Shown one piece after another: positions 1 to 64,000 of a stretch of 64,000 nt of DNA. Under the pieces are notes generated by a model. It did not search any database. It was not told the origin of the DNA and was given only the letters and a program-made list of their open reading frames with translations. This stretch comes from Asticcacaulis machinosus. Its GTDB lineage: Bacteria > Pseudomonadota > Alphaproteobacteria > Caulobacterales > Caulobacteraceae. The position numbers and the translations under genes are program-made. Location: positions 434,001 through 498,000 of the forward strand of contig NZ_JAQQKV010000002.1 of NCBI RefSeq assembly GCF_028550435.1, in the 5' to 3' direction. Numbering within the stretch: position 1 is the stretch's first letter; each line of letters starts with the position of its first letter.

Positions 1-316
1 GCACCAGCGGCAGAGTTTGCCCTTTAAGGTTAAGGTTCAGGGCCGGATCACTGACCTGAAATTTGCGTAATTTGACCGTCTGGGTCCAGCCGCCGTTTTC
101 CCCGCCGGGCGCAAGGCCAGCATCTTTATAGGCCTTAGACACGAAATCGACGACCTTGTCTTCGGCGGGCGTGGCGACCCCGCGACCGGCAAATGCGTCC
201 GATGACAACACTTTCACGTCCTCGGATATCCGCGCACCACTGATGACCGGCTCAGCACCGGCAGCGCCAGCCAGCGCTACCAGACTTACAGACAGGGCGA
301 GCGATTTAAAGGTCAT
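1..316 (-). CDS. M28 family peptidase, N-terminal part (runs off left edge)
   Basis: The reverse strand starts with ATG at 316 and stays open to base 1, so about 105 N-terminal residues are visible. They begin with a signal peptide (MTFKSLALSVSLVALAGAAG, then AEP). The part after it resembles the start of exported M28 zinc peptidases that carry a PA-type insertion: an 'LSSDAFAGRG' segment, then 'TPAEDKVVDFV' and 'AGLAPGGENGGWTQ'. The zinc-binding core would lie beyond the window, so catalysis cannot be confirmed. Family assignment rests on recognising this N-terminal motif. It is transcribed away from the neighbouring small gene at 496. Confidence 0.72.
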   Translation of the reverse strand, partial: MTFKSLALSVSLVALAGAAGAEPVISGARISEDVKVLSSDAFAGRGVATPAEDKVVDFVSKAYKDAGLAPGGENGGWTQTVKLRKFQVSDPALNLNLKGQTLPLV

Positions 317-495
317 AACAAACTCCGGACAACTGGTTTCATTTGACGCTAAATCCTTACGCCACAATGTCAAGGCTGCCAGTGCACATTGGCGGACTTA
401 CTCGTTTTTTGCGGGCAAATTCATGACCTTACATTTCAACCTTATGGGTTGGCGGCGCATGGTAGGGTAACTCTAACCATTTTCAGGTGCGCGCC

Positions 496-696
496 ATGCC
501 CGATAATCCCAAACCTGTAGACCCTGTTGTATCACCGAAAACCAGACACGATAGCCGTGATCCGTCGGGCTTTAATGAACCCGACTATCCTGATAATGCC
601 GCGGATCAGATTATCCCCGACGACCTTGACCATAAGCCCGGAGATGAAGTCTCCGGATTTGATGACCGTAAACCCTCTGACGTCCACAAATACTAA
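496..696 (+). CDS. Small acidic hydrophilic protein of unknown function
   Basis: The protein has 66 residues, is rich in Asp, Pro and Lys, and has no membrane segment or cysteine; it looks intrinsically disordered. ATG at 496 is preferred over an in-frame GTG at 487 because an AGG element lies about 8 bases upstream of the ATG. The C-terminus is 'DDRKPSDVHKY'. I do not recognise a family. It lies beside other small genes (703-1172 on the opposite strand), a setting often seen for stress-related small proteins, but no function can be assigned. Confidence 0.55.
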   Translation: MPDNPKPVDPVVSPKTRHDSRDPSGFNEPDYPDNAADQIIPDDLDHKPGDEVSGFDDRKPSDVHKY

Positions 697-702
697 AACA
701 AA

Positions 703-942
703 TTAATAGCTGCTGGGCGGGTCACTGGCCGGAAAGCTGTCTTCGACCATGTGATCAACCTGATCCTCACTCAGATCATCGCGCAGTTTCTTTTCATCTT
801 TCAGGCAGCGCCTGTACTGATACGGCCCGTGGAAAAAGCCGTCGTAAAACGATTTGAATACCGGCCCCAGAACCAGGGTCGAAAAAACCAGCATAGGCAA
901 GCCAAAGCTTTGCTCGTGCCGTACACTTGCTGCCTGTGACAT
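703..942 (-). CDS. Small membrane-associated protein with C-terminal FPASDPP motif
   Basis: The protein has 79 residues if it starts at the ATG at 942. A hydrophobic stretch (LPMLVFSTLVLGPVF) forms one probable membrane segment. It is followed by a charged region and the C-terminal 'VEDSFPASDPPSSY'. Short proteins ending in this '(E/D)xFPASDPP' motif are common in alphaproteobacteria, but their function is not established. The start codon overlaps the stop of the upstream gene (TAATG) and has a GGGAGAG ribosome site inside that gene, so the two are probably translationally coupled. An in-frame ATG at 960 lacks a good ribosome site. Confidence 0.6.
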   Translation of the reverse strand: MSQAASVRHEQSFGLPMLVFSTLVLGPVFKSFYDGFFHGPYQYRRCLKDEKKLRDDLSEDQVDHMVEDSFPASDPPSSY

Positions 943-1172
943 TATTCGCTCTCCCGCCATTGATGATTGGGGCGGTTCTGATCGAGTGTGCCTTCAAAAT
1001 CCGGGTCTTCGCTGCGCTGATGCCGGGCATTGCTGCGCGGATCATAGGACAGGATGTAGTCATTATCGCGGTCGTCATAGGTGCTGCGATTGAGGGCGGG
1101 CGCCGATTCAGACTTCACATTCTTGTCGGATGTGCGCGGGCCAGATGTAGGCAGGTTTGAGCGGTTCGGCAT
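942..1172 (-). CDS. Small hydrophilic protein of unknown function
   Basis: The protein has 76 residues, is very polar (Asn, Arg, Asp, Ser) and has no membrane segment. ATG at 1172 is chosen over an in-frame ATG at 1196 because GGAG stands 8 bases before it. Its stop codon overlaps the start of the downstream FPASDPP gene, which indicates a two-gene transcription unit. Its promoter should lie in the AT-rich stretch to its right, shared divergently with the gene at 1479. No family was recognised. Confidence 0.5.
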   Translation of the reverse strand: MPNRSNLPTSGPRTSDKNVKSESAPALNRSTYDDRDNDYILSYDPRSNARHQRSEDPDFEGTLDQNRPNHQWRESE

Positions 1173-1478
1173 TTGAACGTCTCCGTTAAATTCCAATCTT
1201 AAAGCCTAATACATGCCCCGTAAGGTTATTATGTTACACGTATGGCCTTAAGTAAAAATATAACAAATAACGCGCTTTGTTTCACCAAAAATAAACGTCA
1301 CGCAACCGAAACTGAGGCGATTGCAGATTCGGAAATCAAATTGTCGTCATTTACAAATGTCACGATTTAAAGACTTCGCTTTTTAATTTAAAATAATGCT
1401 CCATATCCTGCATTTTTATGCACACGGCCTTAGTATTCGTCGCGAACCCCACTTCATTTCGCTTTGAGGAACCGCGCC

Positions 1479-1670
1479 ATGTTTAAACGTCTACTGCCAC
1501 GTCCGTCGGTTATGCAAAGGGTGGCTCTGGGCGGGCTTATTGGTGCGGGCATGGCGCTTGCCGCCATCGCCTTGGGCAAACGCTTAAAAAGTGGAGCGCT
1601 CGATGCCCCACATGACCCGGCATCGTTTATCTGCCGGCATCGTTTATCTGAAAGTACAGGGCTTATCTGA
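1479..1670 (+). CDS. Small single-pass membrane protein; C-terminus altered by a 17-bp duplication
   Basis: The protein has 63 residues with a basic N-terminus and one hydrophobic segment (VALGGLIGAGMALAAIAL), so it is probably an inner-membrane protein. TTGAGGA precedes the ATG by about 10 bases. Near the 3' end a perfect 17-bp tandem duplication (1617-1650) moves the frame. With a single copy the protein would stop at 'DPASFI'; the duplication extends it by 13 residues. It ends 17 bases before the CBS-domain gene and is probably cotranscribed with it. Function unknown. Confidence 0.5.
   Translation: MFKRLLPRPSVMQRVALGGLIGAGMALAAIALGKRLKSGALDAPHDPASFICRHRLSESTGLI
1617..1650. repeat. Perfect 17-bp tandem duplication
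   Basis: CCGGCATCGTTTATCTG occurs twice head to tail (1617-1633 and 1634-1650) with no mismatch. The unit is not a multiple of three, so it changes the reading frame of the small gene at 1479 and removes an original TGA stop. The lack of divergence suggests a recent event, or an assembly artefact. Confidence 0.9.
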
Positions 1671-1687
1671 AACCACAGGAGGTTATT

Positions 1688-2146
1688 ATGCGAGTCAGAG
1701 ACCATATGAGCACCAGCTTCAAAATCATCGCCCCCGACACGACCTTGCGTCAGGCGGCTGAGATCATGCGCGACCATGATCTGGGTTACCTGCCGATTGG
1801 TGAAAACGACCGGTTGAAAGGGGCGGTCACCGATCGCGATATCGTCGTGCGCGGGCTTGCCACCGGCATGAGTGGCGATGAAAGCGTCATGCGCGTCATG
1901 ACCGATCACATCACCTACTGCTTTGAGGATGATACCATCCGCGAAGCCGCCGAGGTCATGAAGGCCGAGCAGATCCGCCGACTGGTCGTCCTCAATGAGC
2001 ATAAGCGCGTGTGCGGCATCATCAGTCTGGGCGACATTGCGCGTGAGCATCACGACCGCCACCTGACCGGCGACATTGAAACCGCCGTCGCCCAGCCCGG
2101 CGGACATGCCCACGCTATGGATTCCGGCATGACCTTTATCCGATAG
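1688..2146 (+). CDS. CBS domain-pair protein
   Basis: The protein has 152 residues and consists almost entirely of two CBS motifs, roughly residues 7-60 ('TTLRQAAEIMRDHDLGYLPI', then 'VTDRDIVVR') and 72-125 ('DTIREAAEVMKAEQIRRLVV', then 'GIISLGDIA'). Stand-alone CBS pairs bind adenine nucleotides or other ligands and act as sensors; the partner is not evident here. A strong AGGAGG lies 6 bases before the ATG. A perfect hairpin downstream (2199-2225) probably ends the transcript. Confidence 0.88.
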   Translation: MRVRDHMSTSFKIIAPDTTLRQAAEIMRDHDLGYLPIGENDRLKGAVTDRDIVVRGLATGMSGDESVMRVMTDHITYCFEDDTIREAAEVMKAEQIRRLVVLNEHKRVCGIISLGDIAREHHDRHLTGDIETAVAQPGGHAHAMDSGMTFIR

Positions 2147-2198
2147 TGTGAAAGCCAGAGCCTGCCTTCGCAGGTGACACATTATGTATGCCTTTAAA

Positions 2199-2225
2199 CA
2201 CATTCCGGCCCTCCGCCGGAATGTG
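2199..2225 (+). terminator. Perfect 11-bp hairpin after the CBS gene
   Basis: CACATTCCGGC at 2199-2209 pairs fully with GCCGGAATGTG at 2215-2225 across a 5-base loop. Only a short T-rich stretch (TATTGTTT) follows, so this is a plausible but not textbook Rho-independent terminator between the CBS gene and the autotransporter gene. Confidence 0.6.
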
Positions 2226-2322
2226 GGCATATTGTTTGCGCATACGGATATATATGCGTCCTACTTCTCCCCTATTTCGCCCTTAACGACATTCGGCCAT
2301 TTCTTTTTCCGAAAGTCGTTTC

Positions 2323-5300
2323 ATGCCCATATCCCGTTTCCGCTGCGCCACGGCGCTTGGTGTTGTTCTGGCGGTTACGGGGGTGGCACCGCGGGTGTGG
2401 GCTGATACGTCGGTGGCGACGGCGACTACGACGCCGGTTGCGACCTCCACCGGCGGCAATATCGATGTCACCAGCGACGGCTCGATCACCCTGACCAGCG
2501 GGACGGCGGTCACGGTCGATAGCGATAATACCGTCACGCTCAATGGCACGATCGCAATGTCGGGGGCAGAAAGTAACAGTACCGGCGTGCTGATCGACGG
2601 GGCACGCTCGACCACGCTCGACCTGTCCGGTACCATTACCGTCACCGACGACTACACGGCTGCGGACGAAGACGATGATGACCTGGTGGACGGCGTGTTT
2701 GCCGAAGGTACCGGCCGCTACGGGGTGCGCGCCACCGGACTTTTGACCGGCGCGATTGACATCGACAGCACGATTACGGTCGAGGGTAATCAGTCCTATG
2801 GCATTTCGCTCGAAGGCGGTCGTACCGGCGACTTTATCTTTGACGGAACGATTTCGGTGCTGGGCGATGACGTCGTAGGGCTTAATCTGGCGGGCACCCA
2901 GACCGGCCAGACCTACATCAGCGGCTCGATCAGTGCGACGGGCAAGGATTCCTCGGCGGTCGATATTTCCGGCCTGATCGACGGGGCGCTAATATTTGAC
3001 GGCAGCATTTCCGGCACCGGCTATCGCTATACCAGCATAGGTGAGGACTATCTCGACCTGCTGCAAGCGGATGATCTCTATCAGAACAAGGCCCTGGTCA
3101 GCATCTCTAATGATGTCACCCAGGGGATTCTCATCAATGCCGGGGTGACCAGCACCGATGACGACAATACCGACGAAAACGGCAACGGCATCGAAGACAC
3201 CGAAGAAGGCACCGCCAGCATCGCCCAGTATGGTGGGAATGCTGGCCTTCTGGTGGGGTCGGACAGCAAGGCCATTACCATCAGCCCGATCGTGGTCGCC
3301 GATACCGCTGTTGAGCCCGATGAGGTCAATCATGGTCTGGATATCCGCGGTTCGATCGCAAGCTACGGTATCTATGAAGGCATAGACGCAACGGCGGTGC
3401 AGATCGCGGGGCTGGGCTATGACACCACCATCACCAACGGCATCTCGATCTCAGGCTCGGTAGGCTCGACCGCCTATGAAGGCATAGCGCGCGGATTGTC
3501 GCTGCTTGAGGGGGCTCAGGTCGGGCGGCTGGACGTGTCGGGAAGTTTAACCGCGTCATCGACCACGACCGATTATGATACGGCCTATGCGCTGGATATC
3601 GCCTCCGGCGCCAATCTGTCGGCACTGAACATCAAAACCGGCGGCTCAGTGGTGGCCTATGGTTATGGCACAACCGCCAATGCGACGGCCATTCGCGATC
3701 AGTCCAACACCCTGACCTCGATCACGGTCAACGGCGGCATTACCGCCAGCATCACACCGGGTGATGAGGACGAAGACGATGTGACCGATACCGCCGTCAA
3801 CCGCGCCGTGGCCATCGACCTGAGTGGCAATACAGTGGCGACGAATCTCAACATCACCGATGAATATCCTGATGATGATGACTATGCCGCCCCCTATATC
3901 GCCGGAGATGTCAAGTTCGGTTCCGGCAATGACAGCCTGACGATGAGCGGCGGCTATCTGTACGGCAATGTCGATTTCAGTGCCGGTGCCAACAGCCTGA
4001 CCCTTGATGACGAGGCGATCCTGTTGGGGAAACTGACGGGCGCAGGAACGGTCGCGGTCGATATTGAAAATGCCCGTCTGGGCCTGTCGGCCGGATCGCA
4101 GCTTAACCTGTCGTCCTTACACCTCGGCAGCGAGGCCGAGCTTTATATGGTGCTGCAAACCGCGGCCCCGACGACGCCGGTCTTTATCAATTCCGGCCCA
4201 ACCACCTTTGATGACGGGGCGGCCATCTATCTGTCACTGGATGAGATCATCCAGAGCCCGACCCGCTTCACCCTGATGACTGGCACCAATATCGACTACG
4301 GATCGCTTGACCTTGAGGACATGGATGAGAATGTGCCGTGGCTCTATAAGGTCAGTCTGGCTACGGGTGAGGCCAATGAAAATCTCTATGCCGATTTCCG
4401 CGTGCGCACCCAGTCAGAGTCGGGCCTGAATATGAATGAATATTCGGCCCTGAACGCCATTCTGACCGCCGCCTCTACTGTAGATGCCACCACCACCACA
4501 ATATTGAGTGAAACTACCCGTTCCGGTTTTACCAAGGTCTATACGGCTTTCCTGCCAGACTATTCCGGTGAGAACCTGCTGACCCTGTCCAAAGGTCATC
4601 AGGCCCTCAATCAATCCCTGGCCAAGCAGTCTTTCCTGCCCGACGCCGGTCAGACCCAGTATTGGCTTCAGGAATATGGCTATAGCCTAAAGCGCGAACG
4701 CGGGGATACCACCGGTTTTCAAAGCACCGGTTTCAGCTTTGCGGGCGGCGCCGAGCGTGGTCTGGGGCAAAATCAGGCCATTGGCGTCTATGTGTCCTAT
4801 ACGACGACCTCACCGGAAGATACTTACGCCACCGCCAATGAAACCACCTCGGCCGAGGATATCACCATTGGCGGCTACTGGCGTGTCAATGCCGGCAATC
4901 TCAAGGGCTGGGCCAGTGCCGGTCTCGGCCGGACCATGTTCACCAGTGAGCGCGAACTTCTGTCTGATTATTCGGCGCTGATCTCGACCGGCAAATGGAA
5001 CGGATATTCCTTGAGCGGTAATTTCGGGGCGTCCTATGAGACAGCACTGGGCCCGGTCAGCCTCAAGCCCACGGCCACGGTCGACTATTACGCCTTGAAA
5101 GAAGACAGCCGTACCGAGACCGGCGGCGGTTCCAGCTTTGACCTCAGCGTCGATGATCGCACCAGCCATCTGGCCAGTGCCGCGGCGATCCTCTATCTGG
5201 GGCGCGCCAAGAAAGACGCCCTGATCCGACCGGAAGCCTGGGTCGGTTACCGCAGCAATTTTTCGGTCAATATAGATGACACGGTGGCTCGCTTTGGTGA

Positions 5301-5472
5301 CGGCACACCCTTTACCCTGACCGGCGGTGACCTTAAGGGCGGGGCGCCGGTGGTGGGAATGCGCCTCTCTGCGGGCAACGAATATGGTTATCTGTCGCTG
5401 GAGGCCGAGGGCGAGAAATACAGCGAATATGATAACTATTCGATCAGCCTGCGCACCGGTTTCAAATTCTGA
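2323..5472 (+). CDS. Autotransporter (type Va) with beta-helix-like passenger
   Basis: The protein has 1049 residues. Residues 1-27 are a signal peptide ending 'RVWA'. Residues of about 28-680 are Gly/Ser/Thr/Asp-rich with recurring 'xGSIsxxG'-type units of about 20 residues, as in a right-handed beta-helix passenger. Two strongly acidic insertions ('DEDDDDLVDG' and 'DDDNTDENGNGIEDTEEG') might bind calcium. The last 270 or so residues are an autotransporter beta-barrel: alternating aromatic strands and a C-terminal Phe after 'SLRTGF'. The passenger would be displayed on the cell surface. No catalytic motif is visible; adhesion or matrix binding is the usual guess. No clear ribosome site precedes the ATG. 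It stands alone between two intergenic regions. Confidence 0.82.
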   Translation: MPISRFRCATALGVVLAVTGVAPRVWADTSVATATTTPVATSTGGNIDVTSDGSITLTSGTAVTVDSDNTVTLNGTIAMSGAESNSTGVLIDGARSTTLDLSGTITVTDDYTAADEDDDDLVDGVFAEGTGRYGVRATGLLTGAIDIDSTITVEGNQSYGISLEGGRTGDFIFDGTISVLGDDVVGLNLAGTQTGQTYISGSISATGKDSSAVDISGLIDGALIFDGSISGTGYRYTSIGEDYLDLLQADDLYQNKALVSISNDVTQGILINAGVTSTDDDNTDENGNGIEDTEEGTASIAQYGGNAGLLVGSDSKAITISPIVVADTAVEPDEVNHGLDIRGSIASYGIYEGIDATAVQIAGLGYDTTITNGISISGSVGSTAYEGIARGLSLLEGAQVGRLDVSGSLTASSTTTDYDTAYALDIASGANLSALNIKTGGSVVAYGYGTTANATAIRDQSNTLTSITVNGGITASITPGDEDEDDVTDTAVNRAVAIDLSGNTVATNLNITDEYPDDDDYAAPYIAGDVKFGSGNDSLTMSGGYLYGNVDFSAGANSLTLDDEAILLGKLTGAGTVAVDIENARLGLSAGSQLNLSSLHLGSEAELYMVLQTAAPTTPVFINSGPTTFDDGAAIYLSLDEIIQSPTRFTLMTGTNIDYGSLDLEDMDENVPWLYKVSLATGEANENLYADFRVRTQSESGLNMNEYSALNAILTAASTVDATTTTILSETTRSGFTKVYTAFLPDYSGENLLTLSKGHQALNQSLAKQSFLPDAGQTQYWLQEYGYSLKRERGDTTGFQSTGFSFAGGAERGLGQNQAIGVYVSYTTTSPEDTYATANETTSAEDITIGGYWRVNAGNLKGWASAGLGRTMFTSERELLSDYSALISTGKWNGYSLSGNFGASYETALGPVSLKPTATVDYYALKEDSRTETGGGSSFDLSVDDRTSHLASAAAILYLGRAKKDALIRPEAWVGYRSNFSVNIDDTVARFGDGTPFTLTGGDLKGGAPVVGMRLSAGNEYGYLSLEAEGEKYSEYDNYSISLRTGFKF

Positions 5473-5811
5473 TTTGTATCCCAAAAGCAACACGCCCCAT
5501 GCTGCTATGCAACATTAGTCAGTAAACGCCCTTCCCAACGCTGTTATTTGACGTTAAGGTGCCTCATCGGGAGACCGGTAGGCCGGATTGCGACGGGCAA
5601 GTGTAATTTATGCTTAATTATCTATTATTTGCAGAATCCCGTCAGACCGCCTGAAAGTTGGCGTATATTATTTTGGGGTATTATCCAGACACTCGCAGAG
5701 TTTAGGCTTAGTCCTTGCTCAGCGCTTCGCACCGGCGGGTCTTATGTCCGGTTTCTGGTGGTGCCGGAACATGGATTTTACAGGTAATTTTTAAAGCGGG
5801 CTGACTGACAA
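5473..5811. other. 339-bp intergenic region before the MBOAT operon
   Basis: No convincing gene is seen. A 79-codon open frame (5548-5787) has irregular composition, no ribosome site and no recognisable protein character. The AT-rich part around 5600-5700 probably holds the promoter of the MBOAT operon. No strong terminator hairpin was found after the autotransporter gene. Confidence 0.5.
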
Positions 5812-7281
5812 GTGCTGTTCAATTCAATTGAATTTATTGTCTTTTTTATAGCGACTGTCATCGGTTACATGCTGATGCCACAGCGTGCACGCCTACCTCT
5901 TTTGCTGATCGCCAGTCTGGTATTCTATGGCTGGTCAGGGCCTTTGTTCCTGGTCCATTTGCTGGTGGCCGCCGCCCTTGTCTATTATTTCGCAATCGCG
6001 ATAGAAAAAGCCGAGGATAAGCCCCGCAAGCAGAAGATCATGACCATCGCCATTGTGCTGTTGGTACTCAATCTGGTCGGTTTTAAATATACGTCCTTTT
6101 TCAATGAATCTTTGCGCGGCCTGTTCGGCTGGTTTGGGGCATCCTATGATGTGCCGGTTCTGAACATCATTCTACCGCTGGGGATTTCGTTCTACACTTT
6201 CCTGATGATCGGTTACCTGATCGACACTTTCCGCGGTGACAAAGCCGAACGCGATCCGTGGGTGTTTGGCACATTCGTGTTCTTCTTCCCCAAGATGATC
6301 GCCGGCCCGATTGAGCGCGGCAAGAACCTGCTGCCGCAACTGCGCGCGCCCCTCAAAGGTTTTGACTACGCCCTGATGACCGCCGGTCTGCAACTGATGC
6401 TGTGGGGCGCATTCAAAAAGGTGGTGGTCGCGGACCGCATCGCCCCGTTCGTTAACCGCGTCTATGACAACCCTCAGGCCTATGACGGCGTGTCGATGGT
6501 GTTTGCCACCTGGCTCTATGCCTTTCAGCTCTATTTCGACTTCAGCGGCTATACCGATATCGCGCTAGGGGCGGCTATGGTGTTTGGCATCAAGCTGTTG
6601 CCGAACTTCAACCGCCCCTATTTTGCCGTCTCCATTCAGGACTTCTGGAAGCGCTGGCATATATCTTTGAGTTCATGGCTCAATGACTACGTCTATACGC
6701 CGTTTTCGCGCAGCCGCTGGACCGGGCTTAAGATGTATAATCTGATGCTGGCCGGGATGATGCTGACCTTTGTCGTGTCCGGTTTCTGGCACGGCGCCAA
6801 CTGGACCTTCATCGTCTGGGGCGCGCTGCACGGCACCTATGTGGTCGTGTCCCTGCTGGCGCAAAAGCCGTGGAACAAGTTTGCCAAAAATTCCGGCCTG
6901 ACCAAGCGCCCGAAAACCTATCGTGCCCTCAAAATCGGCGTGACCTTCCTGCTGGTGTGCTTTGCCTATATCTTCTTCCGCGCCAATTCTCTGGCCGATG
7001 CCGGCTACATCATCAGCCATATGCACACCGGCTGGGGCGGGTTTACCTCCGGTATCCGCGCGGTGATCGACGGCAAGCTGGCCGAAATGGCGCTGGCGAT
7101 CCTTGGCATCATCGTGGTTATGGCGCCGGAATGGTACAAAGACCACGCCAAGGTCGGCGATATCTACCGTGCTCTGCCGTCCTGGCAACGCTGGGGCCTG
7201 ATCTATGCCGCCACGGTCGCCGTCGTTATTCTGGGGGCCTATTACAACCTCGACCAAAAATTCATCTATTTCAGGTTCTGA
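5812..7281 (+). CDS. MBOAT family membrane-bound O-acyltransferase (DltB/AlgI-like)
   Basis: The protein has 489 residues and starts at GTG. The N-terminus 'MLFNSIEFIVFF' is typical of the DltB/AlgI branch of MBOAT enzymes. About ten hydrophobic segments are visible, along with the conserved 'FWKRWHISLSSWLNDYVY' segment and the catalytic-His region 'SGFWHGANWTFIVWGALHG'. Family members move an acyl group across or at the cytoplasmic membrane onto a polysaccharide, teichoic acid or protein. The next four genes encode an SGNH protein, a carrier protein, an adenylating ligase and a reductase. The acyl group is therefore probably activated on the carrier, as in the Dlt pathway. The stop codon overlaps the next start (TGATG). 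Confidence 0.92.
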   Translation: MLFNSIEFIVFFIATVIGYMLMPQRARLPLLLIASLVFYGWSGPLFLVHLLVAAALVYYFAIAIEKAEDKPRKQKIMTIAIVLLVLNLVGFKYTSFFNESLRGLFGWFGASYDVPVLNIILPLGISFYTFLMIGYLIDTFRGDKAERDPWVFGTFVFFFPKMIAGPIERGKNLLPQLRAPLKGFDYALMTAGLQLMLWGAFKKVVVADRIAPFVNRVYDNPQAYDGVSMVFATWLYAFQLYFDFSGYTDIALGAAMVFGIKLLPNFNRPYFAVSIQDFWKRWHISLSSWLNDYVYTPFSRSRWTGLKMYNLMLAGMMLTFVVSGFWHGANWTFIVWGALHGTYVVVSLLAQKPWNKFAKNSGLTKRPKTYRALKIGVTFLLVCFAYIFFRANSLADAGYIISHMHTGWGGFTSGIRAVIDGKLAEMALAILGIIVVMAPEWYKDHAKVGDIYRALPSWQRWGLIYAATVAVVILGAYYNLDQKFIYFRF

Positions 7282-8342
7282 TGATGGACAGCGAAACGCA
7301 AAAGCCAAAAACCGGTGACGCGGCGCCTCCAGAAGCGGTCGTAAAGCCCAAGGGCGTGTTAAGCCTGCTGGGCCGCCTTAGCCTGTTGGCCATTGTCGCC
7401 GTCGCGACCCTGATGGCCGTGGTGCTGGGCATCCCCGATGATAACGACTATGCCCGCGCCACTTTGCTTAAGCATGACCGTTTGTCGACCCTGCCGGGCA
7501 AGAAGATCGTTCTGGTGGGCGGATCGAACCTGTCCTACGGCATGGATTCGACTCTGATTGAGCGTGAAACCGGCTGCCCGGCGGTCAATATGGGCCTCAA
7601 CGGCTATTTCGGCGTGCGCTATCTGATGCGCGAAGTCGCCGACGACGTGAAGCCCGGCGACATCATCGTCATCGCCTTTGAGTGGGACAGCTTCGGCAAG
7701 CCGATCGATGGGTCGGGCAAGGATCTTTACGCCATCGTCAAGACCAATCCGGCGGCCATCGCTTACCTTACGCCACAACAGATCGGTGAGGCTGTCTCGG
7801 CTATCCCGTTTGTCGCCCAGTCCAAGCTGCTGCGCATCGGCAATCAGGCCGCGCGCGGTGAATTATTCAAGCCCAAGGGCGATAATTTGCTGGATCAACT
7901 GATCGAGGTGGAATCCTTTAAGAGCTTCGCGCCGACCGGCGACCTGATCGGCCACAAAGGCGTTGCCTGGACCGGCGATATCGAAGAGGGCACCAAGCTT
8001 TATCAGACCGGCGTAGACCCCACGGTCGTGCCCGCCATCAAGGCCTATGCCAAACAGATGGAAGCCAAAGGCGTGCATGTGGTCATGTCCTATACCCCGA
8101 CCATGCGCCACTATTACGAAGCCAATAAAACTCAGATTGACAGCGTTCATACGGCGCTGACCACAGGCCCTGACGCCGTCAAGGCCCCGCGTCCGCCATC
8201 GGATTATGTGTTCGATGAATCGCTGTTTTTCGACACGGTCTATCACCTCAAGGCCGAAACCCGTCACCTCCGCGTCCAGCAAGTCGTAGGCGATCTGCGC
8301 ACCACGCTCAAAGACGCGGCCACCTGTTCCAAACCTAACTAA
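7281..8342 (+). CDS. Membrane-anchored SGNH-like protein (DltD/AlgJ-like role)
   Basis: The protein has 353 residues. A transmembrane segment at about residues 25-50 is followed by a periplasmic domain. SGNH-like elements are visible: Ser82 in 'GGSNLSYG', an Asn block 'NMGLNGYFG' near residue 110, and a C-terminal 'FDTVYHL' giving Asp318 and His322. In Dlt- and alginate-type systems such a protein works with the MBOAT enzyme in acyl transfer or acyl-acceptor handling. The ATG overlaps the MBOAT stop by one base, so the two are translationally coupled. An open frame extends upstream inside the MBOAT gene but overlaps its conserved coding sequence. The SGNH assignment is from motifs only. Confidence 0.75.
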   Translation: MMDSETQKPKTGDAAPPEAVVKPKGVLSLLGRLSLLAIVAVATLMAVVLGIPDDNDYARATLLKHDRLSTLPGKKIVLVGGSNLSYGMDSTLIERETGCPAVNMGLNGYFGVRYLMREVADDVKPGDIIVIAFEWDSFGKPIDGSGKDLYAIVKTNPAAIAYLTPQQIGEAVSAIPFVAQSKLLRIGNQAARGELFKPKGDNLLDQLIEVESFKSFAPTGDLIGHKGVAWTGDIEEGTKLYQTGVDPTVVPAIKAYAKQMEAKGVHVVMSYTPTMRHYYEANKTQIDSVHTALTTGPDAVKAPRPPSDYVFDESLFFDTVYHLKAETRHLRVQQVVGDLRTTLKDAATCSKPN

Positions 8343-8353
8343 AGGAAACTCGA

Positions 8354-8599
8354 ATGACCGAAGACCAAATCTACGCCGCCATCGTTGAGATCATCAGCCA
8401 GACGCTGGATGACAAGGGCCTCGACGTGCCGGAAATCACGCCTGAGACCGAAGTTCTGGGCGATGAACTGGGTATCGATTCGCTCGATCTGGCCACGCTC
8501 GTGTCCGAACTGGAAAAGAAGATCGGCTTCGATCCGTTCGCCAAGGGCTTCATTGAATTCAAAACGGTCGGCGAACTGACCAAGCTTTACGTGCGATAA
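8354..8599 (+). CDS. Acyl carrier protein
   Basis: The protein has 81 residues, is acidic, and matches the length of DltC/AcpP-type carriers. The phosphopantetheine attachment site is 'GIDSLDLATLV', with Ser43 as the modified residue. A ribosome site AAAGGAAA lies just upstream of the ATG. It lies between the SGNH protein and the adenylating ligase and ends 4 bases before the latter. It should therefore be the dedicated carrier for the acyl group loaded by that ligase and consumed by the MBOAT enzyme. It is unlikely to be the housekeeping fatty-acid carrier, given this context. Confidence 0.9.
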   Translation: MTEDQIYAAIVEIISQTLDDKGLDVPEITPETEVLGDELGIDSLDLATLVSELEKKIGFDPFAKGFIEFKTVGELTKLYVR

Positions 8600-8603
8600 T
8601 CGC

Positions 8604-9896
8604 ATGCGGATAGGGCTGGATCTCAAACCCGGAGATGATACCGCACTGGTGGCGCGGGGCGAAGCCCTGTTCACCCGCGGCGATATCCGGGCCCGTGCCG
8701 ATGACCTGTCGGCGGCGATCACAGAGCGCGGGGTTTCCCGCGTTCTGGTGCGCAGTGACGATTCTGCCCTGATCCTTGAAGCCATTGATGCCTGCGACCG
8801 GGCGGGGGCTGACCTGTTCATCGCCCACACCACGATTGCGCAAGACCGTATCGACGCCATCTGCGCCGAACATGGCATCGGGCTGGTGCTGAACGGTGAG
8901 CGGGATTGGCGCAGCGCCACGCCATCCCCGTCCGAGAGCCGCATCTATATGATGACCTCCGGTACCACGGGTATGCCCAAGGTCGCCGCCCATTCCCTGC
9001 AAAGCCTGCTGGCCAAGGCCAAGGCCGGTGTCAAACGCCGCCCCGATCAGGGCGGGCGCTGGGTGCTGACCTATCAGCCGACCGGCTTTGCCGGTATTCA
9101 GGTCAGCTTAACCGCGGCCCTGTGGGGCGGTCTGCTGATCACACCGGCTGAACGCACTATGAGCGGCTTTTATCATGTCAGCCGTCACTGGAACGGTACG
9201 CACATTTCCGGCACGCCGACCTTTTGGCGATCGTTCCTGATGGTGGCCGATCCGGCGCAACTCAGCCTGCAGCAAATCACGCTGGGCGGCGAAGCGGCCG
9301 ATCAGCCGACCCTTGACCGCATCCGCAAAGCCTTTCCTGACACCCGCGTCACCCACACCTATGCTTCGACCGAAGCGGGCGTAGTCTATGCGGTGCATGA
9401 TGGCCTTGAGGGCTTTCCGGCGGCGTGGCTGGAAGCCGCCCCTTCCGGTGTGGCCCTGCGCATCAAGGACGGATTTCTTCAGATCAAGACCCCCAACATG
9501 ATGAGCGGCTACCTGTCGGCAGCGTCTCAGCCGCTGCTGGATGACGGCTGGCTGGCGACCGCCGATCTGGTTGAACTGGCCGGAGACCGCGTTAAGGTGC
9601 TGGGCCGTGACGACAACACCATCAATGTTGGCGGCTCAAAGGTTTACCCCTTGCCGGTCGAAGCTCTGATCCTGAAGCAGGACGGGGTTATTGAGGCCCG
9701 TGTCTACGGACAGCCCAATCCGGTCACCGGCGCTCTGGTCGCCGCCGATGTCGTGCTGGAAGACGGCGCCGACGAAAAGGCTGCGCGCAAAGCGATACTG
9801 ATCGCCTGCCGTGAAGCCCTGCCCGCCTATTCGGTGCCCAGATCACTTAATTTTGTCGATAAGATCGCGGTCTCGGCTGCGAATAAAAAGGGATAG
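8604..9896 (+). CDS. AMP-forming acyl ligase (ANL superfamily, DltA-like role)
   Basis: The protein has 430 residues, short for the ANL superfamily (usually 500 or more). The phosphate-binding motif 'MMTSGTTGMPKVAAHS' is at about residues 112-127. 'YASTEAG' (A5) lies near 255, an adenylate-binding 'GWLATADLVEL' (A7) near 315, and a hinge/A8-like 'GRDDNTINVGGSKVYP' near 335. The C-terminus 'VSAANKKG' matches the A10 lysine region but lacks the usual tail. The reduced N-terminal part suggests a small or simple acyl substrate. It probably adenylates a carboxylic acid and loads the adjacent carrier protein. Substrate unknown. Confidence 0.86.
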   Translation: MRIGLDLKPGDDTALVARGEALFTRGDIRARADDLSAAITERGVSRVLVRSDDSALILEAIDACDRAGADLFIAHTTIAQDRIDAICAEHGIGLVLNGERDWRSATPSPSESRIYMMTSGTTGMPKVAAHSLQSLLAKAKAGVKRRPDQGGRWVLTYQPTGFAGIQVSLTAALWGGLLITPAERTMSGFYHVSRHWNGTHISGTPTFWRSFLMVADPAQLSLQQITLGGEAADQPTLDRIRKAFPDTRVTHTYASTEAGVVYAVHDGLEGFPAAWLEAAPSGVALRIKDGFLQIKTPNMMSGYLSAASQPLLDDGWLATADLVELAGDRVKVLGRDDNTINVGGSKVYPLPVEALILKQDGVIEARVYGQPNPVTGALVAADVVLEDGADEKAARKAILIACREALPAYSVPRSLNFVDKIAVSAANKKG

Positions 9897-9898
9897 CT

Positions 9899-10648
9899 AT
9901 GCGTCACGTTATTGTCACCGGCGGCAGCCGCGGTCTGGGCGCGGTGATGATCGAAGGCCTTCTGGCCGACGGTTATCGCGTCTCGACCTGTAGCCGGAAG
10001 AAAACCGACAATATTGCCCGCCTTGAGGCCCATCCCGAATATGGTCAATACTTCTTCTGGCAAGCGTGCGAAGTCGGTGAAGCCGATCAGGTCGATGCCT
10101 TCGTCGAAGCCGCCGTCGAATGGGCGGGCGAAGACGGCCTGTGGGGTCTGGTTAACAATGCCGGCGTCGCTCAGGCCGGGATTCTGGCCTCCTTCCCCAA
10201 TGTCGAAAGCGAGCGCATCCTGAAAATCAATCTGCTCGGCACCATTCAGATGGCGCGCGCCGCCTCCAAGGTCATGCTGGCGCAAAAGCCCTCCGAAAAT
10301 CAGGGTGGCCGGATTATCAATATTTCGTCGATCATCGGTACACGTGGCTATAACGGCTTGTCGGCCTATTCAGCCTCAAAGGCGGGCGTGGATGGCTTCA
10401 GCCGCGCGCTGGCCCGCGAACTGGGCCGCCGCCAAATCACGGTCAACAGCGTCGCTCCCGGCTATGTCGCGACCGAAATGTCATCGACGCTTACCCCTTC
10501 GCAGCTTAAGCAAATTGTCGGGCGCACGCCGCTGGGGCGACTGGCCGATGAAGACGATATCCTGAACGCCGTGCGCTTTTTCCTGAGCGATGGCGCGCGT
10601 ATGGTCACGGGTCAGACCCTGATCATTGATGGCGGCATTAGTACGTAA
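9899..10648 (+). CDS. SDR family oxidoreductase, 3-oxoacyl-ACP reductase (FabG)-like
   Basis: The protein has 249 residues, the classical SDR length. Visible are the NADP-binding 'VTGGSRGLG' at residues 6-14, 'NNAG' near 85, the catalytic Ser in 'INISSIIG' and 'YSASKAG' with the Tyr/Lys pair near 158-162. The start follows the ligase stop after two bases, in the same operon. FabG-type enzymes reduce a 3-oxoacyl thioester on a carrier protein. Here it may reduce the acyl group carried by the adjacent carrier, giving a 3-hydroxyacyl unit, or act on a sugar. The first reading is inference from context. Confidence 0.88.
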   Translation: MRHVIVTGGSRGLGAVMIEGLLADGYRVSTCSRKKTDNIARLEAHPEYGQYFFWQACEVGEADQVDAFVEAAVEWAGEDGLWGLVNNAGVAQAGILASFPNVESERILKINLLGTIQMARAASKVMLAQKPSENQGGRIINISSIIGTRGYNGLSAYSASKAGVDGFSRALARELGRRQITVNSVAPGYVATEMSSTLTPSQLKQIVGRTPLGRLADEDDILNAVRFFLSDGARMVTGQTLIIDGGIST

Positions 10649-10781
10649 AGCCTTAATTTTCAGGGCTTTGTGAGTTTGAGTGACGTAAGGTAAGATCAGG
10701 TTTACGCCTGCCCTTTAAAGATCGGTTCTGGCACGGGTGTTGCACCGCGTCATGCCCGACACCCAACACGGAGCAAGTGAC

Positions 10782-11786
10782 ATGACGCGCAAACCTTTGC
10801 TGTCTCTGGTAACCCCCGCCTATAACGAAGCGGAAGGGATAGAGGCGTTTCATGCCCGTGCTCAGGCCGTCATGGAAAGTCTCGACGGGCTGGATTACGA
10901 AATGATCTATGTCGATGACGGCAGCCGCGACGACAGTTTTAAGATCATGAGCGAATTTGCCATCACCAATCCGCGCGTCAAGGTCGTCAAGTTTTCACGT
11001 AATTTCGGCCACCAGATCGCGATTACCGCCGGACTTGATCATGCCAGGGGTGACGCCATTGTCTTTATAGATGCCGACCTGCAGGATCCGCCTGAACTGA
11101 TCCATGACATGGTTGCAAAATGGCGTGACGGCTTTGATGTGGTCTATGCCAAACGCGCGCGCCGCGAGGGCGAGACCAAATTCAAGCTGTGGACCGCGGC
11201 GATGTTTTACCGCCTGCTGCGTTCGCTTTCCAATATCGATATCCCGCAGGATGTCGGTGATTTCCGCCTGATCTCCGCCCGTGTCGCCAATGAACTGCGG
11301 GGTATGCGGGAAAAAGACCGCTTCATTCGCGGGCTGGTGAGCTGGGTCGGTTTCCCACAGACCTTCGTGCTCTATGACCGCGATGAACGTTTTGCCGGGG
11401 AAACCAAATATCCGCTCAAGAAAATGCTGAAATTCGCCTTCGACGGCATTACGTCATTTTCCAATACCCCGCTGAAAGTGGCGACATGGATGGGTTACGG
11501 CGCGTCAGCTCTGGCGTTTCTTTATCTGGCGTCGGTGTTCGTGCAGTGGGCCTTTGGCATCACCGTCGAAGGCTGGGCCACCATGATGGTCGCCATGCTG
11601 TTCTTAGGCGGGGTGCAGTTAATCTGTATCGGGATCTTAGGGGAATATCTCGGCCGCATATTTAATGAGATCAAACCCCGTCCCGTCTATATCGTGCAGG
11701 AAGTGGCCAGTTCCGCTGAAACCGCCACCACCGACCTTGACACCGCCGCCCCTGTGGCAGCCTTTGCCGAACACGGCCGGAGATAG
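10782..11786 (+). CDS. GtrB-like family 2 glycosyltransferase (polyprenyl-phosphate sugar synthase)
   Basis: The protein has 334 residues. The cytoplasmic GT2 domain has 'VTPAYNEAEGI', 'YVDDGSRDDS' and 'FIDADLQDPPELI'. The 'GETKYPLKKMLKFAFDGI' segment typical of the DPM/GtrB branch comes next, then two C-terminal membrane segments. GtrB enzymes move a sugar from a nucleotide sugar to undecaprenyl phosphate on the cytoplasmic face. ATG at 10782 is chosen because GGAG precedes it; an ATG 15 codons earlier lacks a site. A GtrA-like protein at 18176 and polytopic proteins at 11790 and 16472 would complete a Gtr-type set. Confidence 0.9.
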   Translation: MTRKPLLSLVTPAYNEAEGIEAFHARAQAVMESLDGLDYEMIYVDDGSRDDSFKIMSEFAITNPRVKVVKFSRNFGHQIAITAGLDHARGDAIVFIDADLQDPPELIHDMVAKWRDGFDVVYAKRARREGETKFKLWTAAMFYRLLRSLSNIDIPQDVGDFRLISARVANELRGMREKDRFIRGLVSWVGFPQTFVLYDRDERFAGETKYPLKKMLKFAFDGITSFSNTPLKVATWMGYGASALAFLYLASVFVQWAFGITVEGWATMMVAMLFLGGVQLICIGILGEYLGRIFNEIKPRPVYIVQEVASSAETATTDLDTAAPVAAFAEHGRR

Positions 11787-11789
11787 ATT

Positions 11790-13499
11790 GTGACCTCTGA
11801 CCTGACCCCTGTGGCGCCAAAATCCGCATCCACCGCCCTGATCATCCGCGTACTGGCGTTCAATCTGCCGCTGGTTTTTGGCCTGCTCAGCCTGAACGTC
11901 CTGCCAGAAGTTTTGCAGCCATTTTTTGCGGGCCTGATGATGATGATCCTGCCGGGTCTGGCCTGGTCAGATATGCGCGGCAGGGATTTCGTCGTCCTGC
12001 TGTTCCGGGTGGTCATTATCTCCATACTGGCGTCGGCGGCGGTGTGGTTGCTGCTCATGCCTTTGCCCGGCCCGACCAGCCGCATCGCGTTCGTGGTCGG
12101 TCTTGCGCTCATCGTCAATGCGGGCCTGTGGTTCGGCACCAAGCGCCAGTGGTTTGACCTGACCGAAATCGTCAAACCCCTGCCCGCCGTTCTGCTGGCG
12201 GTGGCAGCTCTGTTCTACCTGCAATCGTTCATGGGCGCGACCAAGTTTGTGCCGCAGCTTGAGGATCAGGACATGGAGCTTCAGGCCACCGCCTATGGCA
12301 TGATCAATGACGGCACGCCGAACATGGTCACCAATCGCGGCACCCGTTTTTATCTGGCCCATCCGCTGATGCTGCACTTCTGGATCGGCGAAGGGGCGCT
12401 GTTCGAAGATGAGATCGACGGCTTCAAATATTATTATGACGCCTCTGTCGCCGCCAAAGACCCGAACTTTGACCGTCAGGCCGCGTGGGATCAGTCGTTT
12501 GTGCAGTTTAATGCAACGCCCCTGCTGCTGGCCACGCGCACACCCAATATTTTCCTCAGCTTCCTGATTATCTTTCCGCTTGGGTTTTTGGTCCACCGCC
12601 TGTCCGGATCGCTGATTGCCGCAGCGGGGGCCGGTGTGTTTTATGCGACCTTCCCGGAAATCTACGTCCGCTCAAGTTACGGCGGCTACATGGCCATCAG
12701 TAATTTCTGGCTGGTGTGCAGCGCCTATTTTTACCTGCGCGCTACCGGCCTGTTTACCCATGCGCCTGCGGTTACCGATCCGGTCGACAGCGATCGCCGC
12801 AGAGGGTTCTGGGCGTCGTTCATGTCGTCTATCTCCGACCAGAAGGGCGCGCTTTTGCCGATGGCCGTGCCGGTCCATGTCGGTTTGCGTTTCCTGATGG
12901 ACGGCGGGCTAAAGGGCCTGTTTGACGGCGGCATCAAGGGCGCGTGGGATAAGCTGATGGCGCGGCCCGATGTGCGCGCCGGTCTTGCGGTCTGTCTCGG
13001 CTTTCTGGGCGGGTGGATGGCGTTTATCGTGTACGGCTTTATCGTCGATCCCCATGAATTTTACGAAGAACATATCTACGATCACCTGATCGGGCGGCTC
13101 AAAGCGGCTGAGGATAAGGTGGTCAGCGACTGGGTCTATCCGTCGGCTGGTGAACTGTGGATGCAGTTCATCACCCACTATGGCTGGCTGACCATGATCG
13201 CCTTTGGTCTGGCGCTTATCTACGGCGGGCGGCGCATCCGCGAAGGGGTCGGCTTTCTGGTGCTGTGGTTTGCCATTGGCGCGATTGGTTTTAGTCTGGT
13301 GGACTGGCGCCAGACCAAGCATTTTGCCCACTTTGTCCCGGCGCTGGTGATGCTGACCGCCGTCTACTGGGCCTCGCTCAAAGGACGCTGGCAGCAGGCC
13401 TTTACCGCCTTTATGGTCGTGACCATTGTGTGGAACTTCTACCGGGTCATACTGACCATGCAAAACTTCACTTATATTCAACCGCTGCCGATCTGGTAA
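11790..13499 (+). CDS. Polytopic membrane protein, GT-C-type glycosyltransferase candidate
   Basis: The protein has 569 residues with roughly ten hydrophobic segments; the GTG start lies 4 bases after gtrB-like. A large loop at about residues 150-220 contains an acidic 'PQLEDQDMELQ' motif, reminiscent of the metal/lipid-phosphate-binding acidic pair of GT-C enzymes, and later aromatic-rich loops ('YVRSSYGGYMAISNF'). GT-C enzymes use polyprenyl-phosphate sugars in the periplasm. Position next to GtrB-like supports the role of periplasmic transferase (GtrC role). The sequence itself does not resemble a family I can name with certainty. Confidence 0.65.
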   Translation: MTSDLTPVAPKSASTALIIRVLAFNLPLVFGLLSLNVLPEVLQPFFAGLMMMILPGLAWSDMRGRDFVVLLFRVVIISILASAAVWLLLMPLPGPTSRIAFVVGLALIVNAGLWFGTKRQWFDLTEIVKPLPAVLLAVAALFYLQSFMGATKFVPQLEDQDMELQATAYGMINDGTPNMVTNRGTRFYLAHPLMLHFWIGEGALFEDEIDGFKYYYDASVAAKDPNFDRQAAWDQSFVQFNATPLLLATRTPNIFLSFLIIFPLGFLVHRLSGSLIAAAGAGVFYATFPEIYVRSSYGGYMAISNFWLVCSAYFYLRATGLFTHAPAVTDPVDSDRRRGFWASFMSSISDQKGALLPMAVPVHVGLRFLMDGGLKGLFDGGIKGAWDKLMARPDVRAGLAVCLGFLGGWMAFIVYGFIVDPHEFYEEHIYDHLIGRLKAAEDKVVSDWVYPSAGELWMQFITHYGWLTMIAFGLALIYGGRRIREGVGFLVLWFAIGAIGFSLVDWRQTKHFAHFVPALVMLTAVYWASLKGRWQQAFTAFMVVTIVWNFYRVILTMQNFTYIQPLPIW

Positions 13500-13527
13500 T
13501 CTGATTTTTTGAAAGAGGCTGTTCACG

Positions 13528-14865
13528 GTGCGTAAAATTGTGGTCGCGGGTGCAGCGGGTCAGGTCGGCAGCCGGTTGTGCGCCTTACTGGCAAACGCCG
13601 GTCATGTGGTGCTTGGCATCGATCGCAATGTCCGCCCGCAGGACGCCCCCAAAGGTGTTGTCTGGATCAGGTCCGATCTGCTGGAACCGCAAAACTACGC
13701 CCATGCGCTCAGCGGCTATGAGATTGTCATCGATTGTGCAGGGCTTGCCGGTAAGGCCCGCCCCGCCGACTATATGCGTGAAAATGTCGAAGCCACGCGT
13801 ACCCTCCTTAATGCGGCCGTTAACGCCGGGGTGACGCGCTTTATCTATATCTCCAGCATCGCCGCCAAGTTCACCGACCGTAAGCACTATGTCTATGCCG
13901 ACTCGCGCAATGCCGCCGAAGCGGTAGTATCAGCCGCCCCGTTGAGCTGGACCATTATTCGTCCGACCATGATCTTCGGGCCGGATTCGGCGGTTCAGGC
14001 CAATCTGTCGAAGCTGGCGGGCCTGCCGGTCACGCCTGTGTTCGGCGATGGCCTCAGCAAGGTACAGCCGGTGGTCTCAGATGATGTGGCCGCTCTGTTG
14101 TCGCAACTGGCTTTCGGAGATGATGCCGCGGGTGCCACGATCGAAGTCGGGGGCGCGGAAACCTTCGACATGCACGGTCTTTTGAGCAAATTGCGCACGC
14201 TAAACGGTGCCGATCAGCCCGCGAAATTTGTGCATCTGCCGTTGTCGTTCATGCGCGCGTCGCTGGCTATGGTTGAAGGCGCAGTGTTCAAATTCCTGCC
14301 GTTCACCAGCGGTCAATTAGCCGCCTTTGCCAATGATGCGATAGCCGACCCGCATCCGCTGATGGCCAAATACCTGCCCGCACCTCAAGTCCTGGATGAG
14401 CGGATCGTACCGCCCAAGGGTGCCCATACAACCTCGGATTCGGCGCTGGGCAAGGAGTTTTACCTGTTCACCCGCCACCTGACCCGGACGGGTGGCACGG
14501 CCTATCAGGAAAGCAAATATATCGATTTCCACCGCCGCCATCCGCTTGAGCCCATTGATGCTTTTGAGGGCCTGTTGCTCAAGGTCGCCCGCTCCGGCGC
14601 GTTTGGGGTGTGGCTGACCGACAGTTTTACCGGCCTTTTGGGGCGGCAATCGGTCGTGCGCGCCAAGCTGGTTCTGACTATGGCTCTGCTGGAATCGGCC
14701 CCGCCCAGCTTTCATGAACTGGATGCGCCCGACCCCAAGGGCATGGCCTGGCCGTTCATGGTTCTGCGCGGGATCGAAGCCGCCTTTGGCGTATTACTCG
14801 GCGCGCTGATCTTCATTCCCGCCAAGCTGATTTTGGGCCGTAAGGCTAAGGGGGCGCGGTCATGA
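13528..14865 (+). CDS. NAD(P)-dependent epimerase/dehydratase family protein with C-terminal extension
   Basis: The protein has 445 residues and starts at GTG, with GAAAGAGG upstream. Residues 1-290 are an extended SDR: 'VVAGAAGQVGSRL' nucleotide-binding loop, 'IDCAGLAGKA', 'VTRFIYISSIAAKF' and an atypical active-site region 'HYVYADSRNAAE' in place of YxxxK. About 150 further residues end in a hydrophobic stretch ('AAFGVLLGALIFIPAKLIL'), suggesting membrane association. It overlaps the GMC oxidoreductase gene by 4 bases (ATGA). It may act on a nucleotide sugar or on a lipid-linked sugar. The missing canonical Lys makes its activity uncertain. Confidence 0.75.
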   Translation: MRKIVVAGAAGQVGSRLCALLANAGHVVLGIDRNVRPQDAPKGVVWIRSDLLEPQNYAHALSGYEIVIDCAGLAGKARPADYMRENVEATRTLLNAAVNAGVTRFIYISSIAAKFTDRKHYVYADSRNAAEAVVSAAPLSWTIIRPTMIFGPDSAVQANLSKLAGLPVTPVFGDGLSKVQPVVSDDVAALLSQLAFGDDAAGATIEVGGAETFDMHGLLSKLRTLNGADQPAKFVHLPLSFMRASLAMVEGAVFKFLPFTSGQLAAFANDAIADPHPLMAKYLPAPQVLDERIVPPKGAHTTSDSALGKEFYLFTRHLTRTGGTAYQESKYIDFHRRHPLEPIDAFEGLLLKVARSGAFGVWLTDSFTGLLGRQSVVRAKLVLTMALLESAPPSFHELDAPDPKGMAWPFMVLRGIEAAFGVLLGALIFIPAKLILGRKAKGARS

Positions 14866-16475
14866 GTGATTCCATAGTCATCATCGGCGGTGGCGCCTCG
14901 GCCGTCCATGCCGCCCAGACCGCCCTTGAGAAGGGTCGCACCGTGACCCTGATCGATATCGGGGTCACCGGCCCTGAACCGGCGCTCCCAGGTGCGTCGC
15001 TCAACGGCCTGAAAACCGACCTCGACGATCCGGTATCCTATTTTCTGGGTGAGGACTATTCGTCGCTTATTCTGCCCTCAAACGGCAGTGAATATTACGG
15101 CTTTCCGCCTTCGAAAGAATATGTCCTGCGCGATGTGATCGGCGCGGATCAAAAGGTCGCGGGTATCGCCCCGCTATCCTCCTATGCCGGCGGCGGTCTG
15201 GCGCAGGCGTGGACCGCCGGTTCTTATCCGTTTACGGACGGTGAACTTGAGGCGTTCCCCTTTGGCTGGGCTGATATGGAACCGGCCTACAGTGAGGTCG
15301 CACGCCGCATCGGCGTCAGCGGGGTCACCGATGATGACCTGTCGGCCTTTATGCCGACCCACGAATCCTTGCAAGCGCCGATCCCAATGGATGAGCACTC
15401 GCAACATCTGCTGTCGACCTATTCGGCCAAACGCGCCAAACTAACCGCCAAGCACAACATGTATCTGGGCCGCGCCCGGATCGCCTCCCTGTCGCAGGAT
15501 CACGGTGATCGTCCCGCCTGTTCGCGCTGTGGCCGATGCCTGTGGGGCTGCCCGACCCAGTCGATCTATACGCCGTCGGTTACGCTGGAGCATCTGCGCC
15601 GCCAGCCGGGGTTTAGCTACCTGCCCGGCGTGAGGGTCGACCGGTTTGAATTTGATGACGGTGGCCGCGTAACACAGATCGTGGCTCATCGTCTTGAGGA
15701 TGGTGTGGACATTACCTTGCCGGTTGAGACTCTGGTGCTGGCGGCGGGGACCATCGGCAGTGCGCGCATCCTGTTGCAATCCCTGCATCACGCGGGACAG
15801 GACGTGGCGCTGTCCGGCCTGATGGATAATCGTCAGGTGCTGATGCCGTTCATCAATCTGGCGCGGGTCGGGTCATCCTTTGATGACAACAGCTATCAGT
15901 ATAATCAGCTCGCCATCGGCGCGCCGATGGATCATCCCCATGACTATGTGCATGGCCTGATGACGACGCTGACCACCGCGCTTATTCATCCGGTGGCGCA
16001 ATCTTTGCCCGTCGGGATGCGCACCGCCACCGGAATTTTCCGTAATATTCACGGCGCGCTGGGGCTGGTGAACATTAACTTCGCTGACACCCGCCGCGCC
16101 GACAACACCGTATCACTGGAACCGGGAACGGACGGCAAGCACCGTCTGGTGATCAACTATACGCCGTCGGCGGATGAAGCGGATCGCATCAAGCGCGTAG
16201 TGCCAAAGTTCCGTAATTTCCTGATGGATATGGGCTGTTTCGCGCCGCCGCCGATGACCCGCCTGCGCCCAATGGGGGCCAGCGTCCACTATGCCGGTGT
16301 CATGCCTATGCTGAATGATGGCGGTGATTTCACTACCGATCGCGCCGGGCGGCTACGGCCGTTTGAGAACCTGATCGTGGCGGACGGTTCGACCTTTACG
16401 TCCCTGCCCGCCAAGAATTTGACCTTCACCCTGATGGCCAATGCCACGCGTATTATGCACGAGGCTTTAGCTTAG
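14862..16475 (+). CDS. GMC family FAD-dependent oxidoreductase
   Basis: The protein has 537 residues. The FAD-binding 'IVIIGGGASAVHAA' is at residues 5-18. Central GMC elements follow, with 'VLAAGTIGSARILLQS', and a C-terminal substrate/FAD block ends 'ADGSTFTSLPAKNLTFTLMA'. A cluster of cysteines, 'CSRCGRCLWGCP', near residue 220 resembles those of bacterial GMC enzymes acting on sugars or polyols; a metal or disulfide role is possible. The start overlaps the preceding epimerase-like gene (ATGA), so the two products probably act on the same sugar or polyol. No signal peptide, so cytoplasmic or membrane-associated. Confidence 0.86.
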   Translation: MSDSIVIIGGGASAVHAAQTALEKGRTVTLIDIGVTGPEPALPGASLNGLKTDLDDPVSYFLGEDYSSLILPSNGSEYYGFPPSKEYVLRDVIGADQKVAGIAPLSSYAGGGLAQAWTAGSYPFTDGELEAFPFGWADMEPAYSEVARRIGVSGVTDDDLSAFMPTHESLQAPIPMDEHSQHLLSTYSAKRAKLTAKHNMYLGRARIASLSQDHGDRPACSRCGRCLWGCPTQSIYTPSVTLEHLRRQPGFSYLPGVRVDRFEFDDGGRVTQIVAHRLEDGVDITLPVETLVLAAGTIGSARILLQSLHHAGQDVALSGLMDNRQVLMPFINLARVGSSFDDNSYQYNQLAIGAPMDHPHDYVHGLMTTLTTALIHPVAQSLPVGMRTATGIFRNIHGALGLVNINFADTRRADNTVSLEPGTDGKHRLVINYTPSADEADRIKRVVPKFRNFLMDMGCFAPPPMTRLRPMGASVHYAGVMPMLNDGGDFTTDRAGRLRPFENLIVADGSTFTSLPAKNLTFTLMANATRIMHEALA

Positions 16476-17893
16476 TAAGGCGGATCGATTTTCGGGGGAT
16501 TGCCCGCCACGGTCTGTTTGGCGATATCGACGGCTGCGGTGAACTGCGTGACATTATTCATGCCGCCGCACACCATTACCACCGCCGCCAGAGCCAGCGC
16601 CTTAAGCCGGTGCGGGCTGAACCATGAAAAGGCCGACAGCATAATCAGGGGTGGCAGGACATAGGGCGCATACAGAAAGGTCAGTTCGCCGTAGAGCACA
16701 TGCAGTACGCCTTCAAAAACGATCATCAGGGCAACCGCAATCGCCACCGGCCGCAGACGCTGATGGACAATCGCCCCCCAGATTCCGAGCGCCAGAAGGA
16801 CGACCCACGCCAAGGTCGCGGCGATCCCCGGCACGGTGCGGGTAAAGCCGGAATGCTGATTATTGATGATGTAATATTCTTTGTTGACCCATTGCGAGAC
16901 CTCCATGACCTGCAGATAGGGGGCCGGTGAAATCTGGGTGGTGATATAGAGCGACTGAAGATTCTCCAGCGGCGTCCAGCCCGGCCGGCCGGCCGCACCA
17001 GCGACCGGTTGCACAAAATAGGCTTCGGTTTTAACAATGCGCGGATCAAAGAACAGACCAGCGTCGTTGAAGGTGAAAAACTGCACCACCGCCAGCACGA
17101 ATATGACCCCAAGCGCTATGGCGGATATGCGGATCACCGGCGATTTCAACCAATAGATGACAAAAGCCTTTAAGGAAAACGTGCCTTGCGGAGCCGCTTC
17201 GCCGTCAGGGCGCATTGGCCAACGCGCCAGGGTCGCGATCAACCCGAACATCCAGCTTGTGATCGTGATACTGAGCGTGCCCGCGCTCATCAGTATCCAC
17301 CAGATATGCGATTTCGTGCGACCATAGGCCAGCAGGATCAGCGCCAGAATGATGGTGATCTGCGACGGCAGGCTTTGTTCAATGACGCTGTTCCAGTGCA
17401 GAAATGTGCCGCTGGAGGCCATGACGCCGACAAACAACGCCGATACCGCCTTGGGCATGGCCAGCCCCCGCAAGGCGGCATACATCAACCCAAGGCTCAG
17501 GGCTGAGAACAGCAAGATAATGTTTCTGGCCGCCTCATAGGGCGCCATGCCCAGCTTGGTGAGGATGATGCCAAAGGGCGAAATCAGGATCGAGGCGGCC
17601 GGATGAACCGTGGTGCGGTAATGATCGCTGTCGGCATCGGTCATGTTCTGAGTGACGCGGTAGATATCGCCCTGAAACCACAGATCAAGGCCGCGCGTGT
17701 CTTCGAGGGTCATCCCAAGCTGATTGAAACCCCACAGCGATGTCATCAGTCCGCAGGCTCCTAATGCGGCGGCGATGACACCATCCAGCCGGTCAAGTTT
17801 AACGCGCTCACCCGTATCGTGCCGGGCAAATGCATCCTGTAGCTGAAGCGCCTGTTCCGGCAGCCGTAAAATATCTTTGATCGCGAAGGTCAT
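16472..17893 (-). CDS. Polytopic membrane protein, possible GT-C-type transferase
   Basis: The protein has 473 residues if it starts at ATG 17893; an in-frame start 24 codons upstream is possible because no ribosome site is decisive. There are about ten hydrophobic segments. The first large loop has 'GLDLWFQGDIYRVTQNMTD' followed by 'DSDHYRTTVHP', acidic and aromatic residues as in GT-C glycosyltransferases. The gene faces the GMC oxidoreductase gene tail to tail, with a 4-base overlap of the stop regions. It is divergent from the GtrA-like gene. Function is inferred only from topology and neighbourhood. Confidence 0.55.
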   Translation of the reverse strand: MTFAIKDILRLPEQALQLQDAFARHDTGERVKLDRLDGVIAAALGACGLMTSLWGFNQLGMTLEDTRGLDLWFQGDIYRVTQNMTDADSDHYRTTVHPAASILISPFGIILTKLGMAPYEAARNIILLFSALSLGLMYAALRGLAMPKAVSALFVGVMASSGTFLHWNSVIEQSLPSQITIILALILLAYGRTKSHIWWILMSAGTLSITITSWMFGLIATLARWPMRPDGEAAPQGTFSLKAFVIYWLKSPVIRISAIALGVIFVLAVVQFFTFNDAGLFFDPRIVKTEAYFVQPVAGAAGRPGWTPLENLQSLYITTQISPAPYLQVMEVSQWVNKEYYIINNQHSGFTRTVPGIAATLAWVVLLALGIWGAIVHQRLRPVAIAVALMIVFEGVLHVLYGELTFLYAPYVLPPLIMLSAFSWFSPHRLKALALAAVVMVCGGMNNVTQFTAAVDIAKQTVAGNPPKIDPPY

Positions 17894-18175
17894 GGGAAGG
17901 CTTTCATTTTTTATGTTTTTGAAAATGAAACGCAAAGACTTACGGGCACGCATACTGCGGCGCACCTAAAAATTAATAAAGCATAAACCCTGTTATAAGA
18001 ACAAGATTCTCCAATATCGTACGCTTTGCGATAACGGCGATGTGTGACGGTCATGCAACTGAATTTGCATAGCTTAGCGCCTAAGGTGTAAGCCGTTGAC
18101 TTTCCCGGTATTGACAGGCTCAGTGCCGCATACGCGCTTTTTCCGATTGCCAACCCGAATGACTAAGGTGACCTC

Positions 18176-18652
18176 TTGATCCCCGGCCTTAACTATACGC
18201 CCGATCCGGTGAAGCAGCCTTTGCTGCACCGCATCATGACGATACTGGCCATGCCTATGGTCGGGCAGTTTGCGCGCTTTCTGATGGTGGGGGCCACGGC
18301 CACTCTGACCCACTCCCTGATCCTGTTTCTGCTGGTGGAATATGCACACCTGAAACCACAGATCGGCAATGCCATCGGCTTTTGTGGCGGGGTGACGGTC
18401 AGCTATATCCTGAACAGCCGGTTCACTTTTCGCGCCAGATCGGGGAACGCTTCCAATTTCAGGTTTGTGCGCTTTTTAGGGGTGACAGGCATTGGGTTCT
18501 GCCTAAATGGTCTGCTGTTTGGCCTGTTCCACAATATGGGTCTGCACTATCTGGTGGCGCAGTTGATGGCGACCGCCATTGTTGTGTTCTGGAATTTTTT
18601 CGGGTCGCGCCTGCTGGTCTTTTTCCATCACCCGCACAAGACCGACGCCTGA
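18176..18652 (+). CDS. GtrA-like membrane protein (polyprenyl-phosphate sugar flippase)
   Basis: The protein has 158 residues with four membrane segments. The opening 'FARFLMVGATATLTHSLILF' and the 'GVTVSYILNSRFTF' block are hallmarks of the GtrA family. The proposed role is flipping undecaprenyl-phosphate-linked sugar to the periplasmic side. A TTG start at 18176 is supported by TAAGGTG just upstream; the first in-frame ATG lies 19 codons later. It is the presumed partner of the GtrB-like enzyme at 10782, although 6 kb apart. Confidence 0.85.
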   Translation: MIPGLNYTPDPVKQPLLHRIMTILAMPMVGQFARFLMVGATATLTHSLILFLLVEYAHLKPQIGNAIGFCGGVTVSYILNSRFTFRARSGNASNFRFVRFLGVTGIGFCLNGLLFGLFHNMGLHYLVAQLMATAIVVFWNFFGSRLLVFFHHPHKTDA

Positions 18653-18655
18653 TAC

Positions 18656-19513
18656 CTAAGGCATCGGCACGCTTAAGTGCACCACATCATCTCCGGCAAT
18701 GACATCACCGGCCTCCAGCGTCGGCTGGTTGAGTACCCGTGCATACAACGGCGCGAAATCTTCCTGCGTAAAGTTCAACAGCCTCTCAAGGTCGGGCAGA
18801 ACGAAATAGGTTTCCTGAAAGTCGTCGATGCGGTAGCGCGTGCGCATCACGCGCTCCAGATCAAAGGCTATGCGATTGGGTACGGGGCTTTCCAGCGCAT
18901 AGGGCGTCTCGCTATATGACGACAAAATCCCGGCCCCGAAAATGCGCACTTCACCGGCCTCAAACACCAGACCAAATTCGACCGTGTACCAGTAAAGCCG
19001 CGCCAATGGCTCCAGCGCGCCCAAAGCTTTCGCCCGCAATCCACCCTGACCATAGGCCTGAATGAAATCGGCCATGACCGGGTGCATCAGCATCGGCACA
19101 TGACCAAAGACATCATGAAAAACGTCGGGTTCCTGAAGATAATCCAGTTGATCGGCCCTGCGGATAAACTGCCCGGCCGGAAAACGGCGGTTGGCCAGAT
19201 GCTCGAAAAACACCTCATCGGGCACCAGCCCCGGCACCGCCACGACCTGCCAGCCGGTAGCCGCATGGAGAATATCATTCAACCGCTCAAAACGTGGGAT
19301 TTCATCGGCAATATTCAGACGATCGAGCCCCGCCATAAAATCGGCGCAGGCCCGGCCTTTAACCTGCTTGATCTGGCGCTGATAAAGGGTTCTCCAGACA
19401 TCGTGTTCCGCCGGCCTATAGGTGTCCCAGTCCTGCGGAATCGTCCAGTCAGGCCGGTCAGGGACATAACCGCCGGCCTTGCCGTGTAACTCAACTGTGG
19501 TTTGGAGAAGCAT
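18656..19513 (-). CDS. phhA: Phenylalanine 4-monooxygenase
   Basis: The protein has 285 residues, the usual size of bacterial monomeric phenylalanine hydroxylase. It converts Phe to Tyr using tetrahydropterin and non-haem iron. The iron ligands are visible in '[14 protein letters not shown]' (two His) and the Glu of '[10 protein letters not shown]'. The start at 19513 (MLLQTT) is preferred because CAGGGTGA precedes it; an in-frame ATG at 19549 has no ribosome site. It overlaps the end of phhB by 23 bases, so the two form one operon. The operon is divergent from the homogentisate-pathway genes that degrade its product. Confidence 0.95.
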
Positions 19514-19835
19514 GGACCGTGTCACCCTGATGTTCCGCTGCCGCGCCATTGATGAAGCGCGCCAGCTTGAGATCTTTTTCGGTCAGGCCCTTGGCATCAT
19601 GGGTCGTCAGATGAATAGCCACGCGGTTATAGACATTGCTCCATTCCGGGTGGTGATCGACCGCTTCGGCATAGTGGGCAACCTCGGTCATAAAGGCCCA
19701 GGCAGCACGAAAATCCTTAAATTGCAGGTGACGCTCAAGCGCGGTATCGCCCGAAGTCAGATCCCAGTCGGGCAAGGATTTTTTCAACCCTTTAAGGTCA
19801 TCAGCCGTCAGACGGGTAACTAAAGCCGTAGTCAT
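19491..19835 (-). CDS. phhB: Pterin-4a-carbinolamine dehydratase
   Basis: The protein has 114 residues with the family motif '[20 protein letters not shown]' near residues 60-80. It dehydrates the 4a-hydroxypterin made by phenylalanine hydroxylase and so recycles the cofactor. It is the first gene of the phhB-phhA unit on the minus strand. Its promoter lies in the 227-base region shared with hppD. Confidence 0.95.
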
Positions 19836-20008
19836 TTGGGCCTCCAGTAGTTACATTTGATCTTAATTTAGCATGTTTTTGGCATTGCCGTCAAAAATCA
19901 TAATCCATCCCGCATAAAAGCATAATTATTTTTATTATCGCGATCTGGCGGTCAAACTTTTCACAAAAACGTTTTCTCACACCCTGAATTAGGTCTGTTA
20001 TTTCGGAA

Positions 20009-20024
20009 AGTATCATGTGATACT
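20009..20024. promoter_or_regulatory. 16-bp palindrome upstream of hppD, candidate operator
   Basis: AGTATCA-TG-TGATACT is a perfect 7-bp inverted repeat with a 2-base centre, 39 bases before the hppD start and inside the AT-rich region divergent from phhB. Its symmetry and position suggest a dimeric regulator of aromatic amino acid catabolism. The regulator is not in the window and the site matches no consensus I can name. Confidence 0.5.
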
Positions 20025-20062
20025 GGTTTCAATTAAGACTATAGCCTGCGGAGAGACCTGCC

Positions 20063-21145
20063 ATGACCCCAGATTCTGCCAAAGATCCTGCCAACCCCAT
20101 CGGCCTGAACGGTTTCGAGTTTGTGGAATTCACCAGTCCCGATCCGCACGCCATGATCGCCCATTTCGAGCGACTGGGTTTCACCGCCAATGCCCGCCAT
20201 CCTGACAAAAACATCGTCCGCTATAAGCAGGGCCGGATCAATCTGCTGCTCAATCTGGAAACGACTGGACAGGCGGCTGAGTTCCGCAGCGACCACGGCC
20301 CGTCGGCGTCGGGCATGGCCTTTCGCGTGGCTGACCCCAAGCAGGCGTTTGAGCTGGCCCTGTCGCGCGGTGCTAAAGCCGCCGATGCCAAGGCCAGTGC
20401 GTTGGGTGAAGAGTCATATGTGCTGCAAGGGATCGGCGGTTCCTATCTTTATCTGACGCCGGATTATGCCGCAGGACAATCGCTGTACGACGACTGGGTC
20501 GCCATCGACGGTGCCGAGGCCGCCGAGCGCGACAACAGTGTCGGCCTCGACCTGCTTGATCACCTGACCCACAATGTCAAGCGCGGCCAGATGCGGACAT
20601 GGTCGAGCTTTTACAACCAGATTTTCGGCTTTGAAGAGCAGAAGTATTTCGACATTAAGGGGCAGGCCACCGGCCTGTTCTCTCAGGCCATGATCGCCCC
20701 CGATAAGGCCATCCGTATCCCGCTCAATGAATCCCAGGACGACAAGAGCCAGATCGAGGAATTTATCCGCGAATATAATGGCGAGGGCATCCAGCATCTG
20801 GCGCTGACCACCGCCAATATCTATGACACGGTCGAAAAGCTGCGGGCGCGCGGCGTCAAGCTTCAGGACACAATCGAGACCTATTATGAACTGGTCGACA
20901 AACGCGTGCCCGGCCACGGTGAAGACCTTGAACGCCTCAGGAAAAACCGTATCCTGATCGACGGCAATGTCGGAGATGAGGGCATATTGTTACAGATTTT
21001 CACCGAAAACCTGTTCGGGCCGATCTTTTTCGAGATCATTCAGCGCAAAGGTAACGAAGGCTTCGGCAACGGCAATTTTCAGGCCCTGTTTGAATCGATC
21101 GAACTGGATCAGATCCGTCGCGGCGTGATCGAGGTGGATGCGTAA
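20063..21145 (+). CDS. hppD: 4-Hydroxyphenylpyruvate dioxygenase
   Basis: The protein has 360 residues. It converts 4-hydroxyphenylpyruvate to homogentisate with Fe(II) in the cytoplasm. It has two VOC-type halves. Metal-binding residues are visible in 'DHLTHNV', in 'GIQHLAL', and in the final Glu of 'FFEIIQRKG'. The 'NFQALFESIE' C-terminus is characteristic. A GGAGAG ribosome site lies 9 bases before the ATG. It is the first gene of the hppD-hmgA-fahA-maiA operon. The start is followed by a short N-terminal lead (MTPDSAKDPANPIGLNG) common in these enzymes. Confidence 0.96.
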   Translation: MTPDSAKDPANPIGLNGFEFVEFTSPDPHAMIAHFERLGFTANARHPDKNIVRYKQGRINLLLNLETTGQAAEFRSDHGPSASGMAFRVADPKQAFELALSRGAKAADAKASALGEESYVLQGIGGSYLYLTPDYAAGQSLYDDWVAIDGAEAAERDNSVGLDLLDHLTHNVKRGQMRTWSSFYNQIFGFEEQKYFDIKGQATGLFSQAMIAPDKAIRIPLNESQDDKSQIEEFIREYNGEGIQHLALTTANIYDTVEKLRARGVKLQDTIETYYELVDKRVPGHGEDLERLRKNRILIDGNVGDEGILLQIFTENLFGPIFFEIIQRKGNEGFGNGNFQALFESIELDQIRRGVIEVDA

Positions 21146-21169
21146 ACACTAAAAATACGGGTTGAAACC

Positions 21170-22456
21170 ATGTCCAGTTACATCAGCGGTTTTGGCAATC
21201 ATGTCGCCACGGAGGCCGTAGGCGGGGCCTTGCCCGTGGGACAGAACTCACCGCAGCATGTACCGTTTGGGCTCTATGCCGAGCAGTTTTCGGGCTCAGC
21301 CTTCACGGCGCCCCGCCATGACAACCGCCGGACATGGTTTTACCGGCTGCGCCCCTCCGCCGATCATCCGGCCTTTGATCCGTACACGGCTCCAAACTGG
21401 TTATCAGCCCCGCTTGACGGTCCAGCACCTTCGCCGGATCGCCTGCGCTGGTCGCCCCTGCCCTATCCGCATGAGGCGGTGGATTTCATCGACAGCCTGA
21501 TCACCTATGCCGCGACCGGCGATGTCGCGACCCAGACCGGCGTGGCCTTGCACCTTTATGCCGCCACCGCCGACATGACGGCCCGCGCTTTTTTCAATGC
21601 CGATGCTGAAATGGTCATTGTGCCGCAGGAAGGGACGCTGAGGCTTGTCACCGAATGCGGCATCATCGATATTGCCCCGCTTCAGATAGCCGTCATTCCG
21701 CGCGGACTGAAATTTCGCGTAGAGTTACCGGATGGTCGAGCCCGCGGCTATGTGTGCGAAAACTACGGCCAGCCGTTTCGCCTGCCCGATCTGGGGCCAA
21801 TCGGCGCCAATGGGCTGGCCAATCCGCGCGATTTTGAAGCCCCCGTCGCGGCCTTTGAAGATATCGACGCCCCCCATGATCTGATCCAGAAGTTTCAGGG
21901 TGGATTCTGGGTAACGCGTATGGATCACTCACCGTTTGATGTGGTCGCTTGGCATGGCAATAATGCGCCCTATCGTTATGATCTGCGCCGGTTTAATGTG
22001 ATTAATACGGTCAGTTTCGACCATCCTGATCCATCGATTTTCACCGTACTGACCTCGCCGTCTGAGCATACCGGCACAGCCAATTGTGACTTTGTCATCT
22101 TCCCGCCGCGCTGGATGGTGGCCGAGCATACCTTCCGCCCGCCGTGGTTCCACCGCAATATCATGAGCGAATTCATGGGCCTGATCGAAGGCCATTATGA
22201 CGCCAAAGCCGAAGGGTTCGCCCCCGGCGGGGTCAGCCTGCACAACTGCATGAACGCCCACGGGCCGGATAAGGCGAGCTACGATGCCGCCATTGCCACC
22301 GATCTGATCCCGCAAAAATATGACGGGACGATGGCCTTCATGTTCGAGACCCGATATGTGCTCAAGCCTGCGGTTCAGGTGTTGAATGCCCCCCATCTCC
22401 AGCCCGACTATGACCACGGCTGGGCCCGGTTCGAGAAAGCGAAACTGCCGAAATGA
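21170..22456 (+). CDS. hmgA: Homogentisate 1,2-dioxygenase
   Basis: The protein has 428 residues, the standard length. It opens the homogentisate ring to maleylacetoacetate. The N-terminus '[21 protein letters not shown]' is the family signature. Metal-site segments '[18 protein letters not shown]' and 'NCMNAHGPD' supply His, Glu and His ligands. The gene overlaps fahA by 4 bases (ATGA), indicating translational coupling. Confidence 0.97.
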
Positions 22457-23739
22457 TTGATCAGACCCACGATCCCAAGCGCCAAAGCTGGGTAGATAGC
22501 GCAGGCGGCCACAGCGATTTCCCGATCCAGAACCTGCCGCTGGGGGTATTTAGCGTCGGCGGCGAAGGCCCGCGCATCGGCACGGCCATTGGTGACTACG
22601 TGCTTGATTTGAAAGCCATTTCCGGTCTGTTGCCCACCGAGGTCGCGCCCGCCCTGTCGCAACCGGCGCTGAATGAGCTGTTTGCCCTGCCCACCAAAGC
22701 CCGTAAAGCTTTGCGTCAGCGCCTATCCGATCTGTTGAGCGATGACCGCCACCGTGCCGATATCGAGCCGCATCTGCACCCTGTCGGCGATTGCCGGATG
22801 CACCTGCCCGCCCGCATCGGCGATTACACCGATTTTTATGTCGGTATCCACCATGCGATGGCGGTGGGTAAGCTGTTCCGGCCCGACAACCCTCTGCTGC
22901 CCAACTATAAGCATGTGCCTATCGGCTATCATGGCCGCGCCTCCTCCATCCGCGAAAGTGGTGTGCCGGTTGTGCGTCCAAAGGGCCAGACCAAGGCCCC
23001 TGAGGCTGACGCCCCATCATTTGGCCCATCGCAGCGGCTGGATTATGAGCTGGAACTGGGTGTCTTTATCGCCCGCGGCAATGCCTTGGGCCAATCCATA
23101 GATATTGCTGATGCCCCCGATCATATCGCCGGTCTATGCCTGCTCAATGACTGGTCGGCGCGTGACTTTCAGGCCTGGGAATATCAGCCGCTGGGGCCGT
23201 TTCTCGCCAAAAATTTCCAGTCTACCATCTCACCGTGGGTCATCACCGCCGAGGCCTTAGCGCCATTTCGAACCGCGCAACCGGCCCGTCCCGAAGGTGA
23301 TCCGGCACCCCTGCCCTATTTGAGTAACCCTGCCGATCAGGCATCGGGGGCGCTCAACATCGCGTTAGAGGTGCAGATCCTGACCGAACAAATGCGCAGC
23401 CAGAACCTGCCGCCGCAAACCCTTAGCCGGTCATCGACTTTAGCTGCCATGTACTGGACGATCGCCCAGCTTATCACCCATCATTCGGTGAATGGCTGTA
23501 ACCTGATGGCCGGGGATCTGCTTGGTACCGGCACCCTGTCGGGGCCGGAAAAAGCACAGGCGGGCAGCCTGCTGGAACTGAGCGATGGCGGCAAATCGCC
23601 GGTCACGCTTGATAATGGTGAAACACGGCGCTTTCTTGCCGACGGCGATGAGGTTATCCTGACCGCCCGCGCCGAGGCCGAAGGCTTTAACTCCATCGGG
23701 TTTGGTCAGTGCCGAGCGCAAATTTTACCAGCCGTTTGA
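22453..23739 (+). CDS. fahA: Fumarylacetoacetase
   Basis: The protein has 428 residues. It hydrolyses fumarylacetoacetate to fumarate and acetoacetate, the last step of the pathway. Family segments are visible: '[21 protein letters not shown]' with the catalytic His, 'YHGRASSI', '[15 protein letters not shown]', '[21 protein letters not shown]' and a C-terminal 'GDEVILTA'. It starts inside the hmgA stop (ATGA) and ends just before maiA. Confidence 0.97.
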
Positions 23740-23746
23740 GGCGATC

Positions 23747-24397
23747 ATGACCACACTCACCCTTCATGGTTACTGGCGTTCCGGCGCGGCTTACCGCGTG
23801 CGCATCGCCCTTAACCTCAAGGGTCTTGAGTACGATCAGGTGTCCCATGACCTGCGCACCGGCGCACAATCTGCTGCTGATTATAAAGCCATAGCCCCGC
23901 AAGGCTTGGTTCCCGCCCTGCAATATGGCGACCTGACGCTTACCCAAAGCCCGGCTATCTTAGAGTGGCTGGAGGAGACGTTTCCGCAACCGCCGCTAAT
24001 ACCAACTGAGGCCGATGCGCGGGCGATTGTGCGCGCTATGGCGGCCTTGATTGGCTGCGACATCCACCCGCTCAATAATCTGCGGGTATTGAAACGGTTG
24101 AAAAAGCTGGGCCATGACCAGTCACAAATCGATGACTGGGCACGGCACTGGATCACGACCGGTTTTGACGCTCTGGAAACAATGGTTGCACAACATGGCC
24201 GTGGCTTTTGCTTTGGCTCGACGGCGACCTTTGCCGATTGTTACCTTATCCCGCAGCTCTATTCCGCCCGCCGGTTCGGGGCTGATCTAGCGCTCTATCC
24301 CCGCCTTCTGGCCGTTGAGGCGCGGGCCTCCGAATATGAAGCGTTCAGGCTGGCCCATCCGTCCGTACAGCCGGATGCTGATCCTGCCGGAAACTGA
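23747..24397 (+). CDS. maiA: Maleylacetoacetate isomerase (zeta-class GST)
   Basis: The protein has 216 residues. It isomerises maleylacetoacetate to fumarylacetoacetate using glutathione. The N-terminal thioredoxin-like domain opens 'LHGYWRSGAAYRVRIALNLKG', matching the zeta-class active-site region. The C-terminal helical domain has 'FCFGSTATFADCYLIPQLYSA'. GAGG lies 9 bases before the ATG at 23747. The start is only 8 bases after the fahA stop, so it belongs to the same operon. Confidence 0.94.
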   Translation: MTTLTLHGYWRSGAAYRVRIALNLKGLEYDQVSHDLRTGAQSAADYKAIAPQGLVPALQYGDLTLTQSPAILEWLEETFPQPPLIPTEADARAIVRAMAALIGCDIHPLNNLRVLKRLKKLGHDQSQIDDWARHWITTGFDALETMVAQHGRGFCFGSTATFADCYLIPQLYSARRFGADLALYPRLLAVEARASEYEAFRLAHPSVQPDADPAGN

Positions 24398-24414
24398 TCC
24401 TGAATGAGTGCTAA

Positions 24415-24771
24415 ATGACGGAACGCTTAAGCTCTACACGCGCTGGCATAGCGCTGGGCCCACTGGCGCAAATCCCCGATGGCACAGCCCGCAACTACGT
24501 GCTGAAAATCGGGGAGGCCTATTTCCACGGCTTTATTGTTCGTCAAGATAACAATGCCTTTGGCTATGTCGATGCCTGCCCCCATGCCGGACTGCCGCTC
24601 GCGCAGGAACTGGATCACTATCTGACCTCGACCGGCGATCTGATCATGTGCTCATGGCATGGCGCCCTGTTTAAAATCCAAGACGGCGCCTGCATCGGCG
24701 GGCCCTGCGCGGGCGCAAAACTTACACCCTGGCCCGTGATTGTGCGCGCAGGTGAGCTATATACGGCTTGA
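24415..24771 (+). CDS. Rieske [2Fe-2S] domain protein
   Basis: The protein has 118 residues, a single Rieske domain. Cluster ligands are visible in 'ACPHAGLPL' (Cys, His) and 'CSWHGALFKIQDG' (Cys, His). Such stand-alone Rieske proteins act as ferredoxin-like electron carriers for oxygenases, or have unknown partners. It follows maiA after 17 bases and is probably part of the tyrosine-catabolism operon, although none of the known pathway enzymes needs a Rieske donor. Confidence 0.88.
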   Translation: MTERLSSTRAGIALGPLAQIPDGTARNYVLKIGEAYFHGFIVRQDNNAFGYVDACPHAGLPLAQELDHYLTSTGDLIMCSWHGALFKIQDGACIGGPCAGAKLTPWPVIVRAGELYTA

Positions 24772-24831
24772 CAAGTCCCCGCATAATTTGCCCTTAAGGA
24801 CAAAGATATACCTGTTTCGGGAGATACCCTC

Positions 24832-25266
24832 ATGCTTAAGCCCGGCGCCCACCAACCCGGCACCCGCCTGACCCCCTCCGATGAGGTTCAGTTCTTCCTG
24901 CATCCGCATCCGCGCTCGCCGTTTTCAGAAGCCGTGCAGGTCGATAATGTGCTCTATATCTCCGCCATGATCGGCCTCGACTCTGAGGGCAAGCTGGTCG
25001 AAGGCTTTGAGCCCCAGACCCGTCAGACCCTGACCAATCTGGCTGAAATCCTCGGCAAATATGGTCTGGGCCTTGAACATGTCTTTAAGGTGACGGTCAT
25101 GATGACCGACATGACCAAGTGGAGCGAGTTCAACAAGATTTACCGCACCTATTTCCATCCATCGCGCCTGCCGGTACGCACGGCGTTTGGGGTGGCGGGT
25201 CTGGCGTTCGATGCGATGGTTGAGCTTGAGGTTCAGGCCTATATCCCGACCGGTGCCGAGGCATAG
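24832..25266 (+). CDS. RidA family protein (enamine/imine deaminase-like)
   Basis: The protein has 144 residues. RidA-family features include 'GPHPRSPFSEAV'-like substrate-loop residues (here 'HPHPRSPFSEAVQVDNVLYI'), the 'QTRQTLTNLAEIL' helix and a C-terminal 'VAGLAFDAMVELEVQAYI'. In place of the catalytic Arg within 'RxxVEI'-type ends, this protein has 'VRTAFGVAGLAF', so it may belong to a non-deaminating subgroup. GGGAG precedes the ATG. It stands alone between the aromatic operon and dinB. Confidence 0.82.
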   Translation: MLKPGAHQPGTRLTPSDEVQFFLHPHPRSPFSEAVQVDNVLYISAMIGLDSEGKLVEGFEPQTRQTLTNLAEILGKYGLGLEHVFKVTVMMTDMTKWSEFNKIYRTYFHPSRLPVRTAFGVAGLAFDAMVELEVQAYIPTGAEA

Positions 25267-25309
25267 ACGGAATCACCCACCGGCTTGCCAAGCCTGCATT
25301 TTCTGCTAT

Positions 25310-25324
25310 GTTCTATTTTTGTTC
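25310..25324 (+). promoter_or_regulatory. LexA (SOS) box upstream of dinB
   Basis: GTTC-TATTTTT-GTTC matches exactly the alphaproteobacterial LexA operator GTTC-N7-GTTC. It ends 18 bases before the dinB ATG, where LexA would block transcription. This predicts induction by DNA damage. Confidence 0.85.
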
Positions 25325-25342
25325 TCGCCAAGGGACAGAAAG

Positions 25343-26431
25343 ATGGACGCCGACTTACGCAAAATCATTCACGTTGATATGGACGCTTTTTATGCGTCGG
25401 TCGAACAACGCGATAACCCCGACCTGCGCGGTAAGCCGGTGGCTGTGGGCGGCGTGCGCGAACGTGGTGTCGTGGCCGCAGCCTCTTATGAGGCCCGCAA
25501 ATGGGGCGTGCGTTCGGCCATGCCATCAGTCACAGCGCGGCGCAAATGCCCGGAACTGGTTTTCGTACCCCCGCGCTTTGAGGTTTATCGCGCGGTCTCT
25601 AACCAGATCCGAGAGATTTTTGCCGCCTATACGCCGCTGATCGAGCCCTTGTCGCTGGATGAAGCCTATCTGGATGTGACCGAAAATCTGAAAGCTATGG
25701 CCTCGGCCACCGAAATTGCCCAGAATATCCGGGCTGACATTTTGTCGGCGACGGGCCTTACCGCCTCAGCCGGTATTTCCTACAACAAGTTTCTGGCCAA
25801 GATGGCGTCCGATCAGAATAAGCCCAACGGCCAGTTTGTGATTACGCCAAAGACCGGCCCGGCCTTTGTCGAAGCGCTCAAGGTCGGCAAATTCCACGGC
25901 ATAGGGCCTGCGACCGAAGCCAAGATGAACCGGCTCGGCATCTATACCGGCCTTGACTTGAGGGCTCAGACCCTGCCGTTTTTACAGCATCATTTCGGGG
26001 TGTCCGGCCCGTACTATTATGGCCTGGCGCGCGGGATCGACCATCGCCGCGTCAAGCCCGACCGGGTGCGTAAATCGATCGGGGCCGAGAACACCTTCTT
26101 TGAGGATGTTCATAGCTTTGAGGACGCACAGATGCGCCTGAACCCCATTATTGATAAGGTCTGGCGCTACGTCGAAAAGAACGATACCCGTGCCCGTACC
26201 GTCACGCTTAAGGTCAAGTTTTCCGATTTTCAGCAGATTACCCGCTCACGTACCGGCACCACCCTCATTGATACCCGCGCCGATATGGCCGCTATCTGTC
26301 ATGACCTGCTCACAGGGGTGTTTCCGATAGTGAAGGGCATCCGCCTTTTGGGGGTGACGCTGTCGTCCTTGGGCGATGACAGCCAAAACGATGACGCACC
26401 CGCACCCGCACAAATGTCGTTAGCGCTGTAA
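25343..26431 (+). CDS. dinB: DNA polymerase IV (Y-family translesion polymerase)
   Basis: The protein has 362 residues. It copies past damaged bases. Y-family motifs are visible: 'IIHVDMDAFYASVEQRDNP' with catalytic Asp residues, 'PLSLDEAYLDVT' with the acidic pair, and 'SAGISYNKFLAKMASDQNKPNG'. The helix-hairpin-helix 'FHGIGPATEAKMNRLGI' and the little-finger domain follow. The ATG at 25343 is supported by AAGGGA upstream and by the LexA box immediately before it. An open frame continues upstream inside the preceding gene but does not resemble the family. No beta-clamp motif of the classical type is clear at the C-terminus ('APAQMSLAL' is a candidate). Confidence 0.95.
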   Translation: MDADLRKIIHVDMDAFYASVEQRDNPDLRGKPVAVGGVRERGVVAAASYEARKWGVRSAMPSVTARRKCPELVFVPPRFEVYRAVSNQIREIFAAYTPLIEPLSLDEAYLDVTENLKAMASATEIAQNIRADILSATGLTASAGISYNKFLAKMASDQNKPNGQFVITPKTGPAFVEALKVGKFHGIGPATEAKMNRLGIYTGLDLRAQTLPFLQHHFGVSGPYYYGLARGIDHRRVKPDRVRKSIGAENTFFEDVHSFEDAQMRLNPIIDKVWRYVEKNDTRARTVTLKVKFSDFQQITRSRTGTTLIDTRADMAAICHDLLTGVFPIVKGIRLLGVTLSSLGDDSQNDDAPAPAQMSLAL

Positions 26432-26557
26432 CCTGTCACCACTACTGTCATTGTGCGGTGACTACCCCAATAAAACGACATTTTATCATATTATTTTCAT
26501 TGACCTTTTCTATGGTCACGGCAGATTAACCCTAGTTCGCTTTAAGGGAGAACGACC

Positions 26558-27238
26558 GTGCCGCATAGGTCTTCGGGGATTGAAAGCCTTTCCTACCGCC
26601 AAAAGGAGATTCTTCGGCTCATTGCTCAGCATTTGCAGGCCAAAGAAGTCGCACGACAACTCAACATCAGCGAGCGCACCGTCAAAACCCATACCGATGC
26701 CGCCCGTAAGCGACTTGGCGTTTCAACCAGCCGTGACGCGGCCCGCCTGCTGGTCGCTCACGAAACAGCCGAGGCCCTAGTCCCTGAAGGACGATGGCCG
26801 CCAAGGACGATAGTCACGCCCCCGCCTCATCTGCCATCATATCCGGACGGCAATGAGGGAGTTCCAAACGATGACACAAGCTTACTTTTCGAGCGAACCT
26901 TACTTTCTGATACATTGGCAAGATCTGGAGGCGGCCTGGCGGATGTTGGCGGCACCGGACAAACAGGACGAGATCGTAGAAACTCTGAGGGCGGTTCAGT
27001 CCTTAAGCCTGAGCAACGGGTCAGAGAAGATAGTGTTCAACATCATAGCGGCTACGGCCTGGCTGACGGACGACGGGCAGGTGGTTTCAGACAACAACTA
27101 GCCGATCTTAGCCTCCTGAAATGGCTGGGCCTTATAGCACTTATTGCTGTGATGGCCCCGCTACTCATGGGCGGCATTCTTACCGCCCTCTTTGCGACCC
27201 TTGAAGCTATAGATCGCGCACAAACCTATGTCAGGTGA
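26558..27238 (+). CDS. LuxR-type HTH protein with C-terminal transmembrane segment
   Basis: The protein has 226 residues and starts at GTG, with AAGGGAG 8 bases upstream. Residues of about 8-65 form a LuxR/GerE HTH ('LSYRQKEILRLIAQHLQAKE', then 'LNISERTVKTHTDAARKRLG'). Residues 80-180 are a polar, Gly/Arg-rich linker. Residues of about 183-212 are hydrophobic ('LLKWLGLIALIAVMAPLLMG'), so the regulator is probably membrane-tethered. There is no receiver or autoinducer domain. The linker codons have lower third-position GC than the HTH, and a second reading frame across them has its own ribosome site (see 26871). It overlaps the next gene by 11 bases. Confidence 0.72.
   Translation: MPHRSSGIESLSYRQKEILRLIAQHLQAKEVARQLNISERTVKTHTDAARKRLGVSTSRDAARLLVAHETAEALVPEGRWPPRTIVTPPPHLPSYPDGNEGVPNDDTSLLFERTLLSDTLARSGGGLADVGGTGQTGRDRRNSEGGSVLKPEQRVREDSVQHHSGYGLADGRRAGGFRQQLADLSLLKWLGLIALIAVMAPLLMGGILTALFATLEAIDRAQTYVR
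26871..27101 (+). CDS. Small ORF overlapping the HTH gene in the +1 frame
   Basis: It encodes 76 residues beginning 'MTQAYFSSEPYFLIHWQDLE', acidic, with a normal soluble-protein composition. GAGGGAG ends 9 bases before the ATG, an excellent ribosome site. Third-position GC in this frame is about 65 percent, typical of genes here. In the overlapping HTH-linker frame it is clearly lower. The gene lies wholly inside the linker-coding part of the HTH gene. It could be a genuine overprinted gene or a chance open frame; no family recognised. Confidence 0.4.
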   Translation: MTQAYFSSEPYFLIHWQDLEAAWRMLAAPDKQDEIVETLRAVQSLSLSNGSEKIVFNIIAATAWLTDDGQVVSDNN

Positions 27239-27716
27239 CAACTGGATCTGGTGGTTTTGGGTCAGCGGGTCATCCGTTGTGGCCGCCGCCTGCGGTATTA
27301 TCGCATGGTGGCGCGGCGGGGTTCCCGAACGTTACGGCTTCACCCTGATCCTGATCGGCTGGACCCTGACCCCCTTCGTTCAGGATCGTGGCGGCCATGG
27401 TCCGGGAGTATGGGTTATGTTGCTCGATATCATAACCTTTATTGGCTTGATCGTGATATCTGTGTGGTCCCGCCGGATATGGACGCTGTTTGCCTGCGCC
27501 TTCATGCTCGATACGGTGGCATCTCATCTCGTCGTCTTTTTGGCTCCCCATGTGGATCTATACAGCTATATCACCAGTCTGGGGTTTGGAGCGGCTATGC
27601 GCTCGCGCTCTCCATGGTCGCAGGGGTCTGGGAAAACGAAATATACCGGAAAACCCGTGCCAACCTTGCCCAAGAGACTCATCAGAAATTATAGTCTGGT
27701 CTTCGGCAAGGTTTGA
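27228..27716 (+). CDS. Four-segment membrane protein, C-terminus probably frameshifted
   Basis: As read, it has 162 residues. Residues 1-120 are hydrophobic with about four membrane segments ('SGSSVVAAACGIIAWW', 'YGFTLILIGWTLTPFV', 'VMLLDIITFIGLIVISVW', 'LFACAFMLDTVASHLVVFL'). After 'YITSLGF' (codon ending 27587) the character changes to polar, arginine-rich residues. Shifting back one base at TTT 27585-27587 gives 'WSGYALALSMVAGVWENEIY', a natural membrane-helix continuation, ending at 27694 with 155 residues in total. A one-base loss (real or sequencing) is likely. It overlaps the HTH gene end by 11 bases and is probably cotranscribed. Function unknown. Confidence 0.6.
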   Translation: MSGDNWIWWFWVSGSSVVAAACGIIAWWRGGVPERYGFTLILIGWTLTPFVQDRGGHGPGVWVMLLDIITFIGLIVISVWSRRIWTLFACAFMLDTVASHLVVFLAPHVDLYSYITSLGFGAAMRSRSPWSQGSGKTKYTGKPVPTLPKRLIRNYSLVFGKV

Positions 27717-27771
27717 GTTCACCGTCCATACCTGTTAAAGATCGCGCACCTTTTTTGTTTGTGTGTGCGTA

Positions 27772-29001
27772 ATGACCTCATCCCCCCCGGCATCGAAACC
27801 CGAACCTTCTTTTGCGGAGTTTGTCGCCATGATGGCGGCGTGCATGGCCCTGATGGCGCTGGGGGTTGATACCATGCTGCCCGCCCTGCCGCAGATGGGC
27901 ATTGACCTTAAGGCTGACAGCCAGAACCACCTGCAATGGATTATCGTCGCCTACTTTTCCGGTGCCGGTGTCGGACAGCTATTTTTCGGCACCCTGTCCG
28001 ATTGGCTGGGACGTCGGCGTGTGCTGATCGCGGGCGTTCTGGCCTATGTGGTCATGTCACTTGCCGCAGCCGCAGCCTCTGCCCTGCCCGCCATGATCGC
28101 CCTGCGGTTTCTACAAGGCGTGGCCGCGTCGTCCGCCAACGTCATTCCGCGCTCGATCGTCCGTGACCGCTATGTCGGCTCAACCATGGCCAAGGTCACC
28201 TCGATGATCTATGTCGTGTTTTTGATGGTGCCGGTCATGGCCCCCAGTCTGGGGCAACTGATACTGTTCGTTCTGCCCTGGCGCGCCATTTTCCTGCTAT
28301 TTGCCGCGGCGGGTATCGTCGTCGCCCTTTGGATGTGGCGCAGACTGCCTGAAACCCTTATGCCAGAGCACCGCAGCGCGCCAAACCCGCGCCATCTCGC
28401 GCATGTGTTCCTGTTTGTCATCAAAGAGCGCACCTCTTTTTACTATATTCTGGCAATTACGTTGATGACTGCGTCGGTCGTCACCTATCTGTCGCTGATG
28501 CCGCAGATTTTTGACGAAAGCTTTAAAACCCCAACCCTGCTGGGACCGGTGTTTGCCGGTTGTGCTGTGGGCATGGCCTTGGGCTCAACCCTGAATGCCC
28601 GCATCGTCGAACGCTTCGGCTCACGCCGGATTTCACACATTGCCTTAAGCGTCTTTACGATTACCGCTATCATCCATTGGGTATGGGCGATGACAGGTCA
28701 TGAAAACCTGATCAGCTTTATTATCTTCCAGACCCTGACTATGGCGTGTATGAGCCTGTCGACCTCAAACTTTGCCGCCATTGCCATGGAAAAGGTCGGC
28801 CATGTCGCGGGCACCGCTGCCTCTCTGCAAGGGGTGACCTCAATGGTCGGCGGCGCCCTGATCGGCAGCTTTATCGGGCAGCACTGGATCGGAGATGTGG
28901 CGCTTTTACCGCTGGGGGCTGCACTTTGTGGCGCGGTGGCCTTAGGTCTGGTTTGTCTGGCCGAAAAAGGACGGCTTTATGGCCGTGGCATGGCGGCTTA
29001 G
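27772..29001 (+). CDS. MFS drug-efflux-type transporter (Bcr/CflA family)
   Basis: The protein has 409 residues with twelve hydrophobic segments. Features of the DHA1 drug/proton antiporter group are visible: 'DTMLPALPQMGIDL' in the first helix region, 'GQLFFGTLSDWLGRRRVLI' (motif A) and 'RFLQGVAASSANVIPRSIVRDRY' of the Bcr/CflA subgroup. It probably exports a small molecule across the inner membrane by proton exchange; the substrate cannot be read from sequence. The ATG at 27772 is preferred to an in-frame GTG 3 codons earlier. It stands as a single gene. Confidence 0.88.
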   Translation: MTSSPPASKPEPSFAEFVAMMAACMALMALGVDTMLPALPQMGIDLKADSQNHLQWIIVAYFSGAGVGQLFFGTLSDWLGRRRVLIAGVLAYVVMSLAAAAASALPAMIALRFLQGVAASSANVIPRSIVRDRYVGSTMAKVTSMIYVVFLMVPVMAPSLGQLILFVLPWRAIFLLFAAAGIVVALWMWRRLPETLMPEHRSAPNPRHLAHVFLFVIKERTSFYYILAITLMTASVVTYLSLMPQIFDESFKTPTLLGPVFAGCAVGMALGSTLNARIVERFGSRRISHIALSVFTITAIIHWVWAMTGHENLISFIIFQTLTMACMSLSTSNFAAIAMEKVGHVAGTAASLQGVTSMVGGALIGSFIGQHWIGDVALLPLGAALCGAVALGLVCLAEKGRLYGRGMAA

Positions 29002-29102
29002 GGTCGCGTCTGTCACATAAGGTTGTTGCGGTTCATCAAACCGTCATATAGTCCGTATAAAGCGCTTTTTGACTGAGTTTAAAGCCACGCCCACGGGGAC
29101 TT

Positions 29103-29681
29103 ATGACGGCCAGACCCGCATATGCCGTAATGACCATGCTGAGCGTTTGCACGCTGGCCGCAACGGCTTATGCTCAGGTGTTTGAGGTCGATGCAGCCGG
29201 TAATTTGAACCCGCTCTGCACCTCTCTGCCACCCATCGTGCCCGCATCATCTGCTACAACCTATCCTTTTCAGGCCGCCATTGACCGCGCCGCCGAAGCT
29301 TTTGACCTAAGCCCCGATCTGATTGCCGCCATTATCCGTCAGGAATCCGGATTTAATCCCTCAGCCATATCGCCACGTGGCGCGATTGGCCTAATGCAAC
29401 TCATGCCGGCGACGGCTCGCGAGCTGGGGGTCAATGCTTACGACCCCGAACAGAATATTCACGGCGGCGCGGCTTACCTGCGCCAGCAGCTTGACCGTTT
29501 TAATGGCAAGCTCGATGTGGCTATGGCCGCTTATAATGCCGGTGCCGGCGCGGTTAACCGTTACGGAGGGATTCCGCCTTACCGTGAGACGCGCACCTAT
29601 ATTGACAAAAATCTCGACAGTCTGGCGAAAGCCATGCCAAATGAGGCGAAAGCTTCCGTGTCTGAAACCACCTGTTCCTGA
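29103..29681 (+). CDS. virB1: VirB1-like lytic transglycosylase
   Basis: The protein has 192 residues. A signal peptide (to about 'ATAYA') is followed by an SLT domain: catalytic Glu in 'IIRQESGFNPSAISPRGAIG', then 'LMQLMPATARELGV' and 'AMAAYNAGAGAVNRYGGIPPY'. It cleaves peptidoglycan locally so that a type IV secretion channel can cross the wall. It leads the virB operon, 24 bases before virB2. Confidence 0.9.
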   Translation: MTARPAYAVMTMLSVCTLAATAYAQVFEVDAAGNLNPLCTSLPPIVPASSATTYPFQAAIDRAAEAFDLSPDLIAAIIRQESGFNPSAISPRGAIGLMQLMPATARELGVNAYDPEQNIHGGAAYLRQQLDRFNGKLDVAMAAYNAGAGAVNRYGGIPPYRETRTYIDKNLDSLAKAMPNEAKASVSETTCS

Positions 29682-29705
29682 CCTTTCCCAAAAGAGACGC
29701 TGACC

Positions 29706-30020
29706 ATGAAACGCCCTTCGTTTTTAGCCCCTGTAGCCGCCATTCTGGCCTATGCGATCAGCGCCACCGCAGCGGCCGCTCAAACCGCCCAGACCAATCC
29801 GCAGGGCTCAAGCCCGATCCTTGGGGCCGTTAACTGGATACAGGGCACTTTGCTGGGTAATGTCGCAACCGCCGTTGGCGTGATCGCTGTGGCCGCTGTT
29901 GGTTTCATGATGCTCACAGGGCGGATGAACTGGCGCTTCGGGGCGACCGTGATCCTTGGCCTGTTTATCCTGTTTGGGGCGGCAACGATTGTGGCGGGCA
30001 TTCAGTCCGCCGCCGGATAG
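29706..30020 (+). CDS. virB2: VirB2-like pilin
   Basis: The protein has 104 residues, small and hydrophobic. A long signal sequence ends 'TAAAAQ'. Two membrane segments follow ('VATAVGVIAVAAVGFMML' and 'GATVILGLFILFGAATIVAG'), separated by 'TGRMNWR', the usual VirB2/TrbC layout. It would form the pilus of the secretion system. Located between virB1 and virB3. Confidence 0.88.
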   Translation: MKRPSFLAPVAAILAYAISATAAAAQTAQTNPQGSSPILGAVNWIQGTLLGNVATAVGVIAVAAVGFMMLTGRMNWRFGATVILGLFILFGAATIVAGIQSAAG

Positions 30021-30029
30021 ACCAACGCC

Positions 30030-30314
30030 ATGACCGATCTTGTCAAAGCACCCATATTCCGTGCCCTGACTCAGCCCCAGATGGTCGGCGGTGTGACCTA
30101 TAGCTATCTGATCATCAATGGTGTGGTCACTATGGAGTTCTTCCTGATCACGCGCTCATTCTGGGCGTTTGGCATAGCGCTTTTGGTACATGTTATCGGT
30201 TATCTGGCCTGTCTGCGCGAACCGCGCATTTTCGACCTGTGGCTGACCAAGGTGTCGAAATGCCCGCGCATCAAAAACTACCGCTTCTGGCGGTGTAACT
30301 CCTACAAGCCCTGA
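30030..30314 (+). CDS. virB3: VirB3-like inner-membrane protein
   Basis: The protein has 94 residues. The N-terminal 'VKAPIFRALTQPQMVGGVTY' is the VirB3/TrbD signature, followed by two membrane segments and the C-terminal 'REPRIFDLWLTK'. VirB3 sits with VirB4 at the base of the channel. It lies 9 bases after virB2 and 14 before virB4. Confidence 0.9.
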   Translation: MTDLVKAPIFRALTQPQMVGGVTYSYLIINGVVTMEFFLITRSFWAFGIALLVHVIGYLACLREPRIFDLWLTKVSKCPRIKNYRFWRCNSYKP

Positions 30315-30328
30315 ATAGGTTTTAGCGT

Positions 30329-32764
30329 ATGTCCGTAGACGGATTCTTAAGGTTAGGGCCAAAGGAACAGAGAATAGGTGAGCGTTTGCCCTATTCGCAC
30401 CTGTTCAACGATTCCACCGTGGTGCTGCGCGACGGTTCGCTGATGCAGGCGCTCTATATCGACGGGTTCGGGTTTGAAACCGCCGACACCACCGATCTCA
30501 ATACGCTGCATGCCCTGCGTGAAAGCGCGCTCAAAGCCATTGGCCATTCGCGGTTGGTGCTGCACCACCATATCCTGCGCCGTAAAGTCAGCGTCGAAAC
30601 CTCCGGCCAGTTCGATAATGCCGTGGCCGAGCACATTAATGACCGATGGCAAGCGCGCTTAAGCTCACGCCAATTGTTCGTCAACGACCTGTTTATCACT
30701 ATCGTCCGCCGCCCGGCCAAGGGCAAGGCGGGCTTAGCTGAGAGCATGGCCAAGCTGTTCGGCGGCGGCGCTACCGACCGCGAAGCCGAAATTCACCGCG
30801 ATATGCGCGATCTTGATGCCGCGCGCGAGGCCCTGATGGCCGCCCTTGGTCGCTATGGCCCGCGCCTGCTCGGCGGCTATGACACCAAAGACGGCCGCTG
30901 CAATGAACCGCTGGAGCTGCTGTCGGCGATTTTCCACGGCGAAATGCGCCCGGTCATGCGCCCGACCCTGACCGCCAAGGACGATCTCGGCCACTATATC
31001 CCCTATCAGCGCTTAAGCGTCGGCGTCGATGCGCTGGAACTCAAATCCGCCGGTGACGCCAAAAGCTTCGGGGCCATGCTGTCGGTCAAGGAATATCCGC
31101 CCCATGCCGTGCCGGGGATGCTGGATGCCCTGCTGCACCTGCCCTATGAAATGACGCTGTCGCAAAGCTTTCAGTTCGTCGATCGCCAGATCGGCCTTGA
31201 GCGGGTGGGTCTGGCCCTGCGCCGTCTGCGCGCCGCTGATGATGATGGCGTAAGCTTACGCGCCGGACTGATGAATGCCAAGGATGAGCTGGCGTCCGGT
31301 CAGACAACTTTAGGCGAACATCATTTGTCGGTTATGGTGCGCACCCCGACCTTAGAGCAACTCGATCAGGCAGCGGCGCAGTGTTCCTCAGCGCTGGCTG
31401 ACATTGGCTCGATTTCGGTACGCGAGGACATCAATCTGGAACCGGCATTCTGGGCACAGTTTCCGGGCAATGAAAACTATATCGCAAGGCGTGCTTTGAT
31501 CTCCAATTCGGCCTTTGCCGGCATGGCCAGCCTGCACGGCTTTGCACTCGGTAAGGCCGCCGGCAACCACTGGGGCGACGCCATTACGGTGCTTGAAACG
31601 ACCTCGGCCACGCCGTATTTTTTCAATTTCCACGCCGCTGATCTGGGTAATTTCACCATCATCGGCCCATCCGGTTCAGGTAAGACGGTCGTTCTCAACT
31701 TCCTGGCCGCTCAGGCTCAAAAGATTAATCCGCGCACGATAATTTTCGACAAAGACCGCGGGGCTGAGATTTTCATCCGTGCTATCGGCGGGCACTATGC
31801 CGCCTTGCGCGCCGGGGAGCCGACCGGCTTTAATCCGCTGCAACTGCCCGATACGGCGATCAACCGCGCCTTTTTACGTGATTTCATCAGCCGTCTGATT
31901 ACCGGCGACGGCGCCCCGCTTCATCCTGAGGAGGACGCGGTCATTGCTGCCGCCGTCGACAGTCAGTTTGAGCAGGAACCCCGCTATCGCCGCCTGCGCT
32001 ATTTTCAGGAACTGCTCGGCGGGTCGCGTCGTCCGTCCCAGGGCGATCTGGCTACCCGTCTTGCCCCGTGGGTTGGCAATGGCGAGTGGGCGTGGCTGTT
32101 TGACAACGAAGTCGACCATCTCGATCTCGAAGCCCGCGTGCTGGGCTTTGACATGACCCAGTTCCTTGATCAGCCAGCGCTGCGTACGCCAATTATGATG
32201 TACCTGTTCCACCGGGTCGAAGAACGGCTGGATGGCAATCCGACCATGATCCTGATCGATGAGGGCTGGAAGGCGCTGGACGACGAAGTGTTTGCCGCCC
32301 GCATCCGTGACTGGATGAAGACCCTCAGAAAGCGCAACGCCATTCTGGGTTTTGGCACCCAAAGTGCGTCGGATGCCCTCGACAGCCGCATTTCCTCGGC
32401 GATTATCGAGCAATCCGCGACCCAGATTTTCATGGCCAATCCGCGCGCCCAGATGGACGATTACGGCGAAGGCTTTGGCCTGTCCGAACACGAAGTCGGC
32501 CTGATCCGCGCCCTGCCGTCCCATGCGCGGGCCTTTCTGGTCAAACACGGCAACCATTCGGTCGTGGCCCGTCTTGACCTGTCGGGTATGCCCGATCTGC
32601 TGACCGTGCTGTCAGGCCGGGAATCGACCGTGCGTCAGCTTGATGAACTGCGGGCCCAATATGGTGACGATCCCGCCAACTGGTGGCAGCCTCTGGTGGG
32701 CACGCCCTATCCGGGCACGCCCCCTGTGGCGGATGACCGGCGCGTGAAAGCGGGGGCCTCATGA
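30329..32764 (+). CDS. virB4: VirB4-like ATPase of the type IV secretion system
   Basis: The protein has 811 residues. The N-terminal CagE/TrbE/VirB domain is followed by the P-loop 'IGPSGSGKTVVLNFLAAQA' near residue 445, Walker B 'PTMILIDEGWKALDD' near 638, and 'LRKRNAILGFGTQSASDA'. It energises pilus biogenesis and substrate passage at the inner membrane. Overlaps virB6 by 4 bases (ATGA). Confidence 0.95.
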   Translation: MSVDGFLRLGPKEQRIGERLPYSHLFNDSTVVLRDGSLMQALYIDGFGFETADTTDLNTLHALRESALKAIGHSRLVLHHHILRRKVSVETSGQFDNAVAEHINDRWQARLSSRQLFVNDLFITIVRRPAKGKAGLAESMAKLFGGGATDREAEIHRDMRDLDAAREALMAALGRYGPRLLGGYDTKDGRCNEPLELLSAIFHGEMRPVMRPTLTAKDDLGHYIPYQRLSVGVDALELKSAGDAKSFGAMLSVKEYPPHAVPGMLDALLHLPYEMTLSQSFQFVDRQIGLERVGLALRRLRAADDDGVSLRAGLMNAKDELASGQTTLGEHHLSVMVRTPTLEQLDQAAAQCSSALADIGSISVREDINLEPAFWAQFPGNENYIARRALISNSAFAGMASLHGFALGKAAGNHWGDAITVLETTSATPYFFNFHAADLGNFTIIGPSGSGKTVVLNFLAAQAQKINPRTIIFDKDRGAEIFIRAIGGHYAALRAGEPTGFNPLQLPDTAINRAFLRDFISRLITGDGAPLHPEEDAVIAAAVDSQFEQEPRYRRLRYFQELLGGSRRPSQGDLATRLAPWVGNGEWAWLFDNEVDHLDLEARVLGFDMTQFLDQPALRTPIMMYLFHRVEERLDGNPTMILIDEGWKALDDEVFAARIRDWMKTLRKRNAILGFGTQSASDALDSRISSAIIEQSATQIFMANPRAQMDDYGEGFGLSEHEVGLIRALPSHARAFLVKHGNHSVVARLDLSGMPDLLTVLSGRESTVRQLDELRAQYGDDPANWWQPLVGTPYPGTPPVADDRRVKAGAS

Positions 32765-33978
32765 CGCCGGTGATTTCCGCCTGCCCGTCCATGCCACTTG
32801 AGGGCTCAACAGGGATTTCGGGTGCCCTGATCAGCGTCGATTGCCAGATCAGTCAGGTCGTCGAATCGAGCTTTGCGCGCCTGTTCGGATCCGGCGGGAT
32901 GCTCGGCTCGGTGCTGACCGCGCTCCTGACACTCTATATCGCCTTTCTGGCCTATGGTCTGATTACCGGCCGCACGCGCATGACGCTGACGACCATGAGT
33001 CCGCGTGTGCTGGCCATTGGTCTTGTGCTGACCTTTGTCACCGCCTGGCCCGCCTATCAGACCGTCGTCTATAATCTGCTGACGCGCGGGCCGGATGAGA
33101 TTGCCGCGGCCCTGACCGGCTCCCCCGGCGGCGCGACCATCGCCTTTTCACGCCGTCTGGACGTGTTGTTTGTACACTTTGCCGATGCCGCGACCGCGCT
33201 CGAAAACTCTACCGCCCAGACGGCGCAAACCACCACCTCCCTGATGCGCAACGGTAAGACCACCGCGTCTGACCTGCTGTGGGGGTCGGGGCTGATCCTG
33301 TTGCTGTCGACCGTGGGCACCCTGATCCTGTCGCGCCTGATCCTGACCCTGCTGCTGGCGACCGGGCCGGTGTTTGTGATTTTTGCGCTGTTTTCCTCGA
33401 CACGCGGTTTGTTCGAGGGCTGGCTGCGCACGGCAGTCGGTTTTGCCTTCGTGCCGATGCTCGTGGTCTTGGGCGGGTCGGCCTGCCTGACCCTGCTCAG
33501 TCCCGTCATTCTGGCCATATCGAATGACCCGCTGAAAGCGCTTAATGACATTCAGCCGATTGTCATCCTGTTCATGGGCTCGATCATCTATGCCACGCTG
33601 TTGCTGCTTCTGATGTGGACGGCATTTAATATGCTTAAGGGCTGGCACCCGCTCAAAGGCCGTACGGAACCGCAAACGCCCGAAAACATTCAGGTCGCCC
33701 AGACCCTGGCTGCCGGACAATCGGCTGCCCTGCAAACCCAAGGCCTGATCAACCGGCTGGGGGGTGCAGCGGGCTCTAACACCACAACTTCGGTTGCGAC
33801 CTCCAGCCGCCTGCAAAGCGTCAGCACGACCTTAAGCACCGTGCAATCGTCACCGGGGCTTACCACCACCGCCTCAGGCGCACGCCGCGCCAATACTGTT
33901 CAGGGCCTTGGCCAGAGATTCCGCACAAACGCGCCCTCAAACGCTGCCGCCCCCTTATCAAAGACACCGGGTTCATGA
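32761..33978 (+). CDS. virB6: VirB6/TrbL-like polytopic channel protein
   Basis: The protein has 405 residues. About six membrane segments lie in residues 45-300, with the TrbL/VirB6 core 'LILTLLLATGPVFVIFALFS', followed by 'FEGWLRTAVGFAFVPMLVVL'. The last 90 residues are Ser/Thr/Ala-rich low-complexity sequence. The start overlaps virB4 and the stop overlaps virB9 (both ATGA), leaving no room for virB5 or virB8 at their usual places. Confidence 0.9.
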   Translation: MTPVISACPSMPLEGSTGISGALISVDCQISQVVESSFARLFGSGGMLGSVLTALLTLYIAFLAYGLITGRTRMTLTTMSPRVLAIGLVLTFVTAWPAYQTVVYNLLTRGPDEIAAALTGSPGGATIAFSRRLDVLFVHFADAATALENSTAQTAQTTTSLMRNGKTTASDLLWGSGLILLLSTVGTLILSRLILTLLLATGPVFVIFALFSSTRGLFEGWLRTAVGFAFVPMLVVLGGSACLTLLSPVILAISNDPLKALNDIQPIVILFMGSIIYATLLLLLMWTAFNMLKGWHPLKGRTEPQTPENIQVAQTLAAGQSAALQTQGLINRLGGAAGSNTTTSVATSSRLQSVSTTLSTVQSSPGLTTTASGARRANTVQGLGQRFRTNAPSNAAAPLSKTPGS

Positions 33979-34820
33979 AAACCATTGCCTTTACATGCCT
34001 GCTGATGGCGTCCGTTGCCAGTTTCACGACCCCCGCTATGGCTCAGGTCAATGCCGTGGGCTCGGATGACCGTATCCGCAATATCGCCTATGATGACGGC
34101 GCGGTCGTGCGTCTGGATACCTGTCTGGGCTTTCAGACCATGATATCGTTTGCCGATACCGAAAAGGTCGAAAACATCGCTATCGGTGACGCCGCCCAGT
34201 GGCAGGCGACGCCGAACAAGCGCGGCAATATCCTTTTCATCAAGCCCTTCGTTAAATCAGCCCACACCAATATGACTGTGGTGACGGATAAGCGCCACTA
34301 CAGCTTTGAACTGAGCGCCCGCGACAGTTCGGCCTGCAATCGTGGCGACGTTACCTATGACCTGCGCTTTCAGTACGCGCCTGAGCCCGCACCGGCGGTG
34401 ATCACCGCCGACGGCAAGGTGGTGACCGAACCGGCCTCACGCCTGCCGGAAAAGCGCAATACGGACTATACCTTCTCCGGTCAGGCCGAACTGGTGCCCT
34501 TGCGCGTCTTTGATGACGGCACCTCGACCTATATGCGCTGGTCGGCCGGCGTGGTCATTCCGGCCATCTATGCCTTTGGCTATGATGGCACCGAGACCAT
34601 GGTCAATTTCGCCTATGTCGAAGGTTATACGGTGATCGAACAGACCGCCCCGGCCTTTGTGCTGCGTAAGGGCGAGGCCCGCACTGTTCTTTATAACGAA
34701 GGCTTCCTGCCGCCGCAGCTTGATGCCCAGTCGCCGCGCCCACGCCCTGAACCGGAAAAGAAAAAATTCTGCCTGTTCGGCTGCCGCAGCGAAGCCGACG
34801 CCACGTCAGAGGGCCAGTAA
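33975..34820 (+). CDS. virB9: VirB9-like outer-membrane-complex protein
   Basis: The protein has 281 residues. A signal peptide ends 'TPAMAQ'. The N-terminal half has 'DDRIRNIAYDDGAVVRL' and 'GDAAQWQATPNKRGNILFIKP', with 'TNMTVVTDKRHYSFEL'. The C-terminal beta-domain has 'PLRVFDDGTSTYMRW'. These are VirB9/CagX motifs. A short C-terminal 'KKKFCLFGC' with two Cys is unusual and could pair with a partner subunit. It builds the core complex with VirB10. Confidence 0.92.
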   Translation: MKTIAFTCLLMASVASFTTPAMAQVNAVGSDDRIRNIAYDDGAVVRLDTCLGFQTMISFADTEKVENIAIGDAAQWQATPNKRGNILFIKPFVKSAHTNMTVVTDKRHYSFELSARDSSACNRGDVTYDLRFQYAPEPAPAVITADGKVVTEPASRLPEKRNTDYTFSGQAELVPLRVFDDGTSTYMRWSAGVVIPAIYAFGYDGTETMVNFAYVEGYTVIEQTAPAFVLRKGEARTVLYNEGFLPPQLDAQSPRPRPEPEKKKFCLFGCRSEADATSEGQ

Positions 34821-34821
34821 G

Positions 34822-35928
34822 ATGAAATATAACCTGTCCTCACCCCCACAGCCGCAAAAAGACCCGCGCACCCAGATGGACGCAGCCGAACTTAAGGCCG
34901 CCGGAGCGCGTGCCCTGCCCGAAGTCGCCCAGAAATCAAACGCCAAGGACGCTCTGGTCATGGCGGGTGGTCTGATGGGGGCCGTGTTCTTAGGGGCGGT
35001 CACTCTGGTCATGCTGAGCAACAACCGCCAAAACCCGCCCGCGCAGACACCGGCTGCCCAAACCCCGCCGCAACCCCAGACCCCACAGGGGTCAGTGGTT
35101 ATGGATCAGCCGGCAACGCCTCTGACCGAAGGGCCGATCATGCCGGTCCCGCCAATCGAACAACCTCAGCCGCCGGTGCCTGCGGGCACGGCGCCAGTAC
35201 CCACACCTGACAATAATCCGCGCGCCAATACGCTGGTCTATGATGTCAGCGCCCCTGAACCGGGGGCCAATGCGCCCGCGGCCGCTGGCTCTGCTCCGGT
35301 ATCGCCGGTTCTGGCTGCCCGTGGCCCCAGCGTCGGTGACCTGACCGGCGTTGACGCTACTTTTCAGGCCCGCGCCTCCCGCATCAATAATCCGGGGTTT
35401 GTCGTCCCTCAGGGCACCATGATCCCCGCCGTGCTGGAAACCGCGCTTAATTCCGACCTGCCCGGCTATACCCGTGCGCTGGTGTCACGCGATATCAAAA
35501 GCTTTGACGGCTCACGCGTTATTATTCCGCGCGGGTCACGCCTGATCGGGGCCTATCGTTCGGGTCTGTCAAGCGGGCAGAAGCGCCTGTTTGTCACCTG
35601 GACCCGCCTGATACGTCCGGATGGCACCGCCATTCAACTGGCCGATCCGTCAACCGATCCGGTCGGTCAGGCGGGCCTCACCGGCGATGTCGACAGCCAT
35701 TTCTTTAAGCGGTTCGGTTCGGCCATGCTGTTGTCGATCATTGGCGGGCTGGCCGGGTCGCTGAACGATTCCAACTCCAACACCGTGGTCATCGGCACGG
35801 CCAGCGGCGCCAATAATGCCGCCACCGCCGCGCTCGAATCCGACTCCAAGATCGCCCCCACCATCAAGGTCGCGCAAGGCACACCGATTCAGGTGTTCGC
35901 CTCCCGCGACCTCGATTTTACCCAATAG
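34822..35928 (+). CDS. virB10: VirB10/TrbI-like protein
   Basis: The protein has 368 residues. One membrane segment at about residues 43-65 ('ALVMAGGLMGAVFLGAVTLV') is followed by a Pro/Gln-rich periplasmic stretch (70-150) and a C-terminal TrbI domain. The TrbI domain has 'GFVVPQGTMIPAVLETALNS', 'GSRVIIPRGSRLIGAYRSG' and the antenna region 'AMLLSIIGGLAGSLND'. It links inner and outer membranes in the secretion channel. ATG at 34822 immediately follows the virB9 stop; the frame is open further upstream only as overlap with virB9. Confidence 0.93.
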   Translation: MKYNLSSPPQPQKDPRTQMDAAELKAAGARALPEVAQKSNAKDALVMAGGLMGAVFLGAVTLVMLSNNRQNPPAQTPAAQTPPQPQTPQGSVVMDQPATPLTEGPIMPVPPIEQPQPPVPAGTAPVPTPDNNPRANTLVYDVSAPEPGANAPAAAGSAPVSPVLAARGPSVGDLTGVDATFQARASRINNPGFVVPQGTMIPAVLETALNSDLPGYTRALVSRDIKSFDGSRVIIPRGSRLIGAYRSGLSSGQKRLFVTWTRLIRPDGTAIQLADPSTDPVGQAGLTGDVDSHFFKRFGSAMLLSIIGGLAGSLNDSNSNTVVIGTASGANNAATAALESDSKIAPTIKVAQGTPIQVFASRDLDFTQ

Positions 35929-35947
35929 ACTGGTTGCAGTAATTTTA

Positions 35948-36919
35948 ATGGCCGTTGAACCGCTCCATCCCGAAGGCGTTTATCTTCGCACCTATCTGGC
36001 GCCGTTTCGCCCGTGGCTGGACCGCGAAGACGTGACCGAAGTCATGGTCAACCGGCCCGGCGAAGTGTGGGTGGAAATTTCCGGCCAGCCGCACATGCAG
36101 CGCTTTGACGCGCCCGACATCAATGATCATCTTGTCAGTCGGTTAGCGGCCCAGATCGCCCGCATCAGCCATCAGGGCATCAACCGCGAAAACCCGCTGC
36201 TGGGCGCAACCCTGCCGACCGGTGAACGGGTTCAGGTCATCGGCCCGCCCGCCACGCGACGGCATTGGGCGCTGGCGATCCGCCGCCACGTCATGGTCAA
36301 TCGACCCTTAGAGGCCTATGACCGCGGGCCGATCAAGGCCGCGACCTACACCACCCGTGAGCAGGATCAGGTGGCCGCCCGCCGTGATCCGGTCGGGTTC
36401 CTGAAAAAAGCCGTGCTCGCCCGTAAGACCGTGCTGATTTCGGGCGGCACTTCATCGGGTAAGACGACGTTTCTGAATGCGATGCTGCAAACCGTGCCGG
36501 AGTCTGAGCGCATCATTCTGGTCGAAGACACGCCCGAAATCATTGCCCACCAACCCAATGCGCTCGGCCTTGTGGCCGTTAAGGGCGAGCTGGGCGAAGC
36601 CAAGGTCACGGTCAATGACCTGCTTCAGGCCTCCCTGCGGTTACGGCCCGACCGGATCATCGTCGGTGAAATCCGGGGGGCTGAGGCGGTCACATTCTTA
36701 CGCGCAATCAATACCGGCCATCCGGGATCGTTTACTACCGTCCACGCTAACTCCCCGCAAGGCGCACTGGAACAATTGGCGCTGATGGTCATGCAGGGCG
36801 GCATGAGCCTGTCGCGCCAGGAGACGCTGGCCTATGCCTCAAGCCTGATCGATGTGGTGGTACAGTTGTCGAAATCGGGCGGTGAACGCGGCATCAGCGA
36901 TATCTACTGCCCGGTTTAA
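35948..36919 (+). CDS. virB11: VirB11-like hexameric ATPase
   Basis: The protein has 323 residues. The N-terminal domain '[20 protein letters not shown]' is followed by the Walker A '[17 protein letters not shown]' near residue 163, the Asp box 'ILVEDTPEI', Walker B '[18 protein letters not shown]' and the His box '[14 protein letters not shown]'. It powers pilus assembly and substrate transfer. It is the last gene of the virB operon. No virD4 coupling protein or relaxase follows, which makes a conjugative role unproven. Confidence 0.95.
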
Positions 36920-36992
36920 CCGCTTTCGGCCATATCATTTCAGTTTTGAAATAGCAGCGTTACCGAATTTGCCGCATTGGCTTTATAAGACC

Positions 36993-37022
36993 TTAAGTCC
37001 CCACATAAAAATAAGGACTTAA
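36993..37022 (+). promoter_or_regulatory. Leader hairpin covering the ribosome site of the dioxygenase-like gene
   Basis: TTAAGTCC (36993-37000) can pair with GGACTTAA (37015-37022). The right arm overlaps AAGGAC, the presumed ribosome site before the TTG start at 37027. Folding would limit initiation. Only the pairing is visible; a regulatory function is inference. Confidence 0.35.
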
Positions 37023-37026
37023 AGCT

Positions 37027-37953
37027 TTGACCCACCCCCACGCCCCAAATGAGCCTTATCACAAGGACGAAGGCAGCCTTCAGGATCTGATTGAAAGCGT
37101 CGCCTCGCGCCGGCGCACCCTGTCCATTATTGGCGGCGGGCTGTTTACGGCCACCTTCGCCTCGGCCTGTGGCGGCGGCGGAGGGGGCGGGACAACCACC
37201 GCCACGGTTACCAGCAGCGCCTCATCATCTTCGTCGTCAAGCTCATCATCCAGCTCGACCTCAAGTTCGGCCTCATCATCCTCAACCGCCAGCGGCACCT
37301 GCACCACCTATGCCGAAGAAACCGCTGGCCCCTATCCCGGTGATGGGTCTAACACGGCCTCAGGCTCAGTAATCAATGTGCTGGCCTTATCCGGTATCAA
37401 TCGCTCAGATATCCGAACCTCCGTCGGCTCGGCGTCCGGTACGGCGCCCGGCTTGCCGATGACGCTGACGATTACGCTGGTCAACTCGGGTAATAGCTGT
37501 GCGCCTCTGGCCGGATATGTCATCTATCTGTGGCACTGCACCCGTGACGGACTTTATTCGCTCTATACCCTGACGGGCGAAAACTATCTGCGCGGCGTTC
37601 AGGTCACTAATGCCAATGGTCAGGTGACCTTCACCACCATCTTCCCCGGCTGCTATGACGGACGGATGCCGCACCTGCATGTTGAGGTTTACCCGTCGCT
37701 GGCCGCCGCCACGTCCTATGCCAATAAGCTAAAGACCTCGCAGTTTGCTCTGCCACGCGATGTCTGCACCAGCGTATACGCCAATGTCAGCGGATATAGC
37801 GCCAGCGTCAGCAACCTAAGCCGCATCACCTTTGCCAGCGATAATGTGTTTTCGGACAACAGTGCGACCCAGCTTGCCGCCCAGACGATAGCCTTGAGCG
37901 GCGACACCACAAACGGCTATACCGGCACAGTGACCTATGGCGTGACTATTTAA
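37027..37953 (+). CDS. Exported intradiol ring-cleavage dioxygenase-like protein
   Basis: The protein has 308 residues and starts at TTG, with AAGGA 8-9 bases upstream. An N-terminal 'RRRTLSIIGGGLFTATFASAC' resembles a twin-arginine and/or lipoprotein signal with the lipobox Cys followed by a run of Gly. Residues of about 60-90 are almost pure Ser/Thr linker. The domain from 95 on has the intradiol dioxygenase iron ligands: Tyr in 'ETAGPYPGDG', 'YVIYLWHCTRDGLYSLY' and 'FPGCYDGRMPHLHVEVY' (Tyr, His, His). The protein would be extracytoplasmic, unlike cytoplasmic catechol dioxygenases. Its substrate could be lignin-related aromatics, but this is inference. Confidence 0.8.
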   Translation: MTHPHAPNEPYHKDEGSLQDLIESVASRRRTLSIIGGGLFTATFASACGGGGGGGTTTATVTSSASSSSSSSSSSSSTSSSASSSSTASGTCTTYAEETAGPYPGDGSNTASGSVINVLALSGINRSDIRTSVGSASGTAPGLPMTLTITLVNSGNSCAPLAGYVIYLWHCTRDGLYSLYTLTGENYLRGVQVTNANGQVTFTTIFPGCYDGRMPHLHVEVYPSLAAATSYANKLKTSQFALPRDVCTSVYANVSGYSASVSNLSRITFASDNVFSDNSATQLAAQTIALSGDTTNGYTGTVTYGVTI

Positions 37954-37965
37954 GTCCCTCGCCGG

Positions 37966-38018
37966 GTGGTGGCTAGAGCGGAATAATTAGATCAAAATCA
38001 TTCCGCTCTAGCCACCAC
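37966..38018. terminator. 19-bp perfect inverted repeat between convergent genes
   Basis: GTGGTGGCTAGAGCGGAAT (37966-37984) pairs perfectly with 38000-38018 across a 15-base loop. It lies between two convergent genes and can act as a bidirectional terminator, although no long T-run follows. The right arm is also the last codons and stop of the GH130 gene. The core 11-mer TAGAGCGGAAT recurs at 58461. Confidence 0.65.
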
Positions 38019-39338
38019 AGGCTCTGGCGGGGTCGCGGCCGTTTGCGCGGCCCCGATCCCCAGATGGCTGAGAATATCGCCAATGCGTGCAGAGACAAAC
38101 CGGATGGATGAATCGGCCACCCCATAGGGAATCATGATCCAGTCACCGGCCCGCATCCCGCCACAGGTATAGACCACGTTCGGCACATAGCCTTCGCGGG
38201 TTTCTTCGTCCGGCGACAACAGGGGCAAGGTGGAGCGGGCAATGACCTTGCGCGGGTCGTGCCTGTCGAGCAAGGCCGCCGCCAGCGAATAGCGCCGCAT
38301 GGCCCCAACCCCGTGGGTCAGCAGCAGCCAGCCCTCGTCCAGTTCAATAGGCGAGCCGCAATTGCCCATCTGCACCAGTTCCCAGGGATAGACCGGCTCG
38401 ATGAACCGGTCGCCATAGTTCCACACGGTCAGGTCATCGCTTTCAAGATAGTACAGGCTTTCGTGGTCAAGGCGGCCGATAGCGGCATAGCGGCCATTGA
38501 TCTTGCGCGGGAACAGGGCCAACCCCTTATGTCGCGACGCTTCTCCGCGAAACGGCGACAGGCGGAAGGTCACGAAATCATCGGTTTCAAACAGCTCACA
38601 GCCGATCTCGCGTCCGGAATAGGCGGTGTAGCTGCCGATATAGGTCGACCGGCCGCCCTCATCTGTGAAATGCACCATGCGCAGGTCTTCGAGACCATTG
38701 GACTGGGCGCGCGTGATCGGAAAAATCACGGTTGAGGAAATATTGCAGGCCGAATGGCGGCGCAGATCAACCGGGCCATCGGCACCGACATTATGGATCG
38801 GAGAGGCCGCCACCACAAAATCACTCTCGTCCTTAAGCTCAATCGTGCCGTCACGGTGAAACACACCCTCACGGAACGAAATGGTCGAGATATGGCCTTC
38901 ACCGACTGTGCGCAATGACATGATAAACCGAACTGAATCCTCTGCCATCCCCGATTGATCCGGATGCGGAACAACGGACGGGTTCATAACCGCAGCCGCT
39001 TCGAAACTATATTCATGTGAGAAATAGGCCCCGATCAGGGCGCGGTGATCGTCATCCAGATTATCCATCCCCCCGATCATGTCCTGGATCTGACGGAAGC
39101 GATCTATGAAAATCTCACGGGTTTGCCAGTGCCGGCCCTGAAAATCACGGTTCACATTGGCAAGCTCGGCCTGACACTGTTCCCGCGTCAGGCTAACCAA
39201 CTGGTTGCAGATGCGGTGGGCGCGCGAGGCGCTGCCCTGAGCCGAACCTGTCGGCTGCACCGAGATGGAGAACGGGCGCAAGACCACGCGTTCAGGATTG
39301 GCGGTCAGCACGATCGGACTATGGGTCAGATTATACAT
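37998..39338 (-). CDS. GH130 family glycoside phosphorylase/hydrolase
   Basis: The protein has 446 residues. The five-bladed beta-propeller family GH130 acts mainly on beta-mannosides, many members by phosphorolysis. Visible segments include 'SFEAAAVMNPSVVPHPDQSG', 'GLALFPRKINGRYAAIGRLD', 'GNCGSPIELDEGWLLLTHGVG' and 'REGYVPNVVYTCGG'. The first third is longer than in minimal family members. No signal peptide, so cytoplasmic. It lies 24 bases downstream of a GT4 gene on the same strand, a pairing that suggests a shared oligo- or polysaccharide. The C-terminus is built into the palindrome at 37966. Confidence 0.85.
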   Translation of the reverse strand: MYNLTHSPIVLTANPERVVLRPFSISVQPTGSAQGSASRAHRICNQLVSLTREQCQAELANVNRDFQGRHWQTREIFIDRFRQIQDMIGGMDNLDDDHRALIGAYFSHEYSFEAAAVMNPSVVPHPDQSGMAEDSVRFIMSLRTVGEGHISTISFREGVFHRDGTIELKDESDFVVAASPIHNVGADGPVDLRRHSACNISSTVIFPITRAQSNGLEDLRMVHFTDEGGRSTYIGSYTAYSGREIGCELFETDDFVTFRLSPFRGEASRHKGLALFPRKINGRYAAIGRLDHESLYYLESDDLTVWNYGDRFIEPVYPWELVQMGNCGSPIELDEGWLLLTHGVGAMRRYSLAAALLDRHDPRKVIARSTLPLLSPDEETREGYVPNVVYTCGGMRAGDWIMIPYGVADSSIRFVSARIGDILSHLGIGAAQTAATPPEPVVARAE

Positions 39339-39362
39339 TTAGGCAGTCCCCGTTTAAACAGT

Positions 39363-41705
39363 CTACAGATTAGCCATCATGGCGGTCCAGCTTAAGTGAT
39401 AGGCCAGCAGCGATTCCGCGCCCTGATTGTGATTGCAGCCTTCCGGCGTCAGGCCATCGAAACAGCCGCCATCATCAGTGATCAAGGCCACTCCGTGATC
39501 GTTTTCGCCGTGGAACCATGCCAGCACCCGGAAGGCTTCATCTTTCCAGTGCGAATCCTGCGTTACCCGAAACGCCGTAAGGCAGGCATTGATCGTCGCC
39601 TGCACCTCAAGCGGTTGCTGATCGAACAGGGGCGTCGTCTGCCCGCCCTCATCAAAGCGTGAGGTCGGCACCGGCCGGAAATGGCCGCCTTTGGCGCAGG
39701 TTTGCTCCGTCATCAGCCACTTAAGCGCGGCGACACCGTCGTCAACCATAGCCTTATTGCCCAGAACATCACCGGCAATAATCAGGGCTTCCGGCAGCCG
39801 GGCATTGTCATAACTTAAGGCAGGCTCAAACCACGGATGACTGTCATTGGCATGATCCGTAAGGCCATTACGTAACAACCGGCTAAGGTCATGGATGCGG
39901 TGGCGAATATCGGCGTTGTCACCGACATGGCCAAGAGCCCGCGACAAAACCCGGATCAGTATGGCGCGCGATCGCTGAGAATCCCACGCGTCAATGTACG
40001 AAATTACGCGTTGCGCCAGTTCCTTGGCCCACAGGCGCAGATCGTCCGGCAGAGATGATCTGACCGTATCAATCAGGGCCTCAAACGTTCGGGCACAACA
40101 ATCATCCGAGCCACCGTCATCCAGCCAGTTGCGGCCATAGTCCATAAAATTGCGGAACCGCTCACCTGTCCAGGCATGGTTGACAAAGCCCGCATAAGCA
40201 TAGGCCAGGCGGTCACGCGCTGCACTGCCCTCGACCCAGCCCGATTGCAGGGCAATCAGCGACAGGGCGCGGCAATTGTCATCGGTGCAATAGCCATGAT
40301 TACGGTCAGCCAGCCGGAACTTCCCGTGCTGAAAGATGCCGCAATCATCGCTCATGCGCGCAATCGCTTCCCACGAAGGCGGCCGCGTCAGATAATCCTT
40401 GTTCGGTGTAGGTTTGGGCGCATTTGCCGCCATTTCCATGTCCGCCGCCGCGCGTGCCACATAAGTGCCGGCGACCGCCCCCCAGCGGGAGGGCCGGGCG
40501 TAGTCATAGGCGCGCTGCGACATGGCAGAGCGATGATCGTCAGAGGTCAGAAGGTTTGAAATCTCGCGGGCAAAGGCCATGCTGTCTCCAAACGGGCAGA
40601 TAACCCCAACCCCGTCCGCCAGCGCTTCTGCCGCATGCCAATAAGGCGTTGAGACCACTGGCCGGCCCAGAGCCAGCGCATAGCTCAGCGTCCCCGACGT
40701 GATCTGGGTTTCGGTCAGGTACGGCGTCACATAGATGTCCGTTGCCTGAAGAATATCGATCAGCTCGGCATCATCCATGAAGCGGTTGACGAACCGGATA
40801 TGATCTTCAACCCCCAGCTCACGCGCCATATTGATCAGGCTGTCGCGGTAAGCTTCGCCCTGAGACGCCACCAGATGCGGATGGGTAGCTCCGACGATCA
40901 GATAGGTCAGATCAGGCGTCGTATCCAGAATATCGGGCAAGGCCTTGATGATGGTTTCAATGCCCTTATTGGGTGACAAAAGCCCAAAGGTCATCAGGGT
41001 TTTTTGCCCTCCAACACCAAAGACCTCTTTGAAGCGCTCCGTATCGCCCAGGGGGCGCGACGGCGCACCGTGTGGCACCACAAGGATTTTGGTCTCAGGC
41101 ACCTTATAGACCTCGCGCAGGATTTTCGCCCCGCGCTCAGCCATAGTCACCAGAGTTGACGACAGGCGGATGAGTGCCGACATGACGCGCTTTTGATCGT
41201 CGTTAGGGGTTTCAAGCACGGTATGCAGAGTGGTCACAATCGGCATGTTCAGCCGCTCAAGGCACTCGATCAGGTAGCTGCCTGCCGGGCCGCCGTAGAT
41301 GCCGAACTCATGCTGAACGAACAGAACCTGTGTCTCTGAGGCATTCAGACTGGCGGCCAGACGGCGATAGGCTTCGGGGTCGTTCTGGGGCACCTGATCG
41401 GTCACGACATCAGGGTAATCATACTCACCATTCGGGTCGTTCATGGCAATCACGCGCCAGTCGGCCTTCGGCAGCGCCTGAGACAGACAGATGTACATAT
41501 CACGCGTAAAGGTCGCCAGACCACACATGCGCGGCGGAAAATTGCCGATAATGGCCGCGCGCTTAATGCGCCCGCCCTGCGGGCTGACCGTTTGCTGGCC
41601 AGCCTTAGTTTCAGGCCGTACGGATGGCGGTGCCGTATCCGTCACATCAAAGCCCGATGACGCTAATGACTCCGGCCCTAACCCTACAGTCTTTTCTTGC
41701 AGCAT
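39363..41705 (-). CDS. GT4 glycosyltransferase fused to an alpha-helical C-terminal domain
   Basis: The protein has 780 residues. Residues of about 48-410 are a GT-B glycosyltransferase of family 4: 'GNFPPRMCGLATFTRDM', 'LFVQHEFGIYGGPAGSYL', 'TFGLLSPNKGIETIIKALP' and 'TETQITSGTLSYALALGRPV'. Residues of about 440-780 look like an (alpha/alpha) toroid as in glycan-processing enzymes ('HGYCTDDNCRALSLIALQ', then 'HNQGAESLLAYHLSW'). GAGG lies 8 bases upstream of the ATG. With the GH130 gene 24 bases downstream it may make and trim a mannose-containing glycan. Substrate unproven. Confidence 0.82.
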   Translation of the reverse strand: MLQEKTVGLGPESLASSGFDVTDTAPPSVRPETKAGQQTVSPQGGRIKRAAIIGNFPPRMCGLATFTRDMYICLSQALPKADWRVIAMNDPNGEYDYPDVVTDQVPQNDPEAYRRLAASLNASETQVLFVQHEFGIYGGPAGSYLIECLERLNMPIVTTLHTVLETPNDDQKRVMSALIRLSSTLVTMAERGAKILREVYKVPETKILVVPHGAPSRPLGDTERFKEVFGVGGQKTLMTFGLLSPNKGIETIIKALPDILDTTPDLTYLIVGATHPHLVASQGEAYRDSLINMARELGVEDHIRFVNRFMDDAELIDILQATDIYVTPYLTETQITSGTLSYALALGRPVVSTPYWHAAEALADGVGVICPFGDSMAFAREISNLLTSDDHRSAMSQRAYDYARPSRWGAVAGTYVARAAADMEMAANAPKPTPNKDYLTRPPSWEAIARMSDDCGIFQHGKFRLADRNHGYCTDDNCRALSLIALQSGWVEGSAARDRLAYAYAGFVNHAWTGERFRNFMDYGRNWLDDGGSDDCCARTFEALIDTVRSSLPDDLRLWAKELAQRVISYIDAWDSQRSRAILIRVLSRALGHVGDNADIRHRIHDLSRLLRNGLTDHANDSHPWFEPALSYDNARLPEALIIAGDVLGNKAMVDDGVAALKWLMTEQTCAKGGHFRPVPTSRFDEGGQTTPLFDQQPLEVQATINACLTAFRVTQDSHWKDEAFRVLAWFHGENDHGVALITDDGGCFDGLTPEGCNHNQGAESLLAYHLSWTAMMANL

Positions 41706-41964
41706 GATCTGACCTCAAAAAAATTGATGTAACGCGCAACCGACCGCTGTCTGGCAAAACAAGATTGCCAGTATAATTCAGGTAAATATTATATAGGGTC
41801 CGGCGTATATTCGCCGCCTTTTGCCCACAAAGGGTTCAGGCACAAACTATACGGTAAATTGGTGTGCCATTTCCCATAAGGAAACCATAGGCATTATAAA
41901 AATCAACTGTCAGGAGAGCATTAAGATCACCAAATACGGTCTGATCACGCCCTTTTGACAGGTT

Positions 41965-42759
41965 TCAAAGCCTTAAACGCTTAATCAGCCCCATAGCCGC
42001 CGCCGGATTGCGCACCTTATGGCCGCTGATGACAAACGCAAAGACATCGGTGGGCTTCTCCGATACAGTGCGGGTGACCGCCTCCATGTCCTGCGGCACG
42101 CCACCGTCAGCATAGGTTTTCAGGCGGCCGGCCCACGCATCCAGTTCCCCCGTCGTGTAACCCTCAGCCTCATATTCGCGCGTGCCCATCAGACGCAGAT
42201 ACACAAATGGGGCGGTCACATCGGCAATCTGCGGAAATTCGCTGTCGCCGGCGGTGATGATGGCCACACCATATTCCCGCGCCATCTGCACAAAGACGTC
42301 ATCGCGAAAGCTGTCGTGGCGCACTTCGACCGCATGGCGCAGATCAAGGCCATCATGGCGTTTCGGCAGTAATTTCAGAAATGCCTCAAAATCTTCGGGG
42401 TCAAATTTTTTCGTGGCCATGAACTGCCAGTTGATCGGCCCCAGCTTTTGTTTCAGTTCGGTGATGCCCGAACTTATGAATTTTTCGATTGAGTCACCGG
42501 CTTCGGCCAGCACCCGCCGGTTGGTGGTGTAGCGCGAACCTTTGAGCGTAAAGACAAAATCATCCGGTGTTTCCTCATACCACTTGATGTAGGAGGCCGG
42601 TTTCATCGAACCATAATAGGTGCCGTTGACCTCAATCGCTGTCATCTGACGCGACGCATATTCCAGTTCGCGTTTCTGCGTCAGGCCCTCAGGATAGAAC
42701 GGCCCGCGCCAGTCTTCATAGGTCCAGCCACCAATGCCGATATAGATTCTGCCGCTCAT
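41965..42759 (-). CDS. DUF72 (YecE) family protein
   Basis: The protein has 264 residues. The DUF72 TIM-barrel fold is recognised from 'IYIGIGGWTYEDWRGPFYP', 'IEVNGTYYGSMKPASYIKW', 'FVFTLKGSRYTTNRR' and 'PTDVFAFVISGHKVRNP'. The biochemical role of the family is not settled. AGGAGAGG precedes the ATG closely. It lies 40 bases downstream of the GntR-type gene and could share its transcript. Confidence 0.9.
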   Translation of the reverse strand: MSGRIYIGIGGWTYEDWRGPFYPEGLTQKRELEYASRQMTAIEVNGTYYGSMKPASYIKWYEETPDDFVFTLKGSRYTTNRRVLAEAGDSIEKFISSGITELKQKLGPINWQFMATKKFDPEDFEAFLKLLPKRHDGLDLRHAVEVRHDSFRDDVFVQMAREYGVAIITAGDSEFPQIADVTAPFVYLRLMGTREYEAEGYTTGELDAWAGRLKTYADGGVPQDMEAVTRTVSEKPTDVFAFVISGHKVRNPAAAMGLIKRLRL

Positions 42760-42799
42760 CTACCTCTCCTGTGGCTGTCCGAACTCACGGTAAGACGAC

Positions 42800-43552
42800 T
42801 TAATCCGTCACCCCTTTAAGGCGGCGGGCGATGGCCTGGCGACGTTCGGAATTGGCCTGACGGACGCGTTCAACCGCCACGATTTCGGTGGCGTTCAACA
42901 GATGCTCGATCACCCGGTCAAGGTGATCGTGCATAGCCTGACGCGCCGCATTGCCAGAGCGGCTTTTGAGCGCGGCCAGAATGTCCCCATGCTCATCGAT
43001 GCGCGCCCCCATGCCGAGATTAGCCGCCCGCGCCAGAATATTACGCGCCAGCGGTGAGCGGTAACGCCAGTCCCACAGGTTTTCGACACAGGACGCAATC
43101 GCACCATTACCGCTGATCTTGGCAATCAGGACATGGAATTCACGGTCAGCCCGCTCAGCCCGCTCAGGGTCGGCATGGTGCATCTGGGAGACCAGATCTT
43201 CGAGTTCGGCCACCTGCTCATCGGTGATCAGGGTCGCCGCCAGCGCGCACACTTCGCCTTCCAGCAGACGGCGCGCTTCGATCAGTTCAAACGCCCCGAT
43301 CTCAGAATCCGAGAACGGCAGCGGATCAGGTTTGGTCTTGGTGACAATGATCCCTAAGCCATGCTTGGCTTCGATCATGCCTAAGATTTCCAGCGCAATC
43401 ATGGCTTCGCGCAAGGTCGGGCGACTGACGCCGTATTGCACGGCCAGATCCCGTTCCGGCGGCAGACGGTCGCCGGGCTTATAGCGGCCGGACTGAATGT
43501 CCTCGGCAATAGAGTCAGCGATACGACGATAAAGTTTCTTCGGTTCAGACAT
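42800..43552 (-). CDS. GntR family regulator, FadR/FCD subfamily (uronate-type)
   Basis: The protein has 250 residues. The N-terminal winged HTH is 'IADSIAEDIQSGRYKPGDRL' plus 'YGVSRPTLREAMIALEILGM'. The C-terminal FCD domain has metal/ligand-binding residues in 'RADREFHVLIAKISGNGAI' and 'DEHGDILAALKSR'. UxuR/ExuR-type uronate regulators belong here. The divergent region at 46593-47187 has two GGTCA(G/T)ACCAAT sites resembling the TTGGTNNACCAA operators of such regulators, so it probably controls the receptor and glucuronate genes. Confidence 0.88.
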   Translation of the reverse strand: MSEPKKLYRRIADSIAEDIQSGRYKPGDRLPPERDLAVQYGVSRPTLREAMIALEILGMIEAKHGLGIIVTKTKPDPLPFSDSEIGAFELIEARRLLEGEVCALAATLITDEQVAELEDLVSQMHHADPERAERADREFHVLIAKISGNGAIASCVENLWDWRYRSPLARNILARAANLGMGARIDEHGDILAALKSRSGNAARQAMHDHLDRVIEHLLNATEIVAVERVRQANSERRQAIARRLKGVTD

Positions 43553-43651
43553 ATGTGTTCATTATCCGGACGGCCCAAAGCCGTGTCAGCCATCTACCTA
43601 TGCCTGATTTGCATCGCTTTAGAAAGACTTAACGCTCTTGACCTCTGGCGC

Positions 43652-43682
43652 AAAAAAAGCGGCACACCCGAAGGCATGCCGC
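43652..43682 (-). terminator. Rho-independent terminator of the TonB-dependent receptor gene
   Basis: Read on the minus strand, GCGGCATGCC-TTCG-GGTGTGCCGC forms a 10-bp stem (two G-T pairs) with a stable TTCG loop, followed by seven T. It lies 28 bases after the receptor stop and upstream of the GntR gene. Confidence 0.9.
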
Positions 43683-43709
43683 TAAGGAAGGAAGGTTTTA
43701 GATGCGGGA

Positions 43710-46592
43710 TCAGAACTTACCGCTCCAGCCGATGTGATACATCGCACCGGGGTTGAAGTGGCTGTAAGGTGCATTTTCATAGCCAAACAGGGTGCGGAAC
43801 GGCTCATTGGTGATGTTGGTGGCTTCAAAGGTGATCTGACCGTCTGAGCCCCAGAACGAGGTATTATAGCTGGCGGCCATATCGACCTGACCGCGATCGG
43901 TGGCCTTGAGCGGCAGCATCAGGCCGTTTTGCGGCGCGCCGGCGACAATGCGTTCATCGAACCAGACATAGCTGAGGCGGAACGACAGTTTATCGTTTTC
44001 ATAATAGCCGGTGGCATTGACGGTTTGCGGCGACAATTGCGCCTTGGCGCCGTCAAAGCCGTCATCCAGGTGGGTGTAATTGGTGCTGAAGCCCAAACCC
44101 TCGACAATAAAGTCAAGAGGCTGCACCCAACCCAGCTCAATGCCGGTCAGGTTGATAGAGTCGATATTCACCGGCGTATTAACAAACACCTGTGCCACCG
44201 ACGGGCCGCCGCGATCGTTAATGGCTTGCTGTTGCTGAGCCGTCAGGGACGCGAAATCAATGCCCAGATCCGTGAACAACTGGGTCGTCTGACGGACCTG
44301 CGTATAGCCGGTGACGTGCTTCTTGAAGATCGCGGCACTGACATAACCCAGACCGCCGGTATAGTATTCCGCACCCAGATCATAGTTTTCAGAATAATAG
44401 GGCTTGAGCGACGGATTGCCCGACGAAGCGTTCTGCGCCGACGGATCAGAGAAGCTGACGCCCGGCAGGAGGCTGTTAGGGTTAGCGCGGGTCACGGTCT
44501 TTGAGGCCGCCGCCCGCACCAGCAACTTATCGGTCAGCTTGGTCGAGGCGTTAAATGAGGGCAGGACGCCGCCATAGCTGGTTTCCAGCGTCTGGAAGGT
44601 AGTCACGCCATTGACGGTGATCGGCCCCGTTACGGTCTGATCGGTTTCAAACCAGCGCACGCCGTAATTGACTTTCACATCAAAGGACGCGATCGGGAAG
44701 GTGGCGGCATATTCGCCGTAGAGGCCTTGCGTGCTGTCGTTGATCCGGCCCGAAGGTGTGCCCAGTGCCGAGCTGTTGGTTCTGGGTGCCGCCGCATTAT
44801 AGGCGGCATAGTTGGTCGCCGCTTTCAGCTTATCGAGATCGGGCAGCACATGCAGGGTAAAGCCGGGTGTTCCATCCAGAATATGGGTGAAATTGGACGC
44901 AGGGCCCGTGCCCAGATAGCCGGCAATGGCCGTTTGCGGTACTGCCGCAAACGCAAAGGCCTGATAGTTGGCCGAGTTATCATAGGCTTGAATCCGACGG
45001 TCAGCCTCATCATAGGCGTAGCCGGTTTTGAGTGTCGCGCCATTATCAAAATCATAGGTCAGATCAGCGTGGGCGCCCTGAGTATAGGTGCTGCGCTTGA
45101 CGTTCTGAATGTTGACGCGGTTCCAGGTCCAGCCCAGATTGGGATCAGCGATATTGGCGCTGGGCTTAATGGTCGGGATATCACCGTCATTGGTATAGGT
45201 GATCGTCAGGCCTGAATTAAACGGCGTATTGAACAGGAAGCTGGGGGCCTCACGGAAGAAGACGCTGTGGGTATAGTTCAGTTGCGCATCCAGCCGCAGC
45301 TTTTCATTGATCTGCCAGGTCATGCTGGGGTTGATATTAATGAAATCGAGATCTTCGTCAAAGGTGCGCGCTTCGACAAACATGGCCGAGTTGGCAAAGG
45401 TGCCTGATGTCACGACATTGTTGGCATCGACCTTAAGGTTCAGCGGCACCATGCCGCCGGTGGCCGCCGTCGATGAGTTACGCACGAACCAGTTGAAGCT
45501 GGAGCGGTCATATTCGCCCTTAGCCTTGGCACCCATGATGTCGAGCGCAAAGCGCAGATCATCGGACGGACGATATTCAACCGCTCCCAACAAGGTAATC
45601 CGGTCACGCTTACCGTCGATGTAGTTCAGACGGCCCAGACGCGGGATCATGGCATTGGTCAACTGATTGGCCGTAAGGCCGGGATTGAGCGCCAGAAGCT
45701 GCGAAAGACCCAGCGTCATGCCCGGCGTCAAGCCATTGCCGGCATTGGCCGGAACGACAGTGGCGAAGCTGAAATTATTGCCCTGAGCATTGCTGCAATC
45801 GGTGCTGCCGGACGGGCAGGCCAGATTGGCATTGCTCCAGCCGACCGAGTCAAAGCCGTCAGAGCGGGTGCGCTGGCTTGATCCGGCAAGGCCAACCAGA
45901 ACGCCCCACTTGTCCCAGGTCTTGGAGAAGGTAATCGCACCGCGCGGGGCAAATTCTTCGGAAGCCTGACCATAGGTGCCCGACACGGACACGCTGATGT
46001 GCTGACCCTTATCGTCAAAAGGGCGGGCATTGCGCATGTCGACGATGGACATGCCGCCTTCAAGCTGGCTGGCCAGCGGGGATTTCGAGACGGTCAGGCG
46101 CGTGAACAGTTCAGACGGAAACAGGTCAAGGTCAACTTCGCGGTTGGACGATCCCCCATCGATACCGCCGTCAGACGCCACCGCCACGCCATTGCCGTTC
46201 AGGACGACCTTGGTGAAGCTGGGGCCGAGGCCGCGCACATTGACCTGCGTGCCTTCGCCCGTATAGCCGTTGCGCGAAATCTGCACCCCCGGAATACGCT
46301 GCAGCGATTCCGCAAGGTTCAGGTCAGGAAACTTACCCATGTCCTGCGCAAAGATGGAGTCAGTGAAATTGACGGCATTCTGCTTGGCGCGCGCGGAATT
46401 CAGCAGTGAGCCGCGATAACCGATCACAACCACTTCGGTGACATCTTCGCTGGCAGCAGGCGTTGTGGCTTCGGGGGCGGCGTCCTGGGCCCACACCGAA
46501 CCGGCCATCCCCGCCAGAATAGTGGCCCCCAGAAGGGTGGCGCGGGCCATGCGGGAGCGCGCACGCGCACGGCGTGAGAAGCTGATATCCAT
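43710..46592 (-). CDS. TonB-dependent receptor, probable glucuronoxylan/uronate oligomer uptake
   Basis: The protein has 960 residues. A signal peptide ends 'AGSVWAQ'. A TonB-box-like 'TEVVVIGYRGSL' is followed by the plug domain ('FPDLNLAESLQRIPGVQISR', 'GTQVNVRGLGPSFTKVVLNG'). A long beta-barrel ends in an aromatic residue ('HIGWSGKF'). It imports a ligand across the outer membrane using TonB energy. The ATG at 46592 is chosen for its GGAGAAA site 7 bases upstream. It is divergent from manD-uxaC-aguA and shares their operator region, hence the inferred substrate, glucuronate-bearing xylan oligomers. Confidence 0.92.
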   Translation of the reverse strand: MDISFSRRARARSRMARATLLGATILAGMAGSVWAQDAAPEATTPAASEDVTEVVVIGYRGSLLNSARAKQNAVNFTDSIFAQDMGKFPDLNLAESLQRIPGVQISRNGYTGEGTQVNVRGLGPSFTKVVLNGNGVAVASDGGIDGGSSNREVDLDLFPSELFTRLTVSKSPLASQLEGGMSIVDMRNARPFDDKGQHISVSVSGTYGQASEEFAPRGAITFSKTWDKWGVLVGLAGSSQRTRSDGFDSVGWSNANLACPSGSTDCSNAQGNNFSFATVVPANAGNGLTPGMTLGLSQLLALNPGLTANQLTNAMIPRLGRLNYIDGKRDRITLLGAVEYRPSDDLRFALDIMGAKAKGEYDRSSFNWFVRNSSTAATGGMVPLNLKVDANNVVTSGTFANSAMFVEARTFDEDLDFININPSMTWQINEKLRLDAQLNYTHSVFFREAPSFLFNTPFNSGLTITYTNDGDIPTIKPSANIADPNLGWTWNRVNIQNVKRSTYTQGAHADLTYDFDNGATLKTGYAYDEADRRIQAYDNSANYQAFAFAAVPQTAIAGYLGTGPASNFTHILDGTPGFTLHVLPDLDKLKAATNYAAYNAAAPRTNSSALGTPSGRINDSTQGLYGEYAATFPIASFDVKVNYGVRWFETDQTVTGPITVNGVTTFQTLETSYGGVLPSFNASTKLTDKLLVRAAASKTVTRANPNSLLPGVSFSDPSAQNASSGNPSLKPYYSENYDLGAEYYTGGLGYVSAAIFKKHVTGYTQVRQTTQLFTDLGIDFASLTAQQQQAINDRGGPSVAQVFVNTPVNIDSINLTGIELGWVQPLDFIVEGLGFSTNYTHLDDGFDGAKAQLSPQTVNATGYYENDKLSFRLSYVWFDERIVAGAPQNGLMLPLKATDRGQVDMAASYNTSFWGSDGQITFEATNITNEPFRTLFGYENAPYSHFNPGAMYHIGWSGKF

Positions 46593-46673
46593 TTGTTTCT
46601 CCATGTATATGGCCTGACCAGCCATAGGCTTTTTTTGTTTTGAAATTTTTACGGCGATTTGTGACCGCTACCT

Positions 46674-46685
46674 GTTAGCGCTAAC
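46674..46685. promoter_or_regulatory. LacI-type operator candidate
   Basis: GTTAGCGCTAAC is a perfect 12-bp palindrome with the central CG step usual for LacI-family sites. It lies 82 bases upstream of the receptor ATG. No LacI-type gene is in the window. Confidence 0.65.
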
Positions 46686-46709
46686 TTTCCTGACCGGACT
46701 TGTCAATAT

Positions 46710-46721
46710 GGTCAGACCAAT
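46710..46721. promoter_or_regulatory. GntR/FadR-type operator candidate 1
   Basis: GGTCAGACCAAT contains TGGTC-A-GACCA with its flanking base, an 11-bp palindrome. It is 11 of 12 identical to 47037-47048. Both lie in the control region served by the FCD-type regulator encoded at 42800. Confidence 0.55.
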
Positions 46722-46887
46722 ATTAGCGCTTTAGCGTCAAAATTACGCATCCGCCTTTATTGGATTCAGCTCTTTTATATTGATATTATTAAAATTTTTC
46801 AGCCATACACAAGACTGTGAGTGCCTGACCACAACCACCATTTCCCCATAGGCGTGTTTTTTCTGTAACACCTTAAAGTACCTGAAT

Positions 46888-46901
46888 TGACAGCGCTTAC
46901 A
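46888..46901. promoter_or_regulatory. Second LacI-type operator candidate
   Basis: TGACAGCGCTTACA is an imperfect 14-bp palindrome with the AGCGCT core, close to the TGTAAGCGCTTACA form. It lies in the middle of the divergent region. Confidence 0.5.
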
Positions 46902-47036
46902 TTGTCATACAAATACGTATTTTATGGCACAAATACCTAGCATATTGTTGCCAGATATACCACCTTGGGTGAATAGAGGCTTTTATCAAGAAAAAGCTTG
47001 CGCAACCGGGGTCGATTTAGGTTATATATGAAAATA

Positions 47037-47048
47037 GGTCATACCAAT
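47037..47048. promoter_or_regulatory. GntR/FadR-type operator candidate 2
   Basis: GGTCATACCAAT, in the same orientation as the site at 46710 and differing at one base, is about 140 bases upstream of manD. An AGCGCT hexamer follows two bases later, repeating the arrangement at site 1. Confidence 0.5.
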
Positions 47049-47187
47049 TGAGCGCTGGCTAAAAAATGATCATGACTAAAGTCGTGACATGAGGGAACGG
47101 AACATTTTTAAACTATGACAGCCTGAAGAGCCTGTCCGCAAACCGGACACCATTCATTCAGGCTGCGGCTTCGGAGTATTACGCTAC

Positions 47188-48396
47188 ATGAAAATCACGT
47201 CCGCCAAGGTTATTGTCACCTGCCCCGGCCGCAACTTTGTTACCCTCAAGATCATGACCGACGAAGGTGTCTATGGTCTGGGCGACGCTACCCTTAACGG
47301 TCGCGAGCTGTCGGTCGTGTCCTACCTCGAAGATCACGTCATTCCGTGCCTGATCGGACGCGATCCGCACCAGATCGAAGACATCTGGCAGTTTCTCTAC
47401 CGCGGGGCCTACTGGCGTCGGGGGCCGGTGACCATGTCCGCCGTCGCCGCCGTTGATATGGCGTTGTGGGACATTAAGGGTAAGGTCGCAAACCTGCCGG
47501 TCTATCAGTTGATGGGCGGCAAGTGCCGCACGGGCGTCATGGTCTATGGCCACGCCAACGGCACCTCGATCGAAGACACCATTGAGGTGGCGCAATCCTA
47601 TAAGGCTATGGGCTATAAGGCGATCCGCCTGCAATGCGGGGTGCCGGGTCTGGCCTCGACCTATGGTGTGTCCAAGGACAAGATGTTCTATGAGCCTGCC
47701 GATGCCGACCTGCCGACGGAGAATATCTGGTCGACCGAAGCTTACCTGCGTGTAGTCCCGAAACTGTTTGCCGCGGCCCGTGAGGCTCTGGGCGAAGAGG
47801 TGCACCTGCTGCACGATGTTCACCACCGCCTGACTCCGATCGAAGCCGGTCGCCTGGGCCGCGATCTGGAACCCTACCGCCCGTTCTGGATGGAAGATGC
47901 CGTGGTCGCTGAAAATCAGGACAACTTCCGCCTGATCCGCCAGCATACCACCACGCCACTGGCCGTAGGCGAAATCTTCAACTCGATCTGGGACTGTAAA
48001 GACCTGATCCAGAACCAGTTGATCGACTATATCCGCGCCACCGTCGTCCATGCGGGCGGCCTGACCCACCTTAAGAAAATCGCTGCCTTTGCCGACATCT
48101 ATAATGTCCGCACCGGCTGTCATGGCGCCACCGACCTGTCGCCAGTCTGTATGGCCGCCGCCCTCAATTTCGATGTGTCGGTTCCGAACTTTGGTGTTCA
48201 GGAATATATGCGCCATACCGATGCCACGGATGAGGTTTTCCCGCACCAGTATTATTTCAAGGACGGCGATATGATCGTCAACGAAACCCCAGGACTGGGC
48301 GTGGATATCGACGAAGAAAAAGCCGCAAAATACCCGTATCAGCGCGCCTACCTGCCGGTGAACCGTCTTCAGGACGGCACCCTGTTTAACTGGTAG
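47188..48396 (+). CDS. manD: D-mannonate dehydratase (ManD, enolase superfamily)
   Basis: The protein has 402 residues. It dehydrates D-mannonate to 2-keto-3-deoxygluconate. The characteristic ManD start '[20 protein letters not shown]' is seen. The conserved metal-ligand region '[14 protein letters not shown]' carries Asp and the catalytic His; 'PFWMEDAVV' and '[12 protein letters not shown]' supply the two Glu ligands. It is the first gene of the manD-uxaC-aguA operon, below the operator cluster. CGGAGT lies upstream of the ATG. Confidence 0.95.
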
Positions 48397-48404
48397 GCCA
48401 TGAC

Positions 48405-49817
48405 ATGGCCGTGCTGAAACTGCATCCCGACCGGCTGCTGCCGGCAGATCCGACCACTCGCGATATAGCCCGCAGGCTTTATCAGACGGTCAAAGACCTG
48501 CCGATCATCAGCCCGCACGGCCATACCGACCCGCAGTGGTTTGCCGATAATGAGGCCTTTCCCGATCCGGCGCAGCTTCTGATCGTGCCGGATCATTACG
48601 TCTTTCGGATGCTCTATTCGCAAGGTGTTGATCTGGCCGCTCTTGGCATCGCCACGCACGATGGCACCCCGTTTGAGACCGACCCGCGCAAAATCTGGAA
48701 AACCTTCGCCGACAACTATTACCTGTTCCGGGGTACGCCGTCACGCATGTGGCTGGACTGGGTATTCTCAAACGTGTTCGGCATCGACGTCACCCTGACA
48801 CCGGATACGGCCGATCACTATTATAACGTGATGGCGGCGGCGCTGAAAACCGAAGCCTTCCGTCCGCGCGCCCTGTTTGAACGCTTCAATATCGAAGTCA
48901 TCGCGACGACCGAAGGGCCGCTGGATGACCTACGCCACCACGCAAAAATCCGCGAGAGTGGCTGGAGCGGACGAGTTGTCACCGCCTATCGCCCTGATCC
49001 GGTCATGGATCCGGAGCATGTCGGCTTTGCCGAAAATCTGGCGCGGTTCGGGCAACTGGCAGGCGAGGATATAACCACCTATGCCGGTTATCTGAAGGCC
49101 CATCAAAACCGCCGCGCTTTTTTCCGTGAAGCCGGCGCCACCTCAACCGACCACGGCCATATTCGGGCGACCACCGCCAATCTGCCGCCCGCTGAGGCGG
49201 CGGCGCTATATGACAAAATCCGTTCCGAGGATTTTACCGCCCACGAGGCCGACCTGTTCCGCGGGCAAATGCTGACCGAGATGGCGCGCATGAGCCTTGA
49301 CGACGGCATGGTGCTGCAACTGCATCCGGGCGTATATCGCAGCCATAACCAATATGTGTTGGAACGCTTCGGGCGGGATAAGGGCGCGGACATTCCGTTG
49401 CCGACCGAATATGTCCATGCGCTGAAACCCTTGCTGGATGCCTACGGCAATGATCCGCGCCTGACCTTCATTGTCTTTACGCTGGATGAAACCGTCTATT
49501 CGCGCGAACTGGCCCCGCTGGCCGGTCATTATCCGGCGCTGAAGCTCGGCCCGCCGTGGTGGTTCCACGACTCACCCGAAGGCATGCGCCGGTTCCGCGA
49601 TCAGATGACCGAGACCGGCGGTTATTACAACACCGTCGGCTTTAATGACGATACCCGCGCCTTTTTCTCCATTCCGGCCCGCCATGATGTGGCGCGTAGG
49701 ATGGACTGTGGACATCTGGCGCGGTGGGTGGCCGAGCATCGCCTTGATGAAGATGAGGCTGCCGGGGTCGCCTTTGATCTGAGCTACAAACTGGCCAAGC
49801 AGGCCTACAAACTATAA
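48405..49817 (+). CDS. uxaC: Glucuronate isomerase
   Basis: The protein has 470 residues. It converts D-glucuronate to D-fructuronate (and galacturonate to tagaturonate). Family blocks are visible: 'LPIISPHGHTDPQWFADNEA' with metal-binding His residues, 'DHYVFRMLYSQGV', 'WLDWVFSNVFGID', 'QLHPGVYRSHN' and 'GYYNTVGFNDDTRAF'. It starts 8 bases after manD and links AguA product to ManD substrate, via the fructuronate reductase that must be encoded elsewhere. Confidence 0.96.
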   Translation: MAVLKLHPDRLLPADPTTRDIARRLYQTVKDLPIISPHGHTDPQWFADNEAFPDPAQLLIVPDHYVFRMLYSQGVDLAALGIATHDGTPFETDPRKIWKTFADNYYLFRGTPSRMWLDWVFSNVFGIDVTLTPDTADHYYNVMAAALKTEAFRPRALFERFNIEVIATTEGPLDDLRHHAKIRESGWSGRVVTAYRPDPVMDPEHVGFAENLARFGQLAGEDITTYAGYLKAHQNRRAFFREAGATSTDHGHIRATTANLPPAEAAALYDKIRSEDFTAHEADLFRGQMLTEMARMSLDDGMVLQLHPGVYRSHNQYVLERFGRDKGADIPLPTEYVHALKPLLDAYGNDPRLTFIVFTLDETVYSRELAPLAGHYPALKLGPPWWFHDSPEGMRRFRDQMTETGGYYNTVGFNDDTRAFFSIPARHDVARRMDCGHLARWVAEHRLDEDEAAGVAFDLSYKLAKQAYKL

Positions 49818-49842
49818 TATAAACAAAAACGGGAGGTTTGAG

Positions 49843-51984
49843 ATGTTGCGATGGATAGTGGCGGTTTGCGCCTTAATGTTAGCGCTACCTTTGTCAGTTT
49901 CCTCGGCGCGGGCCGAGGACGGTTATGATCTGTGGCTGAGATACCGGCCGGTTGAAGCCGGATATACGATCCCCGCCACCTCTATTGTTTCCGAAGGTTC
50001 GACCCCGACTCTGACCGCCGCCGCCGAAGAACTGAAACGCGGTTTGACGGGCCTGTCGGGCAAAGCCATCGACACCGGAACCGTTAGCGATAACGCCATC
50101 ATCATCGGCACCCCGTCCAGTTCGGCATCGATTGCCATCCTTAATCCAGACCTGACCAAGGCTGGTGAAGAGGGCTATGTCATCCGCACCACGCGTCTGA
50201 ACGACAAGCCGGTAACGATTATCGCCGCCAATCGCGATATCGGTGTGCTGTACGGTGTGTTTGAATATCTGAGGCTCATACAGACCCGCCAGCCCCTGAC
50301 AAATCTCAATATAGCTGACACGCCCAAGGTTAAGCTGCGTGTGCTAAACCACTGGGATAATCTCGATGGTTCGGTTGAGCGCGGCTATTCCGGTACAACC
50401 ATCTGGGACTGGTGGAAACTGCCGGATGTCAGGCACCCGCGCTATACCGACTATGCCCGCGCCAATGCCTCGCTCGGTATCAACGGTACGGTACTCAATA
50501 ACGTCAATTCCAAAGCCGTTTCCTTAAGCCCGGCCTACATCCAAAAGACCGCCGCCCTGGCCGATGTGTTCCGGCCCTATGGCATCAAGGTCTATCTGTC
50601 GGCGCGCTTTTCGGCCCCGATCGAAGAGGGGGGCCTGAAAACCGCCGACCCGCTTGATCCGGCGGTCAGAGCGTGGTGGAAGGCCAAGGTCGATGAGATC
50701 TATGCGGCCATTCCCGATTTTGGCGGCTTTCTGGTTAAGGCTAATAGTGAGGGCCAGCCCGGCCCGCAGGACTATAAGCGCAACCATGCCGACGGCGCCA
50801 ATATGCTGGCCGAGGCGCTGAAACCTCATGGTGGCGTGGTCATGTGGCGCGCCTTTGTCTACAGCCACGAAAAGCCCGATGACCGCCACAAGCAGGCCTA
50901 TGATGAGTTTAAGGCGCTGGATGGTCAGTTTGCTGACAATGTGCTGGTGCAGGTCAAAAACGGTGCCATCGATTTCCAGCCGCGCGAGCCTTTCCATCCT
51001 CTGTTCGGGGCCATGCCGAAAACCCCGCTGATGATGGAGTTTCAGATCACTAAGGAATATCTCGGCTTTTCGACCCACCTCGCCTATCTGGGCCAATATT
51101 ACGAAGAGACGCTCAAGGCCGACACCTTTGCAAAGGGTAAGACGGGAAACACCGTCGCCAAGGTCGTCGAAGGCGCGATCGATGGCCACACACTGACCGG
51201 TATTGCCGGTGTGGCCAATATCGGTATGGATCGCAACTGGTCGGGGTCTGATTTCGATCAGGCCAACTGGTACGCCTTTGGACGGCTGGCCTGGAACCCG
51301 CAGGCCTCATCGCGCGCCATTGCCGACGACTGGGCCCGGATGACCTTTTCCAATGATCCCGCCTTTGTGGCACCCGTCGTCGATATGATGATGACGTCGC
51401 GCGAAACCGTGGCCGATTACATGACGCCGCTGGGCCTGCATCACCTGATGGATACCGGCCACCACTATGGGCCGGGGCCGTGGGTTGATAATCTGGAGCG
51501 AGCAGACTGGAACCCGGTCTATTACCATAAGGCTGATATCAATGGCATCGGCTTTGATCGGATGAAAACCGGCTCGAACGCCATCAGTCAGTACACCCCA
51601 AAAGCTGCCAAAGCATGGGCCAACCCAAAGACAATGGATGAGCGCTATCTGTTGTGGTTCCATCATGTGCCGTGGGATTACAAGGTCAAATCGGGGCGCA
51701 GCCTGTGGGATGAGGTGGTCATTACCTATTCCAAAGGGGCCGCCGATACCACCGCCATGCGCAACCGCTGGGCGTCGCTTAAACCCTATGTGGATGCGGA
51801 ACGCTTTGACGCCGTAGCGACCAATCTGATGATCCAGGAACGCGAAGCCAAATGGTGGCGCGATGCTTCGGTCGCCTATTTCCAGTCGGTGTCCAAACGG
51901 CCCCTGCCTGAGGGTTATGCCCCGCCGGAAAAGACGCTGGACTATTATAGGTCACTGAAGTTCCCCTACGCGCCGGGGAATTAG
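49843..51984 (+). CDS. aguA: Alpha-glucuronidase, GH67
   Basis: The protein has 713 residues. It removes (4-O-methyl)glucuronic acid from the ends of xylo-oligosaccharides. A signal peptide ends 'SSARAE', so it is periplasmic or exported. The three GH67 domains are present, with the catalytic acid in 'GGFLVKANSEGQPGPQDY' and the Asp/Glu pair region in 'VQVKNGAIDFQPREPFHPL' and 'LMMEFQITKEYLGFS'. 'GVANIGMDRNWSGSDFDQAN' is also typical. GGGAGG precedes the ATG. An AGCGCT-type operator-like sequence lies in the signal-peptide codons (49877-49889). Confidence 0.96.
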   Translation: MLRWIVAVCALMLALPLSVSSARAEDGYDLWLRYRPVEAGYTIPATSIVSEGSTPTLTAAAEELKRGLTGLSGKAIDTGTVSDNAIIIGTPSSSASIAILNPDLTKAGEEGYVIRTTRLNDKPVTIIAANRDIGVLYGVFEYLRLIQTRQPLTNLNIADTPKVKLRVLNHWDNLDGSVERGYSGTTIWDWWKLPDVRHPRYTDYARANASLGINGTVLNNVNSKAVSLSPAYIQKTAALADVFRPYGIKVYLSARFSAPIEEGGLKTADPLDPAVRAWWKAKVDEIYAAIPDFGGFLVKANSEGQPGPQDYKRNHADGANMLAEALKPHGGVVMWRAFVYSHEKPDDRHKQAYDEFKALDGQFADNVLVQVKNGAIDFQPREPFHPLFGAMPKTPLMMEFQITKEYLGFSTHLAYLGQYYEETLKADTFAKGKTGNTVAKVVEGAIDGHTLTGIAGVANIGMDRNWSGSDFDQANWYAFGRLAWNPQASSRAIADDWARMTFSNDPAFVAPVVDMMMTSRETVADYMTPLGLHHLMDTGHHYGPGPWVDNLERADWNPVYYHKADINGIGFDRMKTGSNAISQYTPKAAKAWANPKTMDERYLLWFHHVPWDYKVKSGRSLWDEVVITYSKGAADTTAMRNRWASLKPYVDAERFDAVATNLMIQEREAKWWRDASVAYFQSVSKRPLPEGYAPPEKTLDYYRSLKFPYAPGN

Positions 51985-52038
51985 TTTACTTAGGCCGAAA
52001 AGCACGTCACCTTCGCCGGGTATACGGAGGGTATCTGC

Positions 52039-52698
52039 ATGTGTTTTTCGGCCCCGGTCAGCTTTGCCGCCAGCGCCTTTATCGCCACGGCGGGCGTCAT
52101 GGCCCTGCGCGAAACCACATTAAAAACCGAAAAGCCGTTCGCGTCCGTGCCACTGCTGTTTGCCGTTCAGCAGTTTATCGAAGGCTGTCTGTGGGTGCTT
52201 TTGCCACAAACCGGAACGGGGGTGGCGACCCACGCCCTGACCCAAGGTTACGCCGTCTTTATCGGGGTGATCTGGCCGGTCGTCATACCGCTATCGATCC
52301 TGCTTATTGAACCCGGCCTGTGGCGCAAACGCCTGATGCAAGTGGTTTTGCTGCTCGGCGTGGCCGTGTCCGCCTTCACCCTGATGATTATCCTGAGATA
52401 CGGTGTGACCGTTCAGATGGTCAATCAGTGTCTGGTCTATACCAACCCAGTCGGTGGCGGATTCTGGATCAGAAGCGCCTATGTCGTCGCCACCTGCGCA
52501 GCGTTCTTTATCTCAAGTCACTTGAGTGTGCGCGTTATTGGCACAGCAATGGTCATAGGTTTTGCCGTGGCCTATAGCTTTTTCAGGCTCAACTACCCGT
52601 CGGTGTGGTGTTTCTTTGCCGCAATTATCAGCGCCCTGACCTACTGGCACTTTCGGCGCCAGCGCGAGATTGCCGTTAAGGAAACCCTTACGGTGTAA
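52039..52698 (+). CDS. DUF6629-like polytopic membrane protein
   Basis: The protein has 219 residues with about seven hydrophobic segments. The N-terminal 'MCFSAPVSFAASAFIATAGV' and 'LFAVQQFIEGCLWVLL' resemble small membrane proteins annotated as DUF6629. The role is unknown. GGAGGGT ends 8 bases before the ATG. It is followed by the hemolysin-III-type gene but separated by 58 bases. Confidence 0.7.
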   Translation: MCFSAPVSFAASAFIATAGVMALRETTLKTEKPFASVPLLFAVQQFIEGCLWVLLPQTGTGVATHALTQGYAVFIGVIWPVVIPLSILLIEPGLWRKRLMQVVLLLGVAVSAFTLMIILRYGVTVQMVNQCLVYTNPVGGGFWIRSAYVVATCAAFFISSHLSVRVIGTAMVIGFAVAYSFFRLNYPSVWCFFAAIISALTYWHFRRQREIAVKETLTV

Positions 52699-52756
52699 CC
52701 GTTCTGAACCGAATGTGATTGGCCTGATCCGCATTTAAAGGCCTATCATAGCGTTC

Positions 52757-53419
52757 ATGAACCTACCTGTAGTCACATCTGAGCATTATCCTACCCGCGG
52801 GGAGCGCCGTGCCGACCTTATCGTGCATGTGGTCGGCCTGTGCATGGCTCTGTTTGGCGGTGGGGTAGCGCTGGGACTGGCCATCAGCCACGGTTATCTG
52901 GGTAAGGTCGCCGCCATCAGTGTTTATGCGCTCGGCTTCATCGCCATGCTGGCCTTTTCGACCGCCTATAATTTCGCCAAACCGAGCTGGCAGCCGTTTC
53001 TGCGCCGTCTGGATCATGCCGGCATCTTCCTGATGATCGCCGCCAGCTATACGCCCTTTACCACTCAGGCGCTGGACGGCGGCTGGGCGATCGGTATGAC
53101 CGTGGCGGTCTGGACTCTGGCGGGCTTAGGGATGGCCGGTAAGTTGTTCCTGCCATCCTTAAGCAAAGTCATATGGATCGTGTTCTATCTGGCGCTCGGT
53201 TGGCTGATTGTTATCGCCATCAAACCGATGGTGCGCGAAGTGCCCCTGCCCGCCATGATTTTGCTGGCCGCCGGCGGCGTGGTCTATAGCGTAGGCACCA
53301 TTTTTTACATGATGAAGCGCCTGAAATTCCGCCGCGCCATCTGGCATGGTCATGTGTTGGCCGGAGCCTCCGCTCACTATGCCGCCGTATTGGTTGGAAT
53401 CGTACTGGCCGTAAAATAG
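52757..53419 (+). CDS. Hemolysin III/PAQR family membrane protein
   Basis: The protein has 220 residues with seven membrane segments. Conserved residues of the family are 'STAYNFAKPSWQPFLRRLDH', then 'AGIFLMIAASYTPFTT' and the C-terminal 'FRRAIWHGHVLAGASAHYAAV' with the His residues of a metal site. Bacterial members have been linked to membrane homeostasis; the name hemolysin is historical. Faces the chemoreceptor gene tail to tail with a 3-base gap. Confidence 0.9.
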   Translation: MNLPVVTSEHYPTRGERRADLIVHVVGLCMALFGGGVALGLAISHGYLGKVAAISVYALGFIAMLAFSTAYNFAKPSWQPFLRRLDHAGIFLMIAASYTPFTTQALDGGWAIGMTVAVWTLAGLGMAGKLFLPSLSKVIWIVFYLALGWLIVIAIKPMVREVPLPAMILLAAGGVVYSVGTIFYMMKRLKFRRAIWHGHVLAGASAHYAAVLVGIVLAVK

Positions 53420-53422
53420 GCC

Positions 53423-54907
53423 CTAGGCGACCAAAGTTTCCATCTCCGACTTGACCCTGGCCGAAGCATCCGCGACCTGAGAAAAGGTTTCGGAAATCGT
53501 GCTCAGGCTGTCATTGATCTGACCGACAGCGCCCACCGCGGTTTGCATATTGTGGCTGATTTCGCCGGTCGCGGCATTTTGTTGTTCGATCGCGCTGGCG
53601 ACTGACGATACGTTTTCCAGAACGCCGGTCATAGATTGGGTGATCAATCCTAAGGCGTCAACCACTTCGTTGGTCACCGCCTGCATATTGGCAATTTCAG
53701 AGGCAATGGTCTGGGTTGAGCGAGCGGCCTGATTGGCCAGCGACTTGACCTCAGACGCCACGACCGCAAAACCGCGGCCCGCCTCACCCGCGCGAGCCGA
53801 TTCAATGGTGGCATTAAGCGCCAGCAGATTGATCTGGCCCGCAATATCCTGAATCAATGTCACAATGCCGGTCATGGCTACGGCCGAATTATTGAGGGTG
53901 CCCGCAGACGTATTGGCATGAGCGGTGTGGTCGAATACACCTTCGACGCTGGATTTGGCGCTGGTCATGGCATGGGAAATTTCGCGCACGCTCTGGCTCA
54001 GTTCCTCGGACGCTGCCGCTACGGAATTGATAATCGCGCCGGTCTCAGACGAAGCGTCGGAGGCGCTGCCCGCCATTCGGTTACAGACCAGTATCTGTTC
54101 TATCACTCCATTGAGGTTTTGATTGAGAGTTTCGTTGCGCATCCGTTTTTTGACAATTTCAGTGATGTCGGTGGCAAACTTGACGACCTTTACGACCGCG
54201 CCCGTATCATCGAAAATCGGATTGTAGGCGGCCTGAATAAAGACATCTGAACCATCGCGTTTGATACGCCTGAACTCTCCGGCCTGAAACTCACCCTGGC
54301 CCAGGCGACGCCAGAAATCACGATAGTCCGTAGACTGATTATAGGTAGTGTCGCAGAACATACGGTGGTGCTGGCCCTCAATATCTTTCAGGTTATAGCC
54401 GAGCGTTTTAAGGAAATTGTCATTGGCCGTCAGAATGATGCCGTCGGTGGTAAACTCAATCACCGCCTGAACACGACCAATCGCGGACATCTTGCCCTTG
54501 TAATCAAGTTCCTGAAGCTTGTCGGCGGTAATGTCTGAGGCGAATTTTATAACCTTTACCACCTTGCCGCGGTCGTCGCGGACCGGATTATAGGTGGCCT
54601 GCAGCCAGATGATGCGTCCGCCTTTGCCGACGCGCTTGAACTCACCGGCCGAGAAAGTGCCGTTGGCCAGATCATTCCAGAACCGCCGATAATCATCGGT
54701 CGCCGTATAGGCCGGGTCGCAAAACAGACTGTGATGCCGTCCGCGTATTTCCTCAAGGCCATATCCCACAGTATTCAGGAAATTGGCATTGGCGCTTAAT
54801 ATATCGCCGCCGGGTGTGAATTCGATAACGGCCTGCGACGCGTTAAGCGCCGAAATGATGGCCTGATCTTCATGATTGTTACGCCCACTCGAAAGCCATC
54901 CGAACAT
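53423..54907 (-). CDS. Soluble methyl-accepting chemotaxis protein with two PAS domains
   Basis: The protein has 494 residues with no membrane segment. PAS 1 is at about residues 20-120 ('AVIEFTPGGDILSANANFLN', 'ATYNPVRDDRGKVVKVIKFA') and PAS 2 at about 145-245, nearly a copy ('AVIEFTTDGIILTANDNFLK'). The signalling domain has the kinase-contact tip 'AGQINLLALNATIESARAGE', then 'AGRGFAVVASEVKSLA'. The PAS domains may bind haem or FAD and sense redox or oxygen, but no ligand residue is decisive. The GGGAGAT site precedes the ATG. Gene duplication probably made the PAS pair. Confidence 0.93.
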   Translation of the reverse strand: MFGWLSSGRNNHEDQAIISALNASQAVIEFTPGGDILSANANFLNTVGYGLEEIRGRHHSLFCDPAYTATDDYRRFWNDLANGTFSAGEFKRVGKGGRIIWLQATYNPVRDDRGKVVKVIKFASDITADKLQELDYKGKMSAIGRVQAVIEFTTDGIILTANDNFLKTLGYNLKDIEGQHHRMFCDTTYNQSTDYRDFWRRLGQGEFQAGEFRRIKRDGSDVFIQAAYNPIFDDTGAVVKVVKFATDITEIVKKRMRNETLNQNLNGVIEQILVCNRMAGSASDASSETGAIINSVAAASEELSQSVREISHAMTSAKSSVEGVFDHTAHANTSAGTLNNSAVAMTGIVTLIQDIAGQINLLALNATIESARAGEAGRGFAVVASEVKSLANQAARSTQTIASEIANMQAVTNEVVDALGLITQSMTGVLENVSSVASAIEQQNAATGEISHNMQTAVGAVGQINDSLSTISETFSQVADASARVKSEMETLVA

Positions 54908-55371
54908 GATTTATCTCCCGATATCCTTAAAGAGCCTCTACCCCAGCGTGTGCCATTCTGGCACTCAAAAGCTTTAACAAAGGGTTTAGGCTGGGGTTAA
55001 GGATTCTGGAAATTAAATATTTGAGGCATGTTATTATTTACAAAAACGGTAATACTTGCTGTGAGCTAGAAAATTTAATACTAAATCTTTGTTTGCTAAT
55101 ATAGTAAACATTCACACTTGATTGTCATCACAAAGCCCCAAAAAAGATAATATATAACTGTAATCCAACAATTATTCGCAATAACACGTTATCTGTAATA
55201 ATTTAATCACTAATAAATTTGCGGATGGGGTCAGCCGGAGCCTGAGGCAAGCTTTAAGAAATACAACCTAAGAGATATTTCCGGTGCGAGTGTGGTTACA
55301 TTGACACAACCATAAAAAAACGGCGCAGGCAGAACCTGCACCGTCATGATATATCTAATGGTCAGCCAAAA
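54908..55371. other. 464-bp AT-rich intergenic region
   Basis: No gene is seen. It must contain the chemoreceptor promoter at its left end. A short perfect hairpin GTGCCA-TTC-TGGCAC (54950-54964) lies about 45 bases upstream of the chemoreceptor start. The terminator of the AIM24-like gene is at the right end. The middle (55000-55240) is strongly AT-rich without further structure that I can identify. Confidence 0.6.
55312..55344 (-). terminator. Rho-independent terminator of the AIM24-like gene
   Basis: On the minus strand ACGGTGCAGG-TTCTG-CCTGCGCCGT forms a 10-bp stem with one mismatch, followed by a run of T (A-run at 55313-55320 on the plus strand). It lies 28 bases beyond the stop codon. 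Confidence 0.85.
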
Positions 55372-56214
55372 TTAATTATTGCCGCCAATCAGGTCGCCCA
55401 GCCCTCCGAGGACCGAGCCTTCACCGCGGTTCTGACCACCGCCGGCCGCTGCGGCCAGAATCCGCCCGGACAGGCGCGAGAACGGCAGGGACTGGATCCA
55501 GACCTTACCCGGCCCGGTCAGTTGGGCGAAAAACACGCCTTCACCACCGAACAGCATGGATTTGACCCCGCCTGCCGTTATCAGGTCGAAATCGACCGTA
55601 TCGGTAAAAGCGGCCACACAGCCGGTATCGACATGAAGTTGTTCACCGGCTTTCAGTTCGCGCTCAATGACCATGCCGCCGAATTGTACAAACACCCAGC
55701 CATCGCCTTCCAGCTTTTGCATGATGAAACCTTCGCCGCCAAACAGGCCGGTCATGATCTTGCGCTGGAAATGGATGCCGATGGAAACGCCCTTGGCCGC
55801 GGCCAGAAACGAGTCCTTCTGACAGATCAGACGCCCGCCATATTGATCAAGCTTCAGCGGCACGACCACGCCCGGCACCGGCGCCCCAAAGGCCACGCGG
55901 GCCTTACCGCCACCGTTATGGGTGAAGACGGTAGTAAACAGGCTCTCTCCGGTCAGCAGACGCTTACCCGCCCCCAGAAGCTTGCCCATAAAACCACCAG
56001 CTTGCGCCGAGCCATCCCCGAAGATGGTGGTCATGCCAACGGTGGCATCTTTCCAGACCATAGCGCCGGCTTCCGCAATGGCGCTTTCGCCCGGATCAAG
56101 CTCGATCTCGACGAACTGAAGCTCATGGCCCTTGATTTCATAGTCGATGTCGTCGGCGACGCCGGATGCCTTATGGTGAGAGCGCTCGCCAAAGCCTGCG
56201 GGATAGTCAGTCAT
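55372..56214 (-). CDS. AIM24/TIGR00266 family protein
   Basis: The protein has 280 residues. Family elements are 'LQFVEIELDPGESAIAEAGA' and 'SLFTTVFTHNGGGKARVAFG'; 'GVSIGIHFQRKIMTGLFGGE' and 'GVFFAQLTGPGKVWIQSLPF' are also typical. It ends in a Gly-rich tail. The family has a beta-roll fold; its bacterial function is not known. ATG at 56214 has AGGA about 9 bases upstream; an in-frame ATG at 56253 has none. It stands alone with its own terminator. Confidence 0.87.
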   Translation of the reverse strand: MTDYPAGFGERSHHKASGVADDIDYEIKGHELQFVEIELDPGESAIAEAGAMVWKDATVGMTTIFGDGSAQAGGFMGKLLGAGKRLLTGESLFTTVFTHNGGGKARVAFGAPVPGVVVPLKLDQYGGRLICQKDSFLAAAKGVSIGIHFQRKIMTGLFGGEGFIMQKLEGDGWVFVQFGGMVIERELKAGEQLHVDTGCVAAFTDTVDFDLITAGGVKSMLFGGEGVFFAQLTGPGKVWIQSLPFSRLSGRILAAAAGGGQNRGEGSVLGGLGDLIGGNN

Positions 56215-56285
56215 GTCATTTATCCTGATGTGAGTTTGGCCGATGATTAGCACACGGTCACGGCCGGCTTCACCTTAAATCAAAT

Positions 56286-57416
56286 TCATTTAACCGAATG
56301 ACGGGCTTTCCAGGCCGGATACTCGACCGCGATCAGCCGCTGCGGCCAGTCGCCGTACCAGCTATAACCCGACCGCCGCTCAGGGTGGATGTCGGCATAG
56401 GCCTTGACCCGCACCTCGTCACGGTTAGCCAGAACGACCGAGTTATCATTGAGGTCATAGAAACGCGCCCACAAAGGCGGGGCTTTATTATCGGCCACCA
56501 GTTCGCGGTCAAAGGTGGCGGTGTGGTAATCGTACTTGACCGGCGGGTCGAGCGGTATGGTCTTTAGGGCATAGCCTTTAATCTGCGAGCGCTTAAGCCA
56601 GCTTACAGCGCCCTCAATGGCGGCGATCTGTTGCGGTGTCGGATGGTCTATGCTCATCAGGTAATCGAGCATGGCTACGGTTTCTTGCGATACAATAGCG
56701 GGCAGCTCAAAGGTGCGGCCCTTTGACGGTGCAAGGTTTACCGGATCATATTGCCCGGCCCAGCCGGTAAGCTTACCATTCTGCCGGATTTGTAACTTTA
56801 AAACGCAGTCATCGCCGCGTTTCAACGCCGCGTCAGTCGTCTGACGGGTCGCTTCATTGATCGACGTAAACGGTGCCTGTTTCAGACTTATTTTGCGCAA
56901 CATTCTGAGGTTGCCGGAGGTGACCTCATCGGCAATGGTCAGCTTATGATGATAATCTGTCGAGGGCGGTAAGGTATGGGGCCAGCCCCCGCACACCGGC
57001 ATTTGTTGCGACAGGGTAAACTCCAGCCCCTTCATGGCGGCGGCGCGGTATGTCTCGCTTTTCGTCTGATCATAGACCGCCATCAGATATTCGATCTGAG
57101 CATAGATATTGCGGTTATCAAAGCTTGCGCGCGAATCTGATTTTTGCGTGGTGATGGCCGCGATTTCCTGCGGGTCGAGCTTACGGGCCGGATCCTGATT
57201 TTCGATCCAGCCGCCATTATGGCGCTGATACAGCAGGATGTTATCGGCGATTTCAACGATCTGATCGTCGCTGTAGCGGGCATAGTCCTTGCCGTGACGG
57301 TTTTGCCAATGATGAACGGCGTCGGAAAAGCTGTCCAGCCTGACAGCCTCATAGGCATAAGCCGTGGGTGCCGTAAGCAGCACCAGTCCCAGACATATTG
57401 CGCCAAACCGTTTCAT
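56286..57416 (-). CDS. Pectate lyase, PL10 family
   Basis: The protein has 376 residues. A signal peptide (MKRFGAICLGLVLL...TAYA) directs export. PL10 features are 'LLYQRHNGGWIENQDPARKL', 'SFDNRNIYAQIEYLMAVYDQ' (metal-binding Asp), 'QQMPVCGGWPHTLP', 'AIVSQETVAMLDYLMS' and the catalytic-Arg end 'RDEVRVKAYADIHPERRSGY', followed by 'SWYGDWP'. It cleaves de-esterified pectin by beta-elimination. GGAGG precedes the ATG at 57416. As a second plant-cell-wall enzyme besides aguA, it supports a plant-polymer-degrading lifestyle. Confidence 0.92.
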   Translation of the reverse strand: MKRFGAICLGLVLLTAPTAYAYEAVRLDSFSDAVHHWQNRHGKDYARYSDDQIVEIADNILLYQRHNGGWIENQDPARKLDPQEIAAITTQKSDSRASFDNRNIYAQIEYLMAVYDQTKSETYRAAAMKGLEFTLSQQMPVCGGWPHTLPPSTDYHHKLTIADEVTSGNLRMLRKISLKQAPFTSINEATRQTTDAALKRGDDCVLKLQIRQNGKLTGWAGQYDPVNLAPSKGRTFELPAIVSQETVAMLDYLMSIDHPTPQQIAAIEGAVSWLKRSQIKGYALKTIPLDPPVKYDYHTATFDRELVADNKAPPLWARFYDLNDNSVVLANRDEVRVKAYADIHPERRSGYSWYGDWPQRLIAVEYPAWKARHSVK

Positions 57417-57649
57417 GCGATCCTCCATTTTTTGCGGTGATCGTGCCACTACCGCCGCAGAACACAAGCCACAAAATCAGTTGGCAGGGCTAAGATTTCA
57501 CCCTATGGTCGTGGCGGGTTTAAAGGGGGGCGCGGGATGATAGTTTCAGTATTAAATGAATCGGATTCGCTTTCCCTTAAGAACAGCGATGCGGTTACGC
57601 TGTAGCCGAAGTCTTCGCCTAACACATATACTCAAAAAGGGAGAGCCTT

Positions 57650-58405
57650 ATGAAATTTACAATCGGGAACACGCTCAATGAGGGCTTTGCCCTGCTGGGG
57701 CAATATTTTGGTCAGATTGCTGTGGCCGGGCTGCTTCTATATGTCCTGCCTATGACGGCCGCCGTTCTGGGGTTATTTTCCAGTTTCGGTTTTGATCTGC
57801 AGAACCCGTCCTTACAACTTGAACAGGGGGTATATCTGCCTTTTGGCATTTATATGGGCATGTCGGTGCTGACCGCATTGTTAAGCCTTTCAGTTCTGAC
57901 CGAAATCATTGTCAAAGGTGAAGCGAAACAGCCGTTCAACCTTGGGGCTTCAATTGGCCGTGGATTTATCAATATCATACCGCTGATCATCGTAGGGATC
58001 CTCTCTACACTGCTGATGATGGTGGGTCTGATCTTACTGATTATTCCGGGCTTTATCGTGATGTTGGGCCTTTACGTGGCGACTACGGTTTATATTGCCG
58101 AGCCAGGCATAGGCATTATTGGGGCCATGAAACGTAGCTGGGCGCTGACCAAGAACCACCGTTGGCAGATTTTTCTTATTCTGCTGATTATCGGTATCCT
58201 GTGTGCCCTGGCGGGCGGCGCCTTTGGTCTGCCGTTGGGCCTTATGGCGGCGACCATTCCACCTATGGTCAGCCTGACCGTTCAAATGATCATCAGCAGC
58301 GTTACGTCTCTGGTTACATTTGTATTTGCGGTGGCTATTTATCTGTGCCTGCGCCGCGCCAAGGACACTCACACGCCAGAGACCGTTGCTAACGTCTTTT
58401 CGTAA
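57650..58405 (+). CDS. Polytopic membrane protein of unknown function
   Basis: The protein has 251 residues with about six hydrophobic segments. The start 'MKFTIGNTLNEGFALLGQYF', the middle 'GASIGRGFINIIPLIIVGIL' and the 'KRSWALTKNHRWQIFLILLI' segment resemble YciC/DUF975-type or glycerophosphodiesterase-membrane-domain proteins. A specific family cannot be fixed. AAAGGGAGAG lies well placed before the ATG. A textbook terminator follows. Confidence 0.7.
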   Translation: MKFTIGNTLNEGFALLGQYFGQIAVAGLLLYVLPMTAAVLGLFSSFGFDLQNPSLQLEQGVYLPFGIYMGMSVLTALLSLSVLTEIIVKGEAKQPFNLGASIGRGFINIIPLIIVGILSTLLMMVGLILLIIPGFIVMLGLYVATTVYIAEPGIGIIGAMKRSWALTKNHRWQIFLILLIIGILCALAGGAFGLPLGLMAATIPPMVSLTVQMIISSVTSLVTFVFAVAIYLCLRRAKDTHTPETVANVFS

Positions 58406-58428
58406 TCAGGCGTTGCACTTGATAAGAC

Positions 58429-58457
58429 AAAGCCTCCGCAATCACGGAGGCTTTTTT
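58429..58457 (+). terminator. Rho-independent terminator
   Basis: AAAGCCTCCG (58429-58438) pairs fully with CGGAGGCTTT (58445-58454) around a 6-base loop, with a six-T run at 58452-58457. It ends the membrane-protein gene at 57650. Confidence 0.93.
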
Positions 58458-58460
58458 GTT

Positions 58461-58602
58461 TAGAGCGGAATGACTTCTAATAGAAGCATTCGCTCAAGCC
58501 GCCATTGAGGCGGCGGCCAAGGTGGCGAAGCCAACGCCCGGCGAGGGGCTGAAAAAATAAAGCTAAATCATTATGTTTTACTTGAAAACATGATGATTTA
58601 GC
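58461..58602. repeat. Palindrome-rich intergenic segment
   Basis: A bulged hairpin at 58463-58495 (GAGCG-AATG-CTTCTA arms) starts with TAGAGCGGAAT, the 11-mer also found in the palindrome at 37974. A second inverted repeat at 58562-58579 and 58585-58602 matches 17 of 18 bases around a 5-base loop and includes the RDD-gene stop codon; it may terminate that gene. The bases between contain no gene. Confidence 0.6.
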
Positions 58603-59545
58603 GCACCTCGTCGTGCTTATCCTTGCGGCGTTTGCCGAGCAGCATCCGGCTTTCCAGATGGGCGCGTAAGGCCGCATAAAAGGCGCGCAGGAAGGCTTCG
58701 TCGGTCGGGACATCGGCGGCATTTTTAGGATCGTCCCAGCCGATGCGGGTCTTGATACGGGTCGCCACCGCCGCCAGGGTCGCGGGCCGACGCTCGCGCA
58801 ACACTTCCTCCAGCACCCCCAGTTCTTTTTCGCCATAGGCTTCGATCTGGACGCGGGTAAAGATGATGCCGCTGCGGCGGTCAGCCTCGGTATCGGCAAG
58901 GTCAATCCCAAGGCTTTGGCGCGGCATATGTACCACGCGGGTGCCGCCCAGAAAATCACCCAAGCGGGCCTGATCACGGTTAAACAGCGGCAGCAAGGCC
59001 AGAACTAGTGTCCACAAAAATGCCGACAACGCCACCCAACCGCCGCCCTGCATAGTCATGCCCATCAGGGTCAGGGGCAGATAGAACTCGACCTCCCGCA
59101 ACATATTGCGGGTGATGACCATCACCGGCGTCAGGTGTCCGCCATCATGGGCGATGACCCTGATTTTCAACACCCGCTTACCCGGTGTCGCGGCGCGCGG
59201 CCCCATCTCGAACGCCATGAAATAGCCGGTACGGACAAAGAACATGGCCATGAAAAACAGGATCATCAGGATGTCGCCCAAACCCTTGGCGCGCTTCCAG
59301 TCCACCTGCTCGAACGGCAGAATGAAAAACAGCAGGATCAGGGCCACAGGTGCTGCGATGATGATCAGGTAATCGAGAATAAACGCCCCCAGCCGTTCGG
59401 CAAAGGTGGCGGTTATGAACGGCAGGCGCACTCCTTCGGGCGTGGTGATATAGGTGACGCGGCGCTGATACTTTCCTTGCGCGTCAAAGCTCAGGGTATC
59501 ATCCAGTATCGGCGGGGTCTTAGGCGCGGCCCTAGGAGCGACCAT
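58598..59545 (-). CDS. RDD family membrane protein
   Basis: The protein has 315 residues. The RDD domain at about residues 45-200 shows 'TFAERLGAFILDYLIIIAAP', 'GKRVLKIRVIAHDGGHLTPV' and 'NRDQARLGDFLGGTRVV', with three membrane segments. A charged C-terminal region of about 100 residues follows. Function unproven; the family recurs beside MoxR/DUF58 genes. GAGG lies 8 bases before the ATG, and the start overlaps the SpoIIM-like gene end by 14 bases. Last gene of the minus-strand operon. Confidence 0.88.
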   Translation of the reverse strand: MVAPRAAPKTPPILDDTLSFDAQGKYQRRVTYITTPEGVRLPFITATFAERLGAFILDYLIIIAAPVALILLFFILPFEQVDWKRAKGLGDILMILFFMAMFFVRTGYFMAFEMGPRAATPGKRVLKIRVIAHDGGHLTPVMVITRNMLREVEFYLPLTLMGMTMQGGGWVALSAFLWTLVLALLPLFNRDQARLGDFLGGTRVVHMPRQSLGIDLADTEADRRSGIIFTRVQIEAYGEKELGVLEEVLRERRPATLAAVATRIKTRIGWDDPKNAADVPTDEAFLRAFYAALRAHLESRMLLGKRRKDKHDEVR

Positions 59546-60572
59546 GATCAGCCTCTTCGAATTTCAACGATATGCGCCGCCCGACCTGCGTAAAATAGAC
59601 GGTCCAGATCACCAACATCACGGCGCCTACGCCAAATCGGGCAGCGGTATCTGTGATAAGCTGCCGCCCGAACCCTTCCAGCAATCCCGCCAGCAGCAAC
59701 ATGATCGCCACGCCCAGCATGACCGAGCCGGTCAGCTTACCGGCCTCAACCAGAGCCGCTTTGCGCGTCAGCTTGCCGGGGAACATGATCCGTCGCGCCA
59801 TATGGAATCCGGCGGCACCGGCAAGGACTATGGCCAGTAATTCGGTCGTGCCGTGAATACTCAGCCAGCCCGCGAAATCGACCAGCAGGCCTTGTCGCGC
59901 AAACAGCCACAGCATGGCCCCCAGCAACATGCCATTATGCAGGATCAAAAGGGCCGTCGGTATGCCCGCAATAACCCCCAGCGCAAAGGCAAAGATCGAT
60001 ACCTGCGTGTTGTGTGACATCAAAAATACCGAAAAGACCGCCAGCCCGTCGGTGCTACCTTCGAGGGTTTTCTTAAGGTCAGCGGCTGAGGCCGACAGAT
60101 TGCGGCCACCTGCCATATCCTCGCCGACCAGTGCCGAATACCAGCTTTGGTCGCCCGCGCACAACAGCCAGCCCGCCACAATCCCGATCACCAGACAAGC
60201 CAGTGACAGCAAAAACTCCGGCCCGATACGGCGTACACTGTCGGGCCATTGCCGCCCGAAATAGCCGGTCAGAATGTCTTTGAAACGGGCGTGAGGGCCG
60301 TAGATGCCCATATAGGCGCGGGCGCACAGCCCCTGCAGATAGCCGATCAGATTGCGGTCGAGCGAGATCGAGCGCGCCATAGATAGCGACGAGACGGCTG
60401 AGCGATAAAGCACCGGCAGGTTCAGAAGTTCATCGGTCGAAAAGCTGTTGAGTTTGCCCTGATCCAGCCGGTCGAGCGCACGGCTCAACGTCCGCCAGTC
60501 CTTTTCGCGCGCATCACGGAACTTCTGGCTCTTGAGTTGCAGGGCGGGTTTTGCGGGGTCTTCATCGCTCAT
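59532..60572 (-). CDS. SpoIIM-like (stage II sporulation protein M family) membrane protein
   Basis: The protein has 346 residues. A soluble N-terminal part ('DWRTLSRALDRLDQGKLNSF') is followed by about six membrane segments with the SpoIIM-family core 'FLMSHNTQVSIFAFALGVIA', 'LILHNGMLLGAMLWLFARQG' and 'SIHGTTELLAIVLAGAAGF'. In non-sporulating bacteria this family sits in MoxR-DUF58-RDD operons, as here. TAGGAGG precedes the ATG and overlaps the DUF58 stop. Function unknown. Confidence 0.9.
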   Translation of the reverse strand: MSDEDPAKPALQLKSQKFRDAREKDWRTLSRALDRLDQGKLNSFSTDELLNLPVLYRSAVSSLSMARSISLDRNLIGYLQGLCARAYMGIYGPHARFKDILTGYFGRQWPDSVRRIGPEFLLSLACLVIGIVAGWLLCAGDQSWYSALVGEDMAGGRNLSASAADLKKTLEGSTDGLAVFSVFLMSHNTQVSIFAFALGVIAGIPTALLILHNGMLLGAMLWLFARQGLLVDFAGWLSIHGTTELLAIVLAGAAGFHMARRIMFPGKLTRKAALVEAGKLTGSVMLGVAIMLLLAGLLEGFGRQLITDTAARFGVGAVMLVIWTVYFTQVGRRISLKFEEADHGRS

Positions 60573-60581
60573 GTGATCCTC

Positions 60582-61889
60582 CTACAACCGGTCGGCTTGT
60601 TTGAGCGCCAGATATTTGGTGACGATGAGCGTCGCCATTTGCTCGGTCGGGGCCTCCAGCACCTCAATCCCCTGCCGGCGCAGCAGGGCATGGACGGTTT
60701 CGCGCTGGGTCAGCAGGCGCTGGGCGAAAATGGCGCGGCTGACATCTCCGGGGGTGTGCGGCGGCTTGGCGGCCAGATCCTCCAACACTTCGTCGCGGAA
60801 GGCCACAAAGATGATGACGTGCTTTTTCGACAGGCGGTTAAGCGCCTCCAGCATCAGATCGGCGCTGATCTCATCGATAAAATCGGTAAACAGCACGATT
60901 AGCGACCTGCGCCCAATGCGCGAATTCAGATCGGCCAGAGCCAGGGTATGGTTCGACTCTTCGGCCATGTCCGACAGAGACGATAGCTGATGTTTCAGCA
61001 CTTCATAACCCTGCATGCCCGACACCTGCGGGACGATATGATAGGGCTGTGACGCAAAGGCAAAGCTGCGGATATTGTCACCGATTTTAAGCGCACAATA
61101 ACCGAGCAAAAGTCCGGCATAGAGCGCCCGATCCAGCCGTTTAATACCAAGCAGCGGCTCCCCCATCAGCCGCCCGGTATCAAAGGCCAGCACGATATGG
61201 TGATTGCGTTCGGCCTGAAATTCCCGCGACAGCAGTTTGAGGTGGCGGGCCGATGAGCGCCAGTCGATCCGGCGCGGGTCCTGGCTGGCATCATATTCGC
61301 GCAGGGCATGGAATTCCGAGCCATTATGCAACTGGTTCTGCACGCGCACGCCGTAAATGCTGTCGTAGGAAAACAGCTCTGAGGCATCATGCTGCACACC
61401 TTCAATATCGGGGGTGACGACGATCTGACGATCCAGCGTCAGGCGCTTTTGAATCCATATCAGCCCCAGAACGCCGCGGTAACGGACATGGATATCCTCT
61501 AAGACCGCGACGCCGCGGGCATGGGCCTTGAGCGCCAGTTCGGCGTGGAAAGCCCCCTCATTATCGGTGATAGCTTGCGCGGTATCGCTGACGATCAGCA
61601 GGTGATTGGCCCCGAACCGTACCTCCAGCGCGCCGGGTCTGCGGCCTGAGAAGCTTAAGGTAAACGGCCAGACATAGTCACGGCCCACGCCCATGGTGCG
61701 CGGGGTTTTCAGGTCGAGCGTAAGCGTGCGTGACAAGGGCGCAAACAAACCGTCAAACAGCGAAAGCCCCAGAACCCCCAGCATGACCAGTGGCGCCCAG
61801 ACCCAGCCTTGCGGCCACGCCAAGGCCAGCACGATGCTTAAGGCGACGCACAGGACAAGGATCGTGATAAGGCGGGCGGTGGGGTACAT
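60582..61889 (-). CDS. DUF58 domain protein
   Basis: The protein has 435 residues. Two N-terminal membrane segments are followed by a beta-rich stretch and the DUF58/vWA-like domain: 'SEFHALREYDASQDPRRIDW', then 'HHIVLAFDTGRLMGE' and 'SLIVLFTDFIDEISADLMLE'. DUF58 proteins act with MoxR ATPases, possibly in folding or assembling metal-dependent or envelope proteins. The ATG at 61889 (MYPTARLITIL) is chosen because upstream sequence overlaps moxR and has no protein-like character. Confidence 0.9.
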   Translation of the reverse strand: MYPTARLITILVLCVALSIVLALAWPQGWVWAPLVMLGVLGLSLFDGLFAPLSRTLTLDLKTPRTMGVGRDYVWPFTLSFSGRRPGALEVRFGANHLLIVSDTAQAITDNEGAFHAELALKAHARGVAVLEDIHVRYRGVLGLIWIQKRLTLDRQIVVTPDIEGVQHDASELFSYDSIYGVRVQNQLHNGSEFHALREYDASQDPRRIDWRSSARHLKLLSREFQAERNHHIVLAFDTGRLMGEPLLGIKRLDRALYAGLLLGYCALKIGDNIRSFAFASQPYHIVPQVSGMQGYEVLKHQLSSLSDMAEESNHTLALADLNSRIGRRSLIVLFTDFIDEISADLMLEALNRLSKKHVIIFVAFRDEVLEDLAAKPPHTPGDVSRAIFAQRLLTQRETVHALLRRQGIEVLEAPTEQMATLIVTKYLALKQADRL

Positions 61890-61905
61890 GGTTATCTTTT
61901 TTAGG

Positions 61906-62856
61906 TTATCTGGGTATCTCAACGCGTTCCAGCAGGTTTTGTAGTACGCTGTCGACATTGGCGCCTTCGATCTCCGCCGATGCCGACAGGAGCACACGGT
62001 GGCGCATGCACGGGGCATAGAGCGCCTTGATATCGTCCGGCAGCACATAGTCGCGGCCATCCAGCGTCGCCCGCGCCCGTGCGGCCCGTGCCAGCAGCGC
62101 ACCAGACCGAGGCGATGCGCCAACGCTCAGTTGCGCCACTTCGCGCGTGGCCCGGATCAGGTTGACGATATAGTCGAGATTGGCATCATTCAGCTTGACC
62201 TGTGCTACCGTATCGATGGCCTGAGCCAGGGTGGCGGCATCGATGACGCGGGTAATATTGAGCGTAGTGTCGGTCGCCGCCGCATTGCCCGACAGGCTGA
62301 CGATGCGGCGCTCTTCTTCAATGCTGGGGTAGCTTAAGATGTGCTTGAACAAAAACCGGTCAAGCTGGGCTTCGGGCAGGGGATAGGTGCCCTGCTGCTC
62401 GATCGGGTTTTGGGTCGCAATCACCGTAAAGCGCGCGCCCAGATCATGGCGGGTGCCATCCAGCGTCACAAACCGTTCCTGCATGGCCTCAAGCAGGGCA
62501 GCCTGCGTCTTGGGTGGGGTGCGGTTGATTTCGTCGGCCAGCAACAGATCGCAGAAAATCGGCCCCTTGCTGAGCGAAAAGCTGGAGGTCTGAAAGTTGA
62601 ACAGGTTCGAGCCCAGAATATCACCGGGCAGCATATCCGGCGTGAACTGAATGCGGCCAAAGCGCAGATCCAGCGACTGACAAAAGGCCCGCGCCAGCAG
62701 GGTCTTGGCGGTGCCGGGAGGGCCTTCGAGCAGGATATGGCCGCCGGAAAACAGCGCCACCAGCATAAGTTCGACGGTGTCGGCCTGACCCACTACGGCT
62801 TTAGAGATTTCGGCCCGGAGCTGGTCGGCTAAGGATTTAATGTCGGATATTTGCAC
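61906..62856 (-). CDS. MoxR family AAA+ ATPase
   Basis: The protein has 316 residues if it starts at GTG 62856, where GGAGAG stands about 8 bases upstream just beyond the stop of the preceding gene. An ATG at 62913 would force a 53-base overlap. Walker A is '[17 protein letters not shown]', Walker B '[18 protein letters not shown]', sensor 1 '[20 protein letters not shown]', and the lid domain '[20 protein letters not shown]'. MoxR chaperone-like ATPases act with DUF58/vWA proteins; the next gene encodes one. Confidence 0.94.
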
Positions 62857-62860
62857 GGTG

Positions 62861-64000
62861 TCAGCTCTCCGTTTGAGGTGGGGTGGTGCGGGATTTAAGG
62901 TCGCCTGTTTCAAGACGCCATTGGTGCAGGCGCTGACACAGGCTGATGAGGGCAGCCGGCGTTGTTACCTTGGCTGCGTCGCGGGCGATGGTGCTATAGG
63001 TTTCGGTAGTGCCGGTGCGCTCACTTAACTGATCGGCCAGTTCATCGGACGACAGGGTGGCATGGCCCATATAGCCGCGAGCTTTGAGGGCCGCGTCTCG
63101 CATCATCTGGGCATAGAGCGGCGCCAGTTTCGGTTCGCGTCCGGCCTTACCCAGCAGTCGCGCGGCATTATCCGCCAGTATGCTGACCCCGCGCCCGAGC
63201 GGTGCGGCCCTGACCATATCATGGGCCGGGCCAAAGCGGGCGAAAGCCGCCCACATCAGCCCAAGCCCCAGCACCATAAAGGCCAGAGGCACGGCGATAA
63301 ACGGCGGCGTGGCGATATGATGCAACAGGCTTTTGTCGACCGAGTGGCCGTTAAAGGTCAGGTTAAAAACGACTGACGGCGGGGAGGACGACTTGCTGCG
63401 CACGGCATCAATCAGGGTCAGGGCTGTGACGACTTTTTGCGGATCACCTAAAATCTGGTTGTTCAGCAGGTCAGGGTCAGTCAGCAGATAGACCGGCTGT
63501 GTGTAAGGCTTTTCACCAGGCAGGGCATTAACCCGCGCCAGCACAATCTCACCCTTCGGGCCGGTCAGCATAGGGGTGAGTTTAGGCGTCGCCACGACCG
63601 ATTGCAGGCCCTTGATCTTACCCACCTTAAGCGGGGCCGCGAACAGGGTCTGGCCCACTGCCGGTTGCAAAGTGATATCGCGTGTCAGTTTGGTAGGTGA
63701 CCGTAAAAATGCAAGTCCGGCGGGTGTGAACTGAAATCCGGTACGCTTTTGATTTTTATCGTCAGTTATGGCGATCTCTTTAGCGGAAACCTTTTGATAC
63801 AGCAGCCGCGACAAGGTGATTAAGTTCGAATAAGGCTGAGGCTCCTCATTCTGGGACCAACGCGGACGGGTGCGATGGGGCGCGGCGAACCATTTAGGCA
63901 TAACAACCAAAACCACATCACCTTGCGAACTGTATAAGATGTGTTCTGATTTTTTATCATTGGGAAATTTTGAGGCCCGAAGCTGATCATCCGGCCCGGA
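62861..64000 (-). CDS. DUF4350-like membrane protein (N-terminus beyond right edge)
   Basis: The frame is open to base 64000, so the start is outside; 379 residues are visible. The N-terminal visible part includes '[20 protein letters not shown]', as in the DUF4350 core. A membrane segment ('[20 protein letters not shown]') is at the expected place and a cytoplasmic tail with '[20 protein letters not shown]' follows. The gene precedes moxR by 4 bases in an operon with DUF58, SpoIIM-like and RDD genes, the usual company of DUF4350. Function unknown. Confidence 0.78.

Follow-up and report, generated by a model that had tools for sequence, protein, structure and literature searches.

Two kinds of epimerase that act on polyprenyl-linked sugars are known, DprE1/DprE2 and, recently, ORF13, and the authors of the ORF13 study were unaware of further epimerases in the side-chain glycosylation of O antigens (PMC11127046). 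On the acylation side, pathways of the PatA/PatB type are described as working without a dedicated acyl carrier protein (ACP) and ligase (PMC12148441). PatA itself uses acetyl-CoA as acyl donor. The locus described here, in Asticcacaulis machinosus, resembles both groups. It contains a glucose-methanol-choline (GMC) type flavoenzyme, and our literature search found no described link of such an enzyme with GtrA, polyprenyl sugars or DprE1, a weak negative with most subscription journals outside its scope.

An earlier note, made from the letters alone, had read this DNA as a Dlt-like acyl-activation operon joined to a Gtr-like glycosylation set, the two together making an unusual acylated and oxidised sugar for LPS or another surface polymer. 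All the genes it named are present as open reading frames (ORFs) in the window, that is, the whole stretch of 64,000 nucleotides that was analysed, most with family matches and the others recognisable by motifs or topology:

5812..7281, + strand: MBOAT O-acyltransferase with C-terminal FIYFRF, the FxYxxF acyl-shuttle motif (PF03062, tail motif)
7281..8342, + strand: SGNH-like protein, presumably periplasmic (conserved residues, single N-terminal transmembrane segment)
8354..8599, + strand: ACP (PF00550, E 4.4e-9)
8604..9896, + strand: short AMP-forming acyl ligase, MenE/acyl-CoA-ligase-like (PF00501, PF13193; PDB MenE)
9899..10648, + strand: FabG-like SDR ketoreductase, KR (PF00106/PF13561)
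10782..11786, + strand: GtrB-type glycosyltransferase with two C-terminal transmembrane segments (PF00535)
11790..13499, + strand: polytopic GT-C-like protein with EDQD motif (topology and EDQD loop)
13528..14865, + strand: extended SDR fused to a helical CT domain and a C-terminal membrane helix (PF01370)
14862..16475, + strand: FAD-dependent GMC oxidoreductase (PF05199)
16472..17965, - strand: second polytopic protein (ORF strand)
18176..18652, + strand: GtrA flippase-like protein, detached (PF04138, 96.3 bits against a cut-off of 26.1)

The first five genes do form the tight operon that had been described, with an overlap of 1 base between MBOAT and SGNH genes and then gaps of 11, 4 and 2 bases through KR. 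The Gtr-like genes follow KR as far as content goes, but not contiguously: a gap of 133 bases separates the two halves, the second polytopic gene lies on the minus strand, which rules it out as an operon member, and GtrA stands apart. GtrB, whose start was set by a conserved GGAG...ATG, is 3 bases from the GT-C-like gene, which is 28 from the SDR gene; SDR and GMC genes overlap by 4. The second polytopic gene converges on the GMC gene and is on the minus strand in L078 and L079 too, while GtrA starts about 210 bases past it, pointing away from it. Strands and spacings thus give two tight runs (MBOAT to KR, GtrB to GMC), one convergent gene and one detached GtrA. Between 5400 and 18700, promoter-like matches are at chance level (7 against a shuffle mean of 6.9), and terminator-like ones number 20 (shuffle mean 13.0, sd 3.8), with no listed one in the KR-GtrB gap.

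By gene content the first run supports the Dlt-like reading, acyl activation on a carrier together with an MBOAT-SGNH pair. The MBOAT protein scores 93.9 bits with PF03062 (cut-off 27) and 196 bits with the DltB equivalog TIGR04091, under its cut-off of 375; it carries both the C-terminal FxYxxF and the catalytic His of PatA-type enzymes, and F484, Y486, H327 and H340 are invariant in the alignment of four sequences (A10). The SGNH-like protein, with one transmembrane segment, has no Pfam or NCBIfam match at E 0.01, DltD included; S82 (in GGS82), N103 and D318-x3-H322 are invariant in four sequences, two of them from remote MBOAT-linked homologues. Plasmid searches with the SGNH and GT-C-like queries gave no match. 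The probable role of the MBOAT-led operon is to activate an acyl group on a carrier for passage to the far side of the membrane. The ligase would charge the dedicated ACP with the acyl group, whose oxidation state the FabG-like reductase would set. After taking it from the carrier, the MBOAT protein would use its own C-terminal Tyr to hand it on to the SGNH protein for esterification of a surface glycan. Use of the ACP by the MBOAT protein we infer from operon membership only.

It is quite possible, if short of probable, that the ACP-ligase-KR triad serves only a pseudaminate-type cluster of KASIII, PseG and PseH-like genes elsewhere in the genome, MBOAT and SGNH being an ordinary acetyl-CoA O-acetyltransferase pair and their adjacency to the triad accidental. 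Seven other Asticcacaulis carry a related triad within such a pseudaminate-type KASIII cluster, and 2 further congeners have ACP and KR there; exactly in the window's 5 species the cluster is without the triad. Ligase and second KASIII go together across 25 congeners under the thresholds applied, 14 having the two and 11 neither, the count of 14 being weakened by the ligases of G014 and G109, which fall in other tree groups. The MBOAT gene also occurs at four further alphaproteobacterial loci in which no homologue of ACP, ligase or KR is detectable, and an FxYxxF tail is of the acyl-CoA type. The triad might serve the PseH-like enzyme alone. Against an accidental neighbourhood stand the very tight spacing and the order of genes, constant in 5 of 5 species.

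The best NCBIfam matches of the ligase are acyl-CoA and o-succinylbenzoate ligases, all under their cut-offs, and the DltA model is absent from the best 25 of the 91 matching families; KR scores 197.3 bits with TIGR01830, under the cut-off of 297.75. Both are sisters of the congeners' proteins (SH-aLRT 83 and 82, the ligase tree being built without the G141 ligase), and by these trees the window triad is a divergent relative of the KASIII/Rieske-cluster triad of other Asticcacaulis. Its branches are long (0.84 for the ligase), so that a simple recent relocation is unsupported. Since this genome's own cluster is without a triad, the window triad may serve both.

The second half supports, again by gene content, the Gtr-like reading of a glycosylation set of GtrB/GtrA type accompanied by an oxidoreductase. 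The GtrB-type protein matches PgfS with 304.3 bits and PRK10714 with 163.5, both under cut-offs. Neither polytopic protein has a Pfam or NCBIfam match. The GT-C-like one has 8 transmembrane segments by hydropathy, an AF2 model with a mean pLDDT of only 35.6 (from an alignment of 4 sequences) and a homologue of 35-36% identity at the equivalent place in L080; homologues of the second are found in L090 and L104.

At E 0.01 the matches of the GMC protein are confined to GMC_oxred and further FAD/NAD-binding families of Rossmann type, and it has no apparent N-terminal signal. Its C220-x5-C226-x3-C230 has the spacing of residues 212/218/222 in Burkholderia cepacia FAD-glucose dehydrogenase (BcGDH), and H476/N519 align with His476/Asn519 there; by alignment, both features are those of a [3Fe-4S] FAD-glucose dehydrogenase. 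Position 519 is Asn in 19 of 81 rows, with His one position later in many others. Among the best 80 of 182 GMC loci, 18 ORFs lack the cysteine triad by pattern, all 17 of one clade and one truncated ORF, which indicates that the cluster is dispensable for the family. The GMC enzyme alone would fit a reaction that stops at the oxidised stage, giving a keto sugar or an acid without re-reduction.

Beside it, the SDR has the catalytic motif Y123-x3-K127 and an AF2 model (mean pLDDT 85.6) with a single transmembrane segment, the C-terminal membrane helix. Its CT domain has no match in PDB or Pfam; as a Gluconate_2-dh3-type subunit it was rejected (hhalign probability 0.2% against 8 PF13618 proteins, 99.3% in a split-half control). 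The CT profile matches 68 of the same 80 loci, and its match adjoins the GMC gene on the upstream side in 65. Source sequences for the CT and SDR profiles were 27 fused SDRs from these loci and that of the window, so that matches to these arise by construction, whereas the short separate CT genes seen in some loci are independent of the profile. Forty-seven ORFs were counted as long, a few of which (L095, L108, L111) appear over-extended.

Ordinary GMC loci served as controls: 40 of the listed matches, from Alphaproteobacteria only and hand-picked mainly for long contigs. The cysteine pattern occurs in 3 of these 40 and a CT match in none. An SDR match is present in 32 of the 52 long loci and in none of the 37 controls, and the SDR-GMC pair, spread over at least 10 phyla as judged by names in sequence records and usually with a predicted Fe-S cluster, is a recurrent and widespread one. 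Compared with ordinary GMC loci, its loci show an enrichment of GtrB-type enzymes: 16 of 52 with the window seed only and 38 of 52 with all seeds, against 1 of 37. GtrA is found in 23 of 52 against 0 of 37, with seeds partly from the family itself, and the window's own GtrA as query has no match in the 52. An acidobacterium (L080) has GtrB, GT-C-like, SDR, CT and GMC genes in the window's order, and 14 of the best 80 of 182 loci, 11 of them Pseudomonas, have PMT-like, GT2, methyltransferase, GtrA, SDR and GMC genes. Thirteen of the 52, two in the window's clade, are matched by none of the GtrB, GtrA and flippase seeds.

The pair may reshape membrane-anchored sugars. It would be a redox pair akin to DprE1/DprE2 with a different flavin fold and a polyprenyl-linked sugar as putative substrate: GtrB would make the polyprenyl-phosphate sugar at the cytoplasmic face, the GMC enzyme would oxidise one hydroxyl and pass the electrons out by way of its [3Fe-4S] cluster, the membrane-anchored SDR would reduce the ketone from the other face, giving net epimerisation, and GtrA would flip the lipid-linked sugar for transfer outside by the GT-C-like protein. 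Less probable than the accidental neighbourhood above, and on balance unlikely, is that no epimerisation takes place: the GMC enzyme would yield a stable sugar in keto or oxidised form, or the SDR would act on a nucleotide sugar, and GtrB together with the GT-C-like protein would then attach the modified sugar. The profile matches of the GMC protein to pyranose oxidase and 6'''-hydroxyparomomycin C oxidase would suit this, as would an SDR model closest to NDUFA9 and UDP-sugar epimerases (Foldseek); the recurrence of the SDR, often fused to the CT domain adjoining the oxidase, argues against it, and the terminal membrane helix suits a lipid-linked substrate.

The co-occurrence of the halves, expected by the earlier note, holds in close relatives and fails as one widely conserved system. 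They are together in all 5 SGNH-bearing species among 199 sampled in the family, weak evidence because these proteins are >90% identical among them, and MBOAT, SGNH, ACP, ligase and KR stand beside a GMC gene only in the two Asticcacaulis loci (among the best 80 of 182). Near GMC genes, ligase (4/52 against 0/37, p 0.14) is not significantly enriched, nor are KR (7/52 against 5/37) and MBOAT (2/52 against 1/37) enriched. The halves have separate histories. In one betaproteobacterial clade (L112-L114) SDR-GMC is followed by ACP-KR-MBL-KASIII-ligase-PIG-L; a 366-aa gene there was rejected as a PseG homologue (hhalign 0.1%, shallow alignments). That both halves form one pathway for an acylated, epimerised or oxidised sugar on one surface polymer is improbable: the constant order, this partial parallel and the gap free of listed terminator-like sites favour it, against the 133 bases between the halves, their separate occurrence elsewhere, and a parallel from a single clade with no MBOAT or SGNH detected and with ligase and KR distant from the window's in trees, the ligase placement weakening it further. 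The earlier interpretation is thus partly supported, a joint function of the halves being possible and unproven.

We tentatively favour two adjacent cell-surface modification modules with the steps as proposed. Gene content, motifs, the SDR-GMC pairing, domain architecture and phyletic pattern are observed; the reactions, the substrate and any cooperation between the modules are all inferences from them. A bolder version, which we consider doubtful, makes SDR-CT/GMC a separately evolved DprE1/DprE2 solution that would act on polyprenyl-phosphate hexoses, epimerising them ahead of export, and sees in the MBOAT operon a PatA/Dlt hybrid drawing on a nonulosonate-type acyl-ACP pool. If true, the widespread GMC-SDR-CT set would be a third kind of polyprenyl-linked sugar epimerase and a genome marker for seeking the sugars it makes, while the MBOAT operon would offer a test case of whether a PatA-type MBOAT can be supplied with acyl groups by a carrier protein.

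Like the Dlt system of teichoic acid D-alanylation, the first module has ligase, carrier, MBOAT and SGNH-type protein in one operon; unlike it, the ligase is best matched by acyl-CoA/MenE-type families (best 25 of 91), the MBOAT protein is under the DltB cut-off with FxYxxF built in, and there is an additional ketoreductase. PatA/PatB-type pairs share the C-terminal FxYxxF and the separate SGNH protein (PMC12148441), whereas the window operon has a dedicated ACP and ligase. The second module shares GtrA, a GtrB-type enzyme and a polytopic GT-C-like protein with Gtr O-antigen glucosylation and adds SDR-CT and GMC. In three-component pentofuranose systems, too, a lipid-linked sugar is altered by a dedicated epimerase (ORF13) before export and GT-C transfer, but with a single SDR, a MATE flippase and ribose from PRPP, and the part of the source used has 0 occurrences of GMC (PMC11127046). 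Given the GtrB-type enzyme, the window's sugar is probably a hexose and not ribose from PRPP. BcGDH (6a2u) shares the GMC family, cysteine spacing and His/Asn pair and differs in its partner, the window CT being unrelated by profile to Gluconate_2-dh3, and in the N-terminal signal. DprE1/DprE2 of mycobacterial arabinan synthesis likewise combine an FAD oxidase with an SDR reductase, which in the window has PF01370 and Y-x3-K. A GtrA gene adjoins the pair in many proteobacterial loci, as in the Rv3789 neighbourhood of DprE1/DprE2. DprE1 is of the VAO/FAD_binding_4 type, whereas the window flavoenzyme is a GMC oxidoreductase.

The gene set from MBOAT to GtrA that the earlier note had claimed is borne out by gene calls and family searches, as is its tight first run, in which the genes for MBOAT, an SGNH-like protein, a carrier protein (ACP), a ligase and a FabG-like reductase (KR) follow one another with spacings of -1, 11, 4 and 2 bases. 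The second run (GtrB, a polytopic GT-C-like protein, SDR and GMC; spacings 3, 28 and -4) is separated from the first by 133 bases; these four do stand in a row as described, but the second polytopic gene is encoded on the opposite (minus) strand, and GtrA stands apart. The intergenic DNA between KR and GtrB aligns well between the window and three relatives, and none of the promoter-like or terminator-like sites listed in a scan falls in this interval. The surroundings contain:

2323-5472, upstream of MBOAT: a 1049-aa autotransporter (PF03797), with no match in the fetched stretches of four relatives
18656-23739, adjoining GtrA: a tyrosine/homogentisate degradation block (phenylalanine hydroxylase, pterin dehydratase, HPPD, HgmA, FAH)
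30329-36919: overlapping ORFs opened by a VirB4-like ATPase (30329-32764; CagE_TrbE_VirB, TraG P-loop), which may be genes for type IV secretion or conjugation, the family scan covering the VirB4-like ORF only
47188-53419: mandelate-racemase-like, UxaC, GH67, DUF6629 and HlyIII genes in a run that lies directly upstream of the MBOAT operon in three relatives and, in a fourth, roughly 3.7 kb away on the same side, the gene order in the window genome being unlike theirs

The two runs had been proposed to form one system, and a co-occurrence check does find them side by side in a single group of closely related species, but only there. Among 199 sampled genomes of the family, the ligase is matched in 26 and the GMC in 7 (both at E 1e-30), and the SGNH-like protein in 5 (E 1e-5); copies of all three more than 90% identical occur in the same five species of one genus, with their order kept. 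A class-wide sample of 337 genomes gave six GMC matches (E 1e-20) and five SGNH matches (E 1e-5), the window genome (3.77 Mb) included in each. Within the named genome collection, the nearest GMC relatives belong to Asticcacaulis sp. UBA2476 (96%) and A. endophyticus (95%). The sole parallel is found in three betaproteobacterial loci (L112-L114), a single clade in the GMC tree, where x366-ACP-KR-MBL-KASIII-ligase-PIG-L stand directly behind SDR-GMC. Their ligase and KR lie far from the window's in trees (35% and 33% identity for L112), and the small L112 protein, an ACP by position, has no Pfam match. We regard it as unlikely that both halves are one joint system.

The SDR-GMC pair of the second half is widespread. 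The GMC scan of the genome collection gave 182 relatives, of which the best 80 were kept; removal of two Asticcacaulis loci and 26 shorter than 15 kb left 52, which were set against 40 ordinary alphaproteobacterial GMC loci hand-picked from PF05199 matches (37 of at least 15 kb). When some of the seeds came from the family loci themselves, GtrB-type enzymes turned up in 38/52 against 1/37 controls and GtrA in 23/52 against 0/37. The window GtrB as sole seed gave 16/52 against 1/37 (p 7e-4), and neither the window GtrA nor a separate flippase-like seed had a match in the 52 family or 37 control loci. SDR was matched in 32/52 against 0/37, and enrichment was not significant for KR (7/52 against 5/37), MBOAT (2/52 against 1/37) or ligase (4/52 against 0/37). 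An acidobacterial locus (L080) has the order GtrB (66% identity to the window), GT-C-like (35%), SDR (42%), CT (the SDR's C-terminal helical domain) and GMC (57%), and the order PMT-like GT-C, GT2, methyltransferase, GtrA, SDR-CT, GMC recurs in 14 of the 80 loci, 11 of them from Pseudomonas. Relatives of the L112 methyltransferase (7514-8308) occur in 28 of the 80, mostly at 47-76% identity and close to SDR-GMC, hinting at a methylated sugar.

According to PMC6719666, Cys212, Cys218 and Cys222 are ligands of a [3Fe-4S] cluster and His476/Asn519 the likely catalytic pair; in a profile alignment these fall on residues of the window GMC. Across 81 rows (80 ORFs and the window), two FAD-motif glycines are retained in 79, H476 and N527 in 80, and Cys at C220, C226 and C230 in 64, 63 and 63, respectively; position 519 is Asn in only 19. 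The Cys pattern is missing in 18 of the 80 ORFs, namely truncated L094 and 17 rows of one clade from Sumerlaeota, Bacteroidota and others (L093, L095-L098, L100, L102-L104, L108, L111, L120, L139, L140, L144, L147, L151). In this clade the second and third Cys positions are mostly Asp or Glu, and His476 and Asn527 are kept. The tree separates the window GMC from the large proteobacterial clade; the clade of 15 to which it belongs also holds Acidobacteriota, Planctomycetota, Myxococcota, Gemmatimonadota and two MAG rows from Alphaproteobacteria, and this place among other phyla implies that the second half may have moved between phyla. In an Acidimicrobiales MAG (L128, 6938-11593), a tandem pair of GMC copies follows a single SDR-CT.

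The window SDR has the motif Y123-x3-K127 and the Rossmann glycines, and in its model (mean pLDDT 85.6, pTM 0.67) the SDR fold extends to about residue 290. A helical domain occupies 303-400, and the protein ends in a long helix; confidence is weak around 402-413. Foldseek ranked complex I subunits and UDP-sugar epimerases at the top for this model. The CT of the window protein matched no Pfam family, 22 members gave only four single weak Pfam matches, and a comparison with the PDB gave no convincing chain. A CT profile matches ORFs in 68 of the 80 loci (best 80 of 182): 47 are long, 45 of these adjoining GMC on its upstream side, and 21 are short, 20 of these likewise. Where CT is separate it precedes GMC, and the SDR gene lies either upstream or downstream of GMC. 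The CT looks like an oxidase partner, often fused to the reductase.

The ACP-ligase-KR triad has relatives elsewhere in the genus. In seven congeners such a triad is embedded in a cluster that includes KASIII enzymes; family searches of one of these clusters (G029, L037) show that it also encodes a Rieske oxygenase, a hydrolase, a PseG (TIGR03590, 178.4 bits against a cut-off of 153.55) and a PseH-like GNAT (62.6 bits, below the cut-off of 93.1). The window genome has a KASIII-Rieske-KR-hydrolase-KASIII-PseG-like-GNAT cluster (L254, G000:C2:884000-901000) in which the second KASIII comes straight after the hydrolase and the triad that the seven congeners have there is missing; the other four window species likewise lack it. 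The KASIII-KASIII gap is 2,733-2,773 bases in these five species, 4,759-5,867 in the seven congeners, and 3,683 and 3,697 in G014 and G109, two genomes with ACP and KR in the cluster and a ligase match on another contig. At the thresholds used, ligase and second KASIII (at least 57% identity) are both present in 14 of 25 genomes and both absent from 11 (p 2e-7 if genomes were independent, which they are not). In the tree the G014 and G109 ligases fall among ligases from other genera, which makes two of the 14 another kind. The cluster copies of the congeners are the sister groups of the window ligase (SH-aLRT 83) and the window KR (SH-aLRT 82), and the branches are long. The best reading is that the window triad is a divergent one that moved out of the cluster or replaced the cluster's own; it could supply either the PseH-like enzyme or the MBOAT, or the two together.

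All component families are known except CT, which matches none; the conserved SDR-CT/GMC set is new as far as the open-access literature searched shows. The window GMC, with its FAD motif at the very start and no predicted TM, and the SDR, with a single C-terminal TM, fit work at the cytoplasmic face. Because GtrB is present, we infer a polyprenyl-phosphate hexose as substrate: the flavoenzyme GMC would oxidise the lipid-linked sugar, the SDR would re-reduce it, and the altered sugar would then be exported for GT-C transfer. The proposed oxidation and re-reduction by a flavoenzyme and an SDR follow the logic of DprE1/DprE2, as described in PMC11127046. For the first half, the comparison is with Dlt and with other MBOAT-SGNH pathways. 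PMC12148441 describes FxYxxF as the acyl shuttle: in Dlt it sits on DltX, and in the other pathways, which have no carrier protein, it is part of the MBOAT. Four other alphaproteobacterial MBOAT loci had no detectable ACP, ligase or KR homologue, and three of them matched SGNH at the threshold applied. The window MBOAT, which ends in FIYFRF, shares the built-in shuttle with the non-Dlt pathways and occurs together with a carrier and ligase, whereas Dlt has carrier and ligase with the shuttle on DltX; compared with passages of PMC12148441 only, an FxYxxF MBOAT with its own carrier is new.
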